Of a stretch of 64,000 nt of DNA, positions 1 through 64,000 are shown piece after piece. The notes under the pieces were generated by a model. The model was not told where the DNA came from. It saw only the letters and a program-made list of their open reading frames with translations, and did no database searches. Positions within the stretch are counted from its first letter, which is position 1. Every line of letters begins with the position of its first letter. The stretch covers positions 2,061,501 to 2,125,500 of the forward strand of contig CP138355.1 of assembly GCA_033584155.1 (NCBI GenBank), in the 5' to 3' direction. This stretch comes from Candidatus Electrothrix scaldis (lineage in GTDB: Bacteria; Desulfobacterota; Desulfobulbia; Desulfobulbales; Desulfobulbaceae). Position numbers and translations under genes: made by a program.

Positions 1-856
1 AGATTTTTTCCAGTGATCGGGTATCGGTAGCGCGGAAGAATTTGGCCCCGGTCATTTCGGCAATTTGTCCCAGTGTTTTTTCATCAATGTCCACCTTGGC
101 CTGCATAATCCGTTTGCGACCGAATTGGTCCTGCATGGGCATAGGGGCCACACCCCGTCTACCCGCACCAATGGTGTAGACCTTGATCTTCATGGTCTCA
201 GCTGCTTCTGCCGCAGTAAGCGGTGCTGCCTTGCCTGCATTATTCACTCCGTCCGTGAGCAGAATGACGATTCGCGATTTGGCTTCCTGGTCCCGCAAAC
301 GGTTGACACCCGCAATGATGGCCGAGCCGATAGCTGTGCCGTCTTCGATCATTCCTGTTTGCAGAGAATCCAGGCGGAGCTGGAGCCAATCATGGTCCAG
401 GGTCAACGGGCAGACCATATAAGGGCGACCGGCAAAGGCGACCAGGCCGATGCGGTCGTTGGGCCGTTCTTCAATGAATTTCTTCACCACCGCTTTGACT
501 ACAGACAGACGATCCACTGAGCGTCCTTCCAGGCGGAAATCCATCGCCTGCATGGAGCCGGAAACGTCAACCGCCAGAAGTATATCAATCCCTGAGGCCT
601 CCACCTCAGTTTTGCTGTTTCCCCATTGGGGACGGGCAATAGCCAGGATGAGCAGGCCAAGGGCTGCCAGGCGAAGCCAAGCCAGGAACTTGCCCGGATT
701 GACCTTGCGGGAACCGGAGATTGCTTTGGCCACAGAGATGGAGGAAAAGACCAGGGCCGGGGCAGGGCCGCGTCGTCCCCGTAAAAAGGCCAGCACCGGG
801 AGGAGCAGTAACAGCCAGAGCAGGTTGGGGTACATAAAACGTAGGCTGTCCATCAT
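1..856 (-). CDS. VWA-domain protein, BatA-like (3' end outside window)
   Basis: The visible 285 residues start MMDSLRFMYPNLLWLLLLLP, giving an N-terminal membrane segment, then a second hydrophobic stretch (LAALGLLILAIARPQW), then a von Willebrand A domain. The MIDAS metal site is intact (AVDVSGSMQAMD) and a later VILLTDGVNN strand is typical of the BatA family. In the family the VWA domain faces the periplasm and works with a MoxR ATPase and a DUF58 protein, probably in envelope maintenance or protein maturation; the exact role is unsettled. The start overlaps the stop of the DUF4381 gene by 4 nt (ATGA), so the two are translationally coupled. The reading frame stays open to base 1, so the C-terminus (usually another membrane segment) is not in the window. 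Confidence 0.88.
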   Translation of the reverse strand, partial: MMDSLRFMYPNLLWLLLLLPVLAFLRGRRGPAPALVFSSISVAKAISGSRKVNPGKFLAWLRLAALGLLILAIARPQWGNSKTEVEASGIDILLAVDVSGSMQAMDFRLEGRSVDRLSVVKAVVKKFIEERPNDRIGLVAFAGRPYMVCPLTLDHDWLQLRLDSLQTGMIEDGTAIGSAIIAGVNRLRDQEAKSRIVILLTDGVNNAGKAAPLTAAEAAETMKIKVYTIGAGRRGVAPMPMQDQFGRKRIMQAKVDIDEKTLGQIAEMTGAKFFRATDTRSLEKI

Positions 857-1692
857 TTTTCCTCTGCTTCCAGCTTGGTTGATTCAATAAAAGTGCGCAG
901 GTTGTCCACCATGTCGATCATGGTCTCTCGGTTGAGGCCAGCCCTGGCGAATTTGACCAGGTCGCAATGCTGGAGCCAGGTTGTTAGATTTTCCGAGTTG
1001 TCCATCAAGTCCTGTGGTACTTTTTCCTGATCTTCAGTCAGTTCGTGGATAAATTCCCGTGTAGTCTGTCTGCGGGCAAAGATATGGAAGCGCTGTTCAA
1101 TATAACGACGCAAGGTTTGGTCGATCAGGGTGATAAAGGCGTTGATATTTTGCTCCTCAATCAAGGGGGCAGCCCGCTCCAGTTCGCGCAGGGCCGTTTC
1201 ATGGGCAAGAACAGCCCGCTGTTTGCGGGTTCGTTTCTTGAGAAAATAGAACAGCAGTCCGAGCAGCAGGAGAGCCGCTAATATTGCCACAAGCCACCAG
1301 AAAAAGCGGGTGTTGTCCGGGATGGGAATGGGCTCCCGGATATCATAGAACTGGTTTTCCCCAAGGCTTGTTTGCTGTGTTGCCTGTTGCTGGGGGGTGA
1401 GCGTGTTTTGTTGACCTGTATCCGGTTTTTGGGCAGATTGCTGGGCAGGATCCGCAAGCGGTGCGGTTATCTGGTCAGCTGATGCACTCAGAGGAAGAAC
1501 TGCCAGGAGAAGAATAAGCAGGAATGCTGTAAGGGCTCCTGTATGGGTAAGGCGTGCCGTATCTATACAGAATCTCTGTAAAAACGATGGTTTTGTAGTG
1601 CAAGCGAACCCCTGTGTTCGCCCTGAAGGTCCGGCGGAAGACCGAAACGGACAGGCACCGGGGCCTGCCCCTACCGTTTTCTGACTCTGCAT
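853..1692 (-). CDS. DUF4381-like membrane protein with in-frame palindromic repeat
   Basis: A 279-residue protein. After an odd N-terminal stretch of about 45 residues come a signal-like hydrophobic segment (ALTAFLLILLLAVLPL, ending SASA), a Gln/Thr-rich periplasmic linker, one membrane helix (WWLVAILAALLLLGLLFYF) and a cytoplasmic helical domain (LRELERAAPLIEEQNINAFI onward) of the kind found between DUF58 and VWA genes in MoxR operons. The ATG overlaps the upstream DUF58 stop by one base and no other ATG, GTG or TTG lies in frame before the signal segment, so this start is well supported. Residues 7-33 are encoded by a palindromic repeat that also occurs between genes elsewhere in the window, which explains the unusual N-terminus. 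Whether the export signal still works behind this extension is not known. Confidence 0.75.
   Translation of the reverse strand: MQSQKTVGAGPGACPFRSSAGPSGRTQGFACTTKPSFLQRFCIDTARLTHTGALTAFLLILLLAVLPLSASADQITAPLADPAQQSAQKPDTGQQNTLTPQQQATQQTSLGENQFYDIREPIPIPDNTRFFWWLVAILAALLLLGLLFYFLKKRTRKQRAVLAHETALRELERAAPLIEEQNINAFITLIDQTLRRYIEQRFHIFARRQTTREFIHELTEDQEKVPQDLMDNSENLTTWLQHCDLVKFARAGLNRETMIDMVDNLRTFIESTKLEAEEK
1595..1674. repeat. Palindromic interspersed repeat inside a coding region
   Basis: About 80 bp with the layout GTAG-GC-GAACCCCTGTGTTCGCCC, a spacer, then ACAGGCACCGGGGCCTGCCC-CTAC. Two hairpin halves sit between GTAG and CTAC ends. The same layout occurs at 62075-62149, and a single-hairpin version at 25905-25936. 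This copy lies in frame within the DUF4381 gene. Nothing indicates that it encodes its own transposase. Confidence 0.75.
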
Positions 1693-2603
1693 TATCTCTT
1701 CCTCCTTTCCCGTGCTTTGAAGAAACCCATCAACGGCCCGATATAGGGTTTGTCCGTGGAAAGCTGGAGCAAGTCAAGCCCTGCGCTGCGCACGGTGTGG
1801 GCAAAACGCTCTGTCCGGTCCTGGGCCAGGCTCACATAGGCCTGTCGGGTCCAGGGATCAGCGGTATCCAGGAGCAGTTGCTCGCCAGTTTCTGCGTCTT
1901 CCAGGGTGATCCGACCAACATCGGGTAATTCCTGTTCCCTCGGGTCGGTGACCGCAACCGTGATCAGATCGTGACGGCGCCCGGTGACCAGGAGTTTCGG
2001 GCGGAGCGCAGCCAGGGAATCGTCAAAATCACCAGGCAGGCAGAAATCAGAGAGAAGAAAGGTCACACATTTACGTTTAGCTACCCGGTTAACAAAATCC
2101 AGGGCCTCAGTGATGTCCGTGCCCTTATTCTTGGGTTGGAAAAAGAGAATTTCCCGAATAACCCTGAGGATATGCTTGCGGCCCTTATCCGGCGGGATGA
2201 AGAGCTCCACAAAATCGGAGAACAGGATGAGGCCGACCTTGTCGTTATTGCGTACCGCAGAAAAGGCCAGCACAGAACCCAGTTCGGCCATGATCTCCCG
2301 CTTGGATTGCTCGCTTGAGCCAAATCCACCAGAACCGCTGATGTCGATCATCAGCATAATGGTCAGCTCCCTCTCCTCAGTGAATTTTTTCACATGGGGC
2401 ACGCCGGTACGGGCTGTGACGTTCCAGTCTATGCTGCGGATTTCATCGCCGGGCACGTATTCACGGACTTCGTCGAAGTTCATGCCCTGGCCCTTAAAGA
2501 CCGAGTGATAGCTTCCGGCCAGGGTGTCGTCCACCATGCGGCGGGTGCGTACCTCAATCCGACGGACCTTTTTCAGGATTTCCTTGGTGATTGTTTTTTC
2601 CAT
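1692..2603 (-). CDS. DUF58 family protein
   Basis: A 303-residue soluble protein with the DUF58 signature: the FKGQGMNFDEVREYVPGDEI / SIDWNVTARTG block at about residues 37-67, followed by a VWA-like fold whose first strand ends IDISGSG. The family is the standard partner of MoxR ATPases and BatA-type proteins; its biochemical role is poorly defined. It starts 20 bases after the stop codon of the moxR 3' remnant, with a possible AGGAG Shine-Dalgarno upstream. In the ancestral arrangement it would have followed moxR directly; two unrelated genes now intervene. Its stop overlaps the next start by one base. Confidence 0.9.
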   Translation of the reverse strand: MEKTITKEILKKVRRIEVRTRRMVDDTLAGSYHSVFKGQGMNFDEVREYVPGDEIRSIDWNVTARTGVPHVKKFTEERELTIMLMIDISGSGGFGSSEQSKREIMAELGSVLAFSAVRNNDKVGLILFSDFVELFIPPDKGRKHILRVIREILFFQPKNKGTDITEALDFVNRVAKRKCVTFLLSDFCLPGDFDDSLAALRPKLLVTGRRHDLITVAVTDPREQELPDVGRITLEDAETGEQLLLDTADPWTRQAYVSLAQDRTERFAHTVRSAGLDLLQLSTDKPYIGPLMGFFKARERRKR

Positions 2604-2623
2604 GAGCTTAGAGGCCGCTCCTG

Positions 2624-2710
2624 TTACGGCACCGGTACGGTATCCAGCAGGCGCTGGCGCATGATACGTATAATATTTTGGGTGCAGTTTTTGAGATCAT
2701 TCTGGATCAC
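2624..2710 (-). pseudogene. Decayed 3' end of moxR (duplicate tail)
   Basis: Read on the minus strand this ends in codons for RLLDTVPVP followed by TAA, identical in protein terms to the end of the intact MoxR at 4161. Upstream of that, the sequence matches the segment of moxR further from its stop, so about 65 bases are missing between two copies of a CAGGCG word, as expected of a deletion between short direct repeats. The fragment ends about 16 bases from the stop of the gamma-glutamylcyclotransferase-like gene. It marks the left edge of a roughly 1.45-kb insertion between moxR and DUF58. Confidence 0.75.
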
Positions 2711-2726
2711 TACTTGTGTGCCTTGG

Positions 2727-3329
2727 CTATTGATTGATAACCTCACTTGGACTCTCGGGTTTCTTCCCCGCCCCACTTTTCAGAAAGGGGATCTTCAGCT
2801 TATAGCCTTTTGAGAGGTACAGCATCAACAGTCGAACTATAAGGTCGATAACATTTGAAACTATGGGGAGGTGAAATGTTTCAACAGCCCGGAGTTCTTT
2901 CAGATAGGTTTCCGGTAGCGAATGCTCTGTGGCTCCCTTGATAAGTTTATTCATATAGCGCTGTGAAGGCTTCCTTCCTGGGCATGAATCGCGATTAATA
3001 TAGGTGAAACATTTCTTCATGCCGAGTCCATCAACAGATATCTCTAGTTCTTCAATATCATATCCAGCACTTTCTGTTTTGTGGAGCTGTTCAGCATCCT
3101 GCGGTGTGAGTTCGTACAGTATCCCGTAAACCCGAGCACCAATTTTTTTCCTCAGCGAAGCGAAACAAGGTTCAATATATTGAATGCCTTTCTGGTCAAA
3201 AACGAGTTCGTAATTCCCCAGTACGACATTGTATTTCTGAACCGGATTCATTTTTCTTCTATCGATGAAAACCTCGCTGCTCATGTTTGAACCGTAGGCG
3301 AAATAATACAAACTATCCTGTTTCAACAT
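2727..3329 (-). CDS. Gamma-glutamylcyclotransferase-like (AIG2/GGCT) protein
   Basis: A 200-residue protein beginning with the family hallmark YFAYGSNM (residues 9-16), which forms the substrate-binding loop of the cyclotransferase fold. The acidic residue expected of the active site is probably the Glu in KTESAGYD. The family releases 5-oxoproline from gamma-glutamyl amines or peptides, including glutathione-related ones; bacterial members are mostly uncharacterised. The C-terminal ~50 residues (IDLIVRLLMLYLSKGYKLKI) are hydrophobic and basic and may bind membrane. It lies downstream of a MAPEG-like gene, and both sit inside a segment inserted into the MoxR operon. The ATG has only a weak Shine-Dalgarno. 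Confidence 0.8.
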   Translation of the reverse strand: MLKQDSLYYFAYGSNMSSEVFIDRRKMNPVQKYNVVLGNYELVFDQKGIQYIEPCFASLRKKIGARVYGILYELTPQDAEQLHKTESAGYDIEELEISVDGLGMKKCFTYINRDSCPGRKPSQRYMNKLIKGATEHSLPETYLKELRAVETFHLPIVSNVIDLIVRLLMLYLSKGYKLKIPFLKSGAGKKPESPSEVINQ

Positions 3330-3397
3330 ATAAAAACTCTGTTCAGTTTTTCACCGCCGCAAAGGACGGTCTCATGTTGCCAGACGGTAGCGGATTG

Positions 3398-4066
3398 TCA
3401 GGTAGAGAACGCGGCAAACAAGAGCAATACTTCAAACGTACCGGTAACAGCAGTTCCCAAGAAAAAACCGATTCCATAACCCCGTGAGTCGTATCCTACA
3501 TTGATATATAGCACTTGATGAGCAATGCGGGCGAGTGCGTAAATACAGATGAGCATGAATGTGGGGAAAGGAAAACATAAGGATAGTAAAACTGCGTTAA
3601 CACCAACCGGTGCAGCTTGTTCCACAAAATTTTCCATGCTGCGATTTGCTCTGTTATATCTTCCTATTTGCCCCTCCATATTCATGACAACAGCATGAGA
3701 GGGACCGTTACCGAGTGCTCTGAATATTTTCATATTGCTTCGCAGATTCCCTGAATCAGGACGCATAACCTTTTCCTTTTCCAGCAAAGGAAACAGATTG
3801 AGAAAGGCTGATAAGCGAGAGAAAACAAAAGCTGTGAGCAGCACCCAGTGTGCCTTGGATGGGAATAGCGTGGATATATTTTGACGATAGTTTTCTGTAT
3901 CTCCAAAGGAGTAAATCAGAAAAGCTATGGGAAGTCCCATTACCAAGGGGGCAAAAAAACCTCCCAGGAAATTTCGCCACCCGAGTACTTTACCTCGACG
4001 GATTTCTGATTCATTTAAAAGCGGCATGCCGTCAGGGCCAAGGCTGGATGTGTCTTTGGTGCTCAA
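3398..4066 (-). CDS. MAPEG-like integral membrane protein
   Basis: A 222-residue protein with about four hydrophobic segments. The middle block, GQIGRYNRANRSMENFVEQA, followed by ARIAHQVLYINVGYDSRGYG, matches the MAPEG pattern (Arg/Asn-rich loop, E-N-F, then R-I-x-H-Q and R-x-x-G-F). MAPEG proteins include microsomal glutathione transferases and related enzymes. The start is TTG, chosen because AGAGGA lies eight bases upstream and the next in-frame ATG would remove N-terminal sequence. Its pairing with a gamma-glutamylcyclotransferase-like gene suggests thiol or glutathione-type chemistry, but substrate is unknown. The N-terminal ~30 residues are hydrophilic and not part of the recognisable domain. 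Confidence 0.65.
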   Translation of the reverse strand: MSTKDTSSLGPDGMPLLNESEIRRGKVLGWRNFLGGFFAPLVMGLPIAFLIYSFGDTENYRQNISTLFPSKAHWVLLTAFVFSRLSAFLNLFPLLEKEKVMRPDSGNLRSNMKIFRALGNGPSHAVVMNMEGQIGRYNRANRSMENFVEQAAPVGVNAVLLSLCFPFPTFMLICIYALARIAHQVLYINVGYDSRGYGIGFFLGTAVTGTFEVLLLFAAFST

Positions 4067-4160
4067 TTACTGATCCTCTTTAATACAATGGTATCCCGCT
4101 CTAGAAAAACACCCCTCTAAGGATGGATCGCCACTTTTTTAGTGACTTGCCAGCTTGGGA

Positions 4161-5216
4161 TTACGGAACAGGGACGGTATCCAGCAGGCGTTGAATAATC
4201 TCCTCGCTGGTGATTCCTTCTGCCTCTGCCTCATAGCTGATCCGCAGGCGATGGCGCATAACGTCCGGAGCGCAGTTCTTGATATCATCCGGGATCACAT
4301 AACCGCGTCCGTTGAGATATGCCAAGGCACGGGCCGCTGCTTTGAGGTTGATGGTCGCCCTGGGCGAGGCCCCGGTTTCGATGTAATCTTTCAGGTCCAT
4401 GCTTATCCCTTCCGGCTCACGGGTGGCAAAGACCAAATCGACAATGTACTCTTTGATGCGATCATCCAGGTAGATAGTATCTACCACCTTGCGTGCTGTC
4501 AGGATATCTTCCGGTGAAATGAGGGGCTGCACAGAGAGCTTTGAGTCGGTATGTTCCACCATGTCCAGGATCTGTCGTTCCTGGGCGCGGGTGGGGTAGT
4601 CTACCACCACCTTGAGCATAAAACGGTCCACCTGGGCTTCGGGCAGGGGATAGGTCCCTTCCTGTTCAATGGGGTTTTGGGTTGCCAGGACCAGGAAGAG
4701 CTCCGGCAGGGAGAAGGTGGTTTCGCCTATGGTGACCTGCTGTTCCTGCATGGCCTCCAGCAGTGCCGATTGCACCTTGGACGGAGCACGGTTGATCTCA
4801 TCTGCCAGGATGATAGAGGAAAAAATCGGTCCCTGTTTCACCTCAAAGGAGGTATTTTGCGGGTTGTAGATTTCCGTGCCCATGATGTCTGCGGGCAGCA
4901 TGTCCGGGGTGAACTGGATGCGACGGAAATCCGTGGACACAGCCGTGGCCAGGGTTTTCACCGCCAGGGTCTTGGCCAGACCGGGCAGGCCTTCCAGGAG
5001 GATATGGCCTCCGGCGAGCAGGCCGATGAGCAGGCGTTCCACCAAACGCTCCTGACCTATGATGTTCTTCCCGACTTCCCGTTTCAGCAGGCCGACCCAG
5101 GCAGAGCTGTTCTGCACAGCCTTGTTGATCTCCTGGACAGATTGCTCCGGGGTAACACTGGGTGTGGGCTCTGCCGGAGCTTGGGGAACGGGTGCGGTCT
5201 CTATCGATGAGTTCAT
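4161..5216 (-). CDS. moxR: MoxR-type AAA+ ATPase
   Basis: A 351-residue AAA+ protein. Walker A is LEGLPGLAKTLAVKTL, Walker B is IILADEINRAPSK, sensor 1 is VLATQNPIEQEGTYPLPEAQ, and the C-terminal lid ends in RLLDTVPVP. These are all diagnostic of the MoxR class, chaperone-like ATPases acting with VWA-domain partners. I place the start at the ATG preceded by AAGGAG (5216) rather than an upstream ATG 11 codons earlier without such a site. It is first in the minus-strand operon; DUF58, DUF4381 and VWA genes would normally follow immediately, but a MAPEG/GGCT pair now lies between. Residues ~6-30 are a Pro/Thr-rich linker. Confidence 0.93.
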   Translation of the reverse strand: MNSSIETAPVPQAPAEPTPSVTPEQSVQEINKAVQNSSAWVGLLKREVGKNIIGQERLVERLLIGLLAGGHILLEGLPGLAKTLAVKTLATAVSTDFRRIQFTPDMLPADIMGTEIYNPQNTSFEVKQGPIFSSIILADEINRAPSKVQSALLEAMQEQQVTIGETTFSLPELFLVLATQNPIEQEGTYPLPEAQVDRFMLKVVVDYPTRAQERQILDMVEHTDSKLSVQPLISPEDILTARKVVDTIYLDDRIKEYIVDLVFATREPEGISMDLKDYIETGASPRATINLKAAARALAYLNGRGYVIPDDIKNCAPDVMRHRLRISYEAEAEGITSEEIIQRLLDTVPVP

Positions 5217-5581
5217 ATTGCTATCTCCTTTCTGGATCAGGCGTACCAAGCGCTGGGGCGATAAGTTCGCTGCGTGCAGCGTAGGTGAGCAGGGATTTTA
5301 TTTTTACTACCACCTAAAGGTGGGATCTATATCAAAAGTAATATAAGGTAATGAATGCTTGCAAAAAGTCAAGTTTGTATGGCCTCCTCTATTTGAAAAC
5401 TTGAATAGGCTTGCCAGCTCAACATGTCCTGTATAATATCGCGTAGGATGTTTGGGACAAAGTGAAAAATCGAAAAAAGTTGATGGATCGGGTTTTGGTA
5501 ACGAGCTTGCGGAATCTTGCCCTTTTTTGTACAGTTCTGCTGGTCTTTTTTTAATATCCAGGAGGTCAGAGGAATAAACCA
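5217..5581. other. Divergent intergenic region with a 14-bp inverted repeat
   Basis: This 365-bp gap separates the divergent moxR and Rpn genes and must hold promoters for both. A perfect inverted repeat CCACCTAAAGGTGG lies at 5310-5323, beside the AT-rich sequence GATATAGAT read towards moxR, and could be an operator. No clear -35/-10 pair with standard spacing was found for moxR. Immediately before the Rpn gene lies a strong Shine-Dalgarno stretch (GGAGG, then GAGGAA) at about 5560-5575. No coding signal was seen. Confidence 0.4.
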
Positions 5582-6457
5582 ATGAAAGTCGCAAATCCCC
5601 TGTACGATGTCGTGTTCAAATACCTGATGCAGGATATGCGCGTTGCCAAACTGGTCATATCTAACATTATTGAACAGGAGATAGAATCCCTTGATTTTGC
5701 CTTTACCGAGTTGAACAGAAAACTCCCTGACGGCGGTTTGACCGTGCTGCGGATTGATTTCGCAGCCAAGATACGGGAGTCGGACGGCAACAGCAAGCTT
5801 GTTCTTATTGAATTGCAGAAGGCCAAATTCCCCACGGATATAACCCGTTTTCGGAAATATCTCGGTAAACAGTATCAGGAGGAGTCCAATATCCACCTGG
5901 ATGAGAAAACCGGAAAAAAGAAGGCTTTGCCCATTATAAGTATTTATATCCTCGGGCATAATCTTGAGCACAATGACAGTCCGGTTATTCATGTGAAAAG
6001 AGAGTATTACGATCATGCCACCAAGGAAAAACTGAATCGGAAAGAAGAATTTATAGAAAGCCTCACCCATGACAGTTATATCATCCAGGTGGGGAGATTG
6101 CGGAAGAAACATCGCAACAAATTGGAAACATTGCTGAGTATCTTTGATCAGAGCAATACCAGTAAAGAGAGTAAACATTTTCTTGATGTGCTGGAATCCT
6201 CATTCCCGGATGAATTCAAGGTTGTCATCAGACGTCTGCACAAGGCTTCTGCTAGCAAAGAGCTTTGTGAAGATATGAATATGGAAGATGAGATTTTAGA
6301 AGAACTGGCGACCCAGGAGCGGCTCATAGCTTACGAAAGGGCGGAAAAAGAGAAAGCAGAAGCGGGAAAAGAAAAAGCAGAAATGGAAAAGGAAAAAATG
6401 GAAGCAGAGAAAGCCAGGCTTGAAAAACTCTTGAAACAAGCCGGTATTGAATTTTGA
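5582..6457 (+). CDS. Rpn/PD-(D/E)XK nuclease family protein
   Basis: A 291-residue protein starting MKVANPLYDVVFKYLMQD, the usual opening of the Rpn (recombination-promoting nuclease, formerly PDDEXK transposase-like) family. The catalytic signature is split over RIDFAAKI (Asp) and LVLIELQKAK (E-x-Q-K). From about residue 235 it becomes a highly charged coiled coil with near-repeats of KEKAEMEKEK that probably arose by slippage. Family members are DNA endonucleases linked to RecA-independent recombination and phage defence; many copies per genome are common. A strong Shine-Dalgarno lies upstream. It differs strongly in sequence from the Rpn pair at 37-39 kb, so it is a separate subfamily. Confidence 0.85.
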   Translation: MKVANPLYDVVFKYLMQDMRVAKLVISNIIEQEIESLDFAFTELNRKLPDGGLTVLRIDFAAKIRESDGNSKLVLIELQKAKFPTDITRFRKYLGKQYQEESNIHLDEKTGKKKALPIISIYILGHNLEHNDSPVIHVKREYYDHATKEKLNRKEEFIESLTHDSYIIQVGRLRKKHRNKLETLLSIFDQSNTSKESKHFLDVLESSFPDEFKVVIRRLHKASASKELCEDMNMEDEILEELATQERLIAYERAEKEKAEAGKEKAEMEKEKMEAEKARLEKLLKQAGIEF

Positions 6458-6544
6458 GGTGACCAATGTAGACCGGAGGAACATGCAGGTTCAAAGTCCT
6501 TGATCTGGATATTTTGCCCTGCTCGCTTGCCGTCCTAAGAAGGC

Positions 6545-6600
6545 TATATCTAACCGGCTCAGGGGAACACCCTGGGTGACCCTTTCAAAATAAACAACTC
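6545..6600. repeat. Possible fragment of a REP-like repeat
   Basis: The sequence GGGGAACACCCTGGGTGACC just before the radical SAM fusion gene resembles the GGGTAACACC / CAGGGTGTTACCC words of the hairpin cluster at 14666-14752. Only short words match, so this is a weak call. Confidence 0.3.
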
Positions 6601-6606
6601 GTACAT

Positions 6607-9600
6607 ATGTCTATGCAATGGGTTACACGACTGCACCGAATCGAACACGCCGGTATACCGGTATATATTGACCAGGAAAAACCGGAGTGGTTTGTTCCTT
6701 CCACCCGTACCGATGATTTGCTCAGGTCCTGTCAAAAACACGGCAATTGGTTCACAGTACTGTCCGAGTTTTGTGAGCGCCATCAGGAAACACCGGATCA
6801 GGTCTGTCGTGACCTGGGACGCTTGGAGCAATTACTGGATCGGGAGCGTCCTGAGCCGTATCAGGGACGTAGCCACCATCTGCGCCTTGGTGCCTTAAAA
6901 GAGATCTGGTTTCATCTGACAGATGCCTGCAATCTCTCCTGTGTCCATTGCCTTTTTTCTGCCTCTCCCAGCCGGAAAGAAAGCATTGATCAGAAGCGTC
7001 TTCGTGATGCCATTGATCAGGCCACTGCGCTGGGCAGCCATCTCTTTTATTTCACCGGTGGAGAGCCCTTTGTCTACCCTGGTTTCTGCAAGATCATACA
7101 ATATGTCCTGGAGCAGAACCCGGCCCATCATGTGGCTATCCTCACCAATGGTCTGCTGCTTGAAAAACATCTTACCGAGCTGATGGCACTGGATCATGAG
7201 CGGATTCATCTTCAGGTCAGCCTGGATGGTTTGGAAGAGGAACATGATTTTCTCCGAGGTCCCCAGACCTATAGCAGGCTCTGCGCAAATCTTGGGAGCA
7301 TAGCCAAAGAGGGCCTGGCTTTTACCATTTCGGTGGCTGTGAATAATGATAATGTGGATAAGCTGGAGCAGATAGCGATACAGGCCCATGCCCTGGGAGC
7401 AGCCAGCCTGCACTTGATGTATCATTTTGTCCGGGGCAAGGGGACAAGCGGGCAGTTTGTCCCGGTGGTGCGTCTGTTCTCCCAGATTGTTAAGGCGGCC
7501 AGGGGCTGTGATAAGCTCGGGATGAAGATTGATAACCTGGAAGCTATGAAGTCCCAGGTCTTTGCTGTGCCCGGTTCCCGGTTCGATTTGACCAATATGG
7601 GCTGGGAATCCCTGGCTGTGGCCCCGGACGGCACCTTATATCCTTCTCCGGCCCTGATCCGGGTGGAGGAACTGGCTTGCGGGCACCTGGATCATGGGTT
7701 GAAAACGGTTTGGCAAAATAATCTCACCCTGCGAAAGATCCGGGCAAGCAGCCAGAGAGATATTGAGCAACGCAAGCGGCGTCCCTTATCGCTGATTACC
7801 GGCGGAGGAGATCCTGATCATTCCTGGGTCAGCGGCCAGAGTCTGGTTGGACATGATCCCTATATCGACCTGTATGAGCAACTGGCCTTATTACTTATTA
7901 CAGATCAGGCAGCGCGTTATCCTGACCAGGGCCTGTTTCGGCTACGGATGGGCGATGTGCGCCATGATTGCCCGGACACTGAAAATGGCTCTGACGGCTC
8001 AGTCAGTCTGGCCCACTGCAATTGCCTGATCTCTTTAGCGGATAATGACGGTCATTCCTCGGTGCGGGAGTTCTACAGTGCTGCGGCCCAGCAGGCCAAT
8101 CGAGAGATTGTTAATCCCTTTCATCCGGCCACAGGCCTGGATAATTATATCCCTGAGGAGGCAAAAGAGAAATCCTATGGCTGTGGAAGTCCGGTTAAGG
8201 ATGCAGCTCCGCAAAAGGGGGAGACTCTGGTTGACCTGGGATCAGGCAGTGGGGTGGAGTGTTTTCTCGCCGCAGCGGAGGTTGGGGCCAACGGAAAGGT
8301 CTATGGTATTGATATGACCGATGCCATGCTGGAGCTTGCCCGCAAATCACAGCAGCATGTGATGACAGACTTGGGCTATGATAATATTGAGTTCCGCAAA
8401 GGCTATCTGGAGGAAATTCCCTTAGAGGAAGCAATAGCAGACGTGGTGATTTCCAACTGCGTGATTAATCTGAGCCCGGATAAGCGCCGAACTTACCTGG
8501 AGATTATGCGGGTGCTCAAGCCTGGTGGGCGTCTGGTGGTCTCTGATGTAGTCAGTGATGAGCAGGTCAGTGCCGCGATCAAGAATAGCAGCAAGTACCG
8601 TGGTGAGTGCCTGGGTGGGGCCATGCAGCAGGATGATCTTGTGGCCATGCTGGAGGATTGCGGCTTTGCTTCGGTCTATCTCCATAAGCGCTATCCGTAT
8701 CGTGAGGTTGACGGCAACCGTTTTTACTCCCTCACCTATGAGGCGCGCAAGGCTGCCTTGGTTGCAGAGGAAGAGGATATGGTTCAATGCTTTTTCCGGG
8801 GGCCTGAACCTGCCTTGGAAACTGCGAGCGGCAGGCGTTTGGAGCGAGGGCGTATGACGGAGCTCTTGCGGCGGGAAGCAGAGCAGCTTGGCGAGCAGGT
8901 TTTTATTCTTGATGCGGAGGGTGCTGTTACGAACATTGCCCAGGAGCCTTGCTGTTGCGGCCTGCCGCCGGGAGAGGCAGGGCAGAAAGAATCCGTCAGT
9001 CCTGAGCCTCTCATTCGTTATCTCAGCGGCTGCATTATCTGCGGCGAGGAGTTGGTCTATCAAAGCGATAGCGGCAGCGATGCTGCTTGCTATTTCTGTG
9101 GAGCAGTAACCACCACGCCTTGTTCCTGTACTGCCGGGCATTATGTCTGCGACAGATGCCACCAGCAGGGAGGTCTGGAAATCATCCACTCGGTGTGCCT
9201 GAACAGTACAGAAAAGGACATGATCGCCCTGATGGTTCGCATCCGGAACCATCCCTCCGTGCCCATGCACGGGCCGGAGCACCATGCTATGGTCTCTGGA
9301 GTTATTCTTGCTGCCTATCGCAATAATGGGGGCAAGATCAGTCAGGATATTATCTCCACCGGGATAGATCGAGGCAGTAATGTACCCGGCGGTGCCTGTG
9401 GCTTTTGGGGCTGCTGCGGTGCAGCTGTCGGGGCAGGTATTGCCGCCTCCTTGATTCTGGAGGCAACGCCGCTCAAGGCAGGTGAACGTCAGGAGGCCTT
9501 GTCCTTTACCGCTCGGATTTTGGCCGAGATTGCCGGTATGAAGGGAGGGCGTTGCTGTCAGCGGGATTCCTGGCTGGCCTTAACCCATGCTTCCCGGCTC

Positions 9601-9777
9601 TCAGAGGAGTTCTTCGGCCTGACCCTGCCTGCGGAGGGTATTCTTCGCTGTGGTCAGTATGAAAAGAACCGGGAATGCATGTTCGCAGATTGTCCATTAT
9701 GGGAAGATCGGGAGTGGAAAGAGCGAGGTTGGATGGGAGGGCGGGTCAAAGGCGATACCCTACCCGTGATCTCTTAA
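6607..9777 (+). CDS. Radical SAM / ArsM-like methyltransferase / DUF5714 fusion
   Basis: A 1056-residue three-part protein. Residues ~95-390 are a radical SAM domain with C108-x3-C112-x2-C115 for the 4Fe-4S cluster and a YFTGGEP motif; the following SPASM-like region (LAVAPDGTLYPSP) has lost the usual cysteines. Residues ~490-720 form a class I methyltransferase of the arsenite-methyltransferase type: motif I is DLGSGSG, and the three arsenic-binding cysteines of ArsM have counterparts in YGCGSP (C526), SNCVINLSPDK (C618) and GECLGGA (C668). Residues ~800-1050 match DUF5714, opening with paired cysteines like a zinc ribbon (CIICGEE, CYFCG, CDRC) and containing a Gly/Cys-rich block (GACGFWGCCGAAVGAG). 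DUF5714 is known as a companion of such methyltransferases in anaerobes. I infer arsenic or another metalloid/thiol methylation with a radical step in one polypeptide; the product is unknown. It converges with the next gene, overlapping by 4 nt. Confidence 0.82.
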   Translation: MSMQWVTRLHRIEHAGIPVYIDQEKPEWFVPSTRTDDLLRSCQKHGNWFTVLSEFCERHQETPDQVCRDLGRLEQLLDRERPEPYQGRSHHLRLGALKEIWFHLTDACNLSCVHCLFSASPSRKESIDQKRLRDAIDQATALGSHLFYFTGGEPFVYPGFCKIIQYVLEQNPAHHVAILTNGLLLEKHLTELMALDHERIHLQVSLDGLEEEHDFLRGPQTYSRLCANLGSIAKEGLAFTISVAVNNDNVDKLEQIAIQAHALGAASLHLMYHFVRGKGTSGQFVPVVRLFSQIVKAARGCDKLGMKIDNLEAMKSQVFAVPGSRFDLTNMGWESLAVAPDGTLYPSPALIRVEELACGHLDHGLKTVWQNNLTLRKIRASSQRDIEQRKRRPLSLITGGGDPDHSWVSGQSLVGHDPYIDLYEQLALLLITDQAARYPDQGLFRLRMGDVRHDCPDTENGSDGSVSLAHCNCLISLADNDGHSSVREFYSAAAQQANREIVNPFHPATGLDNYIPEEAKEKSYGCGSPVKDAAPQKGETLVDLGSGSGVECFLAAAEVGANGKVYGIDMTDAMLELARKSQQHVMTDLGYDNIEFRKGYLEEIPLEEAIADVVISNCVINLSPDKRRTYLEIMRVLKPGGRLVVSDVVSDEQVSAAIKNSSKYRGECLGGAMQQDDLVAMLEDCGFASVYLHKRYPYREVDGNRFYSLTYEARKAALVAEEEDMVQCFFRGPEPALETASGRRLERGRMTELLRREAEQLGEQVFILDAEGAVTNIAQEPCCCGLPPGEAGQKESVSPEPLIRYLSGCIICGEELVYQSDSGSDAACYFCGAVTTTPCSCTAGHYVCDRCHQQGGLEIIHSVCLNSTEKDMIALMVRIRNHPSVPMHGPEHHAMVSGVILAAYRNNGGKISQDIISTGIDRGSNVPGGACGFWGCCGAAVGAGIAASLILEATPLKAGERQEALSFTARILAEIAGMKGGRCCQRDSWLALTHASRLSEEFFGLTLPAEGILRCGQYEKNRECMFADCPLWEDREWKERGWMGGRVKGDTLPVIS

Positions 9778-10541
9778 CGTTCCTCAATGAGAATGTGCAT
9801 ATCTTTGCCTTCCTGGGCATGAAGGATAGCATCGCCAGCCTCTGCTGCGACCTGATCATGCCCCCGGACGTTTGAGGGAGGGAAGATAACCGTCACCTTT
9901 TTGCCGGTGGAAAGGCGCTCTATGCTGATAAGTTTTTTCTTGAGGCTGCTGTCCAGCTCAAGGAATGTTTTATCTGTTTTGTCCGTATATCCCTCCATAA
10001 AGAAGTCATAGACTAAACTGGTGCATAAGGCCGGGCCGTGGATGATTTTGAAATCGCCCTTGACCGGGGTGCTGTCCTTGTAGAGGATGGGCAGGGCCAC
10101 CTGGAGTGCCTTATAGGCCCGGGCAGAACCGGGGCAGAGGTAGCCGTCTGCCTCAATCAGATCGGTGAAACTGTATGATTTGGTCGCACCTTTATCCTGC
10201 ACCACAATAGCCGGGAGGGTCTTTTGCCATGCTGTGGGTTCCCAACCCCAGAGTGATTGACCGGACTGACGCATCTTTTCCTGCATCATCTTCCGCATCT
10301 TAAAGCGAAACATGTATTCAGAGTCCTGTCCAGGGGCCGCATTGCTCTTCGGTTCAGCAAGAGGTCCAGCGAGCTGGCTGTTTATCTGCGTTTTTGCCGC
10401 CATATTTTTTGCCCTGTTGGCCTGGATCATCTCCTGCTGTTTTTGCTGGATGAAAGAAAGGTTATCTTGGGGCTGGGCCTGGACAAGGGGCGGGCAAAGA
10501 AATGTGGAACAGAGCAGTATGTGCAGAAGATATTTGTTCAT
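9774..10541 (-). CDS. Exported FmdE-like protein
   Basis: A 255-residue protein with a clean signal peptide (residues 1-22, MNKYLLHILL... ending VQA). The middle, ADGYLCPGSARAYKAL (around C136) and HGPALCTSL (C173), resembles the FmdE/GSU-type domain, in which H-G-H-x-C-P-G is a metal-binding motif near molybdenum enzymes; here the first His positions are replaced (ADGY). A Gln/Lys/Met-rich helical stretch (residues 30-95) separates signal and domain. The periplasmic location is predicted; function is not known. It converges on the arsenic-type fusion gene (4-nt overlap) and is upstream of nothing obviously related. Confidence 0.6.
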   Translation of the reverse strand: MNKYLLHILLCSTFLCPPLVQAQPQDNLSFIQQKQQEMIQANRAKNMAAKTQINSQLAGPLAEPKSNAAPGQDSEYMFRFKMRKMMQEKMRQSGQSLWGWEPTAWQKTLPAIVVQDKGATKSYSFTDLIEADGYLCPGSARAYKALQVALPILYKDSTPVKGDFKIIHGPALCTSLVYDFFMEGYTDKTDKTFLELDSSLKKKLISIERLSTGKKVTVIFPPSNVRGHDQVAAEAGDAILHAQEGKDMHILIEER

Positions 10542-10592
10542 AGGGCTACCTTGCAGCTTGGGTTGAGGGATGATGAGCGCGGATAAGCGACG

Positions 10593-11651
10593 CTATTCTG
10601 GGCTGTTCGTCTTGAGCTGTTCTCTGCATTGATGGCAGAGTGCTGTAAGATAAGGGTACTCTGCTGTGGCAGTTTTCGCAAGCAGGCTCTGGAGAGAGCT
10701 GAGAGCCGGGGAAAGGTATTGCCGGAAAAAAGGTTTGCCACGTTGCTGGCTGAGAAAGGCGAAGGCGCCCAGGATTTGGAGATTACGTTGCAGGGCCAGG
10801 AGCAGATATTCCTGCCGGAATTGGGAACGGTCGTAGGGAAGCAGCTCGGTGAGGCTGTCCAGGTAATGCTCCAGCAGCTCTTCCTGAAACGGGGTGGGTA
10901 AGGCCGCATAGGGGTCGATAAGTAGGGAGGCCAAGTCATAGGCCAAGGGGCCTTGGCGGCCAGCCTGGTAGTCGATAAAACGGACCCGACTGTCCTGGAT
11001 CATGATGTTACGGCTCTGGAAATCCCGATGGAGGAAAAAGGTGGAATCGGCTTGGGAGGCTCTGTCTGCCAGGGTATGAAATTCCTGGGTGATTCTTTCT
11101 TTATCAATCTCCAGCTGGAGGAAATCGCGGCACAGTGCCCGGAGGAAATAACCGGACTCCCGTTCCAGCATGAGGGCACGGTCGTAGCGCGGGGAGTCCC
11201 AGCACCAATCTGGATTAAATCCTTTCTTGCACCGTACCTGCATCCGGGCAAGTTCGCTGACTGTCTGACGATAGAGCCGGATGACCTGCTCCGAATTTAC
11301 TCCCTCCTTCTGCATTAGGTCGTGCAGTCGTTGTTCTCCCAAATCCTCACAGACCAGCAAGCCCGTCTCTTCCTCAAAGCCGTACAGTTCCGGGACCGGA
11401 GCGCCCGCAGCAAAGAGGTGCCTGCCAATATGCCAGCCGGAAATGGCTTCTTTCAGTCCGACCGCATCATCAGGGGGGGGAGCAATGGCCACGGTTGTTC
11501 TGCCATCTTCGTGGTGAATGCGGCAGAACCGGCGCAGGGAGCCGTCCGGGGTCAGGGGGCTGATGCGGATCTTGTCCTGTGGCCAGACATCGCCTGCATT
11601 GTCTGCGGTGCTGAGGAGTTGGCAGGCGGTTGCTATGAAATCGTTGTTCAT
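10593..11651 (-). CDS. APH-family phosphotransferase, AmgK-like sugar kinase
   Basis: A 352-residue protein with the aminoglycoside phosphotransferase fold. The N-terminal DGSLRRFCRIHHEDG is like the T/S-x-R-x-Y/F-x-R loop of AmgK, the catalytic loop is FFLHRDFQSRNIMI (Asp, Asn), and the metal-binding strand is VRFIDYQAGRQGPLAYDLAS. AmgK phosphorylates the anomeric carbon of N-acetylmuramate or N-acetylglucosamine in cell-wall recycling; assignment to that substrate is by resemblance. It is commonly paired with a MurU nucleotidyltransferase, which is not next to it here. No strong Shine-Dalgarno precedes the ATG. Confidence 0.75.
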   Translation of the reverse strand: MNNDFIATACQLLSTADNAGDVWPQDKIRISPLTPDGSLRRFCRIHHEDGRTTVAIAPPPDDAVGLKEAISGWHIGRHLFAAGAPVPELYGFEEETGLLVCEDLGEQRLHDLMQKEGVNSEQVIRLYRQTVSELARMQVRCKKGFNPDWCWDSPRYDRALMLERESGYFLRALCRDFLQLEIDKERITQEFHTLADRASQADSTFFLHRDFQSRNIMIQDSRVRFIDYQAGRQGPLAYDLASLLIDPYAALPTPFQEELLEHYLDSLTELLPYDRSQFRQEYLLLALQRNLQILGAFAFLSQQRGKPFFRQYLSPALSSLQSLLAKTATAEYPYLTALCHQCREQLKTNSPE

Positions 11652-11689
11652 GAGATTATTTGTTGAATATAAGGAGAGGAGGGAAGATG

Positions 11690-12049
11690 CTACGGTAGTA
11701 ATTGAAGAGGACTTGCCTTCAGTCCAGCGATATTAAGAAGTTGCTTGTCATTGGTTAACAACGTTGCATTGTTGACGAGAGCTGTCGCACAGATAATAGC
11801 GTCAGGAGTTTTCAGCTTACGGATTCTCTTCAGGGCAATGGTTTCGTTTTTAACATCTTCATCCAGTGGATAGATACGAAGATCACTGAAAAATTTTCTC
11901 AGTAAGTTTTCGTGCTGTTCAGAAAGTCTTGGGAACGAAAGGAGTTCAATTTCGGTAATAATAGAGATGCCGTACTCATTTTCTGTAAGAGGCGTTGCCA
12001 GCTTATTGTTGAGTAGGTAGATGACGGCATTCGTGTCAAGAATTACCAT
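11690..12049 (-). CDS. PIN-domain toxin, VapC-like
   Basis: A 119-residue PIN-domain ribonuclease. The acidic residues are in place: VILDTNAVIYLL (D5), ITEIELLSF (Glu), TPDAIICATAL (Asp) and TLLTNDKQL (Asp). VapC toxins cleave tRNA or rRNA until neutralised by their antitoxin. The start is the ATG before VILDTN, one base after the antitoxin stop, rather than a longer in-frame extension that would overlap the antitoxin gene. Together they form a two-gene type II toxin-antitoxin operon. Confidence 0.85.
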   Translation of the reverse strand: MVILDTNAVIYLLNNKLATPLTENEYGISIITEIELLSFPRLSEQHENLLRKFFSDLRIYPLDEDVKNETIALKRIRKLKTPDAIICATALVNNATLLTNDKQLLNIAGLKASPLQLLP

Positions 12050-12050
12050 T

Positions 12051-12254
12051 TTACCACTCCTCATCCCGGATGTTTCTCTGATATTCAACGCCATCCACAG
12101 GCCATTCGAGCTGACCGGCATATTGCATAATATCAGCAGTGGGAGCTGGTGTGTTTCCTTCTATAATTTTTATCTTATTTCGTGGCAATCCCCTCAGCAT
12201 GGAGAGAATGATTTCGTATAAGCTATTATCTATTTTGAGATAGAGTGTTTTCAT
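12051..12254 (-). CDS. Putative antitoxin of the PIN toxin
   Basis: A 67-residue protein beginning MKTLYLKIDNSLYEIILSML, immediately upstream of the PIN toxin with a single-base gap. Position, size and basic N-terminal half followed by an acidic, Trp-containing tail (toxin-binding style) support an antitoxin role. I do not recognise its DNA-binding family. It would normally repress its own promoter, located in 12255-12461. Confidence 0.65.
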   Translation of the reverse strand: MKTLYLKIDNSLYEIILSMLRGLPRNKIKIIEGNTPAPTADIMQYAGQLEWPVDGVEYQRNIRDEEW

Positions 12255-12461
12255 GATGTACCTCTCTATGGGATGTCACCACCTGTGGGTGAGGATAACA
12301 ACGGGAACGCTGAGGAGAGAATAAAACAAGTTAGAATGATTATCGCCACTCGCGTAATAATATGATACCGTTGTTCCATTTGCCCTACAAGCGTTATTTT
12401 GGGCAGATTTTGGAGCAGGATACCGGAGTTTCACCGTTACAATGATTGCAGGAGGAAAAGC

Positions 12462-14567
12462 ATGGCGCTGGAAGTGTTGACCTTTGTCAAATCATCCTGG
12501 ATAAAGCCGCTGTGGAAGCAGCTTGGGCGGATAACCGGAGAGCGGAAAAAGGAGTTGGATCGTCTGCGGGATGAGTTTGTTGATCCAGAGCAACTCCGGG
12601 GGCTGTACATCGAGCCCTATCTCCAGGACCGTAATCCGGCGGACAGCCATCAGGATGACTTGGTTTCAGCGGCCCAGCAGCTGGCCTTTGAGCGAATCAA
12701 TGGGTTCTTTCGCGGGGAGCTACCTCTGGAAAAGGATGGCCGTCACCAGATGTTCATTCTCTCTGATGCAGGCATGGGTAAGACCTCCCTGCTGCTGATG
12801 ATCAAGCTCATGCATTTGACCAATTTCTGGCCGACCAGGATTAACTGTGCCTTGTTTAAGCTGGGGGAGGATACCCTGGAACGGGTGCAGGCCCTGCCCA
12901 ATAAGGGGGAGACCGTGTTGCTGCTGGATGCCCTGGATGAAGACCCCAAGGCATGGAAGCGGATTCGGGAACGCCTACTGGAGCTCTTGCAGGCCAGTGA
13001 GGATTTTAGGCGGGTGGTTATCTCCAGTCGGACCCAGTTCTTCCCGGAAATGGAGCCGGATCGGCTCGGTCGACCGGAGATCAAGGTGCTGTCCGGTTAT
13101 CATTGCCCGGTGCTCTATCTTTCTCCCTTTAACGATGAACAGGTGCAGGAGTTCATTGAGAGGAAGTTACCTCTGCGTTGGTATCATTTCAGTTTTCAAT
13201 ATGGACAGGTGAAAAAGGACCGCGAAAAGGCGGTTTGTCTGCTCGGGCATATGCAGGATTTGCGCATGCGGCCTATGCTTTTGCAGCATATCGACAAGCT
13301 TCTTGCAGCGGAGTGCAAACAGGAGTGGAATGCTTATACGGTCTATGAGGCTTTAGTCGATGAATGGTTGGATCGTGAGGTGCGTAAACTGCGAAAGTGG
13401 GGTGGCCGACGAATACCCGGACGTAAGGAACTCTTCCAGGCCTGCCTGCGGATTGCAGAACGGATGCAGCGGCTGGGGACCCGGATTATCTCGGAGGATG
13501 CCTTGAAGGCGCTGATTGGTGAGAATGAGAATATTGCCTGGCTGGAGAAGTTCGAGCTGGGCGGACGTTCCCTGCTCAATCGTAACTCGGACCGGGCTTT
13601 TCGTTTCAGTCATTATACGATTCAGGAATTTTTGCTGGCTTGGGGGCTGGTACATAAACAGCTGGTAGGGAAGGGGAGGCTGCATGCCACGGACCAGTTG
13701 ACCCGCTTTGTTGACCTTGCTGACGGGATACTTTGTCATATTGACCATCTTGATCTGACTGATATTGATCCGCAGGGGTACGTGGAAAGGTACAATACTT
13801 CTTGGCCGATACAGCATCGGCTGAAGAATGGAGAGGCTGGGCCAAAAATGATGCTCTTACCCGGTGGTCGTTTCCGTATGGGAGATATCCAGGGAAAAGG
13901 GGAAAAGGATGAACGGCCGGTCCATGAAGTAAAATTGAACAGCTTTGCCATTGGTCGTTATCCGGTGACTTTTGCTGAGTATGATGCCTTTTGCCTTGCC
14001 ACAGGGCGTAATAAGGCAAATGATGGAGGTTGGGGTGGGGGACAACGACCGGTGATTAATGTAACCTGGAAGGACGCTCAGGATTATTGTGAATGGTTGA
14101 GCCGGGAAACCGGGCAAACGTATCGTCTGTCCACAGAGGCGGAATGGGAATATGCCTGCCGGGCAGGTAGTGACTCGGCATATTGTTTCGGAGATGATGA
14201 GAAATCGCTGGACGAATACGCCTGGTACGGCAAGAATTCCGATGGGAAAACGCATCCGGTCGGGGAAAAGAAGGCCAATGCCTGGGGCCTCCACGATATG
14301 CACGGGAATGTCTTGGAGTGGTGTTCGGATTGGTATAGCGGCAAATACTATGCCAGATGTCAGAGGAGGGGGATGGTGAAAAATCCGCAGGGAGTGTCGA
14401 AGCCCGCCGGGTCCCGTGTCCTTCGCGGCGGCTCCTGGTTCAGCAGGGCGGGGGACTGCCGTTCCGCCTGCCGTCACGGGTTCGGGCCTGGCCTCCACCA
14501 CGGCCTTTTCGGCTTTCGTTGTGCCCGAGTTCAGGGTGAGCCAGGCAAGGGGCCGGAGGCCGGGTAA
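12462..14567 (+). CDS. NACHT NTPase fused to SUMF1 (FGE-sulfatase/CLec) domain, copy 1
   Basis: A 701-residue protein. An N-terminal helical region contains ELDRLRDEF. The NACHT-like NTPase has Walker A SDAGMGKTSLL (~residues 102-112) and Walker B ETVLLLDALDED (~150-160), then a winged-helix-type region ending SHYTIQEFLLAWGL. From about residue 465 a SUMF1/FGE-sulfatase domain follows (LPGGRFRMGDIQ, IGRYPVTFAEYD, STEAEWEYACRAG, WGLHDMHGNVLEWC, RVLRGGSW, GFRCAR). The start is the ATG behind GGAGG at 12451, not an upstream ATG. STAND NTPases with C-type-lectin-fold tails are known from bacterial conflict systems and as diversity-generating retroelement targets. The segment after RGGSW has the layout of a DGR variable region, but no reverse transcriptase is seen here. 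A paralogue follows 0.9 kb downstream. Confidence 0.85.
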   Translation: MALEVLTFVKSSWIKPLWKQLGRITGERKKELDRLRDEFVDPEQLRGLYIEPYLQDRNPADSHQDDLVSAAQQLAFERINGFFRGELPLEKDGRHQMFILSDAGMGKTSLLLMIKLMHLTNFWPTRINCALFKLGEDTLERVQALPNKGETVLLLDALDEDPKAWKRIRERLLELLQASEDFRRVVISSRTQFFPEMEPDRLGRPEIKVLSGYHCPVLYLSPFNDEQVQEFIERKLPLRWYHFSFQYGQVKKDREKAVCLLGHMQDLRMRPMLLQHIDKLLAAECKQEWNAYTVYEALVDEWLDREVRKLRKWGGRRIPGRKELFQACLRIAERMQRLGTRIISEDALKALIGENENIAWLEKFELGGRSLLNRNSDRAFRFSHYTIQEFLLAWGLVHKQLVGKGRLHATDQLTRFVDLADGILCHIDHLDLTDIDPQGYVERYNTSWPIQHRLKNGEAGPKMMLLPGGRFRMGDIQGKGEKDERPVHEVKLNSFAIGRYPVTFAEYDAFCLATGRNKANDGGWGGGQRPVINVTWKDAQDYCEWLSRETGQTYRLSTEAEWEYACRAGSDSAYCFGDDEKSLDEYAWYGKNSDGKTHPVGEKKANAWGLHDMHGNVLEWCSDWYSGKYYARCQRRGMVKNPQGVSKPAGSRVLRGGSWFSRAGDCRSACRHGFGPGLHHGLFGFRCARVQGEPGKGPEAG

Positions 14568-14665
14568 GACGGGAGGTGCAAGGCGTGCTTGTCCGTCGCG
14601 GAGCAGGACAGCATCGCAGCAAGCACGTCATTGCACCATGCCCCAACGGGGCTATACATAACCAA

Positions 14666-14752
14666 GCTCGGGGTAACACCCCGAGCAAACCTTTGCCACC
14701 CCATTCCCGCCAGGGTGTTACCCTTGGCTGATATATATTGCCCTTTCAGGGC
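14666..14752. repeat. REP-like cluster of three hairpins
   Basis: Three inverted repeats in a row: GCTCGGGGT-AAC-ACCCCGAGC (14666-14686, perfect 9-bp stem), CCAGGGTGTTACCCTTGG (about 14710-14727) and GCCCTTTCAGGGC (14740-14752). No T-run follows the first stem, so it is not a classic terminator, although it may end transcription of the upstream gene. The words AACACCC and CCCTTTC recur before the gene at 6607. It looks like a dispersed non-autonomous repeat. Confidence 0.6.
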
Positions 14753-14785
14753 ATCGGCATCTTGAAAGCCGGGAAGAATCTGCAA

Positions 14786-15085
14786 GAGATAAGCACGTTC
14801 CAACAACGATGACGAGTGGTTCGGCACCATCGAGGAATCATTCTGCGGTAGTGACGAAGGCCTCGTCGCTGTCGAAGAATGGTTCAGCGGCATATCCTAA
14901 CGATGCTGCAACGCTGTAGAATCGTCCTGCACCGTTGACGAATGATGCAGAGACATGTCAGAATGACTCTCCGATGGTGCAGAATGGTTCTGCGGCAGGT
15001 ACGAACGTTCCAGAACCGATGACGAGTGATTCGTCACCGTCGAAGCATCGTCCTGCGACAGTGACGAATCATCCGGCGGCAGGGG
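14786..15085. repeat. Degenerate 21-bp tandem array, ~14 units
   Basis: Units average the pattern GAATGATTCTGCGGCAGTGAC and keep a strict 21-base step with no frame slips across about 300 bp. Conceptual translation on the minus strand gives successive heptads such as PPDDSSL, SQDDAST, VTNHSSS, VLERSYL, PQNHSAP, SESHSDM, SLHHSST, VQDDSTA, PLNHSST, PQNDSSM, VPNHSSS, LLERAYL. The two ERxYL heptads suggest higher-order duplication. One in-frame stop (14897) interrupts it and no start with a ribosome-binding site precedes it, so it is probably non-coding now. It is not a CRISPR array: no spacers, and units are degenerate. Confidence 0.75.
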
Positions 15086-15468
15086 ATAGCCCTTCGTACA
15101 TGGGGGCGAATGATGCACTTCCTGTGTTCGCCCGGAATTTTCCGAAATATCGAATCCGGCAATAAGTCCGGGATCCTCACCCCGAGCTTTCCTCTTTCCC
15201 ATCCGACCCCTTGAGACAGAAGGAAAAAAGCGTCACCAAGGGAACGCAGGACGAGAGATTCGCGTTGAAACGCCGGGAAGCGTTAAGCCCGTATTCCTAC
15301 AAAAACGAAATAAGCTGTGGAGTCCAAGGCCCATTCAGGGTACAATGCCCGATAATTTTTTTTTAAGGGGAGGGGAGATATGTTTACCGTATGCAGAAGG
15401 TGAGTGCAGCTGCGCTTTTCTTTCGTGTATACAACTACCTTTGAGTTTTTTCTTTGAAGTACATAATT

Positions 15469-17556
15469 ATGGGATCGGGACCGGAGTCATTATCCTTTGT
15501 AAATATCGAATGGCTGAAACAGTTGTATCGACAGCTCAAGCAGTCCGCCGATGAAGAGATACAGGAGCTGGACCGGTTAGAAGATGATTTTTTCAGCCCC
15601 TTGGAATTAATCCGGTTCTATGTCGAACCCTGCCTACAGGCCTTTCGGCCACTCCCGCAACACAGCGGGGTACACTCCCCTGACCCTTGTCAACCTGCCT
15701 TTTCTCTGCTCAATGCTTTCCTGAGCAGTGGTCCCACTACCCACCGGGACGGGAGCCACCAGCTCTTTCTCCTGGGCGATCCAGGGGCGGGCAAGAGCGC
15801 GCTCCTTTTTATGTTGAAGTTGATGCAGCTTGCCGGGTTCTGGCCTAAGAAATACCATTGCCAGCTGCTGAGGCTGGATGAACATACCCTGGATCGGATC
15901 GCGGGCATGGAGGGGAAGGCCAGGACGGTCCTGCTTCTTGATGCCCTGAATGAGGATAAACAGGCCAGGTGCCGAACCCTTGAGCGCCTGCTCCCTCTTT
16001 TACGGGCCGGAGATGATTTTTACCGGGTGATTATTTCCAGCCGCAGTCATTTTTTTCCAGAGCTGTCCCCGGACAGTACAGGCCGCCTGCGGATCAGGGT
16101 TCTGTCCGGTTATAATTGCCCGGTGCTTTATCTTGCCCCTTTTGCTGCCCACCAGATTCGCCAGGTGATTCAGAAACGACTTGCCCGGAATAAGGAAAAT
16201 TACATTGGTTTCCAGCGCTTCGGGGTGGAGCGCCAAAGAAAAAAGGCTGCCCGGCTGCTCCCCAATTTGGGCGAACTGAGCGGTCGGCCCCTTATTCTTC
16301 ATCATGTGCAGACCCTGTTGCAGATTAAGGAACACCGTCTGCGGGACGGCTATACCATCTATGAGGCCCTGATCCAGTATTGGTTGGATCGGCAGATTGA
16401 AAATCTGAAGGGGAGCGGCTGCCGTTGCCTGCCCAAGCGTTTTGAGCTCTTTAACGGCTATGTCCGACTGGCTCGCTGGATGGATGAAAAGGGAAATAAG
16501 GAGATCGGGGTTAGGGAAATCCGGGAGCTTTTCTGCGAAAAGGCGGAAATTTGCCCGCTCCCCCATTGTTCGCCGGATCCGTCGCTTCTCAAAGCGACCA
16601 GCAGGCAGACCTATTGCTTTGCCCATATGACCTATCGGGAATTCCTCCTTGCCCATGCCCTGATCTATGATACTAAGCCCTTTACTACGCCGGTCCGGGC
16701 CACAGACCAGATTGTGCGCTTTCTTGATCTGGCGCACGGGATCAGCGATTACGTGCATCGCCTGAGTCTCTCCGAATTCAATCCCTTTCGTTATGTAGAG
16801 AGCTACAGGACTATGTTTGCCTGGCAGGATCGGCTGGGACGCCTCCGTAACCGGGTGCTGAAAGGACCGGAGATGATCATGCTGCCGGGCGGGCGCTTCA
16901 AAATGGGGGATATCCAGGGGGGAGGCTCCGGTGATGCCCGGCCTGTCCATGAGGTGGAACTGAATAATTTTGCCCTGGGCCGTTACCCGGTCACTTTTGA
17001 GGAGTATGATCTCTTTTGCGTGGCCACCGGAAATCGTAAGCCCTCAGATAATGGCTGGGGCAGGGGGAAACGTCCGGTGGTGGATATCAGCTGGCAGGAT
17101 GCCAATAATTACTGCGAATGGTTGAGCATGATCACAGGCCGCCCCTACCGCCTGCCCACAGAGGCGGAGTGGGAATACGGCTGCCGGGCGGGCACAGAAA
17201 CCGTGTATTTCTTCGGTAATGACGCCCATCTCCTCCATGAATATGCCTGGTTTGCCGAGAATGCCGGAAATATGACCCACCCAGTTGGCCAGAAAAAGGC
17301 CAATGCCTGGGGACTGCATGATCTCTACGGCAATGTCTGGGAGTGGTGTGCTGATAGCTATAAAAAGGATTATTATACAGAACTCCCCATGAGCAACCCG
17401 CCCGGTGCGGAACATGGCGGGGCTGGCCGGGTTTTGCGGGGAGGTTCCTGGGACAGCGGCGAGCGTTTTATCCGCTCCTCCTTCCGTTTTCGCCTTTCTC
17501 CGGGGCTGCGCATTATCCGGGTGGGCTTTCGAGTCGCCCAGGGGTATTTGGAGTAG
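15469..17556 (+). CDS. NACHT NTPase fused to SUMF1 (FGE-sulfatase/CLec) domain, copy 2
   Basis: A 695-residue paralogue of the protein at 12462, aligned along its whole length. Walker A is LLGDPGAGKSALL, Walker B TVLLLDALNED, the post-NACHT helix AHMTYREFLLAHAL. The SUMF1 domain begins LPGGRFKMGDIQ and ends RVLRGGSWDSGERF...VGFRVAQGYLE. I use the ATG at 15469 because its spacing to the conserved W-x-K-x-L block matches copy 1; a TTG five codons earlier is possible, and neither has a good Shine-Dalgarno. In the last 40 residues the two copies differ at exactly the positions that vary in lectin-fold DGR targets while the framework (RGGSW, RS, P, GFR) is kept. Function is presumably sensing or conflict, by analogy with STAND-CLec proteins. 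Confidence 0.83.
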   Translation: MGSGPESLSFVNIEWLKQLYRQLKQSADEEIQELDRLEDDFFSPLELIRFYVEPCLQAFRPLPQHSGVHSPDPCQPAFSLLNAFLSSGPTTHRDGSHQLFLLGDPGAGKSALLFMLKLMQLAGFWPKKYHCQLLRLDEHTLDRIAGMEGKARTVLLLDALNEDKQARCRTLERLLPLLRAGDDFYRVIISSRSHFFPELSPDSTGRLRIRVLSGYNCPVLYLAPFAAHQIRQVIQKRLARNKENYIGFQRFGVERQRKKAARLLPNLGELSGRPLILHHVQTLLQIKEHRLRDGYTIYEALIQYWLDRQIENLKGSGCRCLPKRFELFNGYVRLARWMDEKGNKEIGVREIRELFCEKAEICPLPHCSPDPSLLKATSRQTYCFAHMTYREFLLAHALIYDTKPFTTPVRATDQIVRFLDLAHGISDYVHRLSLSEFNPFRYVESYRTMFAWQDRLGRLRNRVLKGPEMIMLPGGRFKMGDIQGGGSGDARPVHEVELNNFALGRYPVTFEEYDLFCVATGNRKPSDNGWGRGKRPVVDISWQDANNYCEWLSMITGRPYRLPTEAEWEYGCRAGTETVYFFGNDAHLLHEYAWFAENAGNMTHPVGQKKANAWGLHDLYGNVWEWCADSYKKDYYTELPMSNPPGAEHGGAGRVLRGGSWDSGERFIRSSFRFRLSPGLRIIRVGFRVAQGYLE

Positions 17557-17563
17557 GGATGCC

Positions 17564-18989
17564 CTACGCCGTAAACATCTTTCGCACTTCTTTGAGATAA
17601 TCTGAATTGCAGATCACGATGGCCCGATTGCCTTCCTGGATATGGGTGGAGCCCACCGCAGTATGCCAGGCCCCTTCACGAAAGACCGAGCCGATGATGA
17701 TATGGCCGGTAAAGGAGGAGTCCAGCGCTGCCAATGGCTTACGGGTGATGGGTGAGCCTGGGGCAGCGATCAGGTCCACCACCTCCGCATCAAAGCCGTG
17801 CATATGCATCACTGAGAGGAGCTCGCTGCGGCTGATATAGGTGAGGATTTCATTTCCGGCCAGGATTTTTTTATTCAGGACTATATCCGAGCCGCTGGTG
17901 GAGGCCAGGACCATATAGTCCTGATTGCTCACCATACAGATGGTCTTTTTCAGGCCGCAGCCTGGAACATCCGTGTCTAGGTCCATGAGCTGCTTGGCCA
18001 GCAGGCAACTCATGATATTGGTCTCGTTCTGGCCCGTGGTCGCGATAAAGGTGTCCATATCCGGCAGGCCTGCTTCTTCCAGTATATGTTTGTCCGACCC
18101 ATCCCCATGCAGGATCTCGGTATAGGGCAGGGAAGAGGTAAGTTCCAGGGCCCTCTGCTCATCCTGTTCAATCAGGCGCACATTGACTTCTTTGCCCAAT
18201 AAATCAGCCAGGCGGCTTCCAACCAGTCCACCGCCGAGGATCATGATTCGGTTCCGGCGTTGTTGTTGGATGCCGGTCAGCTCCATAAGGCGGGGCAGAT
18301 CATCCTTATTGGCCATGATGAGGACCTGGTCATGGGGCAGGATTTCGTGTTTACCTCCAGGGATAATCGTGGTGATACCCCGTGATATGGCAACAACCCG
18401 AAAGGGGAATTCATGATAATGTTGCGCTATCTCGATCAGGGTTTTATTGGCAAGCGGTGAGTTGTCGCGAATGCGGGCCGCCAGAACCTGCATTTCCCCT
18501 AGGGCTATATCGATGATTTCATCCCCAGAGGTCCGTTTGATCAGGCGGGCGATTTCTTGCGCTGCCAGCTCTTCAGGATGAATGAACAGATTGATTTTCA
18601 AATCTTCACCCCGCAGGATGGCCTCGCTATGTCCGAAGTCTAACGAGCGAACCCGGGCAATCTTGCAGGTAATGCCGAATTTATCAGCGATCATAGAGGT
18701 CATCATATTGACCGCATCATTATCTGTGACCGCAATCAGGTAGTCCATCTGCTCGGCACCGGCTTCCTGCCAGCAGGCAATGTCTCATAGCGCTGCCGTT
18801 AATAATTCGGGCATCGAGGTTATCATCTGCATAACGAACCAAATCTGGATTCGCTTCTATGGCTGTGACCGAATATTCTTCATCCAGCAGGCGTTTTGCC
18901 AGATGAAAGCCGATTCCTCCCAGTCCGAGGATGAGAAAGTTTTTAGATTCTTTTGTATTCTTCTTGAGCTTTTTCAGCGCGTTCAGCAT
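17564..18989 (-). pseudogene. trkA: trkA, K+ uptake regulator, split by a +1 frameshift
   Basis: TrkA is the cytoplasmic NAD(H)-binding subunit that gates Trk potassium channels, with two Rossmann (TrkA-N) plus TrkA-C units. Both are here: the first Rossmann motif is FLILGLGGIGFHLAKRLL, the second RIMILGGGLVGSRLADLL. The N-terminal part reads from the ATG at 18989 to ...IINGSAM; the correct frame resumes as DIACWQEAGAEQMDYLIAVT. One extra base near 18785 separates them (ATG-A-GAC), so the upstream frame ends early at 18720. The rest is intact to the stop. Either the gene is a recent pseudogene, or this is a sequencing or assembly error, or less likely a recoding site. No trkH lies in the window. 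Confidence 0.85.
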
Positions 18990-19019
18990 AGGTTTGGTAT
19001 GGTAAAGAAAGAGGGGGTG

Positions 19020-19050
19020 TGATGCGGATTTTCTCGATGGAATCGCATCA
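19020..19050. promoter_or_regulatory. Hairpin upstream of trkA
   Basis: TGATGCGGATT pairs with AATCGCATCA with a single bulged G, giving a stem of ten pairs about 30 bases before the trkA start. It could be a 5' leader structure; no function can be assigned. Confidence 0.35.
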
Positions 19051-19120
19051 CTCTGCCCCTGATGTCATGCTGTCGATGTCGGATAAATTGCTTGCTTTTG
19101 CTGTTCCGACGGGAAATGAT

Positions 19121-19149
19121 TTGACAGCAAGGGGGGCTATGATTAAAAT
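19121..19149 (+). promoter_or_regulatory. Promoter of the rpmH-rnpA-yidD-yidC cluster
   Basis: A perfect -35 TTGACA (19121-19126), a 17-bp spacer and a -10 TAAAAT (19144-19149), matching the sigma-70 consensus closely. It lies about 175 bp upstream of rpmH, leaving a long AT-rich leader. As the nearest downstream gene encodes a ribosomal protein, a strong growth-rate-controlled promoter is expected here. Confidence 0.75.
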
Positions 19150-19325
19150 ACCTCGTTTTTGAAAATAAATGGCCGGCTTTCATTTATCTCTGATCTGTTC
19201 TGCTGTCGAGAGATTTTCGTATGAGTACTATCCTGAATACCAGACAGATGAGTGTAAGCAAAGGAAAAATATTGATAAGTTCCGGTTTAACTGGTTTACA
19301 ACAAGACTGATAAAGGAATTATACC

Positions 19326-19463
19326 ATGAGCAAAAGAACATTTCAGCCCAGTAATCTGAAGCGCAAACGTACCCACGGCTTTCGCGAGCGTATGCAGACC
19401 CGTGCAGGTCAGGCCATTATTAAACGTCGTCGGGCCAAAGGACGGAAACGCCTTTCAGCCTGA
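19326..19463 (+). CDS. rpmH: 50S ribosomal protein L34
   Basis: A 45-residue protein, [20 protein letters not shown] followed by [20 protein letters not shown] and KRLSA, which matches bacterial L34 over its whole length. L34 is a small basic protein of the large ribosomal subunit. It heads the conserved rpmH-rnpA-yidD-yidC-jag-mnmE cluster, close to the replication origin in many bacteria; dnaA is not visible here. TTATACC precedes the ATG with an AAGGAAT Shine-Dalgarno. Confidence 0.97.
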
Positions 19464-19477
19464 TTTGCCTGATTCGT

Positions 19478-19840
19478 ATGCAACGGTTCGGGCAACAGAA
19501 CTCTGGACGACTCAGAAAAACTAGGGAGTTCAACAGAGTTTACCGAAACGGTGCGCGGTTGTACGGAAAAGGCTTCACTCTTGTGTATCTGCAGGATGAA
19601 CAGTCCGGTAGCCGTTTTTCTGCGAGCCGATTAGGGATTTCTGTGCCGCGTAAGGTCGGCAATGCTGTGCAGCGCAATAGGATTAAACGGATTATTCGAG
19701 AGGCTTTTCGCCTGCATCGGGAGGTCTTTCCCCAAGGCAGTGATGTTGTTTTTACTGTGCGCCCGGGCTTTCCTTTGACCGGGATGCAGGCTGTCCGGGA
19801 TGCTGTTGCTGCACTCACCGGATCTGGAGGTTCCAGATAA
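19478..19840 (+). CDS. rnpA: Ribonuclease P protein component
   Basis: A 120-residue basic protein with the RnpA signature [20 protein letters not shown] followed by KRIIREAFR, which binds the 5' leader of pre-tRNA and the catalytic RNA. It starts 14 bases after rpmH and its stop overlaps the yidD start by one base (TAATG). Size and order match the standard cluster. Confidence 0.96.
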
Positions 19841-20145
19841 TGTGCAATCAGGCGCCCGGACAGTTCGAACACCTCGAACACCTGCCTTCCCCGGATTCGC
19901 CGGACAGGAATCAGGCCCCGAAAAAAACAGGTATCGTGGCTCTCTTTTTCCTTTTGCTGATAAAAGGGTACCGCTACGGTATCTCGCCGCTTTTCCCCCC
20001 CAGCTGTCGTTATATACCGACCTGTTCGGAATATGCTGTTGAGGCCATTGGCCGATACGGTGCATTGCGTGGGGGGTGGCTTTCCCTGTGTCGCATTCTG
20101 CGTTGTCATCCCTTTGCCCCTGGCGGCTATGACCCGGTTAATTAA
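19840..20145 (+). CDS. yidD: Membrane protein insertion efficiency factor YidD
   Basis: A 101-residue protein whose core [40 protein letters not shown] and [12 protein letters not shown] is the YidD (DUF37) signature. YidD assists membrane insertion through YidC. An N-terminal extension of about 28 residues ([20 protein letters not shown]) is not part of the family; a later start could be used, but the 1-base overlap with rnpA favours this ATG by translational coupling. Confidence 0.93.
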
Positions 20146-20213
20146 TCTCTTGCACGCACCGTTCTCAAAGGTTTCCCCTCCAGAGACCCCATTAATTCAA
20201 GGATAAGATTTTC

Positions 20214-21935
20214 ATGGACATGCAACGGGCCTTTCTGGCTATAATTATTTCATTTGTCATCCTGATAGGGTACCAGCATTATTTTATGCCCGCTGCTCCT
20301 CCGGTGGTTCCGGGGCAGGTTGCGCAACAGGGAGATGGAGCGTCTGGCAGCGCTACCCCGCAAGGCGGGGATACTTCTTCGGCTTCTCCTCAGACCGTAT
20401 CAACAGCCGCTGGGCAGGGGAGTGAAGCAGGCCAGGCTCCGGTAAAGACAACAGTTGCTGTGGATGAGAACGCCCGCGATATCACAGTGAATACCCCGCT
20501 CTATACAGCGATTTTTTTTGAGCAGGGCGGTGGCCTGAAGAGCTTTGTCTTAAAAAAATATCGGACAGCAAAGGCCGAGGATGCGCCCTCTATGGAGATG
20601 GTGACGACCACGAATCCGGCAGAGCTGCCGATGATTTTTTCCCTGGACAACGGTGCAGGCTTAGAATTGCCGTTGTTTAAGGCTGAGGCGACCTCTGTGC
20701 AGGTAGGAGAAGGCGGCCCTGGCCACCTCAAGATGACTGCTATGCAGGCCGATGGGATACGGATTGAGCGCTATCTCACCTTCACCCCGGACACCTATCT
20801 AATAGACAGTAGATATGTGGTGACTAACACCAGTACTGTTCCTTTGCAGATCAGCCCGGCCCTGGTTATGACCAATGGGCCTTTTGCCTTCGGGGCGGCT
20901 AGCGGAGGCTACCTGTCAGGTGGGGCTGCCGGGATGTTCAGCGGACCTGCTGCGTACGTGAGTGGTAAGCTGGAAGAAATAAAAGTGAAAAAATTGGCAA
21001 ACGGTCCTTTTGTGCTGCAAGGTGCTGTCCGATGGGCTGCCCATGTGGATAATTACTTCATGAACGCTTTGATTCCCGGCGGAAATACGGTTGGTGCCTT
21101 TACCGCACAGGGGAAAGATAAGGTCCGTACGGTGTTGTCCAACGGTATTCTGAAACTGAATCCGGAAGAAAGCAAGGAATTCCGTTATGAGGGCTTTTTC
21201 GGTCCCAAGAAATTGGCCTATCTCAAGGCAACGGGCTATGATTTGGCGGAAGCAATCAACTTTGGTTGGTTTGATATTCTGGCCAAGCCTATGCTCTATC
21301 TGCTGAATTTTTTCTATTCTGTTTTCGGTAACTACGGTGTCGCTATTATTCTTCTTACCTGTCTGATCAAGGGGACTTTTTGGCCTATTACCCAGAAGGG
21401 TATGAAATCCATGAAGAATATGCAGAAATTACAACCGAAGGTAGCAAAACTTCGTGAGAAGTATAAAGACGACCCAATGAAGGTGAATCAGGAGATGATG
21501 GCCCTGTATAAAACCTACAAGGTTAATCCTGTAGGAGGCTGTCTTCCTATGTTTATCCAGATTCCCTTTTTCTTTGCCCTGTATCGGGTCTTGATGGCGG
21601 CCATAGAATTGCGCCATGCCCCGTTTATGTTTTGGATCAATGACCTGTCTGCACCGGATCGTTTGATGGTCGGTTTTGATATTCCTTATTTGCACGGAAT
21701 ACCGGTCCTGACTATCCTGATGGGTGGATCCATGTACTTACAGCAGAAAATGACACCGACAACGGCAGATCCGACTCAGGCTAAGGTCATGCAGTTTCTG
21801 CCTATTATTTTTACAGCGATGTTTATTAATTTTGCCTCCGGGCTGGTTCTGTACTGGTTTGTCAATAATCTGCTCTCTATTCTGCAGCAGCAGCTTATCA
21901 ACCGGCAGACGGGCAGAGGAACAACAACTGCCTGA
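20214..21935 (+). CDS. yidC: Membrane protein insertase YidC
   Basis: A 573-residue insertase of the Gram-negative type. It has an N-terminal anchor (MDMQRAFLAIIISFVILIGY), a Gly/Ser/Gln-rich linker, a large periplasmic beta domain (~80-340) and the conserved C-terminal Oxa1 domain (~350-565) with NYGVAIILLTCLIKGTFWPI, PVGGCLPMFIQIPFFFALYR and the final FINFASGLVLYWFVNNLLSI. The hydrophilic-groove Arg is likely the K/R in CLIKGTFWP. YidC inserts membrane proteins with or without SecYEG. It lies 68 bases after yidD and is followed by jag. Confidence 0.97.
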   Translation: MDMQRAFLAIIISFVILIGYQHYFMPAAPPVVPGQVAQQGDGASGSATPQGGDTSSASPQTVSTAAGQGSEAGQAPVKTTVAVDENARDITVNTPLYTAIFFEQGGGLKSFVLKKYRTAKAEDAPSMEMVTTTNPAELPMIFSLDNGAGLELPLFKAEATSVQVGEGGPGHLKMTAMQADGIRIERYLTFTPDTYLIDSRYVVTNTSTVPLQISPALVMTNGPFAFGAASGGYLSGGAAGMFSGPAAYVSGKLEEIKVKKLANGPFVLQGAVRWAAHVDNYFMNALIPGGNTVGAFTAQGKDKVRTVLSNGILKLNPEESKEFRYEGFFGPKKLAYLKATGYDLAEAINFGWFDILAKPMLYLLNFFYSVFGNYGVAIILLTCLIKGTFWPITQKGMKSMKNMQKLQPKVAKLREKYKDDPMKVNQEMMALYKTYKVNPVGGCLPMFIQIPFFFALYRVLMAAIELRHAPFMFWINDLSAPDRLMVGFDIPYLHGIPVLTILMGGSMYLQQKMTPTTADPTQAKVMQFLPIIFTAMFINFASGLVLYWFVNNLLSILQQQLINRQTGRGTTTA

Positions 21936-21963
21936 GAGAATATTATCTAGAGGAACCGTGGAG

Positions 21964-22950
21964 ATGGTAACAAAAAAAGATTTTTACGGCGGCACGGTCA
22001 CCGATGCCATTGCCGAGGCTTGTCAGGAATTTTCAACTTCTCAGGAAGGGTTGGATATTGAAATTCTTGAGACCGGATCATCGGGTATTTTTGGATTGTG
22101 CCGAAAAAAGGCGCATATCCGCGTAGCAAAGAAAGAGAATGCGGCCTCTTCAGCCGTAGAGGCGGGGAGTGCGAGCAAATCAACTCCTCAAAAGAGCTCT
22201 CAAAAGGATGCTCAGGAAAGCAGCAGGGCTGAGCAGGAAAAGAAGAGCATAGCACCTCAAGCACTCCAAAATGAGGAGCGCAGCGAAGAGGGCACAGAAA
22301 AAAGAGCTCCTCAGCCGAAAACAGCACGGGAGAACTCCCGCAAAAACAGTGGGCGGAAAAACAGTAAGAAACCAGCTCCTCGACCGGAGCGACGCAGAGA
22401 TGAGGGCTTACCACCTCCTGAGCTGCCTTCTGATGAAGTCCTGGCCGGAATTCAGGAAGATATTTCCGCCATGCTCAGCATAATGGGTTTTCCCTCAACA
22501 GTGACCGTCACCTTAGAAAATTATACGGTTGCCTGTCATATCAGTGATGATTATGAGGATGAGCTTGTTGGCAAAGAGGGCAGAACCTTGGATAGCCTGC
22601 AATATCTCTTGCGTAAAATTACCTCTAGACGCCTTCCAGAGCGGATTATGCTTTCCCTGGATGTGGGAACCTACCGGGAACGACGTGCAGAGGAATTGAA
22701 AGAACTGGCCCTTGAGCTTGCTGCTCAGGTCCGGGAAGAGGGGAAAACCCAGGCAATCCCAGCCTTAAATCCTTCGGAACGTCGGGTCGTGCATATGGTC
22801 TTACAGGATGATCATACCATCCGGAGTCGTTCTGTGGGGGCAGGCCTGTTTAAGAAGGTATTGATTTATAAGCCTGGCCGAAAGAAACCTTATGCGCGCA
22901 AAGGGAAGGGAAAAAAAGAGCAACAGGGCGAGCGTGCTTCCGACAAGTGA
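21964..22950 (+). CDS. jag: Jag/KhpB-type RNA-binding protein
   Basis: A 328-residue protein with the three-part Jag layout: an N-terminal Jag_N domain (KKDFYGGTVTDAIAEACQEF, ...SSGIFGLCRKKAHI), a long low-complexity Lys/Ser/Glu linker (~60-155), a KH domain (VGKEGRTLDSLQYLLRKI) and an R3H domain (LNPSERRVVHMVLQDD, then RSVG). Jag/KhpB binds RNA and is usually next to yidC. The ATG at 21964 was chosen from the AGAGGA eight bases upstream; an in-frame GTG two codons earlier is possible. Its 3' end overlaps mnmE. Confidence 0.92.
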   Translation: MVTKKDFYGGTVTDAIAEACQEFSTSQEGLDIEILETGSSGIFGLCRKKAHIRVAKKENAASSAVEAGSASKSTPQKSSQKDAQESSRAEQEKKSIAPQALQNEERSEEGTEKRAPQPKTARENSRKNSGRKNSKKPAPRPERRRDEGLPPPELPSDEVLAGIQEDISAMLSIMGFPSTVTVTLENYTVACHISDDYEDELVGKEGRTLDSLQYLLRKITSRRLPERIMLSLDVGTYRERRAEELKELALELAAQVREEGKTQAIPALNPSERRVVHMVLQDDHTIRSRSVGAGLFKKVLIYKPGRKKPYARKGKGKKEQQGERASDK

Positions 22951-24337
22951 TGAGACCATAGCCGCTATTGCCACGGCACCAGGTATTGGCGGTATCGGTG
23001 TTATTCGCATCAGCGGCCCGGAATCTGCTGCAATCCTGGGCAGACTTTTTGTTCCGCAGAGGTCGGCAGCCCTGCAAGAGGATGGCCTGCTGCCGAGCCA
23101 TAGGCTTTGCTACGGGACGGTCAACGATCGGCATGGGGCTGTACTTGATGAGGTTATGGCTGTCTTCATGCGGGCCCCTCATACCTATACACGGGAAGAT
23201 GTTGTTGAGATACAATGTCACGGCAGTTATCTGGTCTTGCAGGCCATACTGGCCGAGGTCCTGCTGGTCGGGGCCCGTGCTGCTGAACCGGGTGAATTCA
23301 CCAAGCGAGCTTTTCTTGCTGGCCGCATTGATCTGACTCAGGCTGAAGCGGTGATTGATCTGCTTCAGGCCCAGAGCATGGGCGGGGTTGAGCTGGCGGT
23401 CAGTCAGCTGCGCGGGGAACTGTATGAGCGGATTAGTGCCATCCGTGATGCCCTTGTTGAGCTTCTGGCTGTTGTTGAGCTCGCCCTGGATTTCCCTGAT
23501 GATGAGACAGATATTTTGGTTACAGATCGTCTGTTGAAGCAAATACAGGAGCAGGTGGAGCAGCCGCTCCAGTTCCTGCTTGCTTTGGCAGATCAGGGCC
23601 GGGTAATTCGTGAAGGGGTGAAAGCGGTTATTGTCGGGCGTCCTAATGTGGGCAAGTCCAGCCTGTTGAATCAGCTTCTTCAGGAAGAACGGGCCTTGGT
23701 GACTGAGATTCCCGGGACTACCCGAGATACCATAGAAGAGCTGATTGCTGTGCAGGGAATTCCTGTGCATCTGGTTGATACAGCAGGTATTCGGGAGCAC
23801 GAGGATGCTGTGGAGGAGCTGGGTATAGAGCGGGCCCGCCAGAAGATGCGGGAGGCTGATCTGGTCCTCTTTGTTGTTGATGCCAGCCGGGGCCTGAGCT
23901 CTATTGATAAGGAATTATACATATCCCTGGATGATCGCAAGCGGATTGCTGTCCTGAATAAAAAGGATATTGCGGATCAGGAGCTGGCACAGGAACTGAG
24001 CAGCTTTTTTGCTGCTGTGCCCCAGGTCTGGACTGCGGCCAAGGCTGGAGAAGGTATTTCGGAGTTACGAGATGCCATATATCAAGCGATAGTCGGTGAA
24101 AGGGAAGAAATGAGTGAAGGAATTTCCTGTGCGCCGAATCTTCGCCATAAGATGATTCTGGAAAAAACACTGAGCGCCTGTGTCCAGGCAAGGCAGACCC
24201 TGGCAATGGGAGGGCCTGCTGATCTGCTGGCTGTTGATCTGCGGCTGGCCCTGGACTATCTTGCTGATATTGTCGGCTTGACCACACCTGATGATGTTCT
24301 TGATGTGCTTTTCAGTCGCTTCTGCATCGGAAAATGA
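22934..24337 (+). CDS. mnmE: tRNA modification GTPase MnmE
   Basis: A 467-residue protein. The N-terminal tetrahydrofolate-binding domain opens [20 protein letters not shown]; the G domain has G1 [16 protein letters not shown]2/G3 [12 protein letters not shown] and DTAG, G4 NKKD; the C-terminus is FCIGK, whose Cys is invariant in MnmE. With MnmG it installs the 5-carboxymethylaminomethyl group at the wobble uridine of certain tRNAs. I use the GTG at 22934, which leaves the usual short N-terminus and a 17-base overlap with jag; an ATG 14 codons upstream (22892) is also open. Confidence 0.94.
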
Positions 24338-24400
24338 TCTGCCTGAACTCTTCAGCCGCAAGTAGAGAGAAGGTTAAAAAAATTGAACTAATCATGGGGC

Positions 24401-24446
24401 GGAGAAGCTTTTCTCCTTGACATTTATACTAGGCACATTGTAGTAA
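24401..24446 (+). promoter_or_regulatory. Hairpin plus candidate promoter upstream of the sulfur-carrier gene
   Basis: GGAGAA-GCTT-TTCTCC (24401-24416) is a perfect 6-bp stem that may end mnmE transcription. It is followed immediately by TTGACA (24417-24422), an 18-bp spacer and TAGTAA (24441-24446). The -35 is perfect but the -10 is poor. No TPP riboswitch motif was found between this and the thiS-like gene. Confidence 0.45.
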
Positions 24447-24554
24447 GTATAGTGTGGTTCTGTATAAATGAGGAGTGACCTCGTTGTAATTATACAGAAA
24501 AATCAGGGTTGGATTTTTTTGCGAAAAAACCATAAGTTTTTTGGAGGAGAAATT

Positions 24555-24764
24555 ATGGAGATCAGGTTAAATGGAGAATCTCGTTTTATTGATAAGGTAA
24601 CGAAGATGAGCGTTGCCGGTCTGCTGGAAATGGAGCAGGTTGCTTCCCCGGAGATGGTGGCTGTGCAGCTGAACGGCGAGATTGTTGATCGGAGTACCTA
24701 TCATAACACTATGATTGTGGACAGAAACGAGGTCGATTTCCTATATTTCATGGCAGGTGGTTGA
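24555..24764 (+). CDS. ThiS/MoaD-type sulfur carrier protein
   Basis: A 69-residue ubiquitin-fold protein starting MEIRLNGESRFIDKVTKMSV and ending VDFLYFMAGG. The terminal Gly-Gly is the site adenylated and thiocarboxylated by a ThiF/MoeB-type enzyme. The start is the ATG behind GGAGGA (24543), not an upstream frame start. The next genes are an E1-like adenylyltransferase, a JAMM peptidase and a sulfite reductase-TusA fusion, so this carrier probably serves cysteine or other sulfur assimilation rather than thiamine alone; no thiG, thiH or thiE is nearby. Confidence 0.88.
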   Translation: MEIRLNGESRFIDKVTKMSVAGLLEMEQVASPEMVAVQLNGEIVDRSTYHNTMIVDRNEVDFLYFMAGG

Positions 24765-24862
24765 TATGCAGCCCTTGGCAAAAAGTGAAAAGGGCAAATG
24801 ATGGTGCTGGTACAGGAAGTCCCTGCCACCTTCTGAATGCTCCAATTGGAAAAGCTTCTTAC

Positions 24863-24901
24863 GGGATGCGGAAGGTGTTCCGCATCCCTTTTGTATTTTT
24901 A
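24863..24901 (+). terminator. Rho-independent terminator
   Basis: GGGATGCGGAA (24863-24873), loop GGTG, then TTCCGCATCCC (24878-24888): a perfect 11-bp GC-rich stem followed by TTTTGTATTTTT. It lies 100 bases after the sulfur-carrier gene and would separate or attenuate its transcription from the ThiF-like gene. Confidence 0.85.
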
Positions 24902-24921
24902 ATATTTTTGTTCTTTTTATT

Positions 24922-24947
24922 CTCTCGGCCCGGAGGAGGGCCGAGAG
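24922..24947. terminator. Second hairpin between sulfur-carrier and ThiF-like genes
   Basis: CTCTCGGCCC-GGAGGA-GGGCCGAGAG is a perfect 10-bp stem with a 6-base loop 33 bases after the first terminator. It is followed by GAAAATC rather than a T-run on the plus strand. The loop carries GGAGGA, a Shine-Dalgarno sequence, without a start codon at usual spacing. Confidence 0.5.
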
Positions 24948-25048
24948 GAAAATCTTTATTAAAAGGTGCTGGTGATTTTCTGGATCATCCCTTTGTTCTT
25001 ATGCCTTGTTGTCCCCACCCTTGAGGGGTGAGAGAGGAGTTTATATAA

Positions 25049-25855
25049 ATGGTGCAATTAACCGACAAGCAGCTGGAACGATACAGTCGTCATATCATCC
25101 TTCAGGAAGTTGGGCCGGAAGGACAGGAAAAATTACTGAACGCAAAGGTGCTGGTTGTCGGCACAGGTGGGCTGGGCTCCCCGAATTCGCTCTATCTGAC
25201 CGCAGCTGGAGTCGGTACTGTTGGTATTGTTGACGCTGATGTGGTTGATGCTTCCAATCTGCAACGACAGATAGCCCATTCGACCAAGGATCTGGATCGT
25301 CCCAAGGTAGAATCTGCTGCCGAGAAAATGCGGGCGCTCAACCCTGATGTCACCGTCAAGCCCTATCTCATGTATTTAGATGCCTCAAATATTAATGAGA
25401 TCATCCGCGAATATGATTTTGTCATTGATGGCAGTGATAATTTCGCAACCAAATTTCTTGTGAATGATGCCTGTGTTCTGGCTGGCATTCCATTTTCTCA
25501 CGGTGGTATTCTTCGTTTTAATGGGCAGACAACCACGGTGCTTCCTGGGCAGACCGCCTGTTATCGCTGCTCGTTCAGAGAGCCGCCGCCAAACCCGGTC
25601 GGGTGCTCGCGAGCTGGAGTGCTGGGAGCAGTAGCTGGAATGCTGGGCACGATTCAGGCTGCTGAGGCCCTCAAATTCATAACCGGTGCAGGAACTTTGC
25701 TCACAGATGCCCTGCTGACCTTTGATGCGGCAACAATGAATTTCAGGCGGGTGAATTTGAAAAAACGCGCGGATTGCCCTGTCTGCGGAGAAAATCCCAC
25801 GATTACAAATCTTGAGGAGCATGTCCGGGTGGCGGCCTGCGGTTCCACCGATTGA
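25049..25855 (+). CDS. ThiF/MoeB/HesA-family adenylyltransferase
   Basis: A 268-residue E1-like enzyme beginning LTDKQLERYSRHIILQEVGP, with the ATP-binding loop VLVVGTGGLGSPNSLYLTAAG, the NLQRQIAHST block, DGSDNFATKFLVNDAC and two zinc-binding pairs (CYRC and CPVC). The catalytic region after VGCSRAGVLG is typical of MoeB/ThiF without a rhodanese domain. It activates the C-terminal Gly-Gly of the sulfur carrier by adenylation so that sulfide or persulfide can be added. GAGAGGAG lies nine bases before the ATG. Neighbouring carrier and JAMM peptidase support a sulfur-transfer role. Confidence 0.92.
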   Translation: MVQLTDKQLERYSRHIILQEVGPEGQEKLLNAKVLVVGTGGLGSPNSLYLTAAGVGTVGIVDADVVDASNLQRQIAHSTKDLDRPKVESAAEKMRALNPDVTVKPYLMYLDASNINEIIREYDFVIDGSDNFATKFLVNDACVLAGIPFSHGGILRFNGQTTTVLPGQTACYRCSFREPPPNPVGCSRAGVLGAVAGMLGTIQAAEALKFITGAGTLLTDALLTFDAATMNFRRVNLKKRADCPVCGENPTITNLEEHVRVAACGSTD

Positions 25856-25904
25856 GGGACATTTACTTCGGAATTCAACAAGAAATATCTTACCCGTTAT
25901 GTGC

Positions 25905-25936
25905 AGTAGGGGGCAGGAACAGAGCCTGCCCCCTAC
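25905..25936. repeat. Palindromic repeat, single-hairpin form
   Basis: AGTAGGGGGCAGG-AACAGA-CCTGCCCCCTACT-type palindrome (13-bp arms, short loop), matching one half of the 1595-1674 and 62075-62149 repeats. It lies just upstream of the JAMM gene start, which then lacks a Shine-Dalgarno. Confidence 0.75.
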
Positions 25937-25955
25937 TACTGCTTCTTCTTCCTTC

Positions 25956-26357
25956 ATGGAGCTGAAAATAACAGAGCAGGTTCTTGCTGGCCTGATGGCC
26001 CACAGCAGGGAGGCTGCTCCTTATGAGGCCTGTGGTTATCTGGCAGAGCGAAATGGCGTGGTTTTGCAGATGTTTCCTCTGACCAATATAGATCAGGCCT
26101 CTGATCATTTCACTATGGACCCGGTAGAACAATTCCAAGCTGTCAGGGAAATGCGAGAGCAGGGTCTGAAACTGCGGGCTGTTTATCATTCACATCCTGA
26201 GACTCCGGCCCGTCCTTCAGCGGAAGACATCCGTCATGCTGCTGATCCTCATATCAGTTATCTTATTATCTCTCTTTTAGCCGGTGTGGACCCGGTTCGT
26301 TCTTTTCGTATTCAACAGGGAATTGTTGAGGAAGAGATCGTCAGGCCAGTTGCTTAG
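25956..26357 (+). CDS. JAMM/Mov34-type peptidase, Mec+-like
   Basis: A 133-residue single-domain metallopeptidase with the JAMM zinc motif VYHSHPETPARPSAEDIRHA (His-x-His, then Asp) and an upstream catalytic Glu, likely in YEACGYLAE. Bacterial Mec+-like JAMM enzymes cut the amide between the Gly-Gly tail of a sulfur carrier and cysteine. Sitting after a carrier and its E1, the same role is likely here. The start is the ATG of MELKITEQVL, matching family N-termini; no Shine-Dalgarno precedes it because a palindromic repeat occupies that position, so expression may rely on coupling or on a longer start at 25899. Confidence 0.87.
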   Translation: MELKITEQVLAGLMAHSREAAPYEACGYLAERNGVVLQMFPLTNIDQASDHFTMDPVEQFQAVREMREQGLKLRAVYHSHPETPARPSAEDIRHAADPHISYLIISLLAGVDPVRSFRIQQGIVEEEIVRPVA

Positions 26358-26420
26358 GCTTCCGGGGCAGGCTTAGGCTTATAGGCTGCAAGAGAGTACG
26401 AGCTTGCCAGAAAGAAGCCA

Positions 26421-26448
26421 CAGTATGCGCGCTGTCGTGCGCTTACTG
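26421..26448. terminator. Hairpin between JAMM and sulfite reductase genes
   Basis: CAGTATGCGC pairs with GCGCTTACTG across an 8-base loop (one mismatch). No long T-run follows, so it may be an attenuator or processing site rather than a full terminator. Confidence 0.4.
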
Positions 26449-26491
26449 TTATCACCTTGAATGCTTGAGACTATATCAGAATGAGGGGATC

Positions 26492-28900
26492 ATGATGCAC
26501 TATGCGCTACCGCCATCTTTAGATGACGATATTGTCCGTTTTGAACAGGATTTTGCCGAATTCAGAGGTGGGCGACTCCATAAAACTGCCTTCACTGCGA
26601 AGCGGGTGAAAATGGGGGTTTACCTGGAGAGAGATCGGTCCAGCTATATGTGCCGTATCCGTTGCAGTGGAAATATTATCACCCCGAAACAACTTGCTGG
26701 TGTTGCCTCCCTTGCCAAGATATACGGCAAGGGCCAGATTTGTGTAACCACACGGGCTGAAGTCCAGCTTCACAGGATTGAGGAGCAGGATGTGATTCCG
26801 GTCCTCCGAAAGCTGAAAGAGATCGGTCTGTCCTGTAAAGGAGGCGGTGGCAATACGGTCCGTAATATCATTGCGAATTATGATTCCGGGATCAGTTCCA
26901 AGGAGGTTTTTGATGTACAGCCTTGTTTGCAGGCCTTGGCAGAGCGCCTGCTACGAGAATCCGACAGCTGGGACTTGCCGAGGAAAATGAAGATAGGCTT
27001 CTGCTCTTTGACTGAAGAGGATTCCTTGGGTTTTGTCCAGGATATCGGATTTATTGCCCACCTGAACGCCGACGGCAAGGAAGGATTCAGAGTCTACATC
27101 GGAGGAGGACTGGGGGCGCATCCTAAGGTTGGTGTACAACTCCATGAATTTATCCCCCAGGAAGAAGTCTATAATGTGGTCAGAGCAGTAAAGAATATGT
27201 TCCATCTCTATGGAAACCGAAGAAATAAGCACCGCAACCGCCTCAAATTTCTCCTTCATGACGACCTCGGCCCCTCAGCTTTTCGTACCTATTATCGCCA
27301 GGAATTGAATAAGGTCCTTGAGATGGGTTATCCCAAGTTGGATGTTCTTCCTCTTGATAATGAGAAAAATGTGAGACGGGATATTCCCCTGGAGCCTGAG
27401 AAAGAGGACTCGGATGATTTCCGAACCTGGAAAAAGCGCCATGTGGTCAATCAGCGACAGAAGGGACTCTGTCGGATTAGACTCTCTCTTTTCTCAGGCA
27501 ATTTACTGGCAGATGATTGCATAGCCCTGGAAAAATTTTCCCGGCCTTTTGGGGAAAACATCCTGCGCTTTGGTACAGATCAGAATATGTACCTGGTAAA
27601 TATCCCAGAAAAATACCTGGCAAATGTCTACAAAGAGATTGTAGGATACAGTGCCTTGAGTGATAAACCCATGCTCTATGGGAATCTGGTTTCCTGTTCC
27701 GGCAGTCAGGGCTGTCAAGCCGGTCTCACAGCTCCCAAGGCAGTCACAGAGGCTACGTTTAAATATCTTGATACCGTGGCAGCAGCAGATTTTTGTCCGC
27801 CCAATGATATTATGATCCGGATCAGCGGCTGCCCGAATTCCTGCACCAATCACTGGATAGCAGACCTCGGTTTTTACGGAAAGGTGCGGCGGGTGGAGGG
27901 ACATATGATTCCCACCTATAATGTACTGGGGAACGGGGGTATGTTCGGAGGTATCTTACGAATTGCTGAAAAAATCGGCTGGGTTCATGCCTATGATCTG
28001 CCACGCTTTATCACAGAAGTTATGCGTCGGTACGCGAATTTTAAGGAGCAGTCCGAGACCATAGTTGATTTTCATGATTACTGGCGTAGCGGGGGCAGGG
28101 ATATTATCAGCGAACTCTGTACCTCTGGGTATAATGATATCCCTAGCTTTGCCGAAGACAAGAATTATTATTTTGATCATGGCGCTGATGAGCTCTTTTC
28201 CCTAAAAAATCTCGGGCACGAAGAGTGCTCAGCTGGTATTTATGATATCATCAATGTTGATGATAAGCTTGTCAGGAAAAATTTGATGCAGCTGGCGGTG
28301 GAGAAGCATCCCACAGATGAAAACCTGGAGACCCTGTTACAGGGTATTCTTTTTCATGGGGCCCGTATGCTGCTTGTTACTCGGGGAGAGGAGGCAAAAA
28401 CAGAGGCGGATGTCTATAGCCTCTTTACTCGCCATTTCCTTGATACCGGTTTGATCGCTGAGGCACATCGGCCATTATTGCTCTCAGCCTGCCAGGGGAA
28501 ATCAGACAGTCTGTGCGAGCAAAAAGAGCAGGTCATCGCATTCGGTGAGGATATCACCACCCTGTATAAGAACATGGATGATACCATGCGCTTTCCTGGT
28601 GAGCGGGAAAATATGATGGTTCAAGCTGCGAAAAAACATGACGAGCCCCTGACACCTCCTCATGGTCAGAGAAGGCGGCCTAACAAGTTTAAGGATTTGA
28701 GCGGTGTGCAATGTCCCTTGAATTTTGCCCAGGTCAAGGTGCAGCTTTTTGCTATGAGCCCGGGCGAAGTACTCGAAGTTATCCTGGATGATGGTACGCC
28801 AATTGAAAATGTTCCTGAATCTGTGAAATCAGAGGGACATACTATACTATGTCAGGAAAAAACTGGCGAACAATGGTCTGTGTTGATTCAGAAGTCCTGA
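26492..28900 (+). CDS. Nitrite/sulfite reductase with C-terminal TusA domain
   Basis: An 802-residue protein. Residues ~1-560 are a sirohaem reductase with two ferrodoxin-like half-domains (RIRCSGNIITPKQLAGVASL, KGGGGNTVRNI) and the sirohaem/4Fe-4S cysteines CSGSQGC (C-x5-C) and GCPNSC (C-x3-C). A helical linker region of ~150 residues of unknown type follows (FSLKNLGHEECSAG onward). The last ~75 residues are a TusA/SirA domain with the sulfur-accepting Cys in LSGVQCPLNFAQVK. I infer reduction of sulfite and hand-over of the sulfur to a TusA cysteine in one chain, feeding the neighbouring carrier. A GAGGGG site places the start at ATG 26492. It is not DsrAB: one chain, assimilatory-type layout. 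Confidence 0.88.
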   Translation: MMHYALPPSLDDDIVRFEQDFAEFRGGRLHKTAFTAKRVKMGVYLERDRSSYMCRIRCSGNIITPKQLAGVASLAKIYGKGQICVTTRAEVQLHRIEEQDVIPVLRKLKEIGLSCKGGGGNTVRNIIANYDSGISSKEVFDVQPCLQALAERLLRESDSWDLPRKMKIGFCSLTEEDSLGFVQDIGFIAHLNADGKEGFRVYIGGGLGAHPKVGVQLHEFIPQEEVYNVVRAVKNMFHLYGNRRNKHRNRLKFLLHDDLGPSAFRTYYRQELNKVLEMGYPKLDVLPLDNEKNVRRDIPLEPEKEDSDDFRTWKKRHVVNQRQKGLCRIRLSLFSGNLLADDCIALEKFSRPFGENILRFGTDQNMYLVNIPEKYLANVYKEIVGYSALSDKPMLYGNLVSCSGSQGCQAGLTAPKAVTEATFKYLDTVAAADFCPPNDIMIRISGCPNSCTNHWIADLGFYGKVRRVEGHMIPTYNVLGNGGMFGGILRIAEKIGWVHAYDLPRFITEVMRRYANFKEQSETIVDFHDYWRSGGRDIISELCTSGYNDIPSFAEDKNYYFDHGADELFSLKNLGHEECSAGIYDIINVDDKLVRKNLMQLAVEKHPTDENLETLLQGILFHGARMLLVTRGEEAKTEADVYSLFTRHFLDTGLIAEAHRPLLLSACQGKSDSLCEQKEQVIAFGEDITTLYKNMDDTMRFPGERENMMVQAAKKHDEPLTPPHGQRRRPNKFKDLSGVQCPLNFAQVKVQLFAMSPGEVLEVILDDGTPIENVPESVKSEGHTILCQEKTGEQWSVLIQKS

Positions 28901-28973
28901 ATTATACTTACGTTTGCGAGAATTTTTTTTCCATTTATTCCTTGCGCGGAACCGATAACCTACGAAATAATTT

Positions 28974-30155
28974 ATGAAGCTGCATGAATATCAGGCCAAG
29001 GAGCTGTTCAGCCGCTACGGCCTGCCGATACCAGAAGGTCGCTTAGCGAAAACACCGGAAAAGGCAATGGAACACGTCGGAAGACGTGGTTTTCCCATCG
29101 CTATTAAAGCCCAGGTCCATACAGGTGGTCGGGGGAAATCCGGTGGTATCCTTATTGCCTCTAATCTGGAGGACGCCCGTGAGGCGGTGTATTCCATCCA
29201 CGGTATGACTCTGCACACGGCCCAGACCCTTGGTAAAGGTATAAAGGTCAATAAGCTCCTCCTGGAAAAGACCATTGATATTGACCGGGAATTTTATCTC
29301 TCCATCCTGCCGGAGCCTGCAACCGCCTCTTTCCTTATCATTGCCTCGGCAGAAGGGGGCATGGATATTGAGGAGGTGGCAGCAACCCAGCCGGAAAAGA
29401 TCCTTCAGATCCGGGTTGATCCTCTGCTTGGACTTCAGGCCTACCAGGTGCGTAGGATGGCATTTTTTCTTGGTTTGACAGGAGAACTTTTGCGTCCATT
29501 CTCTTCTCTCCTCAAGGGGCTTTATCAGGCAGTGGTGGAGAATGACCTCTTGTTAGCTGAAATTAATCCACTTGCCCTGACTGTAGATGGTGAGTTGTTC
29601 TTGGTTGATGCCAAGGCGGAAGTGGATGCAAATGCCCTGTTTCGGCAAAAGGAAGTGGCTGCTCTCTATGATAGCTCCGAAGATGATCCCCTGGAGGTAG
29701 AGGCGCGCAAGCATAAGCTGAACTACATCAGGTTGGATGGTAATATCGGGACCATTGTCAACGGTGCCGGACTGGCTATGGCCAGCATGGATATTATCCA
29801 GCAGGCCGGGGCGGAACCGGCTAATTTTCTGGATGTGGGAGGTGGAGCCAATGAGGAGATGATTGCCAGCGGGTTTCAAATTTTGCTTTCAGATCCCCAG
29901 GTTGAGGCCATTCTGATTAATATTTTCGGAGGAATCCTGCGTTGTGATATTCTGGCCACCGGTGTTGTCGAGGCAGCGCGTAAGACCGGACTACAACTGC
30001 CTGTTGTGGTGCGCATGGAAGGGACCAATGCAGAGCAGGGAAGAAAAATACTGGCTGAATCCGGGTTGGATTTGATAAGCGCCGAAGATATTGATGATGC
30101 TGTGCAGAAACTCCGGGAGATGGCAGGGAGTACAGGTGGAGGGGAAGGAAAATGA
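28974..30155 (+). CDS. sucC: Succinate-CoA ligase [ADP-forming] subunit beta
   Basis: A 393-residue ATP-grasp protein starting [20 protein letters not shown] with [13 protein letters not shown] in the nucleotide-binding part, [12 protein letters not shown], and the CoA-ligase segment [12 protein letters not shown] / [14 protein letters not shown]. It interconverts succinyl-CoA and succinate with ATP formation in the TCA cycle. Full length for the family. The stop overlaps the sucD start (ATGA, 4 nt), giving coupled translation. Confidence 0.96.
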
Positions 30156-31024
30156 GTATTTGGGTTAATCAGGATACCCGGCTCCTTGTTCAGGGAATCA
30201 CCGGGAAAGAAGGCCAGTTCCATGCCCTGCAATGCCTTGAATACGGCACCAAGGTAGTGGCCGGAGTTACGCCGGGTAAGGCGGGGCAGGATGTTGTTGG
30301 AATTCCGGTTTTTAATACAGTGTTTGATGCGGTGCAGGCAACCGGAGCCAATGCCTCGATGATTTTTGTTCCGCCTGCCTTTGCTGCGGATGCCATCCTG
30401 GAGGCGGCAGATGCCGGTGTTGGCCTGATTGTCTGCATCACCGAAGGGATCCCGATTCATGATATGCTGCGGGTGCGCAGAGCGCTACAGGGAAGCACCA
30501 GCCGCCTGATCGGTCCTAATTGTCCTGGTATTATTACTCCGGGAGCATGTAAGGTCGGTATTATGCCTGGTTTCATCCATAAGCCCGGCTCCATCGGGGT
30601 GATTTCTCGCTCCGGTACCCTGACCTATGAAGTGGTTGATCAGCTGAGCAAGGCTGGCTTGGGACAGTCCACCTGTATCGGTATTGGTGGTGATCCAGTG
30701 AACGGCACTGGTTTTATAGACTGTCTTGCCGCCTTTGCCCAGGATGAGCAGACCACCGGGATTGTTATGCTGGGTGAGATTGGCGGTACAGCTGAGGAAG
30801 AGGCTGCTGCTTATATTCAGGCTCAGGTCGATAAGCCGGTGGCAGGCTTTATTGCCGGGCTGACTGCTCCTCCAGGGCGCCATATGGGCCATGCCGGTGC
30901 TATCGTTTCTGGATCCCGGGGTAGTGCTGCGGCAAAGATCAAGGCTCTGGAAGAGGCTGGCGTGCATATCTGCCAGGATCTGGGGCGGCTAGGGCGGTTT
31001 TGTGCTGAGATTTTTTCCGGGTAG
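30152..31024 (+). CDS. sucD: Succinate-CoA ligase subunit alpha
   Basis: A 290-residue protein with the CoA-binding Rossmann fold ([20 protein letters not shown]), the GVTPGKAGQ loop, [20 protein letters not shown] and the phosphohistidine loop GHAGAIVSG, whose His carries the phosphate during catalysis. It partners SucC. The next gene follows 3 bases after the stop. Confidence 0.96.
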
Positions 31025-31027
31025 ATA

Positions 31028-32008
31028 ATGACGGAGCAAGCAGAGGGGCAACCTCCTTCACATATCTCTGCTGAGGCCGAGGGTGCTGGGGAAGATACCT
31101 GGGTACTTGTGGCCAAGGGTGGAAGGGGAGAGATCGCAGACTGGTCTCTGGTGCTCAGTGCTGTGGGGATTGACCAGCAGCTTGATGCACACACCGGTGT
31201 GATCTTGACCAGGAAAAGGGACGCAGCAGAGGCGATGCAGGAGCTCCAGGCCTTTCGTGAGGAAAATAAGTATTGGCCCCCACCACCTACAGCGGTTCGT
31301 CCAGCGGTGCGGACCGGTAATCCGCCCACCCTGCTCATGTTCGGCGGGATGATTATCTTCCACTGGCTGACCGGGCCCTGGGTGAAAGATAACCCTTGGT
31401 TTGAGGCCGGTGCAGTACAGAGCCCTGCTATCCTGGAACAGGGAGAGTGGTGGCGCTTGACCACAGCCCTGACCCTGCATGCGGACCAGGTGCATCTTGT
31501 GGGCAATTGTGTCATCGGTGGAGTTATCGTCCACTTGCTTTGCAAGGCTGTCGGTTATGGTATGGGCTGGTTTGTTCTCTTGCTGGCTGCCATGACCGGG
31601 AATTTTTTCAATATCGTCTTCCGCGATATGCCCCATTATTCTGTGGGCTTTTCCACAGCCGTCTTTGCTGCGGTAGGTATTCTGTGCGGGCGCCAGTTAA
31701 ATAACTCCGCCTCCACGATGATCCGGCAGTTGGTCCTCCCTCTTGGGGCTGGGGTGGGCTTATTGGCTATGCTGGGCTCTGAAGGAGAGCGAACCGATCT
31801 CGGTGCCCATCTCTTTGGCCTGGCCAGTGGTTTGCTCTATGGCCTGTTCCTGCAAAGAACAGATCTGGATCTGCTCGGCAGCAGACGAGGGCTGCAATTG
31901 GGCCTTTTTCTTCTCGCACTTCTCCTTGTCGTCTTCAGTTGGTTACTGGCAAGCGGTGGAGAATACCCGATCTTTCCCCTTGACCCCCTGTCTGGAATCC
32001 GGCAATAA
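31028..32008 (+). CDS. Rhomboid-family intramembrane protease with N-terminal DUF2007-like domain
   Basis: A 326-residue membrane protein. Residues ~20-80 (WVLVAKGGRGEIADWSLVLS...) look like a DUF2007-type soluble domain. Residues ~100-310 hold about seven hydrophobic helices with rhomboid features: an H-x-x-x-N pair (HLVGN), the catalytic serine in a GFST motif (usually GxSG/A) and the catalytic histidine in DLGAHLFGLASG. Rhomboids cleave substrates within the membrane. Close spacing to sucD (3 bases) indicates co-transcription, although no functional link is obvious. The change in the residue after the serine leaves activity uncertain. Confidence 0.82.
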   Translation: MTEQAEGQPPSHISAEAEGAGEDTWVLVAKGGRGEIADWSLVLSAVGIDQQLDAHTGVILTRKRDAAEAMQELQAFREENKYWPPPPTAVRPAVRTGNPPTLLMFGGMIIFHWLTGPWVKDNPWFEAGAVQSPAILEQGEWWRLTTALTLHADQVHLVGNCVIGGVIVHLLCKAVGYGMGWFVLLLAAMTGNFFNIVFRDMPHYSVGFSTAVFAAVGILCGRQLNNSASTMIRQLVLPLGAGVGLLAMLGSEGERTDLGAHLFGLASGLLYGLFLQRTDLDLLGSRRGLQLGLFLLALLLVVFSWLLASGGEYPIFPLDPLSGIRQ

Positions 32009-32330
32009 TTTTTTCTGTTCGGGCCTGTCTCTGTGCTCTGCTGCCTTCCGGGGAAAAGAAAAGAAAAAATACTTGTAAGACAATCCATTACGGTTTTAAA
32101 TAGCCAGATATTTTTATATGAAAGTGGTCGGTGAAGCCGATCAGGCTAATTTTCATGTTTTGTTGTCTCGGCACGGAAGGGCCGAGATGGAAGTTGAGCG
32201 CCAGTGCAAATATCGCCAAATATTTTTTGGTGGTCTATCTGTTTGATTATGTTCAGTCGTTGGGAAAGAAAGTTTTCTTCGGCTCCTGAGACATCGTTAT
32301 TTTTATTCCTTTATTCGCAAAGGTAGATTT
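32009..32330. other. Gap between the rhomboid and hflK genes
   Basis: This 322-bp stretch has no gene. It holds one clear hairpin, TCTCGGC / GCCGAGA, at 32166-32187, with a weak GC-rich arm before it at about 32125. It should contain the hflK promoter, but I could not find a good -35/-10 pair. Confidence 0.5.
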
Positions 32331-33473
32331 ATGCCCATGAATGATCAATCCCCCTGGGGGAAAAAGAAAAAACCAGGAACACCAGAAGATTTCCTGGCCG
32401 TCCTGATCCAGAAGATCAGGGATGCATTTAATGAAGAGAAGCAGGAAGGGCCACCTTCTCAGAAAGGGGGAGACCCGGAACCAGTTAATTTTCTTGCTGG
32501 AATTGGCAAGGTCATCCTGGTCATCTTCGCGGTGGTCTGCTTTCAGGTTATTTATTCTGCCTTTTACACCATTGAATCCGGTGAACAAGGCGTGGTTCTC
32601 CGTTTTGGTCAGTATCATCGGACCACGGAGCCGGGTCTTCATTTTAAAATGCCCTATATTGAACACATGGAAAGGGTGGATGTAAAGACCGTACGAAAAG
32701 AGGAGTTCGGTTTTCGAACCAAAGCACCGGGCCAGAACTCCACCTTCAGTAAAGAGGGATTTGATCGGGAATCACTGATGCTCACTGGCGATAAGAACGT
32801 CATTGATGTGGCCTGGATTGTTCAATACACAGTAAGCGATCCGGTTCGTTTTCTTTTTAAGGTACGTCAGGTCAAACAGGCGGTGCGTGATAATTCGGAA
32901 ACGGTGATTCGCCGTATTGTCGGCAATATGGATTTTGACTACGTACTGGGAAATCGTTCTGTTCTTGCTGAAATGGCCAAGCAGGAATTGCAGAAGGACC
33001 TGGATAAGCTGGAGAGTGGAGTCCATGTGGGAACGCTCCAGCTCCTGGATATCACTCCGACAGATGCTGTTAAACCTGCCTTTAACGAGGTTAATGAGGC
33101 AGACCAGGATATGAAACGTCTGGTCAACGAGGCAGAAGAAACCTACAACAAGGTTATTCCCAAGGCCCGAGGCTCGGCAAAGCAGATCATCGAAGAGGCA
33201 CACGGGTATGCTGTGCAGCGTGTGAACGATGCAAAGGGTGAGACTGTCCGTTTTAACGCCATTGTTGCGGAGTACCTGAAGGCGGAAGAGGTCACCAGGA
33301 GACGCATGTATCTTGAAACCATGCAGGAAATTCTGCCTCATGCCAAGCAGATTTATGTGATGGATGGTAAGGAACAGGCCGTGCTTCCCTTTATGAATCT
33401 GACGGATAACGGGCAGACCCGTACGTCATCAGAACAGTTACGATCTCCTCTTAATACCAGTAGGATGCAATAG
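32331..33473 (+). CDS. hflK: FtsH protease modulator HflK
   Basis: A 380-residue protein with a hydrophilic Lys/Pro-rich N-terminus, one membrane segment (GKVILVIFAVVCFQVIYSAF), and an SPFH/band-7 domain (IESGEQGVVLRFGQYHRTTE, GLHFKMPYIEHMERVDVKTV). HflK and HflC form a periplasmic cage around the FtsH protease. It is followed three bases later by hflC. Sequence and order are standard. Confidence 0.95.
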   Translation: MPMNDQSPWGKKKKPGTPEDFLAVLIQKIRDAFNEEKQEGPPSQKGGDPEPVNFLAGIGKVILVIFAVVCFQVIYSAFYTIESGEQGVVLRFGQYHRTTEPGLHFKMPYIEHMERVDVKTVRKEEFGFRTKAPGQNSTFSKEGFDRESLMLTGDKNVIDVAWIVQYTVSDPVRFLFKVRQVKQAVRDNSETVIRRIVGNMDFDYVLGNRSVLAEMAKQELQKDLDKLESGVHVGTLQLLDITPTDAVKPAFNEVNEADQDMKRLVNEAEETYNKVIPKARGSAKQIIEEAHGYAVQRVNDAKGETVRFNAIVAEYLKAEEVTRRRMYLETMQEILPHAKQIYVMDGKEQAVLPFMNLTDNGQTRTSSEQLRSPLNTSRMQ

Positions 33474-33476
33474 ATT

Positions 33477-34415
33477 ATGAAACAGGCAATACAGATATTC
33501 ATTCTTGTACTCGTCGCCGCTGCTGTCGCCAGTGTGTGGGATGGGTTTTATATTCTTCAGGAAGGTAAACAAGCTGTGATCACTCAGTTTGGTGCTCCGG
33601 TGGGCGAGCCGGTAACGGATGCCGGTTTACGGTTTAAGCTTCCCTTTGTCCAGCGGGTGCGTTTTTTTGAAAAACGTATTCTGATTTGGGACGGTGATCC
33701 CAACCAGATCGCCACCAATGACAAGACCTTTATCTTTATGGATAATACAGCGCGCTGGCGGATTTCCAACGCCCTCCGTTTTCTCCAGGCTGTTGGGACA
33801 GAGATGAGCGCCCAGACCCTGCTTGATGATATCATTAACGGTGCTGTCCGGGATCTGGTGAATCAGAATGATCTTATTGAGATTATTCGCTCTTCGGATT
33901 GGGACAAGGAGTATTCCTTTGCCCGGTCCCGTGATGCGGAGATGATGCGAGCACCGGAAAAGGGTCGTGATAAGATCAGCGAGATGGTCTTGCAACAGGC
34001 CTCCAAGAACACAGAGAAATATGGGATTGAGTTGATCGATGTTATGTTTAAACGGGTCAACTACATCCAAAGCGTTCGCGAGAAGGTGTATAGCCGGATG
34101 ATTTCGGAACGGAAGCGAATCGCTGCGGAAAAGCGCTCCTTGGGTGAGGGGCGTAAGGCCGAGATTCTCGGTAAGGTGGAGCGTGAACTGAAGGAGATTA
34201 CTTCAGAGGCTAAGCGGCAGGCCACTGAGATTCGCGGTCAGGCCGATGCAGAGGCGACCAAACTGTACGGTGAATCTTATAGTAAGTATGCGGATTTTTA
34301 TTTTTTCCAGAAAAGTCTGGAGAGCTACCGCAATATCATCGGGGCGAATACCTCGCTGATCCTTTCCCCAAAATCTGAGCTCTTGCAGTATCTGGAGTCG
34401 ACTGAGGGGCGCTAG
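33477..34415 (+). CDS. hflC: FtsH protease modulator HflC
   Basis: A 312-residue SPFH protein with an N-terminal anchor (IFILVLVAAAVASVWDGFYI), then GKQAVITQFGAPVGEPVTDA and RIAAEKRSLGEGRKAEILGK, the coiled part of the band-7 fold. It partners HflK. A strong terminator lies 45 bases downstream, ending the operon. Confidence 0.95.
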   Translation: MKQAIQIFILVLVAAAVASVWDGFYILQEGKQAVITQFGAPVGEPVTDAGLRFKLPFVQRVRFFEKRILIWDGDPNQIATNDKTFIFMDNTARWRISNALRFLQAVGTEMSAQTLLDDIINGAVRDLVNQNDLIEIIRSSDWDKEYSFARSRDAEMMRAPEKGRDKISEMVLQQASKNTEKYGIELIDVMFKRVNYIQSVREKVYSRMISERKRIAAEKRSLGEGRKAEILGKVERELKEITSEAKRQATEIRGQADAEATKLYGESYSKYADFYFFQKSLESYRNIIGANTSLILSPKSELLQYLESTEGR

Positions 34416-34459
34416 GGAGAAGAAGGTCCAGCAGCATCCAGCAATGGGTGTTTATTGTA

Positions 34460-34504
34460 AACAGAGAGCCCTGTCAGTTATACTGGCGGGGCTCTCTGTT
34501 TTTG
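34460..34504 (+). terminator. Rho-independent terminator after hflC
   Basis: ACAGAGAGCC (34461-34470) pairs with GGCTCTCTGT (34490-34499) around a 19-base loop, followed by TTTTT. Confidence 0.88.
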
Positions 34505-34544
34505 GGAGGGAAGATAACTATCAAACAAACGTGAGGAAAATATT

Positions 34545-34964
34545 ATGACACCATCATATCATCATGCCTATCTGAGCAGTAATATGATTGCGGCTCTGCA
34601 TAAGCTGGAAAAGTACTCTGTGTTTTCAGAATTGGCTTTGCAACTGGAGAAAGATTATATAGCGGATGTGTGTATCTATCCGAAGCGAAAGATACATTTC
34701 TCAGCAGGTGATGTGATTAAAGTCACGGAAGCACCACTCATGGTGGTCGAGATTCTGTCGCCAACGCTAGGAACCCAAGAGATTCTGGAGAAATTCGTCG
34801 GTTATTTTCAGGCCGGGGTTCAGTCCTGCTGGCTGGTTATCCCGGTTGCTCAATCTGTTACTGTATATTCCTCAATGGAACAGGCTCGGACCTACACGCA
34901 GGGTGATGTCGTTGATACTGTCTTAGATATCCGTATCCCGGTTGAGGGGATCTTTGCGTCGTGA
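34545..34964 (+). CDS. Uma2-family (PD-(D/E)XK) endonuclease-like protein, short form
   Basis: A 139-residue protein with the Uma2 core: ADVCIYPKRKI (Asp), PLMVVEILSPT (Glu of the nuclease site) and YFQAGVQSCWLVIPVAQSV. It lacks the N-terminal ~40 residues of the longer Uma2 proteins, as do other short members in cyanobacteria-type genomes. The family is restriction-endonuclease-like, and its biological role is unclear. The ATG follows AGGAAAATATT. It stands alone, between the hflC terminator and the convergent permease. Confidence 0.75.
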   Translation: MTPSYHHAYLSSNMIAALHKLEKYSVFSELALQLEKDYIADVCIYPKRKIHFSAGDVIKVTEAPLMVVEILSPTLGTQEILEKFVGYFQAGVQSCWLVIPVAQSVTVYSSMEQARTYTQGDVVDTVLDIRIPVEGIFAS

Positions 34965-35058
34965 TGACGCACCAGTGAGATATTCGTGACCTCTCTCATC
35001 GACGGAATATATCAATGAGCATCTTTATGTGCCTTTATATGCCGTTATAGGCATAATT

Positions 35059-36909
35059 TTAGATAATCAAGCGGACCCCACCCAGATCGGCCAGACCATA
35101 AATGAGGTGGTCGCCTGGAGAGCCAATGAACATCAAATTGGCTGGAATGTTCCACTTGGCAGATAACTCCTGGATCAGGGCAGGATTGAATGTTCCGATA
35201 TTGACGACGAATTCAATATCGATAGCCGGGTAGGCTTCGTTGAGAAAATCCAGATCACGTTGCAGATTAGGGGGGACTTCACGTTCATCCTGAACTACGG
35301 TGACGATTTTAATCCGGCTGCTATGTTCGTTATTTTGTACATACTGCATGACCAGATTGAGGTTGGGCAGATTATCGCCGCGAGTAAAGAACACCAGCTG
35401 TTGGGCATTGATTTGATCAATCTTTGCCTGGATCGCTTGGGTAGCCGCGCGCATACTCTTTATGAACGTCATGAAGAGCGATTTCACAAGGAAGAGGCAG
35501 GCTTGCAGGATGGTGATGCGTTCCAGCATGATAACGATGACCAGCAAGGCAGGAAAGAAAAATTCCAAAAAGACAATCAGGTACGATGGATTCATGATGG
35601 CATTACCGACCAGGCCAGTAAGGACAGCAGCAATGGCTATCAGCACGGACGGCAAAGAGGCCACAGAGGAGCGCGGCAGTTTGTTCCGTTTCCATTTGAG
35701 GAGAATATTTCCTATCCCGAACAGGGCCATCACAGCCAGGAAAGAGATGGTATACACCCCGGCCAGGGCCTTGAGCTCGCCTCCGGTGATCAGCAGCACG
35801 GAAAGGGAAAGGAGAAAAAAGGCGATAATAATGCGATGGGTGGTGCCGCGACGGTTGGTTTTGAGCAGAAATTGGGGGAGACAGCGGTCCAGGGCCAGGC
35901 GACGAATCAAGCCGTTCACACCGACGAAACTGGTCAGGACAGCGCCACTCAACACCAGCATGGCGTCAATGGAGATTATATTGGCAAACCAGCTATTGCC
36001 GGACAGTAAGCCCATATGGGCCAGCAGGGCCTCCTGATGCTGCTCTACCTGAGGGATTGGTACCAGTGCTAATGCCAGCAGGGCCATACCAGGGTTGAAA
36101 ATGGTCACGGCAATCCACATATTGCGTAGGGTCTGGGGAAAGACGCCTTCGGCCTGTTCTTCCACGAAGTTAGCAGAACTTTCAAAGCCAGAAATACCCA
36201 GCAGAGAGGCGGCAAAACCGAAAAACAGGGCCGTCCACAAGCCGCCTTCGGTGGGTGTGATCAGATTTAACTGCAAAGTCTCCAGGCCATGTGTTCCCAC
36301 ATAGTAGATGCCTGCTCCCAGCAATAAGGAGAGGGTTGTCAGGTGGAATAAAAAGATGGCGATGGCAACTTTGGAGGATTCGGTAATACCGATGATGGTG
36401 AGTACCATAAAAAAAGCCAACAGAGCAATAGTGGCTTCCATCACGGGCAGACCCGACCAGACTGTGTGCAGATAATGCATAGCCTCGCCAGCGGAGATGA
36501 CAGCTGTCGCCATATAAGAGAGGATGGTGAGACAGGCGGCTATGGAAGCGCGAAATTTGCTCGTCGTATTTAACAGGGCATTGTAGGCGCCGCCGTTCAA
36601 GGGGAGCGCCCCCACAACTTCAGCATAAATCGAGCGGAATAAATAGAGAACACCGGCAACCAGCAGCAAAACAAGGGGTGCCCATCGACCTGCATAAAGA
36701 ATCGCCAGGGCAGAGACATACAGACAGGAAGAGGTGATATCGTTTCCGCAGATAGCTGTTGCTGCTAACTGCGCTAAACCACCTTCTTTATGTTCCGTAA
36801 CATGCTTTCGGGGTGCAGCAGCATCTGTTTTGCCTTCAGCCGCTTGCAGCTGTGTTTGATCTGAAGTGATGGTTTCGGTGGATTCACTAGAGGATATATC
36901 GTTTGTCAT
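35059..36909 (-). CDS. APC-superfamily amino acid/polyamine permease with C-terminal USP-like tail
   Basis: A 616-residue transporter. The N-terminal ~40 residues are Ser/Thr-rich and hydrophilic. Residues ~50-460 have about 12 hydrophobic helices with APC features (GAYNALLNTTSK, GFESSANFVEEQ). The last ~120 residues are cytoplasmic and soluble (LVFFTRGDNLPNLNLVMQYV, ending GDHLIYGLADLGGVRLII), with the NIGTFNPALIQELSAKWNIP strand pattern of a universal-stress-like domain. The substrate cannot be read from sequence. I use the ATG at 36909; a TTG 11 codons upstream, with AGGAA close by, is possible. Confidence 0.85.
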   Translation of the reverse strand: MTNDISSSESTETITSDQTQLQAAEGKTDAAAPRKHVTEHKEGGLAQLAATAICGNDITSSCLYVSALAILYAGRWAPLVLLLVAGVLYLFRSIYAEVVGALPLNGGAYNALLNTTSKFRASIAACLTILSYMATAVISAGEAMHYLHTVWSGLPVMEATIALLAFFMVLTIIGITESSKVAIAIFLFHLTTLSLLLGAGIYYVGTHGLETLQLNLITPTEGGLWTALFFGFAASLLGISGFESSANFVEEQAEGVFPQTLRNMWIAVTIFNPGMALLALALVPIPQVEQHQEALLAHMGLLSGNSWFANIISIDAMLVLSGAVLTSFVGVNGLIRRLALDRCLPQFLLKTNRRGTTHRIIIAFFLLSLSVLLITGGELKALAGVYTISFLAVMALFGIGNILLKWKRNKLPRSSVASLPSVLIAIAAVLTGLVGNAIMNPSYLIVFLEFFFPALLVIVIMLERITILQACLFLVKSLFMTFIKSMRAATQAIQAKIDQINAQQLVFFTRGDNLPNLNLVMQYVQNNEHSSRIKIVTVVQDEREVPPNLQRDLDFLNEAYPAIDIEFVVNIGTFNPALIQELSAKWNIPANLMFIGSPGDHLIYGLADLGGVRLII

Positions 36910-37124
36910 GAAAAACGGCCAGCAACTGTTGAATAAATTCAATTCCTAACAGAAATCAGTAAAAACTCTGGGCACATCTTACTGCTATATTTCGACATTG
37001 TCTCATAAAAAGTTGCAGCAGTTCTTTGTGGATAAAGTCCTCGCAATTTCTTGAGAGTTTCTAGCTGAAGGCGTATTTATTGCTTAGAAGTAGGTTGATG
37101 TTACGTTCTTTGCTTGCCATGATT

Positions 37125-37970
37125 TTATAGCTTATTGATTTCGTCAAGAGAAAGCCCGGTGCATTTTTGGATAATTTCGGCCGAAATACCTTCTTTCTTC
37201 ATTGATCGTGCTGTTTCCAGTTTTCCTTTTTTCAAACCTTCACTGAATTTCGTTCGAAGCTCGCTGTCTCTTCTGCGCCGATGATCAATATAATTATTAT
37301 AGTCGATCCGGTCTTCTTCTTTCAGTTTAGTGTAGGCGAGAATTCTTCCGGCCTCTTGTAAACCCTGGGCGGTAAATTCCGGTTTAATCTCTTCATTTTT
37401 TAAGAAGTATATCCATTCGTCGAGCGTGTCTTTTGCGAGATCATCAAAGCGGTTTATTTTTATCAGGTAGTATTCCGGGAATACCTGCTGAACACTGTCT
37501 TTGTTGAGGTCATTTTTTTCATTTGCTCTGAGCTGCAAGACGTCGTTTTTATGGATACCTCTGAACGATGTGGAGCCATGATAGACATAATCTTCCCCTT
37601 CCCCTAAATCGAAATAGATCAGGTTAACAGAGATTACCTTATGCACCCGGAGATAATCATCGCCTTCATGAAGATGCTCTGTCACCACCCTTGATGTCCC
37701 CCAGAGGATGCGATGGAAGAAGGAGTAGTCGCGGTCGTACTGTACCTCAATGATGATAATTTCGTCTTTAGAGTTTCTTACCTTCAGGTCGAGCACATTT
37801 TGCTTATGTTGTTTGAAGTCTTTATTTGATTCAGACTCCAGGACTTCAAGGACCGTGATGTTTTCCTTGAGGAGTTCAGATAAGAAACCTGCGAGCACGC
37901 CAAAATTGGCTTTTGATCGCAGGAGTCGTTTTATTGCCCAATCAAAGGATACATATTGTCTCGTTTTCAT
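37125..37970 (-). CDS. Rpn/PD-(D/E)XK nuclease family protein, tandem copy A
   Basis: A 281-residue Rpn-family protein starting MKTRQYVSFDWAIKRLLRSK, with the catalytic signature VLDLKVRNSKDEIIIIEVQY (Asp, then E-x-Q). It begins two bases after the stop of copy B and repeats it almost exactly (about nine substitutions and a 4-residue indel near the C-terminus). The C-terminal EGISAEIIQKCTGLSLDEIN helix is conserved in both. Rpn proteins are linked to recombination and phage defence; a role here is not shown. Confidence 0.87.
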   Translation of the reverse strand: MKTRQYVSFDWAIKRLLRSKANFGVLAGFLSELLKENITVLEVLESESNKDFKQHKQNVLDLKVRNSKDEIIIIEVQYDRDYSFFHRILWGTSRVVTEHLHEGDDYLRVHKVISVNLIYFDLGEGEDYVYHGSTSFRGIHKNDVLQLRANEKNDLNKDSVQQVFPEYYLIKINRFDDLAKDTLDEWIYFLKNEEIKPEFTAQGLQEAGRILAYTKLKEEDRIDYNNYIDHRRRRDSELRTKFSEGLKKGKLETARSMKKEGISAEIIQKCTGLSLDEINKL

Positions 37971-37972
37971 AA

Positions 37973-38830
37973 CTATAGCTTATTGATTTCGTCAAGAGAA
38001 AGCCCGGTACATTTTTGGATGAGCTCGACAGAAATACCTTCCTTTTTCATTGATCGTGCAGTTTCCAGTTTTCCTTTTTCCACACCTTCCTCAAGGCCTT
38101 CACTGAATTTCGTTCGAAGCTCGCTGTCTCTTCTGCGCCGATGATCAATATAATTATTATAGTCGATCCGGTCTTCTTCTTTCAGTTTAGTGTAGGCGAG
38201 AATTCTTCCGGCCTCTTGCAGGCCCTGGGCGGTAAATTCCGGTTTAATCTCTTCATTTTTTAAGAAGTATATCCATTCGTCGAGCGTGTCTTTTGCGAGA
38301 TCATCAAAGCGGTTTATTTTTATCAGGTAGTATTCCGGGAATATCTCCTGCACACTGTTTTTGTCGAGGTCTTTTTTTTCATTTGCTCTGAGCTGCAAGA
38401 CGTCGTTTTTATGGATACCTCTGAACGATGTGGAGCCATGATAGATGTAATCTTCCCCTTCCCCTAAATCGAAATAAATGAGGTTAACAGAGATTACCTT
38501 ATGCACCCGGAGATAATCATCGCCTTCATGAAGATGCTCGGTGACCACCCTTGATGTCCCCCAGAGGATGCGATGGAAGAATGAGTAGTCGCGGTCATAC
38601 TGCACCTCAATGATGATAATTTCGTCTTTAGAGTTTCTTACCTTCAGGTCGAGCACATTTTGCTTATGTTGTTTGAAGTCTTTATTGGATTCAGACTCCA
38701 GGACTTCAAGGACCGTGATGTTTTCCTTGAGGAGCTCAGATAAGAAACCTGCCAGCACGCCGAAATTAGCTTTTGATCGCAGGAGTCGTTTTATTGCCCA
38801 ATCAAAGGATACGTATTGTCTCGTTTTCAT
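37973..38830 (-). CDS. Rpn/PD-(D/E)XK nuclease family protein, tandem copy B
   Basis: A 285-residue near-identical upstream twin of copy A, with the same start and ending. The differences cluster at residues ~145-175 (RANEKKDLDKNSVQEIFPEY) and in the EEGV insertion before KGKLETARS. Nucleotide identity is also very high, so the duplication is recent or maintained by gene conversion. Both read on the minus strand and probably share one transcript from the region above 38830. Confidence 0.87.
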   Translation of the reverse strand: MKTRQYVSFDWAIKRLLRSKANFGVLAGFLSELLKENITVLEVLESESNKDFKQHKQNVLDLKVRNSKDEIIIIEVQYDRDYSFFHRILWGTSRVVTEHLHEGDDYLRVHKVISVNLIYFDLGEGEDYIYHGSTSFRGIHKNDVLQLRANEKKDLDKNSVQEIFPEYYLIKINRFDDLAKDTLDEWIYFLKNEEIKPEFTAQGLQEAGRILAYTKLKEEDRIDYNNYIDHRRRRDSELRTKFSEGLEEGVEKGKLETARSMKKEGISVELIQKCTGLSLDEINKL

Positions 38831-39371
38831 AATGTTCTCTTGTCGTTGCTTTGCGAAGACGTTCTGGCGAGAAGAATGTGATATTTGCGTATGATAATGA
38901 GATGAAGCAGCTTGTGTCAGGTTATGATTTCGTTCACAGTATATTCAGATTCTCCAGGAAGTACAATAGTTGTGATGTAACAGGAGGATGGCGAGGGATT
39001 GTGCGGTTTTTTGGGTGGTGGGGTGTTGGTTAGGGACGATTGATCAAGATGGATGGAGGTGAGTCCTCATGTGGAAGAGGTATGGTCGCGATGGTTGTTG
39101 GGCGAAGATAACACCCTTAAAGATTAATTAACGTCCGGTTTTGAGCGAAGAAGGAGCTTTTTTTATTGTGCAACAAGAGTATTTCGTTGTTTTGGGAATC
39201 TGAATCATTATTAATGTGCTGATACTATGATGTTTTTTATTGACTCTTCTTGCGGGGCATGCTTTGTATATATTTTGCGTGGTAATAAGATGATGACCAT
39301 CTTGATGCACAGGCAATTTGTTCAACGATGGTAAAAAAATGGACATTCACCTTTTACATGTACGCCTCTAT
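38831..39371. other. Intergenic region upstream of the Rpn pair
   Basis: About 540 bp without a supported gene. It should hold the promoter of the Rpn pair (minus). GC content falls toward 39150-39370. No transfer RNA or insertion sequence end was seen. Confidence 0.5.
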
Positions 39372-39656
39372 CTTTTTAAAAGGAGGTGTTAGATTTTAAA
39401 AGGCGAGAGGGCATTTTTAAAAAGTCACGTCTCATTATTTAAGGTAGAGATCGCAACCTTTAAAAATAGGTGTTGGGGTTTAAAGTCTGAGAGGCCATTT
39501 TTAAAGAGTCGCGTCTCAATATTTAAAGTACAGGTCGCAACCTTAAAAAGTAGGTCCTCACCTTTTTAAGGTGGGGCATGGATTTTAAAAAGTGAGGTCT
39601 GCCTATATAAAGTTTGGCAGAGGATTTTAAAAGAGTATTGACCGCCTTTTAATCTG
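39372..39656. repeat. 21-bp periodic TTTAAA array, ~13 units
   Basis: Each unit carries TTTAAA, TTTTTAAAAAG or a one-base variant, and units repeat every 21 bases exactly; I followed the phase codon by codon from 39375 to 39656 without a slip. Conceptual plus-strand translation gives heptads such as LKGERAF, LKSHVSL, FKVEIAT, LKSERPF, LKSRVSI, FKVQVAT, LKSRSSP, LKSEVCL, but in-frame stops (for example at 39390) and no ribosome-binding site argue that it is not translated. It ends 30 bp before the coiled-coil gene at 39688. Confidence 0.8.
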
Positions 39657-39687
39657 AAGGCTACCCTGAAAAAAAAAGGAGACTCTT

Positions 39688-40044
39688 ATGGCAAGCAAAA
39701 GCGTACCCAAATTATTGCAGGAAGCAAATGAGATAAAAAAGGCCCTGGAGAAAATTGATGATCGTATTCCTGACGGGCTGAAGGCTGCGGATATGCAAAC
39801 AAAGGTGACCGAGCTGGAGGATGTGATTGATGACCTGGATGCCGTTAATGTCGAACGGACCAGGTTGGTTGATCGGAAAGGGGAGCGGGCAGAGGGTCTG
39901 AGTGATCATATCGTGCAGGTTCGGGCGGTGGTCAAGGGGATTTTCGGGGCTGATTCTGAGGAATACGATATGGTCGGTGGCACGCGGAAAAGTGAGCGGA
40001 AGCGTCAGGCGAGGAAGGCGGGGCAGGGGGAGGATGGCATGTGA
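39688..40044 (+). CDS. Small coiled-coil protein of unknown function
   Basis: A 118-residue protein. Residues ~5-75 are predicted helical and charged (LLQEANEIKKALEKIDDRIP, VTELEDVIDDLDAVNVERTR), followed by VVKGIFGADSEEYDMVGGTR and a basic tail (KSERKRQARKAGQ) that could bind nucleic acid. AAGGAG precedes the ATG by seven bases. I do not recognise the family by name; similar small proteins ending in GGTRxSERK occur in diverse bacteria. It lies directly after the 21-bp array, so the array may be part of its leader or an associated element. Confidence 0.7.
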   Translation: MASKSVPKLLQEANEIKKALEKIDDRIPDGLKAADMQTKVTELEDVIDDLDAVNVERTRLVDRKGERAEGLSDHIVQVRAVVKGIFGADSEEYDMVGGTRKSERKRQARKAGQGEDGM

Positions 40045-40215
40045 AGGGTTTTCGGATGCAGTCGAACTTCATGGTTGCTGCTCCGATTGCCGCCGGGGTA
40101 TATTTTTCAACTCCGGTTCTCTCTCATTTAAGCGATTGAGATGACTTTTGGTATTATACCAATTCTGTAAAATTTTGGCCTGTCTTTCCCTGTCTCTCTA
40201 AGTACTCAACCATAT

Positions 40216-40316
40216 ATAATCGACACTCCTGTTTGGCTCCCAAGCTGACCTGTCGGCATGTTACACCACAAGAAGTGTCGATTATTCAAGGTGACCTACT
40301 TATTCTCCTTGAATAA
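40216..40316. repeat. Two overlapping inverted repeats at the left edge of the AT-rich island
   Basis: ATAATCGACACT (40216-40227) is perfectly repeated in inverse orientation as AGTGTCGATTAT (40274-40285), with a 46-base loop. Sharing its last bases, TTATTCAAGG (40282-40291) pairs perfectly with CCTTGAATAA (40307-40316). The two structures are mutually exclusive at their overlap, as in an attenuator or element end. They lie in the 334-bp gap before the membrane-anchored gene; no coding signal is in this gap. Confidence 0.65.
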
Positions 40317-40378
40317 GGGAATGATGGGCCAACACATCATAGAAATAGTATAAAATGCTTCTGTTTATATAAAATAAA

Positions 40379-41122
40379 ATGTTTCCTAACTCGAATGACC
40401 CTTGGAGTGGGTGGATACCAACTTTCCTTGTTCCCTTGATAACAGGTATTTTTATCCTTTTATCTAAGATTCCTATAAAAACAGTAAGAAAAAAAATATT
40501 TATAATTATACATAAGGGAGCAAGACGAATTGTAAAATGTCTATCCTTTGAAAGGAGAGCAATTTCTTTACCAATAAATAGAAACCTTAAAAAAAGAGTA
40601 TTTATTTTCTGTGGGAAAGGGCCTTTTGATGAAAAGTTTAGATATTTTGAAAAAATTTATACTCAAAATATATATTGCGTTATTGATATTGACCTTTCAA
40701 GTATAGATACAAGATCTGATAAAGAATTATATTTTTATATAGTAAAGATAATAATATCTGTGATATCAGAAAGAGGAGGGTATGGTGAAAATAATTTAAT
40801 TAAGGAATTCGAGATAAAGTGGAATGAATTAAGAGATATGGAATTATGGAAAAAGAATCTTTCTATACTTATTATTGATTTTTTAAATATTTTTAGAGAA
40901 TATTATAGTAATAATAAAGGAAGTGAGAAAAGTTATGTTGTATGTATTCGTAACTTTGATCGCATTACTTGTGAAAATAATAAGTTTTTTTTGTTAAAAG
41001 ATATTATAAATCCTTTTTCAAGAAGAGGTATTATTTTTTTTATTGATAGTAAAAATGATTCAGATTCAAATTTTTTCTACCCTGGAGACAAAAATGTCCA
41101 TATTGAGAAGTATTGCCAGTAA
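40379..41122 (+). CDS. Membrane-anchored NTPase-like protein, unknown
   Basis: A 247-residue, very AT-rich gene. One hydrophobic segment near the N-terminus (PTFLVPLITGIFILLSK, ~residues 14-30) is followed by a basic stretch and a soluble part. SYVVCIRNFDRITCENNKFF resembles the Walker B / D-x-D-R strand of KAP-type P-loop NTPases, and RVFIFCGKGPFDEKF sits where a P-loop would be but has no intact G-x4-GKS/T. It may be a degenerate KAP-like anchor for its neighbours. The next gene starts 55 bases later in the same direction. Confidence 0.6.
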   Translation: MFPNSNDPWSGWIPTFLVPLITGIFILLSKIPIKTVRKKIFIIIHKGARRIVKCLSFERRAISLPINRNLKKRVFIFCGKGPFDEKFRYFEKIYTQNIYCVIDIDLSSIDTRSDKELYFYIVKIIISVISERGGYGENNLIKEFEIKWNELRDMELWKKNLSILIIDFLNIFREYYSNNKGSEKSYVVCIRNFDRITCENNKFFLLKDIINPFSRRGIIFFIDSKNDSDSNFFYPGDKNVHIEKYCQ

Positions 41123-41177
41123 AGTTCCACTCTAAATATCCCTATCTTGTTTAATTAATTATAATTGAGGTTTTGTA

Positions 41178-42707
41178 ATGGGAAAACATATTTTACATGA
41201 TGATTGGCTGTTTATTAACAGGGAAGAAGAAAGAAATATTTTAGAAGAGGTTCTTGGTAATGAAGAATATCATGATAGGATTTTTGAATTTACCGCTATA
41301 GCTGGGCAAGGGAAGACAGAACTCTTAAAATACTTGTGTGACGCAACAAGAGAACGAAGCAATTGCCTTGTTGCTTACGTTGATGTCTATGAGTCTACAC
41401 TTGGTCGTCCAGAAATCTCTCCTATTTTAAGTGATATAGCTGAATCTATTATTTCTGGTACTCAGAATAAAAAGGTGTTCGGTAAATTTGACGCATCAGT
41501 ACGCGACTACAACAAGTGTTTTTCCTCGTACCATGTAGAGTTCCTGAAGAATCCGAAAACTGCTAACCGACAAGCTGTTGAAGAGAAAGAGAGAAGCTTG
41601 ATTACCCATTTTAAGGCAGGGCTTAATAAGCTGTTATCTAAAGGCTATAAAATTGTACTTTGCTTTGATGCCACCGAGTTCAGCTGTTGTCGTGTCGCAA
41701 TGCAGCGATTCGAAGAGCAGGTTTTACAAGAATTAATCGTTGACAAAAATTTAATTGTTTTTTTTGCAGGTCAGCAAAGATGGCGTTGTGTAACACGAGA
41801 ATTGCGTCGTCAGATTACCCGCCAACCTTTACTGCCTTTTACTAGAAAATACAGCGAGCAGTTTATCGAAGATTTTTTGTCTCGAAAAAATGTTAGTGTT
41901 GAAAATAAAGTCCATCTTTTTTACAAAACATGGGATTTGACAAAAGGGCATCCATTCAGCACATACAAGATGTTGGACTCATTGACAGCAGGATTTGAAG
42001 ACAAGCATCTGTCAAAGAGAAAAGTTACAGCCTTGTACCCGAAAATTATTACGGAGCTGATTGAAAAAGTAATTAAAAACCGAGTACTATATAAGATGAA
42101 GTTAAACTCGGCGTATTACCCACCACCTGAAAAAATTCTCTTATATATCTCTCCATTACGGCGCATTGAGTTTTACCCTGTTAGTTTTATTTTGTCTCGT
42201 TTTCTTCCAGATTGGTTTAAAGACAAACCTGGTCAATTTGTTGAAGAGCTTATCGCTGACTTTCAAAAGCAGACACATGTTCTTGCAACTAAGTTGGAAT
42301 TTGGTGCCAGTTCTCACCTTGAGGAGGTGACACGCAATATCTTACTTTTTGAGTTGCAGATTAACAGAAACAAAGAACTTATTAAAATTCTGAATGCATT
42401 GATTAAAGAATATGACGTATGGATTAAACAGACCGAAGGTGACTCGCAGATAAAATATATCATTGACAGACTCTATTATAAAGTTCGTTTGATGAGGGTA
42501 GAAGACAAAGAGAATATTGTTTCAATAATTGCTGATGAACTGCATATAGATTTAGATCGTTATTTCGTCACGAATCACTCTGGATCTGAGCATCGGATTG
42601 ATTGTCAATTTGAAAGGTTAAAAGAAGAATTAAGCTGTGACGAAGAGTTGAAATGTATAATTGATATTGAGAAATTAATCAGTATCCTGAATCAGAAACG
42701 CAATTGA
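41178..42707 (+). CDS. STAND-type P-loop NTPase, small partner
   Basis: A 509-residue protein. The opening LHDDWLFINREEERNILEEV is a typical STAND lead-in, followed by the P-loop FTAIAGQGKTELLKYL (residues ~38-53; the first G of the consensus is Ala) and Walker B KIVLCFDATEFSCC, with LIVFFAGQQRWR as a sensor-like strand. The C-terminal half is helical (winged-helix-like) and ends without a recognised repeat domain. STAND NTPases are signal-responsive switches, and many are phage-sensing defence proteins. The following gene starts 27 bases downstream. Codon use is AT-rich and unlike the housekeeping flanks. Confidence 0.78.
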   Translation: MGKHILHDDWLFINREEERNILEEVLGNEEYHDRIFEFTAIAGQGKTELLKYLCDATRERSNCLVAYVDVYESTLGRPEISPILSDIAESIISGTQNKKVFGKFDASVRDYNKCFSSYHVEFLKNPKTANRQAVEEKERSLITHFKAGLNKLLSKGYKIVLCFDATEFSCCRVAMQRFEEQVLQELIVDKNLIVFFAGQQRWRCVTRELRRQITRQPLLPFTRKYSEQFIEDFLSRKNVSVENKVHLFYKTWDLTKGHPFSTYKMLDSLTAGFEDKHLSKRKVTALYPKIITELIEKVIKNRVLYKMKLNSAYYPPPEKILLYISPLRRIEFYPVSFILSRFLPDWFKDKPGQFVEELIADFQKQTHVLATKLEFGASSHLEEVTRNILLFELQINRNKELIKILNALIKEYDVWIKQTEGDSQIKYIIDRLYYKVRLMRVEDKENIVSIIADELHIDLDRYFVTNHSGSEHRIDCQFERLKEELSCDEELKCIIDIEKLISILNQKRN

Positions 42708-42734
42708 TTGAAGATTAAATCAAGGAGCAAATAC

Positions 42735-45700
42735 ATGTCCTTTTACGAATTATATAAAAACTACACCCGACTCCAAGAAAAGGAAGACACGTTTAGTTCG
42801 GAGTTGCAAAAATTACAACGATACATGCGTTCATGTGAGGAAGCACAGAAGAAATATGACCTGCAGATGCGTGTTCTTGAGATTGAAAATGAATTAAAGA
42901 ATATCTTTGAGCAGAAATGCGTTTGCTTAGATGAGATTGAAAAACTACCTAAAAAATATTTAAACGTTTATCGTGCTAGTGACAGTCATAAGCTTACTAG
43001 AGAGTTACAGGATAGTATCCTGGACAACCTGTATGAGATATTTGGATTAAATAGAAATGCGGACGGATTTGAGAACATTATTTCTATTCAAGCAGTTTCG
43101 CCTCACTTGACGCTTTCGATTCCAGAAGATTTGGCGAAGAAACTTGAGGAATTATTTTGCAGTGAAGAAGATAGCATACAACGGTTTAGTAAAAAATTTA
43201 ATATTAGCCGAGTTGAACAGAAAGATAGTAAGAATAAAGCGTTACTCGTTGAGGTTACGGGTGATAACTGTACAGTGCCGCTTCAAGAACAGTTATCCGT
43301 AAAATCATCTATTTTTGTTGGGCGACAAAAGGAACTCGATCAATTTAAGGATCATTTTCTTTTTACTCCTGAAAACTTTGTGTTGAATATCCATACAAAT
43401 GGAGATGGAGGTGTAGGGAAAACACAGCTTCTTCTACAAATGCAAAAAAAGTGTCGGATTGAGCTTTCTGACAAGGTTGTAGTCGGTAATGAACTGATTG
43501 ATTTTTATCATACCGAGAGCAGGTCTAAAATAGGTATTGCCCAACAAATCATAAAGTATATTGGTGAAGAAAGATTTCCGAAACTTATTAAACAGATTCA
43601 TGATTATAATCAGACTGAGGATAGCAGTGAACGTAACTATTGCATACATCAATTATTATATACATTAAAAACGGAATATGAGAAGTTTGCCGCTGAAATG
43701 AACAGAGATGGGCAAACCATTGTATTCTTTTTTGATACATATGAAGTGATTCAATTTGTTGACGGAAGGAAGGGGAGCAGCGAAGGGACAGAGTTTTCCA
43801 AGTGGCTAGAAAACGTTTTTTTTCCTGTTTTGGCAACAAACAATACTCGGGTAGTTATTGCTGGGCGTAATCGTCTCATTTGTACCAATAACCTTACGAA
43901 GGTAGCAGAGTGTGTACTCTCATTGTTTGATTTTTCAACAGCGATCGCTTTTTTAATTAAATCTCTAAGGATTGCTGAATTTTCCGCTATTGACTATCAG
44001 AATTTTTCAGAACGATTTTCTAAGGAAGCAGACCTGCTGAATCCATATCGCCATACTTTAGGAAATGAACGTATTGGCATCTGGATTTCTGAACTCCCCG
44101 ATGATTACATAGTAAAGTTTGGAGAGGAAGCCTGGTTGCTATTGATGAACAGAGTAGCGATTGAAGATAAAGATGAACTTGATAAAGATGGATTACTTGA
44201 CGAACTGGGACTAACTGAAGATGAACTTCATACTATTTTTGACCTAGCGAACTACCGCCCTATTTTCTTATCACTTTTTGTAGAATGGTTTCGTTTTAAT
44301 CGTGGCAAGATTGAACCTGCTGAACTGATAGAAGAAATTAGTCAGTATTCAGAAGATAAAAATATTCAGCGGAAGATGTTCGACAGAGTACTTGTTAAAC
44401 GTATCAGTTATGATTATCAGGAGAGGATAATTATCTATCGGATGACTGTTGCCTACCGCCGAATGAATCCAGAGATTATGGCATACTTGACCGGATATAC
44501 ACTGGAGAGATGCCGGGATATACTTCTGGAGAGAATGAGGCATTTATCGTTTATTAAATACAAGAAAGAAGGAGATGTTGTACTTCTTCATGATGAAGTT
44601 CGTGATCTGATAGAACAATATTGGGATGATCCCGGAAAGGTTCATTATAAAGAAATTTCAAGAAAGTTAGTGCATTATTATGAGGAAGTGCTTTTAAATG
44701 ACAAGGAACATTCAATAAAAAAGACAGTGATTTTTCCAGAAGACAGGAATACTTATATTGCTGAATTTATAGAATACAGTTTTATTTCTGACTACTCTAC
44801 TGGATTGGATCATTTTTGTGAAGAATTCGACACGGCAATGGAAGATGCTCGGTATTCTTATGCGGATTTACTGTTACGTGAGGCTGAGTTTTGCTGTAAA
44901 AAATATTCATTATCTGATGGCAGAGAAATAATTGATCTTAAGCGTGCAGAATATTTAATTGATAGTAATGAAAGTAATTTCGATAGAGCTTTAAATTTAA
45001 TAGAAAAGGTCAGAAAGAAGAAGGAGACAGATAAATTATGGAATTCTTCAGTAGTAAATGGAAAATTTGTGATGTTGGAGGGGATTGCTACTTTCTGGTT
45101 AGAAAAATATAATGATGCAATTAAGTTGTTTAAGAAAGCTAAGGGAATTTTTATTTTACATGAAGAGCAAGATGTTGCATTGTCTCGTGTTGATAACTGG
45201 ATCGGTTACGCTTACTACCGGCAAGCAAACTTTAATGAGGCTGAAAGATTGATGAAGCAAAGTCTAACTGGACTGTTAGATTTTTCGCCTATGAAACAAA
45301 ATATAAGCGAGAGAATGAAAAGGAATATACTGCAACTTATTCAGTATATTTACGGTAATATGGCGATGATATACCGATATACCGGTAACTTCTCTGAAGC
45401 AATACGTAATGCTTACATCCAGTATAATATTGTGAGTAGCTTGCCATATAATACAAAAGAAACTCTCAGGTCATTAAATACTCTTGCCCATGTTCTATCA
45501 GTTTCAGGTCGTACGATTGACGCTCGTTTTTATTTGGAACGCGCACTAAAGATTTATAATGAAAGACCAGATAGTTTGCTTGGTGGTCGTTTGTATAATA
45601 ATTTCAGTTTATTGTCTTACGATTCTATAGAGTCAGCATATATGATTGAATTTTATCGGGCTATAGAATTGAACAACGCTCTTGAAGTTGCTTATGGTGA

Positions 45701-47696
45701 GCAAGAAGGAAAGCGAGCCGAGACGCAAGCCGAGAAACTTGATAACGCATTCAAACATGTTCACAAATCTATCGCGATTCTTAGTAAAGAGAAGAAGTTT
45801 CATAAGGAGCTGGCAGACGCATATTTGAGCTTAGGTGGATTGTACATGATACAACCGGAGTCTCGTGATCCTGAGAAATGGGAGAAAGCCGAGGAACAAT
45901 TGTTGCAAGCGGTCAAGTTTGGAAAAACAAGTCAGTTTAAATATAGCCATATTGATTCCCTGGTGACTCTGCTTACGCTTTATTATTTTTGGGGTTATTC
46001 TGCGACGAATCTGTCAATTGTTGAAAAAGAGAAGATTGAGAAGAAGCGGGAAAGAGCCCAGAAAGAACTGACAAAAATGGGTAGAGAAATAGAGTGTTAT
46101 CCAGATTTGTTGGGGCGTTATAGGTTGACGTTAGGTGATATAACTTTCGATAATTCTGTAAAAATGATGGAGGAGGGGAATAGCAGCCATACTTTAATCG
46201 AAAAACAACTTAGAGAAGCATCTAGACATTATTTTTATTCCGCATTAAGCGAAAAAACTTTTAATCGAGATCGTTATCATAAGGTGCTGAGAGTTATTTA
46301 TAATCGTTTAAGAACATTAATAAAAGAGGATAAGCTGATTTCTCAGAACGTTATCAAATGGATAGAGAATAATTCAAAAAAATGGGAGAATTCGTTAAAT
46401 GAGCTTAGTGATGTTTTTCCCTATGTTATTACTTTACTGTTGAATGAAAAAGTAGAGATAGAAGTTTTACACGATAAAATAAAACAACTCGAAGGTGCAA
46501 TCAATCGCTTCGAGGAACAGGGTGAATATAGGAGTTTTGTTCTACTTAACAAATGTTTACTTGATGTATATAGAAAGGAGGCGGAAAACAACAGGAGTGA
46601 AGAATACCAAGAGAAGCTCGTCATTAATTTAAACCGGCAGGGCCGTCTGTATCGTCTTTTGGGAGAAGTTCATTATACGCGTCTTTGCTTTGAGCGAGCC
46701 CGTAAAGCAATTATAGGTGAGGATATTGAAGCGAGAGTGCCAATCACAGATCCTGTAGTGGAACAAGGGTTGCAGGGGTGTACGGATATCGTTGAGGGCG
46801 AATTTTGTTTCAGGCGAGGCAACTACGGTTCCTTATTAGAATTCTTCCTGCAAGGGGAGCTCGCTAGCGCTAGGGATAAATTTGATGAGCAGTTTCCAGG
46901 TTCAAGAAAGAAGGCGTATAAGTGTCTTCATAGAGGAATAGAACAACTTGATCAAGCTGTAATGGTTTTAAAGCAGCAGCAAGTAAAAACGCCAGCTAAC
47001 ACGCTCCTGAATGAAAGAATAGGGACATATAGTCAGCAACTGTATGAGGCCTATTTTCAACTAGGTGAGTTGTTGATGATGGATGAAAAATTTATACTTG
47101 AGGATGGGCGAGGCGCATTTTATTATTTAGAAAAAGCCATTGAAGGATGGAGCTCCTTTAACAATCATTCTCGACTCGATGATGCTTGGCAAAGCTACTT
47201 AAATGCAATTTATTTCTCCGGTAACTATTATGATCAGGACTACAGGTGCATAGTGGAACTATACGAAAGAAAACTTAATGATAGAATAGAACAGAAGGAT
47301 TATCTATATCCTCGGGTTGCAGCTAAGTACTTGATTGCATGTGGAGATGTGCTGTTTAGTGAATTGTTTCAGATACAAAAAGAATTAAACTCATTGCTTT
47401 CCGAGGAGTATCAGTTTGTGCCTCGGAGAAAGGTAACAAGAGAAGATCTTCTGGAAATTTTCCGTAATTATGTTGAAGCATGTGATTTTAAGGCTTGTTT
47501 TAACAAAATAAGTTTTGATACAGGGCTTAAAGTCCTTCGGCGCCGCATAGAATTAATCTCCGATAGTGCGTCATTAGATGTTCTTGATGGAATTCTAAAG
47601 CATCTCTGGAGGGAAAGAGAGCATCTTAGAGATAAAGATGACGAACTTAAAAGTATTCTTCAGGTTATTAGAATTGGGAAAATGGTGTCCATGTAA
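42735..47696 (+). CDS. Giant STAND NTPase with TPR-like C-terminal repeats
   Basis: A 1653-residue protein. Residues ~1-60 form a coiled coil (QEKEDTFSSELQKLQRYMRS). Residues ~190-600 hold a STAND NTPase: SIFVGRQKELDQF, Walker A NGDGGVGKTQLLLQM (~222-236), Walker B TIVFFFDTYEVIQ, sensor-like TRVVIAGRNRL. From about residue 730 to the end there are helical repeats with TPR features (YADLLLREAEFCCKKY, AIKLFKKAKGIFI, YADAYLSLGGLYMI-like, YRLLGEVHYTRLCFERARKA). No toxic effector domain was recognised at either end. The start is the ATG behind AAGGAG rather than a TTG nine codons earlier. It forms an operon with the two genes upstream. Confidence 0.85.
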   Translation: MSFYELYKNYTRLQEKEDTFSSELQKLQRYMRSCEEAQKKYDLQMRVLEIENELKNIFEQKCVCLDEIEKLPKKYLNVYRASDSHKLTRELQDSILDNLYEIFGLNRNADGFENIISIQAVSPHLTLSIPEDLAKKLEELFCSEEDSIQRFSKKFNISRVEQKDSKNKALLVEVTGDNCTVPLQEQLSVKSSIFVGRQKELDQFKDHFLFTPENFVLNIHTNGDGGVGKTQLLLQMQKKCRIELSDKVVVGNELIDFYHTESRSKIGIAQQIIKYIGEERFPKLIKQIHDYNQTEDSSERNYCIHQLLYTLKTEYEKFAAEMNRDGQTIVFFFDTYEVIQFVDGRKGSSEGTEFSKWLENVFFPVLATNNTRVVIAGRNRLICTNNLTKVAECVLSLFDFSTAIAFLIKSLRIAEFSAIDYQNFSERFSKEADLLNPYRHTLGNERIGIWISELPDDYIVKFGEEAWLLLMNRVAIEDKDELDKDGLLDELGLTEDELHTIFDLANYRPIFLSLFVEWFRFNRGKIEPAELIEEISQYSEDKNIQRKMFDRVLVKRISYDYQERIIIYRMTVAYRRMNPEIMAYLTGYTLERCRDILLERMRHLSFIKYKKEGDVVLLHDEVRDLIEQYWDDPGKVHYKEISRKLVHYYEEVLLNDKEHSIKKTVIFPEDRNTYIAEFIEYSFISDYSTGLDHFCEEFDTAMEDARYSYADLLLREAEFCCKKYSLSDGREIIDLKRAEYLIDSNESNFDRALNLIEKVRKKKETDKLWNSSVVNGKFVMLEGIATFWLEKYNDAIKLFKKAKGIFILHEEQDVALSRVDNWIGYAYYRQANFNEAERLMKQSLTGLLDFSPMKQNISERMKRNILQLIQYIYGNMAMIYRYTGNFSEAIRNAYIQYNIVSSLPYNTKETLRSLNTLAHVLSVSGRTIDARFYLERALKIYNERPDSLLGGRLYNNFSLLSYDSIESAYMIEFYRAIELNNALEVAYGEQEGKRAETQAEKLDNAFKHVHKSIAILSKEKKFHKELADAYLSLGGLYMIQPESRDPEKWEKAEEQLLQAVKFGKTSQFKYSHIDSLVTLLTLYYFWGYSATNLSIVEKEKIEKKRERAQKELTKMGREIECYPDLLGRYRLTLGDITFDNSVKMMEEGNSSHTLIEKQLREASRHYFYSALSEKTFNRDRYHKVLRVIYNRLRTLIKEDKLISQNVIKWIENNSKKWENSLNELSDVFPYVITLLLNEKVEIEVLHDKIKQLEGAINRFEEQGEYRSFVLLNKCLLDVYRKEAENNRSEEYQEKLVINLNRQGRLYRLLGEVHYTRLCFERARKAIIGEDIEARVPITDPVVEQGLQGCTDIVEGEFCFRRGNYGSLLEFFLQGELASARDKFDEQFPGSRKKAYKCLHRGIEQLDQAVMVLKQQQVKTPANTLLNERIGTYSQQLYEAYFQLGELLMMDEKFILEDGRGAFYYLEKAIEGWSSFNNHSRLDDAWQSYLNAIYFSGNYYDQDYRCIVELYERKLNDRIEQKDYLYPRVAAKYLIACGDVLFSELFQIQKELNSLLSEEYQFVPRRKVTREDLLEIFRNYVEACDFKACFNKISFDTGLKVLRRRIELISDSASLDVLDGILKHLWREREHLRDKDDELKSILQVIRIGKMVSM

Positions 47697-47899
47697 GGTC
47701 GAAAGAGTAAAAACAAACTTGTGCTTCGTAAAATCTAAAAATTAGGGTTAATCATCTCAGTTGTTGTTTAATCTTTCGATTTGGCCTGAAGGCGGCAACC
47801 CTAAAATTTAGTCATGACTTAGCACTAGTAGCGTAGGCTTTTGAAAGAGAAACAAAAAATATTTTTGTTTCGTCTTCATGTTCCTGGAGAGAAAGTCAC
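47697..47899. other. Right-hand gap of the AT-rich island, with an inverted repeat
   Basis: About 200 bp without a gene. CTAAAAATTAGGGTT (47735-47749) pairs with AACCCTAAAATTTAG (47797-47811) with two mismatches, a 15-base stem around a 47-base loop, much like the left-edge structure in scale. It could be the operon terminator (no long T-run) or an element end. The promoter of the peptide gene should lie in the remaining 80 bp. Confidence 0.55.
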
Positions 47900-48055
47900 A
47901 TGAGAGAAGTAAAAAACAAGAGCTACTTGCAGGCCTATTATAGTTCGGATCAGACTGCTTCCAGCCCTGTACGTGTTATCCTGAACAAAGTTGAGCGGCC
48001 AGTTCTGAAGGAACAGCAAAAAAGAAAGGGCTTATATGCCCTCGGCAGCCACTAA
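47900..48055 (+). CDS. 51-residue peptide, candidate RiPP precursor
   Basis: Encodes MREVKNKSYLQAYYSSDQTA followed by SSPVRVILNKVERPVLKEQQ and KRKGLYALGSH. A good Shine-Dalgarno (GGAGAG) lies nine bases upstream, and the stop is three bases before the radical SAM start. The peptide has several tyrosines, an N-terminal YLQAYY cluster and a basic C-terminal half, no cysteine and no signal peptide. Position and coupling to a radical SAM enzyme with a PqqD-like domain make a modified-peptide precursor likely; the core residues are unknown. Confidence 0.6.
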   Translation: MREVKNKSYLQAYYSSDQTASSPVRVILNKVERPVLKEQQKRKGLYALGSH

Positions 48056-48058
48056 CCC

Positions 48059-49276
48059 ATGCTCTTCCCTTCAGCCCCTCTCTCCTACGCCATAGAAATC
48101 ACCTATGCCTGCAATAACTCCTGCACCGGCTGCGCCAATGTCTGGGGAACCCGCCGCCAGCAGACCCTGACTAATTGGCGAAACCTCTTTGATCGCATTG
48201 CCCCGCCAGGTCATCCTGACAAATATGCCGAACTGATCCGCCTCACAGGCGGTGAACCCACCCTCCATCCTGAATTGACCCAAATCGTTGAATACGTTGA
48301 TTCTCTAAGTATTGCCCATGTCCTGTTTACCAACGGACGTTGGTCTGATCCTGCCGCTATTATCGACCTGTATCAAGACCAGAAAAACTGCCTGGGTATG
48401 CTTGTCAGTCTGCACGGGAGCACCCCTGTAGCCCATAATACCTTGGTAGGAGATACCAACGCCTTTGGACAAACCTGCGACAATATCCAGCGAGCCGCTG
48501 ATGCCGGGATAGAGGTCTTTACCAATACCATCCTGACTAAAGACAGCTGCGAACAGGTGGAAAGTATCATCCACCTTTCCCAGGAACTTGGTGCGGAATA
48601 CGCAGTGTTCAATCGTTTTTTGGGAGGAGATAACCCGCATCAACCTGGCAAAGAGCAGCTTCGGCAAGCTGTCTTGTTGATTGAAAACCTGCACAGACAG
48701 GGCGTATCCTGCCGAATCGGCAACTGTGTCCCCAAATGTTTTGCTCCCAACTCCACCGAAGGCTCCAATGCAGGCATTGAACATTGTGCAATTTCACCGG
48801 AAGGTCTTGTCCGCCCGGATAATCTCACCAGCACCGTGTTCGGAAATATTTTTGAACAACCTCTCACAGAGATTTGGCAATCGGAACAGGCGCAACTGTA
48901 CCGACAGCAGATTGCTCCGGCCTGTTTAGAATGTGTTGAGCTCTCCCGTTGCCGAGGAGGCGACCGCTCTGCCACCCTGGAGCAGGGTGAACAACAAGAT
49001 CCCCTGATGACAGGCCCCATTCAGGAGGCAGAACAGAAACCCATCCATCTGGACCCGAGCTGGAAGCCGCTTGCCCGCTTTCGCATCAGGGAGGAACCCT
49101 TCGGATACCTGGTAACCCGCTATAATTGGTCAGTTCCGGTATCGTCTGAAGCAAAACCTGTTCTGGATGCAGTGAATGGAGAGTATACCCTGGCAGAAAT
49201 TCACGAACGTTTCGGAGATGAGGCCCTGGAGCTGATCGGGCGCTTGTACCAGGAAGATTGTTTGGGCTTTGAATAA
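48059..49276 (+). CDS. Radical SAM/SPASM protein with C-terminal PqqD-like domain
   Basis: A 405-residue protein. The radical SAM cluster motif is C18-x3-C22-x2-C25 (YACNNSCTGCAN), with the LIRLTGGEPTLHPEL strand. A SPASM-type cysteine-rich region follows (GNCVPKC, EHCAISPEG, ACLECVELSRC). The last ~65 residues, from about FRIREEPFGYLVTRYNW, through NGEYTLAEIHERFGDEALEL, are PqqD-like, the recognition element (RRE) that binds leader peptides in RiPP pathways. Coupling to the upstream 51-residue ORF suggests that peptide is the substrate. The nearest characterised relatives (PqqE, other peptide-modifying SPASM enzymes) form C-C, C-S or C-O crosslinks; the reaction here is unknown. Confidence 0.85.
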   Translation: MLFPSAPLSYAIEITYACNNSCTGCANVWGTRRQQTLTNWRNLFDRIAPPGHPDKYAELIRLTGGEPTLHPELTQIVEYVDSLSIAHVLFTNGRWSDPAAIIDLYQDQKNCLGMLVSLHGSTPVAHNTLVGDTNAFGQTCDNIQRAADAGIEVFTNTILTKDSCEQVESIIHLSQELGAEYAVFNRFLGGDNPHQPGKEQLRQAVLLIENLHRQGVSCRIGNCVPKCFAPNSTEGSNAGIEHCAISPEGLVRPDNLTSTVFGNIFEQPLTEIWQSEQAQLYRQQIAPACLECVELSRCRGGDRSATLEQGEQQDPLMTGPIQEAEQKPIHLDPSWKPLARFRIREEPFGYLVTRYNWSVPVSSEAKPVLDAVNGEYTLAEIHERFGDEALELIGRLYQEDCLGFE

Positions 49277-49330
49277 AAGGTAAGGGCAGGACTGCTGGTC
49301 ACGGCCTACGTCCTGTTGTTTGCAGTAAGG

Positions 49331-52300
49331 TTACTCCTTCCCCATCACCTGCCTGAAAATAATCTCCCGCAACTTCTCCTCATCAATGGGTTTGGAGAGA
49401 TAGTCATTCATCCCGGCAGCAAGACAATCAGCACGATCCTTTGCCGTGGCATTGGCTGTCAGGGCGATGATCGGGAGGTTAATTCCTTCGGCCCGCAGAA
49501 TTCGTGTCGCCTCCAGTCCGTCCATAATCGGCATCTGGATATCCATGAGGACAAAATCATACTCGCCCTCGTAGATCGCATTAATCGCCTCTTTCCCGTT
49601 ATAGGCGGACTTAACCGATATTGCCATTTTTTCCAAAAGGATATGGGCGAGTTTCTGGTTGAACAGATTGTCTTCAACAAGGAGACCTTTGAGCCCGGCA
49701 AGTTGAGGGGGCTGAGCCGCGTCCTTTTCTTCCTGCAATCTGGCTGCATGCTCCTGTTCTTCTAAAGCAACTTTGTCAAAGCTGATGGTACAGAGAAAGA
49801 TTGCACCCTTGCCGGGAGTACTTTTTACCTCAATGGTCCCCCCCATCATGTGGATAATGGAGGAGGTGATGGCCAGACCGAGCCCGGTTCCTCCGAATTT
49901 TCGGGTGGTGGAGGGGTCGATCTGGGAAAAGGGTTGAAAGAGCTCCTGGATTCGATCAAGGGGGATGCCGATCCCGGAATCCTGGACAGAGAAGAGAAGG
50001 GTGACCTGCTGCTTTGTTTCCTTTTCCAGAGATGCCTGAATGGTGATTTTCCCTTGCTCGGTAAATTTAATCGCATTATTGACCAGATTCATTATGACCT
50101 GATAGAAGCGGGTGGGGTCACCTTTCACGGACAGGGGAATATCATCGGCAATATTGCAGACCAGGAGCAGACCTTTATTTTCCGCCTCGACCCGTAGCAT
50201 GTCTGCTGTTTTGTGGATCAGCTCTCCGGGATGAAAAAGAATAGATTCCAGTTCAACTTTGCCTGCCTCGATTTTTGAGAAATCCAGGATATCTTCAATA
50301 AGGGCAAAGAGTATCTGGGAGGAACGATACACTATCTCAACATATTCCCGTTGTCTTGGGGTTAACTCTGTTTCCCGGATCAATTTATTCATACCGATGA
50401 TCACATTCATCGGTGTCCGGATTTCATGGCTCATATTTGCCAGGAAGAGTGTCTTGGCCCGGCTGGCCTGTTCAGCGACTTCCTTGGCGCTCCGAAGAGC
50501 CAGAGCTGTTTGTTTCCGCTCTGTAATATCCTGAACAATACCCACTGAGCAGAGAATATTTCCAGAAGCGTCCCGCTGGTGATGACATTTTTCATGGACA
50601 AAGCGAACCTCCTTGTCCAGTGGGCGGATGATGCGATGCTCTATTTCATAGTGCTCCGTATTCTGCTGAACTGAATCGGAGTAGGCTTGATGCACGAGGG
50701 CACGATCTTCTGGATGCACCAGTTCGAGAAAGGTCTCATAGTTGCCCTGAAAGTTTTGGGGTTCCAGACCGAAAATATGATAGGTTTCTTCGGACCATTC
50801 CAGCTGATTAGCCGAGGTGTTAAAAACCCAGCTGCCCAACTGGCCAATACTTTGCGACATAGTGAGCAGGTCTGTTTTCTCATCAAGGGCTTTCTTGGCC
50901 TGTTGTAAGGCAGTGATGTCGACAAAGTTGATAATGCCTTTATCCACCTGACCATTTTCATCAGGGACCGGGATCCCGTTCAGATAGATCCAGGTGATGT
51001 TGGGATGATGAGGCCGTTTGATTCCCAGCAGTTCATTGGAAACAGTCTCATGATTGCCCAGGACACGTGCAAGCGGGCAGGCTTCTTCCGAGAGGATTTT
51101 GCCCTCAGCATCGGTAAAGTACCAGTTGATATCACCACTGTTTTGTCTGTGTGCTTGAGGGGCAGGCAGACCTAAAATCCGGCGGGCTTCAGGATTACTG
51201 AAGATGATTTCAGCATTACGGTCATGCACCACCACGCCACTGAGCAAGTTGTCAAAGGTGACCTTATAATCGGTAGCATGTTTTTGCATTGCCAGTTCAG
51301 CCAATTTGATATCGGAAATATCAGTAAAGGTCAGGATAACGCCTTTGATCCTGCGGTCCTTGCCGCGATAGGGAACCATCCGTTGCAGGAGCCAGGCCCC
51401 ATCCTGACTTTGGACCTCATGCTCCATCATATGGCCGCTCTCCAGCACTTGGCGCACATCATTGAGCATTCGGTTTTGATCTGTCAGCTGATAAGCAATG
51501 TGATCAATGGGCCGTCCGATATCCTGGGGCAGCAGTTTAAAGGAATAGGCGCTGGCCGGGTTGAATTTGCGGATCACCAGGTGCTTATCGAGAAAGACAA
51601 CACCTACCTCCAGGCTGTCCAGCAGGTTCTGATGTTCTCTGTTGAGAGATTCGAGTTCGCTATTTTTTCTCTCGAATTCTGCGTTGACAGTGTAGAGTTC
51701 CTCATTAACGGAATGCAGTTCTTCATTGGTGCTTTGCAGCTCTTCATTTGATGCCAATAACTCCTCGTTAGTTGCCTGGAGTTCTTCATTGCTGGTCTGG
51801 AGCTCTTCCACCGTGGTTTGCAGGTTTTCTTTGGTCAGCTGAAGTTCTGCTTCCAGATCGGCAAGATAATTTTGCAGGGTATGGCTCCCCTGATCATCCT
51901 GAAGAAAGACGAATGGCTCCGGGGAGGAGGCTGGGGGAGAGGGAGACAGAGGGAGAGGAATCAAGGCAATATGATAATGGCAGGAATGGCTTTTATCATC
52001 GGGCAGGCACTGAACCACTACATCTACCCGTTCGGTCTGGTCACCACGCAGGACACTGACATTGGGCAGGGTAAAATCAGAAGCGCTGGCAGCGGAACGC
52101 TGCAAGGCTACGCTGACAGCCAGATGCAGATCACCTTCGAGCATGTGAAGGAAATCATTTTCCACCCGTCCCTCGGGCGCTTTGAGGTAGGGGGTGATAT
52201 CACCAAAATAATGTAATACCTGACGATGCTGGTCCAGGAGGACTCCGCGCGGGATATGGCGTTTGAGCAGCAGATCGTAATCATGGAGAACCTGCCGATC

Positions 52301-53857
52301 AAGCATGACCGAGTTCTTTGTTCTTATTTTTGGGCTGGCAGGGAGCAGGGGAGGGGGGCCGTTATTGCCGATCTCCCTGATGTCCAGTCCTCGCCGTGAA
52401 TCGCTGATCTTTTGAAATATTTTGTGTTTACTATGGATAACAGAAAAATCATCGGCAAATTTGCCGGTCCCTTCACTGAGTCCGAGCAGCAGTATACCGC
52501 CTCGATGGAGCGCATAATGGAGTAAATGAAGAGAGCTCTCCTGGCTTTCTGGAGAGAAGTAAATCAGTAGATTGCGGCAGCTGACCAGATCCATTTTGGT
52601 GAAGGGGGGATCATTGATCAGATTATGAGGAGCAAAAATCACCAGTTTACGCAGCTCAGGGTTAACGCTGTGGAATCCAGTCTTTTCTTCGTTGAAATAG
52701 CGAGAGAGTCGTTCTGGGGAAACGTTTTTGAGACGCTCACGCTCATAGACTCCTTTAGAGGCTATATCCAGGGAGTGGCGGTGTACATCAGTGGCAAATA
52801 CGGAAATTTTTTTTTCGGAGCCGATTTTTTCGGCAGCTTCATGGAGGAGAATGGCTATGGAGTAGGCCTCTTCACCGGTAGCGCAGGCTGCAATCCATGC
52901 TCTCAAACCATTAGGTCCTGCCTGCTTTAAAAGGCCTGGCACAACCTCATGCTCTAAATAGGAGAACACCTTGGGATCTCGGAAAAATTCCGTTACTCCG
53001 ATGAGAAGATCCTTGTACAGCGCATCCAGCTCCAGAGGGTTATTACTCAGGAGTTCTGCATAGTCTTGTATCTGTCGGAGGCGACAGAAGTCCATGCGTC
53101 GTTGGATACGGCGTCCCACAGTGGTGGGTTTGTATTTGGAAAAATCCAGGCCATAGCCTTGGCGGAGATGGGCAAAAACCTCAGCATATTCCCCCTCAGT
53201 CCAAAAAATTTCCAGACGCGATGAAGGTCTCCGTATGGATTCAGGGGCTTCTGCATAATCAAGCAGGAGACCCGGCATTTCAGCGGGCGTGATAACGTAA
53301 TCGCAGATACCGGTGCTGATAGCCTCTCTGGGCATGCCGTCAAATTGGGCGGATTCAACGGTCTGGGCCAGGACAAGCCCACCTGCATCGTGAATGGCCT
53401 GGATCCCTCTGGAACCATCAGAACCAGTGCCTGACAGGATGATGCCCACCGCTTGTGGACCTGCTGCCTTGGCCAGGGATTCAAAAAAAATGTCCACCGG
53501 CAGGGTCAAGTGCTGATTCACTCGTTCCTGGAGATAGAGTTGTCCCTCATTCATGGTCATGACGCATCTGGGCGGGATGAGGTAGATGGCATTTTTTTCC
53601 AGGGTAATGCCATCTTCCACCCGGTGGATGGGCATAGTGGTATGACGAGCCAGCAGCTTGTCCATCAGACTCTTGAAATCAGGGGAAAGATGCTGGACCA
53701 CGACAAAGGCCATACCCGTGTCTGGCGGCATGGCACTGAAAAAGGCCTCCAGAGCGGCTAGGCCACCAGCTGAGGCACCGATGCCTACTACCGGGAAGTC
53801 CGGGACGCCTTTTTTTTCCTGTTGCGGAGTATTTTCTGTATGTTGTTGGCTTGTCAT
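49331..53857 (-). CDS. CheB-CheR-PAS-histidine kinase-receiver hybrid
   Basis: A 1508-residue sensory protein. CheB methylesterase ([32 protein letters not shown]) is followed by CheR methyltransferase ([50 protein letters not shown]). Then comes a striking coiled coil of near-repeats of N-E-E-L ([20 protein letters not shown] onward, about ten repeats), three PAS-like domains, a histidine kinase ([20 protein letters not shown] with phosphoacceptor His; [22 protein letters not shown]) and a C-terminal receiver ([26 protein letters not shown]). This layout is a known class of sensory hybrid kinases. The start is the ATG before [12 protein letters not shown]; a TTG 24 codons upstream is open but lacks support. 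Confidence 0.9.
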
Positions 53858-54033
53858 TGGTATTTTCTTATATGAATTTAAAATATTGTACCGTAAATAA
53901 TCGTGTGCGGACAAGGAGAAAAAATGCAAGATAGAATGTTCAAGGCAACTCGTATTTCAGCGCGGTGGAGCAAAGCAACAGGTATTTGTATGTGAGCAAA
54001 GTCTCTGTGAAAGGGGGGAGGGCAGTGGCTACC

Positions 54034-55065
54034 TTATCCGACCGGATGATGGAGAGACACTGAGGAGTCGCTATTCCTGATTTGAATAAACTCAGCAGCA
54101 ATACTCACGGCGATCTCTTCTGGGGTTCGGCTGTGAATAGGCATACCAACTGGTGCATGAACCCGGCTGAGGAATTCTTCCTGAACACCCTCGGCGCGCA
54201 GTCTGGTAAAGATCTGAGCTGCTTTGGTCTTGCTGGCCAGCATGCCCAGGTATTGCAAATCCTCCTTAAGCAATTGTCTGAGCACCAGTTCGTCATAGCG
54301 ATGCGAAGGGGTCATAATAAGGACCCAGCTCTGTTTTCCCTTGGGGATATGTTGCCGTACCTGAGAAAAGGGGCAGGTAATCTTTTCATCAGCACGGACA
54401 TTGGCATGCAGGGTGCTAATATCCTGTCTTTCATCAAAGATCACCACCCGGAATCCCAAGGTCTTCAGGAGGCTTGAAACCGCCAGGCTGACATGGCCTC
54501 CGCCGATGAGATAGGCTGTGTCTGCTAAGCCGATTTGCAGGGCAAAGGACCAGTCCGAAGGGCTTGTAAATCGGAAGGTTGCGGCTGTTCCTTGCTGCTC
54601 TGGCTGCCAAGGCGCAAGAGTCATTCCGGCAGGGGAGAAGCAAAGCCATCCGTATCTTCCTTTTTGCAGGTTTTTTCTTACCTTCTCAAGACAGCTGGCA
54701 TGCCCCTTGGCTAAGGGATATAGAGGATAGAGCAAGATCTGCTGGCTGCCGCCGCAAACCATGCCTGAATCGTCCTCACCCCCGGAATTTTCATGGGTTC
54801 GATAGATGAACTCAGGGAGTATCTCCTCACCTGTATCGCCTGTGTCGGTGCTGGTTTTGAGTCGCTTATGGGCGTAATCGACTAGCTCATATTCCACAGC
54901 CCCACCACCGATGGAGCCCTGGAGTTGTTTGTCTTGGGATACGGTCATGACAAAGCCGGGTTTTCCCGGTGCCGAGCCCTTTGAAGAGACAACAAGGAGC
55001 AGCATGACCGGTACGCCTGCGCGGAGCTGTTGTTCTATGGCCTGCCAGGAAAATTTTTTATGCAT
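54034..55065 (-). CDS. xdhC: XdhC/CoxI-type molybdenum cofactor insertion factor
   Basis: A 343-residue protein with the XdhC N-terminal domain (MLLLVVSSKGSAPGKPGFVM; GSIGGGAVEYELVDYA; MVCGGSQQILLYPL) and the C-terminal Rossmann domain (TAYLIGGGHVSLAVSSLLKT). XdhC binds sulfurated molybdenum cofactor and loads it into xanthine dehydrogenase-type enzymes. It starts six bases after the xdhB stop, in the expected order. Confidence 0.92.
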   Translation of the reverse strand: MHKKFSWQAIEQQLRAGVPVMLLLVVSSKGSAPGKPGFVMTVSQDKQLQGSIGGGAVEYELVDYAHKRLKTSTDTGDTGEEILPEFIYRTHENSGGEDDSGMVCGGSQQILLYPLYPLAKGHASCLEKVRKNLQKGRYGWLCFSPAGMTLAPWQPEQQGTAATFRFTSPSDWSFALQIGLADTAYLIGGGHVSLAVSSLLKTLGFRVVIFDERQDISTLHANVRADEKITCPFSQVRQHIPKGKQSWVLIMTPSHRYDELVLRQLLKEDLQYLGMLASKTKAAQIFTRLRAEGVQEEFLSRVHAPVGMPIHSRTPEEIAVSIAAEFIQIRNSDSSVSLHHPVG

Positions 55066-55071
55066 GGTGGC

Positions 55072-57342
55072 TTAATGCACCTCACTTTGTTGGTGTTTGA
55101 GCGCCATGAAGACCTTTTCCGGTGTCCAGGGGGCATCATATTTGATTGCTATATCAGGATCAAATGCGCGCATGGCATTGGCAAGGGCAAAATAGGCCCC
55201 GATACCGTACATAAAGGGCGGTTCTCCGATGGCCTTGGAATGGAAAGGACCATAGGCATTCTGAGAGTCTTCAAGAAAGGAAATCTCTATATTCTCCGGG
55301 GCAAAATAGAGATCAGGTATTTTATAACTACTCAGGCTGTCCGTCAGCAGGCGTCCGTCTTTGCCGTAGCACAGGGTTTCAAGGCTTGTCCAGCCCAGCC
55401 CTTGGACCACTGCGCCTTCTATTTGTCCTTGGTCAATCTGGGGATGGAGGCTTTTGCCGGAATCATGAACCAGACGTACCGAATCAATCGAGTAGGTTCC
55501 CCGCAAGGCATCAAGGGTCACCTCCACCAGCGCGAGGCCGTAGACGTGATAGGCAAAGGGTTTACCCTTGCCCGTGCTTTTGTCAAACCAGATGTGCGGG
55601 GTCGCGTAATAGGCTTGGGCCGAGAGATTGACCCGGTTAATATAGGCCAGACGAACCAGTTCTTCCCAGCGCATTGTTTCTTCACAGCCTTGGGCAGAGA
55701 CCATCCCCATTGAAAACTCAATGCTTGCATTTTGACATCCCCCCAGTTTTTCCGAGGCTACTTTTTTCAGCCTCTCGGCAATGGAGAGACAAGCCAGCTG
55801 GGTCGCATTGCCATTAAGGTCTGCACCGCTACTGGCCGCTGTGGGCGAGGCATTGGCGATGCGGGTGGTATTGGTGCTTTCTATCTTGATTTTTTCCCGG
55901 GAAAGAGAAAAGGTGCGGGCTGCGATGGAAGCGATTTTTTCATTCACCCCTTGGCCCATCTCTATAGCACCGGTGCTGATACTGACGCTACCGTCCGTAT
56001 AGACATGGACCAGGGCCCCGGCCTGATTTAAAAAGGTGGTGGTAAAGGAGATGCCAAAGCAGACCGGCATCAAGGCCATGCCTTTTTTGTATAACCTGTT
56101 ATTTGCGTTGAATTCCTGGATATTTTGCTTTGTTTGTTGAAGATCATAGAGCCGCTCGGCTTGGTGCAGGCATTTTCGGGCATTACATGGCTCCATAGGC
56201 ATGCCGCAGGGCAGGGTGTCTCCCTCCTTCAGCAGGTTCGCCCGCTGGATCTGCTCGGCCTCGATATTCATACCCTTGGCTGCGTGATGGATTGCGGCCT
56301 CCATAATAAACATGGCCTGAGGCGCTCCGAAGCCCCGAAAAGCGGTGTTGGGTGTTGTATTGGTTCGGCAGCAGGCCCCAGTGATTTTCACATTGGGGAT
56401 ATAATAGCTGTTTGTTGCGTGCAACATGGAGCGCTCAAGGATGGCCGTGGATAAGTCTGCCGAGGCCCCTGCATCCTGGTAATAGGTCGTTTCAAAGGCG
56501 AGGATTTTGCCTGCTGCGGAAAGGCCTATTTTATAGTCAGCAGAATATGGATGGCGTTTGCCGGTCATGATCATATCTTCATGGCGCTCCAGCACGATCT
56601 TGACCGGTTTTCCGGTATGTTGACTTGCCAGGGCCGCCATGACAGCCCAGGCCGTTGCCTGATCTTCTTTGCCGCCAAAGGCTCCGCCCAGTCTGGCCAC
56701 ATCCACTTCAACCTGATGCATGGGGAGACCCAGAACCCTGGCCGTCATGACCTGAACCAAATTGGGGGCCTGGGTTGAAGAGAGGATTTTTATTCCCCCT
56801 CCCTCAACAGGAAAAGCAAGGGCGGATTGGGTCTCAAAATAGATATGCTCCTGGCCTCCGGTGCTGGCTGTGCCTGCAAAGATATGCGCACATTGCTGCC
56901 AGGCCTGGTCTATATCGCCACAACAGACCGTGATCGGCGGTGCTATAAAGGCATTTTGGGCAAATGCCTCGCGCGGGTCAAAGATCGGGGCCAGCTCTTC
57001 GATTTTTATTTTAAGCAGAGAGAGGGCCAGGCGTGCAGCAGAAGCAGACTCAGCAACGATTAATCCCAGAGGCTGACCAAGAAAATGGACCTCCTGTTCA
57101 GCAAAGAGCGGCTCATCCAGGATCACGTTCCCTATCTGGTTGGTCCCGGAGATATCCTGGGCCCGTAAAACAGCCTTAACACCCTTGGCGGTCAGCGCCT
57201 TGTCTGTCTGGAAGCCAATAATTCGGCCATGCGGAGAAGGGGAAGGGATGACGGCCCCGTATAATGTTCCTTCTGCTAAAGGGAGATCATCGATAAATAG
57301 GGATTTCCCCTGGACATTGAGGAGCGGATCTTTGGGCTTCAT
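55072..57342 (-). CDS. xdhB: Xanthine dehydrogenase-type molybdenum hydroxylase, Mo-binding subunit
   Basis: A 756-residue molybdopterin-binding subunit, with the start coupled to xdhA by a 4-nt overlap. Key motifs are the Mo-pterin segment ARLGGAFGGKEDQATAWAVM, the NTAFRGFGAPQAMFIMEAA segment, GAIEMGQGVNEKI and the catalytic-Glu segment SKAIGEPPFMYGIGAYFALA. The family hydroxylates purines or N-heterocycles. The conserved RGFGAPQ and Glu in GEPP fit xanthine dehydrogenase, but the substrate should be treated as predicted. Full length. Confidence 0.88.
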   Translation of the reverse strand: MKPKDPLLNVQGKSLFIDDLPLAEGTLYGAVIPSPSPHGRIIGFQTDKALTAKGVKAVLRAQDISGTNQIGNVILDEPLFAEQEVHFLGQPLGLIVAESASAARLALSLLKIKIEELAPIFDPREAFAQNAFIAPPITVCCGDIDQAWQQCAHIFAGTASTGGQEHIYFETQSALAFPVEGGGIKILSSTQAPNLVQVMTARVLGLPMHQVEVDVARLGGAFGGKEDQATAWAVMAALASQHTGKPVKIVLERHEDMIMTGKRHPYSADYKIGLSAAGKILAFETTYYQDAGASADLSTAILERSMLHATNSYYIPNVKITGACCRTNTTPNTAFRGFGAPQAMFIMEAAIHHAAKGMNIEAEQIQRANLLKEGDTLPCGMPMEPCNARKCLHQAERLYDLQQTKQNIQEFNANNRLYKKGMALMPVCFGISFTTTFLNQAGALVHVYTDGSVSISTGAIEMGQGVNEKIASIAARTFSLSREKIKIESTNTTRIANASPTAASSGADLNGNATQLACLSIAERLKKVASEKLGGCQNASIEFSMGMVSAQGCEETMRWEELVRLAYINRVNLSAQAYYATPHIWFDKSTGKGKPFAYHVYGLALVEVTLDALRGTYSIDSVRLVHDSGKSLHPQIDQGQIEGAVVQGLGWTSLETLCYGKDGRLLTDSLSSYKIPDLYFAPENIEISFLEDSQNAYGPFHSKAIGEPPFMYGIGAYFALANAMRAFDPDIAIKYDAPWTPEKVFMALKHQQSEVH

Positions 57343-58799
57343 ACGTGACCTCCAAGTGGAGCAGGGAGAAACTGGGCAAAATGGGCCTTGATCAGCTGAC
57401 CGAGCAGGAGTCTCTTGTAGGTGGCCGAACCTCTGCTATCACTGATCGGGGCAACCTCGGACTCAGCAATCTCCGCAGCCCGGTCAATCACTTCCTCCGT
57501 GATCTCTTTCCCGGCCAGGTATTCCACGGTCTTGCGGAGATACAGGGGAGTCGCAGCCACGCCTCCGGCACTTATATGTACTTCTTCAATCCTACCTTTT
57601 GGGGCATAGAGAGAGATGGCGGAATTGACACTTGCGATGTCCAGATGGCTACGCTGGCAGACCTTTTCGAAGTTGAAAAGGGTCTGTTCTTTCAGGGCCG
57701 GAAACTCGATTTGTTCGATAAGCTCGCCCTCTTGCAGGTCAAGATCCTTGTAGCCCTTGAAGAAGTCTTTCAGGGCAACCCGCCTGTGCGTTTTCTTATG
57801 CTGTAGATGAAGTTGTGCGTCCAGGGCCAGCAGGTAAATTGTTCCGTCTGCAATGGGTGAGGCATTAACGATATTGCCGCCCAGAGTTGCCCTGTTACGG
57901 ATAGGGAGCGAGGCTATTCGTTCAAAATGCTGTGTGATGGCGGGAATCATCTCCTGCATGATCGGGGATTCCTCAAGCTCAGAGAAGGTTGTCCCTGCAC
58001 CTATTAGACACCTTGTCCCTTCTCTGCGAATGCCCCGTAGCTTCTTCTCACGGGAAAGAAAAAGGATGTTCTCTTCTCTGGAGGCTTCGCGATGTTGGAC
58101 AAAAAAATCCGTGCCGCCTGCAATAATCTGCGTTTTATCAGCAGATACTCTGTTTACTTGGTCTGGCGTAGCTTTTCCAGAATTGGGCGAGGTCGATTGT
58201 ATTTTTTTCAGACGCGAGTTGATGTCGAGGAAGTAGGGCGGAAGGACTTTGGTGTGTACCAGGAATTGCAGCCTCTCTTCCCCTGGAGGGGGGAGGCCGG
58301 GTGAGGTCGCATCTCTCGTAAAGAAGCGCTCCATGCCCAGAATTGCCCGTTTAATTGCTGTGTAGCCGGTGCAGCGGCAGAGATTTCCAGAGACCGAGGC
58401 AAGAGCACTTTGCTTGTCGAAAGCAGGGGCGGTCAGGAGATATGCTGTCATTGCGATGACAATTCCCGGTGAGCAGAAGCCGCATTGGCTGCCGCCCTCC
58501 TGAACAAGCAGGGTTCCTACTGGATTTATTTGCTGACTTTGCTGGCTGCTAAGTCCCTCTATGGTGACAAGATGTCTGCCTTCCACATCACCAGCTGGCA
58601 GGATACAGGAATTCACTGCCCGGTATGAAAGTCCGTCCTGCTCAAGCGTCCCCAGTAAAACGAGACAGGTCCCGCAATCACCTTCTTTGCAGGCTGCCTT
58701 GGTACCGGTGAGTCGCAGGTCGCTACGGAGTAGATCCAGCACAGGGTAGCTGGCTGAACAGTGCAGTTCCTGTTGCTTCTGATTGATGATAACAGACAT
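57339..58799 (-). CDS. xdhA: Xanthine dehydrogenase-type small subunit, 2Fe-2S plus FAD domains
   Basis: A 486-residue fusion. The N-terminal ferredoxin-like part has a plant-type 2Fe-2S loop (TKAACKEGDCGTCLVLLGTL), then the second helical 2Fe-2S domain (QCGFCSPGIVIAM; CRCTGYTAIKRAIL). The C-terminal half is a CO-dehydrogenase-like FAD-binding domain (IIAGGTDFFVQHREAS; IRNRATLGGNIVNASPIAD). Electrons pass from the Mo site in XdhB through the two clusters to FAD. The start is the ATG of MSVIINQKQQ, 7 bases after GAGGA; an upstream TTG is two codons earlier. First gene of the xdhABC unit. Confidence 0.9.
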   Translation of the reverse strand: MSVIINQKQQELHCSASYPVLDLLRSDLRLTGTKAACKEGDCGTCLVLLGTLEQDGLSYRAVNSCILPAGDVEGRHLVTIEGLSSQQSQQINPVGTLLVQEGGSQCGFCSPGIVIAMTAYLLTAPAFDKQSALASVSGNLCRCTGYTAIKRAILGMERFFTRDATSPGLPPPGEERLQFLVHTKVLPPYFLDINSRLKKIQSTSPNSGKATPDQVNRVSADKTQIIAGGTDFFVQHREASREENILFLSREKKLRGIRREGTRCLIGAGTTFSELEESPIMQEMIPAITQHFERIASLPIRNRATLGGNIVNASPIADGTIYLLALDAQLHLQHKKTHRRVALKDFFKGYKDLDLQEGELIEQIEFPALKEQTLFNFEKVCQRSHLDIASVNSAISLYAPKGRIEEVHISAGGVAATPLYLRKTVEYLAGKEITEEVIDRAAEIAESEVAPISDSRGSATYKRLLLGQLIKAHFAQFLPAPLGGHV

Positions 58800-58831
58800 G
58801 AACAAGTCCTCAATGTAGATGCTATGATATC

Positions 58832-59530
58832 TCAGATAATCAGTTCCTCATGCCGGGTCTGGGTGCTCGTGTCGTCTTCTGTATGACCCGCATTTTGCGA
58901 AAAACGTTTGAGGAGCAGTTGAATCAGGTAAAAACCGAACTGGGGGTTTTGGTAGTAGAGTTGCTTGATCTGCTTGTCCGTCATGGAGAGTAACTCCACC
59001 TCACTTCCACAGCGAAGAGTAGCCAAGCGTATAGGGTTACTGGCAAAGACACCCATTTCTCCGAAAAGCTCGCCGGGTTTAATAATCACATCCAGTTCAT
59101 CGACGCGCAGTACTCCTGATTTGAGAAGGTAGATTTTATCTGCCTTGTCACCACGATGAAAAACAATATCACCCTCCTTGAGCACTTCTTTGTGCATGTG
59201 AGGGATCATGAACTCAAAGGACATATCATCCTCTGAAGCCGATCGGACCTGTTCGATCAACCTCCGCATCTGTATTAAGCGAAAAAAGTTCATGGGGAGC
59301 AGGACAACATGCAGGACCAATAAGGGCCAGACCTGGGCATTGACTGCATAGACAATAAAGGTTGCATTGCTTGCCATGCCGATGATGCGCAGAGGGATCA
59401 TGTTCTTCATGTAGAAGGTGGAGAACATGAGGCAGGCAGCGAGAAATCCCAGGAGTTGGAGGCAGTCCATAATGGCGATAGGGTTATGTGTTTCTTTGTA
59501 TGAAAGTACGGGCTTCAGTATCTTTCGCAC
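58832..59530 (-). CDS. Membrane protein with YgjV-like N-terminus and cyclic nucleotide-binding domain
   Basis: A 232-residue protein. Residues ~22-90 carry three hydrophobic segments (LQLLGFLAACLMFSTFYM; VWPLLVLHVVLLPMNFFRLI), reminiscent of YgjV or the Popeye membrane region. Residues ~110-205 are a CNMP-type domain (LKEGDIVFHRGDKADKIYLL; KPGELFGEMGVFASNPIRLA) whose ligand pocket resembles, but does not prove, cAMP binding. No DNA-binding helix follows. The start is GTG at 59530, placed by AGGAGG 14 bases upstream; ATG 59470 is a shorter alternative. It lies between mnmA and xdhA, probably in one transcript. Confidence 0.7.
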   Translation of the reverse strand: MRKILKPVLSYKETHNPIAIMDCLQLLGFLAACLMFSTFYMKNMIPLRIIGMASNATFIVYAVNAQVWPLLVLHVVLLPMNFFRLIQMRRLIEQVRSASEDDMSFEFMIPHMHKEVLKEGDIVFHRGDKADKIYLLKSGVLRVDELDVIIKPGELFGEMGVFASNPIRLATLRCGSEVELLSMTDKQIKQLYYQNPQFGFYLIQLLLKRFSQNAGHTEDDTSTQTRHEELII

Positions 59531-59570
59531 CTTGTTGTTCCGTCCCTCCTGAAGGAAAAGGAGCGGAACG

Positions 59571-60611
59571 CTATGTGATTATTCCTGATCCGACCACCAT
59601 GTCGTCCTGATACAGGACGGCAAATTGCCCAGGGGTCACAGCACGCTGGGGCTCCTCAAAGCAAACCCTCCAGTTTCCGTCCGCCTCAGGCAGAACTTCT
59701 GCGGCAGCGGCGCGATGGCGGGAACGAAGTTGCACCTTACCCTGCCAGGACCTTGGCCCGTCCAATTGCCATTGCATATGGGAAAGTCGGAGCTCGCGAT
59801 GGAAGAGTTCCTCGTTTTTCCCAACAAGAACTTGGTTTTTCTCTGCATTAAGTCCAACAACATACCAAGGCGTGACATCGGGTATGCCTAGGCCCCGGCG
59901 TTGCCCTACGGTGTATTTCCAGATGCCATGATGCGTTCCTAAAACTCTGCCTTCAGTGCTGACGATTTCTCCTTGTTCACTCCTGAGCCCTTGCTCAAGG
60001 AGAAAGGAGGTCAGATCATGCTGGGCCAGAAAACAGACATCCTGGCTTTCCTCACCGCTGAATTGGGTGAAGCCCAGATCCTGTGCTCGACGAAAGATAT
60101 CAGTCTTGCATTGCTCAGCCAGGGGGAAAATGATCTGCTGGAGTTGCTGGGAAGAAAGGCGGCAGAGGAAGTAGGATTGATCTTTTTTCGGGTCATCCCC
60201 TCGCCGCAGAAAAAACCTGCCATTGTTTTGGCATATCCCGGCATAATGCCCTGTAGCGATTTTATTCATACCCTGCGCACACATTGCCTGAATAAGCAGG
60301 CCGAATTTGATCTCCCGATTGCAGACGACACAGGGGTTCGGGGTCCGGCCCAGGCGGTATTCTGTGCAGAAATATTTGATAATCCGCTTAGTAAATTGCT
60401 CCCCCATCTCTATGAAATGGAGAGGAATTCTCAAGCGGTCAGCAACTGCCTGGACCTTACCTATTTGCTCATCAAGACCGGGGAGCGGTAATTTCATGAA
60501 AAAACCATGCACGGAAAATCCCTGCTCAAGCAGGGTAACAGCCGCAACCGTGGAATCTACTCCACCGCTCATGGCAACGCCGATAGTACAGGGGCTGGTT
60601 ATTTCTGGCAT
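59571..60611 (-). CDS. mnmA: tRNA 2-thiouridylase MnmA
   Basis: A 346-residue protein with the PP-loop IGVAMSGGVDSTVAAVTLLE at the N-terminus, the catalytic cysteine in GRTPNPCVVCNREIKFG, the second cysteine in QDVCFLAQ, and the C-terminal OB-like domain (WKYTVGQRRGLGIPDVTPWY). MnmA adds sulfur at U34 of Glu, Gln and Lys tRNAs, with sulfur from TusA-type relays; this window contains a TusA domain fused to a sulfite reductase. It also contains mnmE, which modifies the same uridine. Full length. Confidence 0.95.
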   Translation of the reverse strand: MPEITSPCTIGVAMSGGVDSTVAAVTLLEQGFSVHGFFMKLPLPGLDEQIGKVQAVADRLRIPLHFIEMGEQFTKRIIKYFCTEYRLGRTPNPCVVCNREIKFGLLIQAMCAQGMNKIATGHYAGICQNNGRFFLRRGDDPKKDQSYFLCRLSSQQLQQIIFPLAEQCKTDIFRRAQDLGFTQFSGEESQDVCFLAQHDLTSFLLEQGLRSEQGEIVSTEGRVLGTHHGIWKYTVGQRRGLGIPDVTPWYVVGLNAEKNQVLVGKNEELFHRELRLSHMQWQLDGPRSWQGKVQLRSRHRAAAAEVLPEADGNWRVCFEEPQRAVTPGQFAVLYQDDMVVGSGIIT

Positions 60612-60645
60612 GGTATGCTCATGGTTGAGAGGTGGTTAGAGCTGT

Positions 60646-62052
60646 TCACACATTTCGTCCGTACTCATCATCAAAGCGGACGATGTCGTCTTCGCCGAGA
60701 TAGCTACCTATCTGAATTTCTATGAGTTCTAGGGGGATGACCCCAGGATTTTCCAGGCGATGGGTGGTTCCCAGCGGGATATAGGTCGATTCGTCCTCTC
60801 GGAGCAGGATATCCCGATCGCCATTGGCAACCCGGGCAGTCCCCCGCACTACAACCCAGTGCTCATGGCGATGATGGTGCATCTGGGAAGAAAGACGGGC
60901 ACCTGGATTTACGGTGATTCGCTTGATTTGAAAGCGATCATGGATCTCCAGGGTCGTATAGCTGCCCCAGGGACGATAGACGGTCCGATGGCTGTAGAAC
61001 TCTCCGCGCTTCCCCTGTTTGAGTTTATTGACGATCTTTTTCACATCCTGGGAACGATCCATCGGGGCAACCAGAACCGCGTCTGAGGTCTCTATAATTA
61101 GGGTGTCCCTCAAGCCGATCGCCGCCACCAGCGTGTCCTCAGAGCGGATAAGACAGTTCTCAACATCTTCAAGCAAGACATCACCGCTGGTTACATTGCC
61201 TTTTGGGTCTTTTTCCGCGATATCCCAAAGAGCTCGCCAAGAACCGATATCATTCCAACCAAAGTCGGCTTCGACCACTGCGGCTTGCTTGGTCTTTTCC
61301 ATTAGGGCATAATCAATAGAATTTGCCGGGCTTTGCTGCATAGCATTGGGGTCAAAGCGGAAGAATACACCATCTGGGGCACCCTTTTTGACGGCTTTTT
61401 TCATGCAGCTGACGATATCCGGTGCATATTCTTTGAGCTCGGCAATGAGTAGCTCGTTTGGAAAGGCAAACATACCGCTGTTCCAAAAGTAATTGCCGTC
61501 AGCGATATACTGTTCTGCCGTTTCCAGGTCGGGTTTTTCCACAAAGGATTCTACCGCATGCCCTTCCCCCTTACGGATGTATCCGTACCCGGTCTCCGGG
61601 CGGTCCGGCACTATGCCAAAGGTGGCCAGTTTGCCCTGCTTGGCCAGCTTCTTCGTCTGGTTTACAGCTTTGATAAAGTCATCTGGTCGAGCAATAAGAT
61701 GGTCAGCAGGTAAGACGAGCAAGAGGATGTCTTCTTCCTTGCTTTTTTGCGCAAACAGGGCCGCGCCACAGACAGCCGGAGCCGTGTCTTTGCCCAGGGG
61801 TTCGAGGAGGAGCTGGTACTGGGAAAAAATGTTCAGCTCTTCGACCTGATTACGGACCAGAAAACGGTGTTCTTCCCCCACAACAATAACCGGGGGCAGG
61901 GCATCAGGTATGAGGCTGACCCGGATAAGGGTGGTTTGTAAGAGTGAATGTTCGCCGATCAGGCTGAGAAGTTGTTTAGGATACAGTTCCCGGGAAAGGG
62001 GCCAAAGACGGGTGCCGGTACCGCCAGCAAGGATGACAGGTTGAATGCGCAT
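60646..62052 (-). CDS. manC: Mannose-1-phosphate guanylyltransferase / mannose-6-phosphate isomerase
   Basis: A 468-residue bifunctional protein. The N-terminal nucleotidyltransferase has VILAGGTGTRLWPLSRELYP and the FVEKPD loop; the C-terminal cupin-type isomerase has YRPWGSYTTLEIHDRFQIKR, VNPGARLSSQMHHHRHEHWV. It makes GDP-mannose from mannose-1-phosphate. Next to a phosphomannomutase (manB) upstream, it forms the GDP-mannose pathway for surface polysaccharide. Confidence 0.95.
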   Translation of the reverse strand: MRIQPVILAGGTGTRLWPLSRELYPKQLLSLIGEHSLLQTTLIRVSLIPDALPPVIVVGEEHRFLVRNQVEELNIFSQYQLLLEPLGKDTAPAVCGAALFAQKSKEEDILLLVLPADHLIARPDDFIKAVNQTKKLAKQGKLATFGIVPDRPETGYGYIRKGEGHAVESFVEKPDLETAEQYIADGNYFWNSGMFAFPNELLIAELKEYAPDIVSCMKKAVKKGAPDGVFFRFDPNAMQQSPANSIDYALMEKTKQAAVVEADFGWNDIGSWRALWDIAEKDPKGNVTSGDVLLEDVENCLIRSEDTLVAAIGLRDTLIIETSDAVLVAPMDRSQDVKKIVNKLKQGKRGEFYSHRTVYRPWGSYTTLEIHDRFQIKRITVNPGARLSSQMHHHRHEHWVVVRGTARVANGDRDILLREDESTYIPLGTTHRLENPGVIPLELIEIQIGSYLGEDDIVRFDDEYGRNV

Positions 62053-62074
62053 ATAATAAAATAATGAAAAAATT

Positions 62075-62149
62075 GTAGGGGCAAACCCCTGTGTTTGCCC
62101 TGTATGTCTTTTTTTGTAGAAATCGGGTAGGCACAGGGGGGTACCCTAC
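62075..62149. repeat. Palindromic interspersed repeat, intergenic copy
   Basis: GTAGGGGCAAACCCCTGTGTTTGCCC, then a spacer, then a second half ending GGGGGGTACCCTAC. It has the same order of words as the copy inside the DUF4381 gene, and lies between manB and manC, in non-coding sequence. Confidence 0.75.
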
Positions 62150-62165
62150 AGTAATGTCTATGTCT

Positions 62166-63539
62166 TTATCCCCTGATCAGGGCCAGGAGCTTCTCTGTTT
62201 TCTCCTGCAAGAGTTTCTCATCGGCACGGGTTTCCACGTTCAGGCGCAAAACCGGCTCAGTGTTGGATTTGCGGAGGTTAAAACGAAATTGCGGATAGGC
62301 AACAGAGAGTCCGTCAGTGTAATCCTTCTCGCCATCACTGTATTGCTCCTCCACCTGCTGGAGAGTGGCATCCGGGTCTGCAACTGTGGAGTTAATCTCT
62401 CCACTCACCGGGTAGGCCTGCATCCGTGCATCAACCATTGCAGATAAACTTGTCTCCTGCTGACTGATCAACTGGGCAACCAATAACCAGGGGAGCATGC
62501 CGGAATCGCAATAACCGAATTCCTGGAAATAATGGTGGGCTGACATCTCTCCCCCGTAGACGGCTTGCTCTTTGCGCATGGCCTCTTTGATAAAGGCATG
62601 ACCGGTCTTAGTCATGACCGCTTTGCCACCAGCGTTCTCAACGATTTCCTGGGTGTTCCAGATGAGTCGGGGGTCATGAAGGATGGTTGCCCCTGGATGA
62701 AGCTTGAGGGTGGCAGCAGCCAATAGACCCACGATATAATATCCCTCGATAAAACGACCGGTCTCATCAAAGAGGAAACAACGGTCCGCATCGCCATCCC
62801 AGGCCACAGCAAAATCAGCTTCGTGCTCGCGCACAGCCTGGGCTGTCTCTTCTCGGTTTTCCGGGAGCAGAGGATTAGGTACGCCTTTGGGAAAGGTTCC
62901 ATCCGGCGTAGTATTGAGTTTAATAAAGGTGAAGGGGAGATGCTGTTCCAGCAGGTCAATCACCGGCCCGGCGCAGCCATTGCCCGCATTGACAACGATT
63001 TTTAAAGGGCGCAAACTCTCCTTGTCTATGGAGGAGAGCAAGCGGGAAATGTATTGATACTTATTGGGCATTTTGATATGTCGCCCGATATGATTGGGTT
63101 GTTGAGGCAAGATATTATTATACCATTCTTCTGAGGCTGCGTTTTTCGCGACCTCAAGCAGGCCAGAGTCCGAAGACATGGGGCGGGCACCCCGGCAAAC
63201 GAATTTCATCCCATTATAGTCAGAGGGATTATGGCTGGCTGTGACCATAATGCCGCCGTCTACTCCTTCTTTTTCTCCCTGGAAAACAGAAAAGTATATT
63301 TCTTCTGTGCAGCAGAGGCCAATATCTATCACGTTACAGCCTGCTCTGGTCAAAACCTGGCAAAGGCTGTCGTTAATTTCAGGGCTGGAAAGACGAATAT
63401 CATGTCCTACCACGATTTTTTTGGCATCAATCTGTCGGCAGAAGGCCAAGCCAATACGAGCAGCAATATCTTTGTTCAGCTCTTCGGGCACGCGGCCCCG
63501 GACATCATAGGCAGTAAAACATTTGAGCGGTTCCGACAT
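62166..63539 (-). CDS. manB: Phosphomannomutase/phosphoglucomutase
   Basis: A 457-residue alpha-D-phosphohexomutase. The active-site serine is in MVTASHNPSDYNGMKFVCRG, the metal loop is DFAVAWDGDADRCFLF, the sugar-binding loop GGEMSAHHYF and the phosphate-binding loop LRKSNTEPVLRLNV. It converts mannose-6-phosphate to mannose-1-phosphate, the substrate of the adjacent ManC. Full length. It is the first gene of the minus-strand run. Confidence 0.95.
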   Translation of the reverse strand: MSEPLKCFTAYDVRGRVPEELNKDIAARIGLAFCRQIDAKKIVVGHDIRLSSPEINDSLCQVLTRAGCNVIDIGLCCTEEIYFSVFQGEKEGVDGGIMVTASHNPSDYNGMKFVCRGARPMSSDSGLLEVAKNAASEEWYNNILPQQPNHIGRHIKMPNKYQYISRLLSSIDKESLRPLKIVVNAGNGCAGPVIDLLEQHLPFTFIKLNTTPDGTFPKGVPNPLLPENREETAQAVREHEADFAVAWDGDADRCFLFDETGRFIEGYYIVGLLAAATLKLHPGATILHDPRLIWNTQEIVENAGGKAVMTKTGHAFIKEAMRKEQAVYGGEMSAHHYFQEFGYCDSGMLPWLLVAQLISQQETSLSAMVDARMQAYPVSGEINSTVADPDATLQQVEEQYSDGEKDYTDGLSVAYPQFRFNLRKSNTEPVLRLNVETRADEKLLQEKTEKLLALIRG

Positions 63540-63580
63540 AACTGACCTCGAGTAGAATGGAAATATTTGACAAACACATT

Positions 63581-63609
63581 TTGAACAACAAAAATAAATA
63601 CGTTATACT
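63581..63609 (+). promoter_or_regulatory. Promoter of the rfbA-like gene
   Basis: TTGAAC (63581-63586), 17-bp spacer, TATACT (63604-63609), in an AT-rich region about 117 bp before the start. The divergent manB promoter should be in the same 186-bp region but was not identified. Confidence 0.65.
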
Positions 63610-63725
63610 CAAGCGTATATTTGAGCAACGAGAAAAAGAATGAGTAAGTAATTCATATCATAGAATCAGCCCTGGAAGCAAGTAGCAAGTGTTAAGTGTT
63701 TTTCAGGAGGCTTTGGAGAACTCAT

Positions 63726-64000
63726 ATGAAAGGTATTATTCTGGCGGGCGGTTCCGGGACGCGTCTTTATCCACTCACTAAGGTTATCAGTAAACAGCTG
63801 ATCCCTGTCTACGATAAGCCCATGATCTACTATCCTTTATCCGTGCTCATGCAGGCCGGGATTCAGGATATCCTGATTATTTCCACACCAAGTGACTTGT
63901 CCCGCTTTACAGAGCTTTTTGGCGACGGTAGCCATTTCGGTCTCAATATCTCCTACGCGGAACAGCCGCGTCCCGAGGGACTAGCCCAAGCTTTCCTGAT
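63726..64000 (+). CDS. rfbA: Glucose-1-phosphate thymidylyltransferase (3' end outside window)
   Basis: The visible 91 residues start [20 protein letters not shown] and continue [20 protein letters not shown], ending [12 protein letters not shown]. The GGSGTRL nucleotide loop and the K-P-M-I-Y-Y-P segment identify the RmlA/RfbA family, which makes dTDP-glucose from glucose-1-phosphate and dTTP as the first step to dTDP-rhamnose. The gene is transcribed away from manB and continues beyond the window, probably into rmlB, rmlC and rmlD. Confidence 0.93.

Follow-up and report, generated by a model that had tools for sequence, protein, structure and literature searches.

The array and its gene

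The locus lies in a stretch of 64,000 nucleotides from Candidatus Electrothrix scaldis (contig CP138355.1 of assembly GCA_033584155.1, positions 2,061,501 to 2,125,500; hereafter the window), where an array of 21-bp units is followed by a short leader and by the gene of a small helical protein (Table 1). Self-matching at lag 21 across 39372-39671 reached 0.448, as compared with at most 0.397 in 1000 first-order Markov shuffles from which the best of lags 15-30 was scored, and the array obtained a locator score of 39.4 (shuffled maximum 3.6). From its 13 T-to-A centres eleven occupy phase 4-6 and two (TATTTAA variants) phase 1. Hence, the 21-base periodicity put forward in a sequence-only reading of this DNA holds in that no slip accumulates over the 14 units, though not to the letter, as single units jitter by 1-3 bases. 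Tandem Repeats Finder reports it at 39375-39555, with a unit of 84 bp (4 x 21). Its last unit is found 21 bp from the ATG and approximately 11 bp from GGAG, and the 30 bp initially given as the distance to the ribosome-binding site is thereby corrected.

Table 1. Features of the window discussed in the text (positions counted from the first letter of the window)
Feature	Position	Strand	Basis
Non-coding 21-bp array with a unit unrelated to that of the array at 39373, followed by an FGE-sulfatase-domain ORF (15454-17556)	14811-15084	.	Period scan and domain search
21-bp array, 14 near-dyad units, TTTTTAAAA class	39373-39666	.	Direct reading, 21-bp layout and locator
Short leader between array and start codon, Shine-Dalgarno-like AAAAGGAG	39667-39687	+	Direct reading
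Gene of a small helical (coiled-coil) protein, 118 aa, C-terminal GGTRKSERKR motif, family member	39688-40044	+	Homology searches and AlphaFold2
Candidate region for array recognition (codons 1-24; arm at the N-terminus, and helix 1)	39688-39759	+	Partial correlation with array similarity

Upstream of the array, a TTGACT...TATATA-like stretch is present at 39240-39272, and visual inspection showed comparable ones ahead of the G000c, G001a and G002a arrays. Were this stretch the promoter, the array would be transcribed at the window locus, unlike in Nostoc. On the minus strand, 37125-38830 is occupied by two tandem ORFs of 281 and 285 aa that hardly differ and represent a recent duplication. 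The second non-coding array of the window (at 14.8 kb) proved real and, as had been noticed, shares the 21-bp period and not the sequence (best similarity to the family arrays of its own genome 0.41, p 0.25); it also occurs in three genomes of the same genus (G005, G003 and G001), in one of which (G003) the same downstream gene was seen. A third 21-bp periodicity, at 51634-51852, lies within a long open frame and therefore probably reflects coding heptads.

The protein family

The window protein was modelled by AlphaFold2 at a mean pLDDT of 86.9, with helices at residues 5-26, 33-86, 91-95 and 101-115. This model and a second one of the family (mean pLDDT 92.4) both combine a short helix 1 with a helix some 54 residues long and with basic ends. 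No known DNA-binding fold was recognised in the predicted model (best Foldseek E 2.4), and comparison of the family models with the PDB yielded no similar structure. The models are all-helical, without a ribbon-helix-helix domain, and no Pfam family matched above its cut-off. Searches of Pfam, NCBIfam, PHROG and PADLOC with the family, which is unnamed, returned no meaningful score, and within the first three of these resources the protein matched neither a transposase nor any other catalytic family. The open-access literature that we searched contained no description of a protein family with 21-bp arrays.

Eleven relatives of the window protein are encoded in its own genome (closed, 5.09 Mb; G000), and up to 15 matches were counted per genome. 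Family matches were recovered from 10 of 57 related genomes, and a wider draw within the phylum found the family in one of 395 genomes, namely its own. Named genomes scanned with a profile yielded 121 confirmed stretches, of which 80 were kept; their carriers are cable bacteria, filamentous cyanobacteria (Leptolyngbya, Nodosilinea, Nostoc, Fischerella), Bacteroidota, Chloroflexota (Chloroflexi) and Acidobacteriota. A viral or phage origin was rejected, given that IMG/VR and phage records held no relatives; a relative was seen in one plasmid record (Kovacikia).

Arrays accompany the gene across phyla

The association between gene and array was assessed in two ways. Without recourse to the locator, of the 115 loci with at least 520 bp upstream 101 had a multiple of 21 (21, 42, 63, 84 or 105) as the top lag within these 520 bp, and the same test applied to the downstream regions of family loci showed no multiple-of-21 peak. 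The locator scored at least 8 in 105 of the 118 loci that could be scored (122 listed, four of them too short; shuffled maximum 3.6), counts that stand for loci and not for independent events, with some sites reached by two routes (L126 and G002d have identical values). In five genomes (Fischerella, Leptolyngbya BC1307, Flavobacterium NRK F7, Acidobacteria SZAS-13 and a Chloroflexi MAG) 27 of 30 loci, very divergent Chloroflexi paralogues included, scored at least 14 (35 matches listed, 30 of them with loci, and about ten already contained in the 122-locus set). Within the genus, an array was present at 16 of 17 loci of a second subfamily. Family arrays comprise 7-23 units (median 12).

Two loci (L314 and L179) have the gene and no array, and two more (L153 and L163) have a weak array at most. 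G005a, a candidate for an array-less gene, was dismissed: an insertion (the flanks overlap by 9 bp) separates it from its array, which is displaced upstream by about 1.7 kb. Other copies of the gene had been named beforehand as the place where arrays might be missing, and the opposite was found, with arrays beside nearly all copies, across phyla. We regard the gene and array of the window as one instance of a protein-array pair that is widespread and exists in many copies.

Leaving aside the family gene, antisense frames and frames of the array, no recurrent neighbour gene is widespread at the family loci; the widest genuine neighbour family (STAND-like) occurs at 9 loci. The survey of neighbouring genes yielded no recurrent partner gene or operon, and no conserved ParM/ParA/TubZ-type NTPase gene adjoining the loci.

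Unit sequence and symmetry

Paralogues within one genome carry different array units, and units are homogenised within arrays. The arrays of close relatives differ by 21 or 42 bp at a time, and the leader that separates them from the gene shows good conservation. A universal motif, strong over 92 redundant arrays, was abandoned, as it vanished once these were cut to 34 classes (mutual similarity at most 0.6): the shared-motif score of 1.355 falls within the reversal null (mean 1.278, maximum 1.417).

Units tend towards dyad symmetry. By column permutation, 63% of 105 arrays were dyad-symmetric at p<0.05, and in a held-out test (axis picked on half of the units, tested on the remaining ones) 75 of 90 arrays exceeded the permuted mean, 32 of them at p<0.05. 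Two Nostoc loci (L183 and L200) replace the core ATTGCAAT by ATCGTGAT or ATCACGAT in most units and retain the dyad.

The proposal that the arrays are decayed heptad-coding sequence failed, an open frame being found in 52% of 92 arrays as against 49% of column-permuted controls, and so did that of intrinsically curved DNA, since the 10.5-bp harmonic of W and of AA/TT is depleted (z about -5). From the sequence-only interpretation there survives the notion of a putative protein-binding array that the basic protein encoded downstream might occupy. Loops and axes vary, and over the whole set neither a fixed hairpin geometry nor a strand preference emerged. An Rfam search of 10 loci matched nothing except a tRNA. 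Entire units repeat, which differs from the constant repeats and variable spacers of a CRISPR/TIGR-Tas-like layout.

Matching arrays elsewhere in the same genomes

Periods of 13-63 were scanned in 464 kb and then in 1.264 Mb of the genome of the window, the latter containing nine non-coding periodic segments of period 21 (the window array included), eight of period 23 and one of period 30. The 23-bp arrays, among them L246:6258-6501, L244:2954-3195 and L260:13512-13690, keep exactly to their period and are about as frequent as those of 21 bp (8 vs 9).

Three arrays that precede other genes match family arrays of this genome (95% of the null at about 0.5): the one before a Roco (Roc-COR) gene matches G000i at 0.85, the one before a Uma2 gene matches G000e at 0.85, and the one before a SIR2-like (SIR2_2-domain) gene, originally located via a TTTWAA pattern, matches G000a at 0.81. 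Sequence models trained on family arrays alone retrieved some of these again, R1 the SIR2-linked array together with a solo array at 173.4 kb, and R2 the Roco array together with a two-unit trace at 551 kb. The Roco array keeps its position in five genomes and the Uma2 array in three relatives. The former resembles a family array of its own genome at 0.85 (G000), 0.84 (G005), 0.84 (G003) and 0.83 (G001), the matching family class being one in G000 and G005 and another in G003 and G001. In G007 (one contig, 95% complete) the Roco array is present (0.75 to G000i) and the only family gene is a truncated one, hence the array may be read by a remnant or by another factor, or it may be decaying.

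Five of the nine known non-family arrays of G000 (that at 14.8 kb, L210, L258, L382 and L395) match no family array of their genome, and among the seven that come from the window and from blindly chosen stretches two do (L247 and L219). The windows of L377 and L379 had been chosen for earlier matches there, and L377 therefore stays outside this unbiased count.

Sampling 400 kb of Fischerella revealed eight non-coding 21-bp arrays, all of them non-family (no family gene was found in the sampled array windows). Five each match exactly one of the 9 family arrays of that genome (0.75-0.88) and three match none; similarity to the arrays of other genomes does not exceed 0.54. Behind one of the five matched arrays lies a 127-aa ORF that we take to be TIR-like. 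The same 400 kb (L356-L375) hold nine non-coding 14-bp periodic segments besides the eight 21-bp ones.

Array class and the protein N-terminus

Over 91 loci, identity in columns 1-24 of the protein correlated with array similarity (partial correlation 0.266, identity of the remaining columns removed; shared descent is not fully removed from correlations taken over loci). Random sets of 24 columns gave a mean of 0.004 and a maximum of 0.18, and other 24-column windows at most 0.10. Restricted to cable bacteria the N-terminal correlation rose to 0.404 (random maximum 0.243), and outside of them it was 0.172 and not significant (random maximum 0.276). The sole pair of proteins more than 80% identical (about 90%) and with unlike arrays, L188 and L195, has most of its core differences in helix 1 and differs in the C-terminal tail as well. 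Judged by these comparisons of sequences, array class goes with the first 24 residues more closely than with the remainder of the protein.

Proposed explanation and alternatives

We lean, with confidence little better than even, towards a family protein that is a putative dimeric, array-specific DNA binder in control of its own gene and of a small regulon. The protein would dimerise through the long helix that joins its halves, and the N-terminal arm and helix 1 would read one dyad unit. Given units two helical turns apart, all dimers would sit on one side of the DNA, so that 10-20 of them could assemble cooperatively on a single face. The array before its own gene would serve autoregulation, and the dispersed arrays may act as regulon or anchoring sites through which the neighbouring Roco, Uma2, SIR2-like and TIR-like genes could be controlled, with paralogues of one genome holding separate addresses. 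Counting against this are a predicted fold that resembles no known DNA-binding fold, the five unmatched arrays of G000, the N-terminal correlation that loses significance outside cable bacteria, the few genes with a weak array or none (L153, L163, L314 and L179) and, as the strongest counter-result, the Roco array of G007, a genome whose only family gene is truncated; the eight non-coding 23-bp arrays of G000 are not explained by a strict two-turn rule.

The retention in G007 of an i-like Roco array, as well as the unrecognised fold, would be accommodated if another transcription factor (or one per class) bound the arrays, the coiled-coil gene being its most conserved target and the Roco, Uma2 and SIR2-like genes further ones. 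We hold this to be unlikely, considering that no other gene is conserved near the loci, that the N-terminus of the small protein varies along with array class, and that the two proteins with unlike arrays (L188 and L195) differ in their core mainly in helix 1.

Rather improbable, in turn, is a satellite or mobile element, in which arrays expand or disperse and the protein helps to spread or maintain them, much as with RAYT/REP. One array class per gene with dispersed copies in the same genome, homogenised units and indels stepping by 21 or 42 would all fit it; positions conserved between species (the Roco array in five genomes, the Uma2 array in three relatives, the 14.8-kb array in three) and a protein that matches no catalytic family speak against it.

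Dyad units, and cable-bacterial arrays that mostly fold better on the gene strand, would also be expected of a transcribed array that folds into consecutive 21-nt hairpins to which the protein binds. The overall lack of strand preference and of a fixed loop or axis, the weak arm-to-arm covariation (p<0.05 in 10% of 105 arrays), the TATAAT-like box between array and gene in Nostoc and the missing Rfam family make such an RNA improbable to a still greater degree.

That helical phasing alone counts, any 21-bp unit serving as curved or one-faced DNA and the classes arising through drift and homogenisation, agrees with a conserved period and a free sequence, yet the depleted 10.5-bp harmonic, the dyad units and the unit classes shared by unlinked loci of one genome leave it hardly credible.

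Returning to an array-specific dimeric binder, a broader picture can be sketched, tentatively and with somewhat less than even confidence. Several phyla, notably in their filamentous or multicellular members, may possess diversifying small coiled-coil proteins, each with its own address of a dozen dyads at an exact two-turn spacing. Period and architecture would stay fixed as the address sequence and the N-terminus change together, and many orthogonal protein-array pairs could consequently coexist in one chromosome, where they would mark dispersed sites or regulate them, among these also genes of the immunity type (Roco, TIR, SIR2-like, Uma2). If true, this would amount to an undescribed class of DNA-binding proteins, the specificity of which diversifies under constant geometry, to a set of natural orthogonal protein-DNA addresses for studying the evolution of specificity, and to a regulatory or chromosome-organising layer common to cable bacteria and filamentous cyanobacteria and partly tied to conflict-type genes.

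Comparison with known systems

Filamentous cyanobacteria are known to harbour STRRs, intergenic heptamer repeats in tandem that are not known to be associated with a gene. The arrays described here are likewise intergenic tandem repeats present in filamentous cyanobacteria, but they have a period of 21 and are tied to one gene family in several phyla.

In plasmid partition systems of the ParR/parC type, whose arrays are centromeres, a small dimeric protein (~110-120 aa) has an iteron array upstream of its own gene, which it autoregulates, and the array sequence is system-specific. The family resembles them in the array upstream of a small protein gene and in its system-specific sequence, and presumably in dimerisation and autoregulation; it departs from them in its loci, which have no conserved partner NTPase gene, in its fold (predicted all-helical and not ribbon-helix-helix), and in its up to 15 matches per genome with dispersed arrays.

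Ordinary repressors may bind cooperatively to tandem operators, in which dyads placed upstream of the gene of the regulator itself keep helical register. Family arrays, too, are dyad sites in register upstream of the family gene, although with a median of 12 units, a strict 21-bp period across phyla and a unit that differs per locus class. That the encoded protein may bind the dyads as a repressor binds tandem operators is suggested only indirectly, by the co-variation of array class with the N-terminus and by the regulon-like sharing of arrays.

REP/REPIN sequences occur as singlets or doublets, and RAYT is a tyrosine (HUH) transposase flanked by such repeats. With these pairs (treated in PMC3116915) the likeness resides in a gene beside its own class of dyads and in dispersed copies of this class in the genome. 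The difference resides in the long phased arrays of the family and in a protein without a transposase-family match. Partition systems and REP-RAYT pairs thus each diverge from the family in a defining trait, and the protein-array pair has a similar logic to that of iteron centromeres, of tandem operators and of REP-RAYT pairs.

Follow-up and report, generated by a model that had tools for sequence, protein, structure and literature searches.

The locus described here raises the question of what a 51-residue peptide, encoded directly ahead of a radical SAM enzyme, does in a cable bacterium. It lies in a window of 64,000 nucleotides, by which we mean the whole stretch of DNA analyzed, from the genome of Candidatus Electrothrix scaldis (5.09 Mb in a single contig). 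A preliminary description had taken the peptide and the enzyme for a minimal RiPP locus. The two genes do not stand alone, however; they close a conserved cassette of STAND ATPases (40379–49276) at its 3' end, and we consider it probable that the whole is an NLR-like STAND ATPase conflict cassette, serving in defense or in self/non-self discrimination, that carries its own RiPP. The precursor peptide and its RRE-fused radical SAM maturase are well supported; the crosslink chemistry and the role of the peptide we infer.

The precursor peptide and its gene

The peptide gene (47900–48055, forward strand) encodes the 51-residue sequence MREVKNKSYLQAYYSSDQTASSPVRVILNKVERPVLKEQQKRKGLYALGSH, is preceded by the Shine–Dalgarno sequence GGAGAG, and ends in a TAA codon three bases before the ATG of the gene for the 405-residue enzyme, just as first described. 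An ORF this short that has no match in Pfam or NCBIfam could be a chance reading frame beside an enzyme that acts on another substrate, but its fixed position, its recurrence, and the duplicate copies of the gene argue otherwise. When homologous ORFs were sought beside relatives of the enzyme, as the preliminary description had proposed, the peptide gene was found next to 11 of them (in Electrothrix, Desulfobacterales, and one Cloacimonetes bin), with a conserved C-terminal core. The Electrothrix peptides have dN/dS values of 0.14–0.40, which indicates purifying selection. Furthermore, a profile trained on ten non-Electrothrix peptides, with every Electrothrix sequence held out, placed the seven Electrothrix peptide ORFs at ranks 1–7 of 2,312 ORFs; the window peptide ranked sixth (E 0.028) and was the top-ranked ORF within the window. 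In held-out tests of other loci, the peptides of L042, L030, L031, L043, and L032 each ranked first in their own locus, and the C-terminal motif arises in a fraction of only 7e-5 of shuffles. The selection signal and the recovery by the held-out profile refute the chance reading, to which we assign next to no probability; the 51-residue ORF is a genuine gene under selection. The candidate peptide of L036 ranked only fifth when held out, a weak result that leads us to treat it as doubtful, and no peptide was found at L037, L034, L035, or L038; the results for L036 and L037 count against our main reading.

All peptides of the family share a layout in which a leader motif of the approximate form [YFL]LxxFY is followed by a strand of the [VI][KR][VI] type and then by a basic linker. 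In the window, the peptide alignment places the leader motif at YLQAYY (47924–47941, forward strand) and the strand at VRVIL (47969–47983, forward strand), a candidate RRE-binding beta-strand. Leader peptides bind to RRE domains in the form of a beta-strand (PMC7470986; PMC11002830), which makes VRVIL the most probable contact, with LxxFY second. Alignment and shuffles mark YALGSH (48035–48052, forward strand) as the C-terminal core, in which the aromatic is F, Y, or H in Electrothrix; the consensus for that genus is [FYH]ALGS[HN]. The tyrosines of YLQAYY, to which attention had been drawn earlier, thus belong to a conserved leader motif and not to the core.

The core sequence differs between genera. 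Four Electrothrix genomes (L039, L040, L041, and L010) have two peptide genes ahead of the enzyme, the products of which terminate in NIFALGSH and GL[YH]ALGSN. Elsewhere the C-termini are FALSSS(G) in L042, FALSSGC in L030, FTLGSH in L043, and VYGSCN in L031, and L032 and L033 have two peptides each, one ending in FNSCN at both loci and the other in FSSQCGG or NGQCAG. A core aromatic (F, Y, or H) is present in the C-terminus at 11 of the 11 profile-supported loci, and is missing from the doubtful L036. The window peptide contains no cysteine, a point made in the preliminary description and borne out by the sequence, and its assignment as a sactipeptide or ranthipeptide was rejected on this ground. 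The peptides of L030, L031, L032, and L033 do have a C-terminal Cys, and given this residue thioether chemistry may occur in these relatives. A spliceotide, formed by excision of Xaa-Tyr-Gly, was also rejected: the window peptide has no YG motif, and Y-G occurs in L031 only.

The radical SAM maturase

Pfam, NCBIfam, alignment, and solved relatives were used to characterize the adjacent enzyme (48059–49276, forward strand), a radical SAM/SPASM peptide maturase. Pfam matches Radical_SAM at 4e-14 and SPASM at 1e-7 in the window enzyme and finds both domains in 14 of 14 scanned members of the family. The cluster motif CNNSCTGC (CxxxCxxC; 48110–48133, forward strand) is missing only from a paralog in the same genome, L038, and the SPASM domain (48776–48934, forward strand) is matched over residues 240–292, with a further Cys at 298. 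These matches, together with the motif, confirm the original assignment of the enzyme.

The C-terminus had been called PqqD-like, that is, an RRE. Sequence search by Pfam did not bear this out, with PqqD (PF05402) matched in 0 of 14 homologs, whereas the predicted fold did. The tail (residues 315–405, 91 residues) was modeled alone in AlphaFold2 with a pLDDT of 82.5; the full-length model was poor (pLDDT 50) and was set aside, and only the tail model was used. Its topology is one of strands followed by three helices, and it resembles the PbtF RRE (Z 9.2) and PqqD (5SXY; Z 7.5). The top Foldseek rows were TruD, the PbtF RRE, another heterocyclase, and PqqD, and the best structural matches are mostly RREs (TruD, PbtF, PqqD, ThcOx, lasso B1, MccB, and CteB). 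Thus, the PqqD-like call stands by structure, and in this model the C-terminus (49067–49273, forward strand, as placed by alignment and fold) is an RRE, a PqqD-like winged helix. The nearest solved relatives of the whole enzyme are the peptide modifiers PqqE, SkfB, SuiB, and CteB, which, with the conserved precursor and the RRE fold, substantiate the peptide-modifying layout that had been proposed.

Homologs that lack parts of the system bear on the same point. In L034 the RRE and the peptide are both absent, which favors the RiPP reading; L035 also lacks the RRE tail and the peptide, and its locus starts at a contig edge. The paralog L038 (C1:1494544–1495701) belongs to a second STAND A-B cassette from which the peptide gene has been lost. 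Its enzyme lacks approximately the first 29 codons, including CxxxCxxC, and both ATPase genes are still open; the maturation half of this cassette looks dead.

No NCBIfam model reaches its cut-off on the window enzyme, and membership in FxsB was rejected, as the window locus is absent from the matches to the FxsB model up to E 0.01; the earlier statement that no named family fits holds for the enzyme. The RRE and the generic resemblance of the enzyme to the MftC and PqqE profiles could indicate a cofactor-type RiPP, akin to PQQ or mycofactocin, that serves a dehydrogenase. The scores are, however, far under the cut-offs (72 versus 265 and 71 versus 381 bits), and membership in the PQQ and mycofactocin families was rejected accordingly. 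Furthermore, the core varies across genera, a locus frequently encodes two peptides, and no dehydrogenase accompanies the system, so that we regard a cofactor as very improbable. The biosynthesis of a nickel cofactor or of conductive fibers, specific to cable bacteria, was also entertained; this idea was dropped because the family occurs outside the genus as well and travels with STAND genes. Elsewhere in the window, positions 6607–9777 encode a 1056-residue protein that combines radical SAM, methyltransferase, and DUF5714 domains. In genome G260, the FxsB model finds radical SAM-like matches at two places in a 1237-residue open frame (contig C230:937–3675).

The STAND ATPase cassette

Upstream of the peptide gene, on the same strand, lie genes for a putative membrane effector or adaptor (P0003; 40379–41122, 247 residues, 25.8% GC), which has one N-terminal TM segment and occupies a variable effector slot; for STAND-type ATPase A (P0004; 41178–42707, 509 residues, P-loop GQGKTELL); and for STAND ATPase B with TPR repeats (P0005; 42708–47696, 1662 residues, P-loop GDGGVGKTQLL), in which Pfam matches TPR_12 at 5e-16. 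Homologs of A and B keep this order in other loci, and in the 11 genomes searched all homologs of B (E ≤ 1e-15) and all homologs of A (E ≤ 1e-5) are in radical SAM cassettes. The order of ATPase B, precursor with leader and conserved C-terminus, and RRE-tailed radical SAM/SPASM enzyme likewise recurs in other genera, several sediment bacteria among its hosts. At L039, in the sister species G060, A and B are fused into a protein of 2103 residues with NB-ARC (residues 132–334; 2.1e-8), AAA_16 (residues 604–745), and then TPRs; NB-ARC is just under the cut-off in the ATPase A homolog of L042 (1.4e-4), and the AAA_16 match in B proteins is below threshold.

The gene upstream of the ATPases encodes a caspase in L042 (3.9e-7) and a TIR protein in L031 (4.5e-21). 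The L039 counterpart was read by eye as a trypsin-like protease, on the strength of H, D, and GxSG motifs, and the window, L036, and L038 have small membrane proteins in this place. This combination of ATPases A and B, TPRs, and varying caspase, TIR, trypsin-like, or membrane genes is the composition of a STAND conflict system. No Pfam effector domain was found in P0003. A weak similarity to the C-terminal part of the L042 caspase protein (E 0.001 in a 6-sequence set) is no more than a lead toward a common adaptor domain, as the hhalign comparison was not significant. Counting against our main reading, PADLOC identified no defense model at the window, where it gave only weak generic viperin and AbiLii profile matches, and the cassette contains no leader peptidase. 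In Desulfobacterales (L032, L033, and L042), a separate peptide gene comes after every copy of ATPase B, and one radical SAM gene ends the array. A 4-nt overlap between B and peptide genes occurs twice in L042 and also in L030. The presence of one peptide per ATPase B points to a partnership of peptide and sensor and not to an independent natural product.

Comparison of the window with L039 shows that the left flank (35916–39205) is 96.8% identical, the right flank (49154–52331) 94.4%, and the peptide–radical SAM segment 91.4%. The intervening segment (39206–47920) has nearly no DNA match in the sister species, with only two short islands, and other STAND genes are found there instead. The STAND and effector genes have a GC content of 26–37%, whereas that of the enzyme gene is 52.5% and that of the window as a whole 48.8%. 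From this swapped segment inside conserved flanks and from its low GC content we infer that the sensor cassettes are imported and exchangeable and are served by a resident maturase. Just upstream of the cassette, a gene for a PD-(D/E)XK nuclease-family transposase is present in two nearly identical copies in tandem (37125–37970 and 37973–38830, minus strand), which L039 shares. Between the transposases and the cassette, near the left swap edge, lie AT-rich imperfect "TTTAAAAAG..." repeats (39340–39660).

It could be argued that the STAND-TPR proteins are regulators of the AfsR or HaaT kind, or accessory proteins of RiPP biosynthesis, rather than immune switches, given weak family matches to AfsR and to NCBIfam HaaT ("cyclophane-containing RiPP biosynthesis TPR protein"). 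These matches are far under the cut-offs (18–44 bits versus 1125 and 1430), the proteins have no visible DNA-binding domain, and the caspase, TIR, and trypsin-like neighbors together with the allelic cassette swaps are better suited to conflict systems. We therefore consider a regulatory or accessory role decidedly unlikely.

The distribution of the system is patchy. Of 74 genomes from the family, 7 encode a homologous enzyme, and these belong to a single genus; further homologs occur in a Cloacimonetes bin, one Desulfobacterales genome, and five more genomes from that order. In a phylum sample, 1 of 395 genomes was positive; this sample is thin, and rarity is accordingly known only roughly. 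No relatives were found in a plasmid collection (tblastn) or in viral contigs.

Known systems and the role of the peptide

Actinobacterial conflict systems combine FxSxx peptides, a SPASM radical SAM enzyme, a metallopeptidase, and AP-ATPase-TPR proteins with TIR (Kaur et al. 2020; PMC7159879). Compared with the FxSxx-COOH models (FxsA/FxsB; NCBIfam NF040586, TIGR04269), the present cassettes are similar in having a short precursor with a conserved C-terminal motif, a radical SAM/SPASM enzyme, STAND (AP-ATPase)-TPR proteins, and a conflict context that includes TIR, and the Desulfobacterales peptides L032a and L033a end in F-N-S-C-N, a literal fit to FxSxx-COOH. They differ in that the window precursor ends in YALGSH, the maturase is not FxsB (TIGR04269; none over cut-off) and has a C-terminal RRE, the ATPases are a pair of A and B, arrays have one peptide per B, and the hosts belong to other phyla. 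Among the neighbor genes that were scanned, which are part of the total, STAND-TPR genes were present and no zincin metallopeptidase or vWA/MoxR/VMAP genes were found. ATPase B matches the FxSxx_TPR and HaaT families far under cut-off; the best match to HaaT is that of the L031 ATPase B (6.8e-12, but 44 bits versus a cut-off of 1125). The HaaA/HaaB/HaaT system (NCBIfam NF041717) likewise pairs a cyclophane-type radical SAM RiPP, a chemistry that our peptide may share, with a STAND-TPR partner, but HaaB joins His to Ala in His-Ala-Ala (PMC11002830), a motif that is absent here. Triceptides, or 3-CyFE (XncB, OscB, and MscB), share the SPASM radical SAM enzyme, the short precursor, and an aromatic-x-x core near the C-terminus; our system differs in having no family match above cut-off and, in Electrothrix, Leu at i+2. 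Antiviral STAND proteins (Avs/bNACHT) also have a STAND NTPase with a C-terminal repeat sensor and immune-type effectors, whereas here there is no PADLOC match, the effectors are separate genes, and the RiPP module is integral. The best reading is that the system resembles the actinobacterial FxSxx/HaaA systems without belonging to them. Among the open-licence papers listed in searches on RiPPs, STAND proteins, cyclophanes, and cable bacteria, we found no description of this locus.

Known crosslinks run from Phe to the i+2 Ser with MscB and from His to Ala with HaaB, and YxdB uses Tyr (PMC11002830). Two features suggest a crosslink of the MscB/HaaB kind: F, Y, and H replace one another at the conserved aromatic of Electrothrix, and peptides from Desulfobacterales end in F-N-S-C-N. 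By analogy with FxsB/MscB-type enzymes and HaaB, the enzyme might join the conserved aromatic (F, Y, or H) to a side chain in its vicinity, the one at i+2 being the best candidate, and so form a small cyclophane, a proposal that we advance with rather less than even confidence. Two observations count against it: the i+2 residue is not constant (L, S, or N), and the core aromatic of Electrothrix is at position -6, versus -5 in FxSxx. From family knowledge, the RRE would grip the leader through the VRVIL strand, LxxFY, or both, and offer the C-terminus to the SAM cluster.

Radical SAM/SPASM RiPPs are frequently antimicrobials or signals, and the mature peptide might thus be a toxic effector, a secreted bacteriocin, or a signal, with STAND genes that regulate or amplify its production. 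A "peptide toxin or signal" has been suggested for FxSxx peptides (Kaur et al. 2020; PMC7159879), and the difference of the core from genus to genus also fits such a role. We nevertheless consider it unlikely, given that the loci show neither a transporter, a peptidase, or an immunity gene nor a leader of the signal or double-glycine type, that three arrays encode a separate peptide for every STAND B, and that dedicated caspase and TIR effectors are already in place. In our estimation it is rather likely that the modified peptide remains intracellular and works together with the STAND pair encoded next to it, as a ligand that holds the switch off or else as an activating signal. An invader would then disturb the peptide, the STAND proteins would oligomerize, and the upstream effector, for which the caspase, TIR, trypsin-like protease, or membrane protein are candidates, would fire. 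More tentatively still than the crosslink, we propose that an NLR-like sensor pair uses a dedicated radical SAM-crosslinked peptide as a built-in ligand or guarded decoy whose modification state is monitored, with one peptide per sensor and one maturase for exchangeable cassettes. If true, peptide-coupled STAND immunity, known from actinobacteria, would also exist in Desulfobacterota, the multicellular cable bacteria among them. With a single maturase fused to an RRE, a peptide for every sensor, and swappable cassettes, the architecture allows a direct test of what the modified peptide does, and the naturally diverse cores of the family come with RiPP maturases that are still unexplored.

FGE-sulfatase, or C-type-lectin-like, domains are of a kind used as variable sensors in conflict systems and as targets of diversity-generating retroelements. 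Within the window, two proteins end in such a domain, one of 722 residues (12399–14567) and one of 700 residues (15454–17556).
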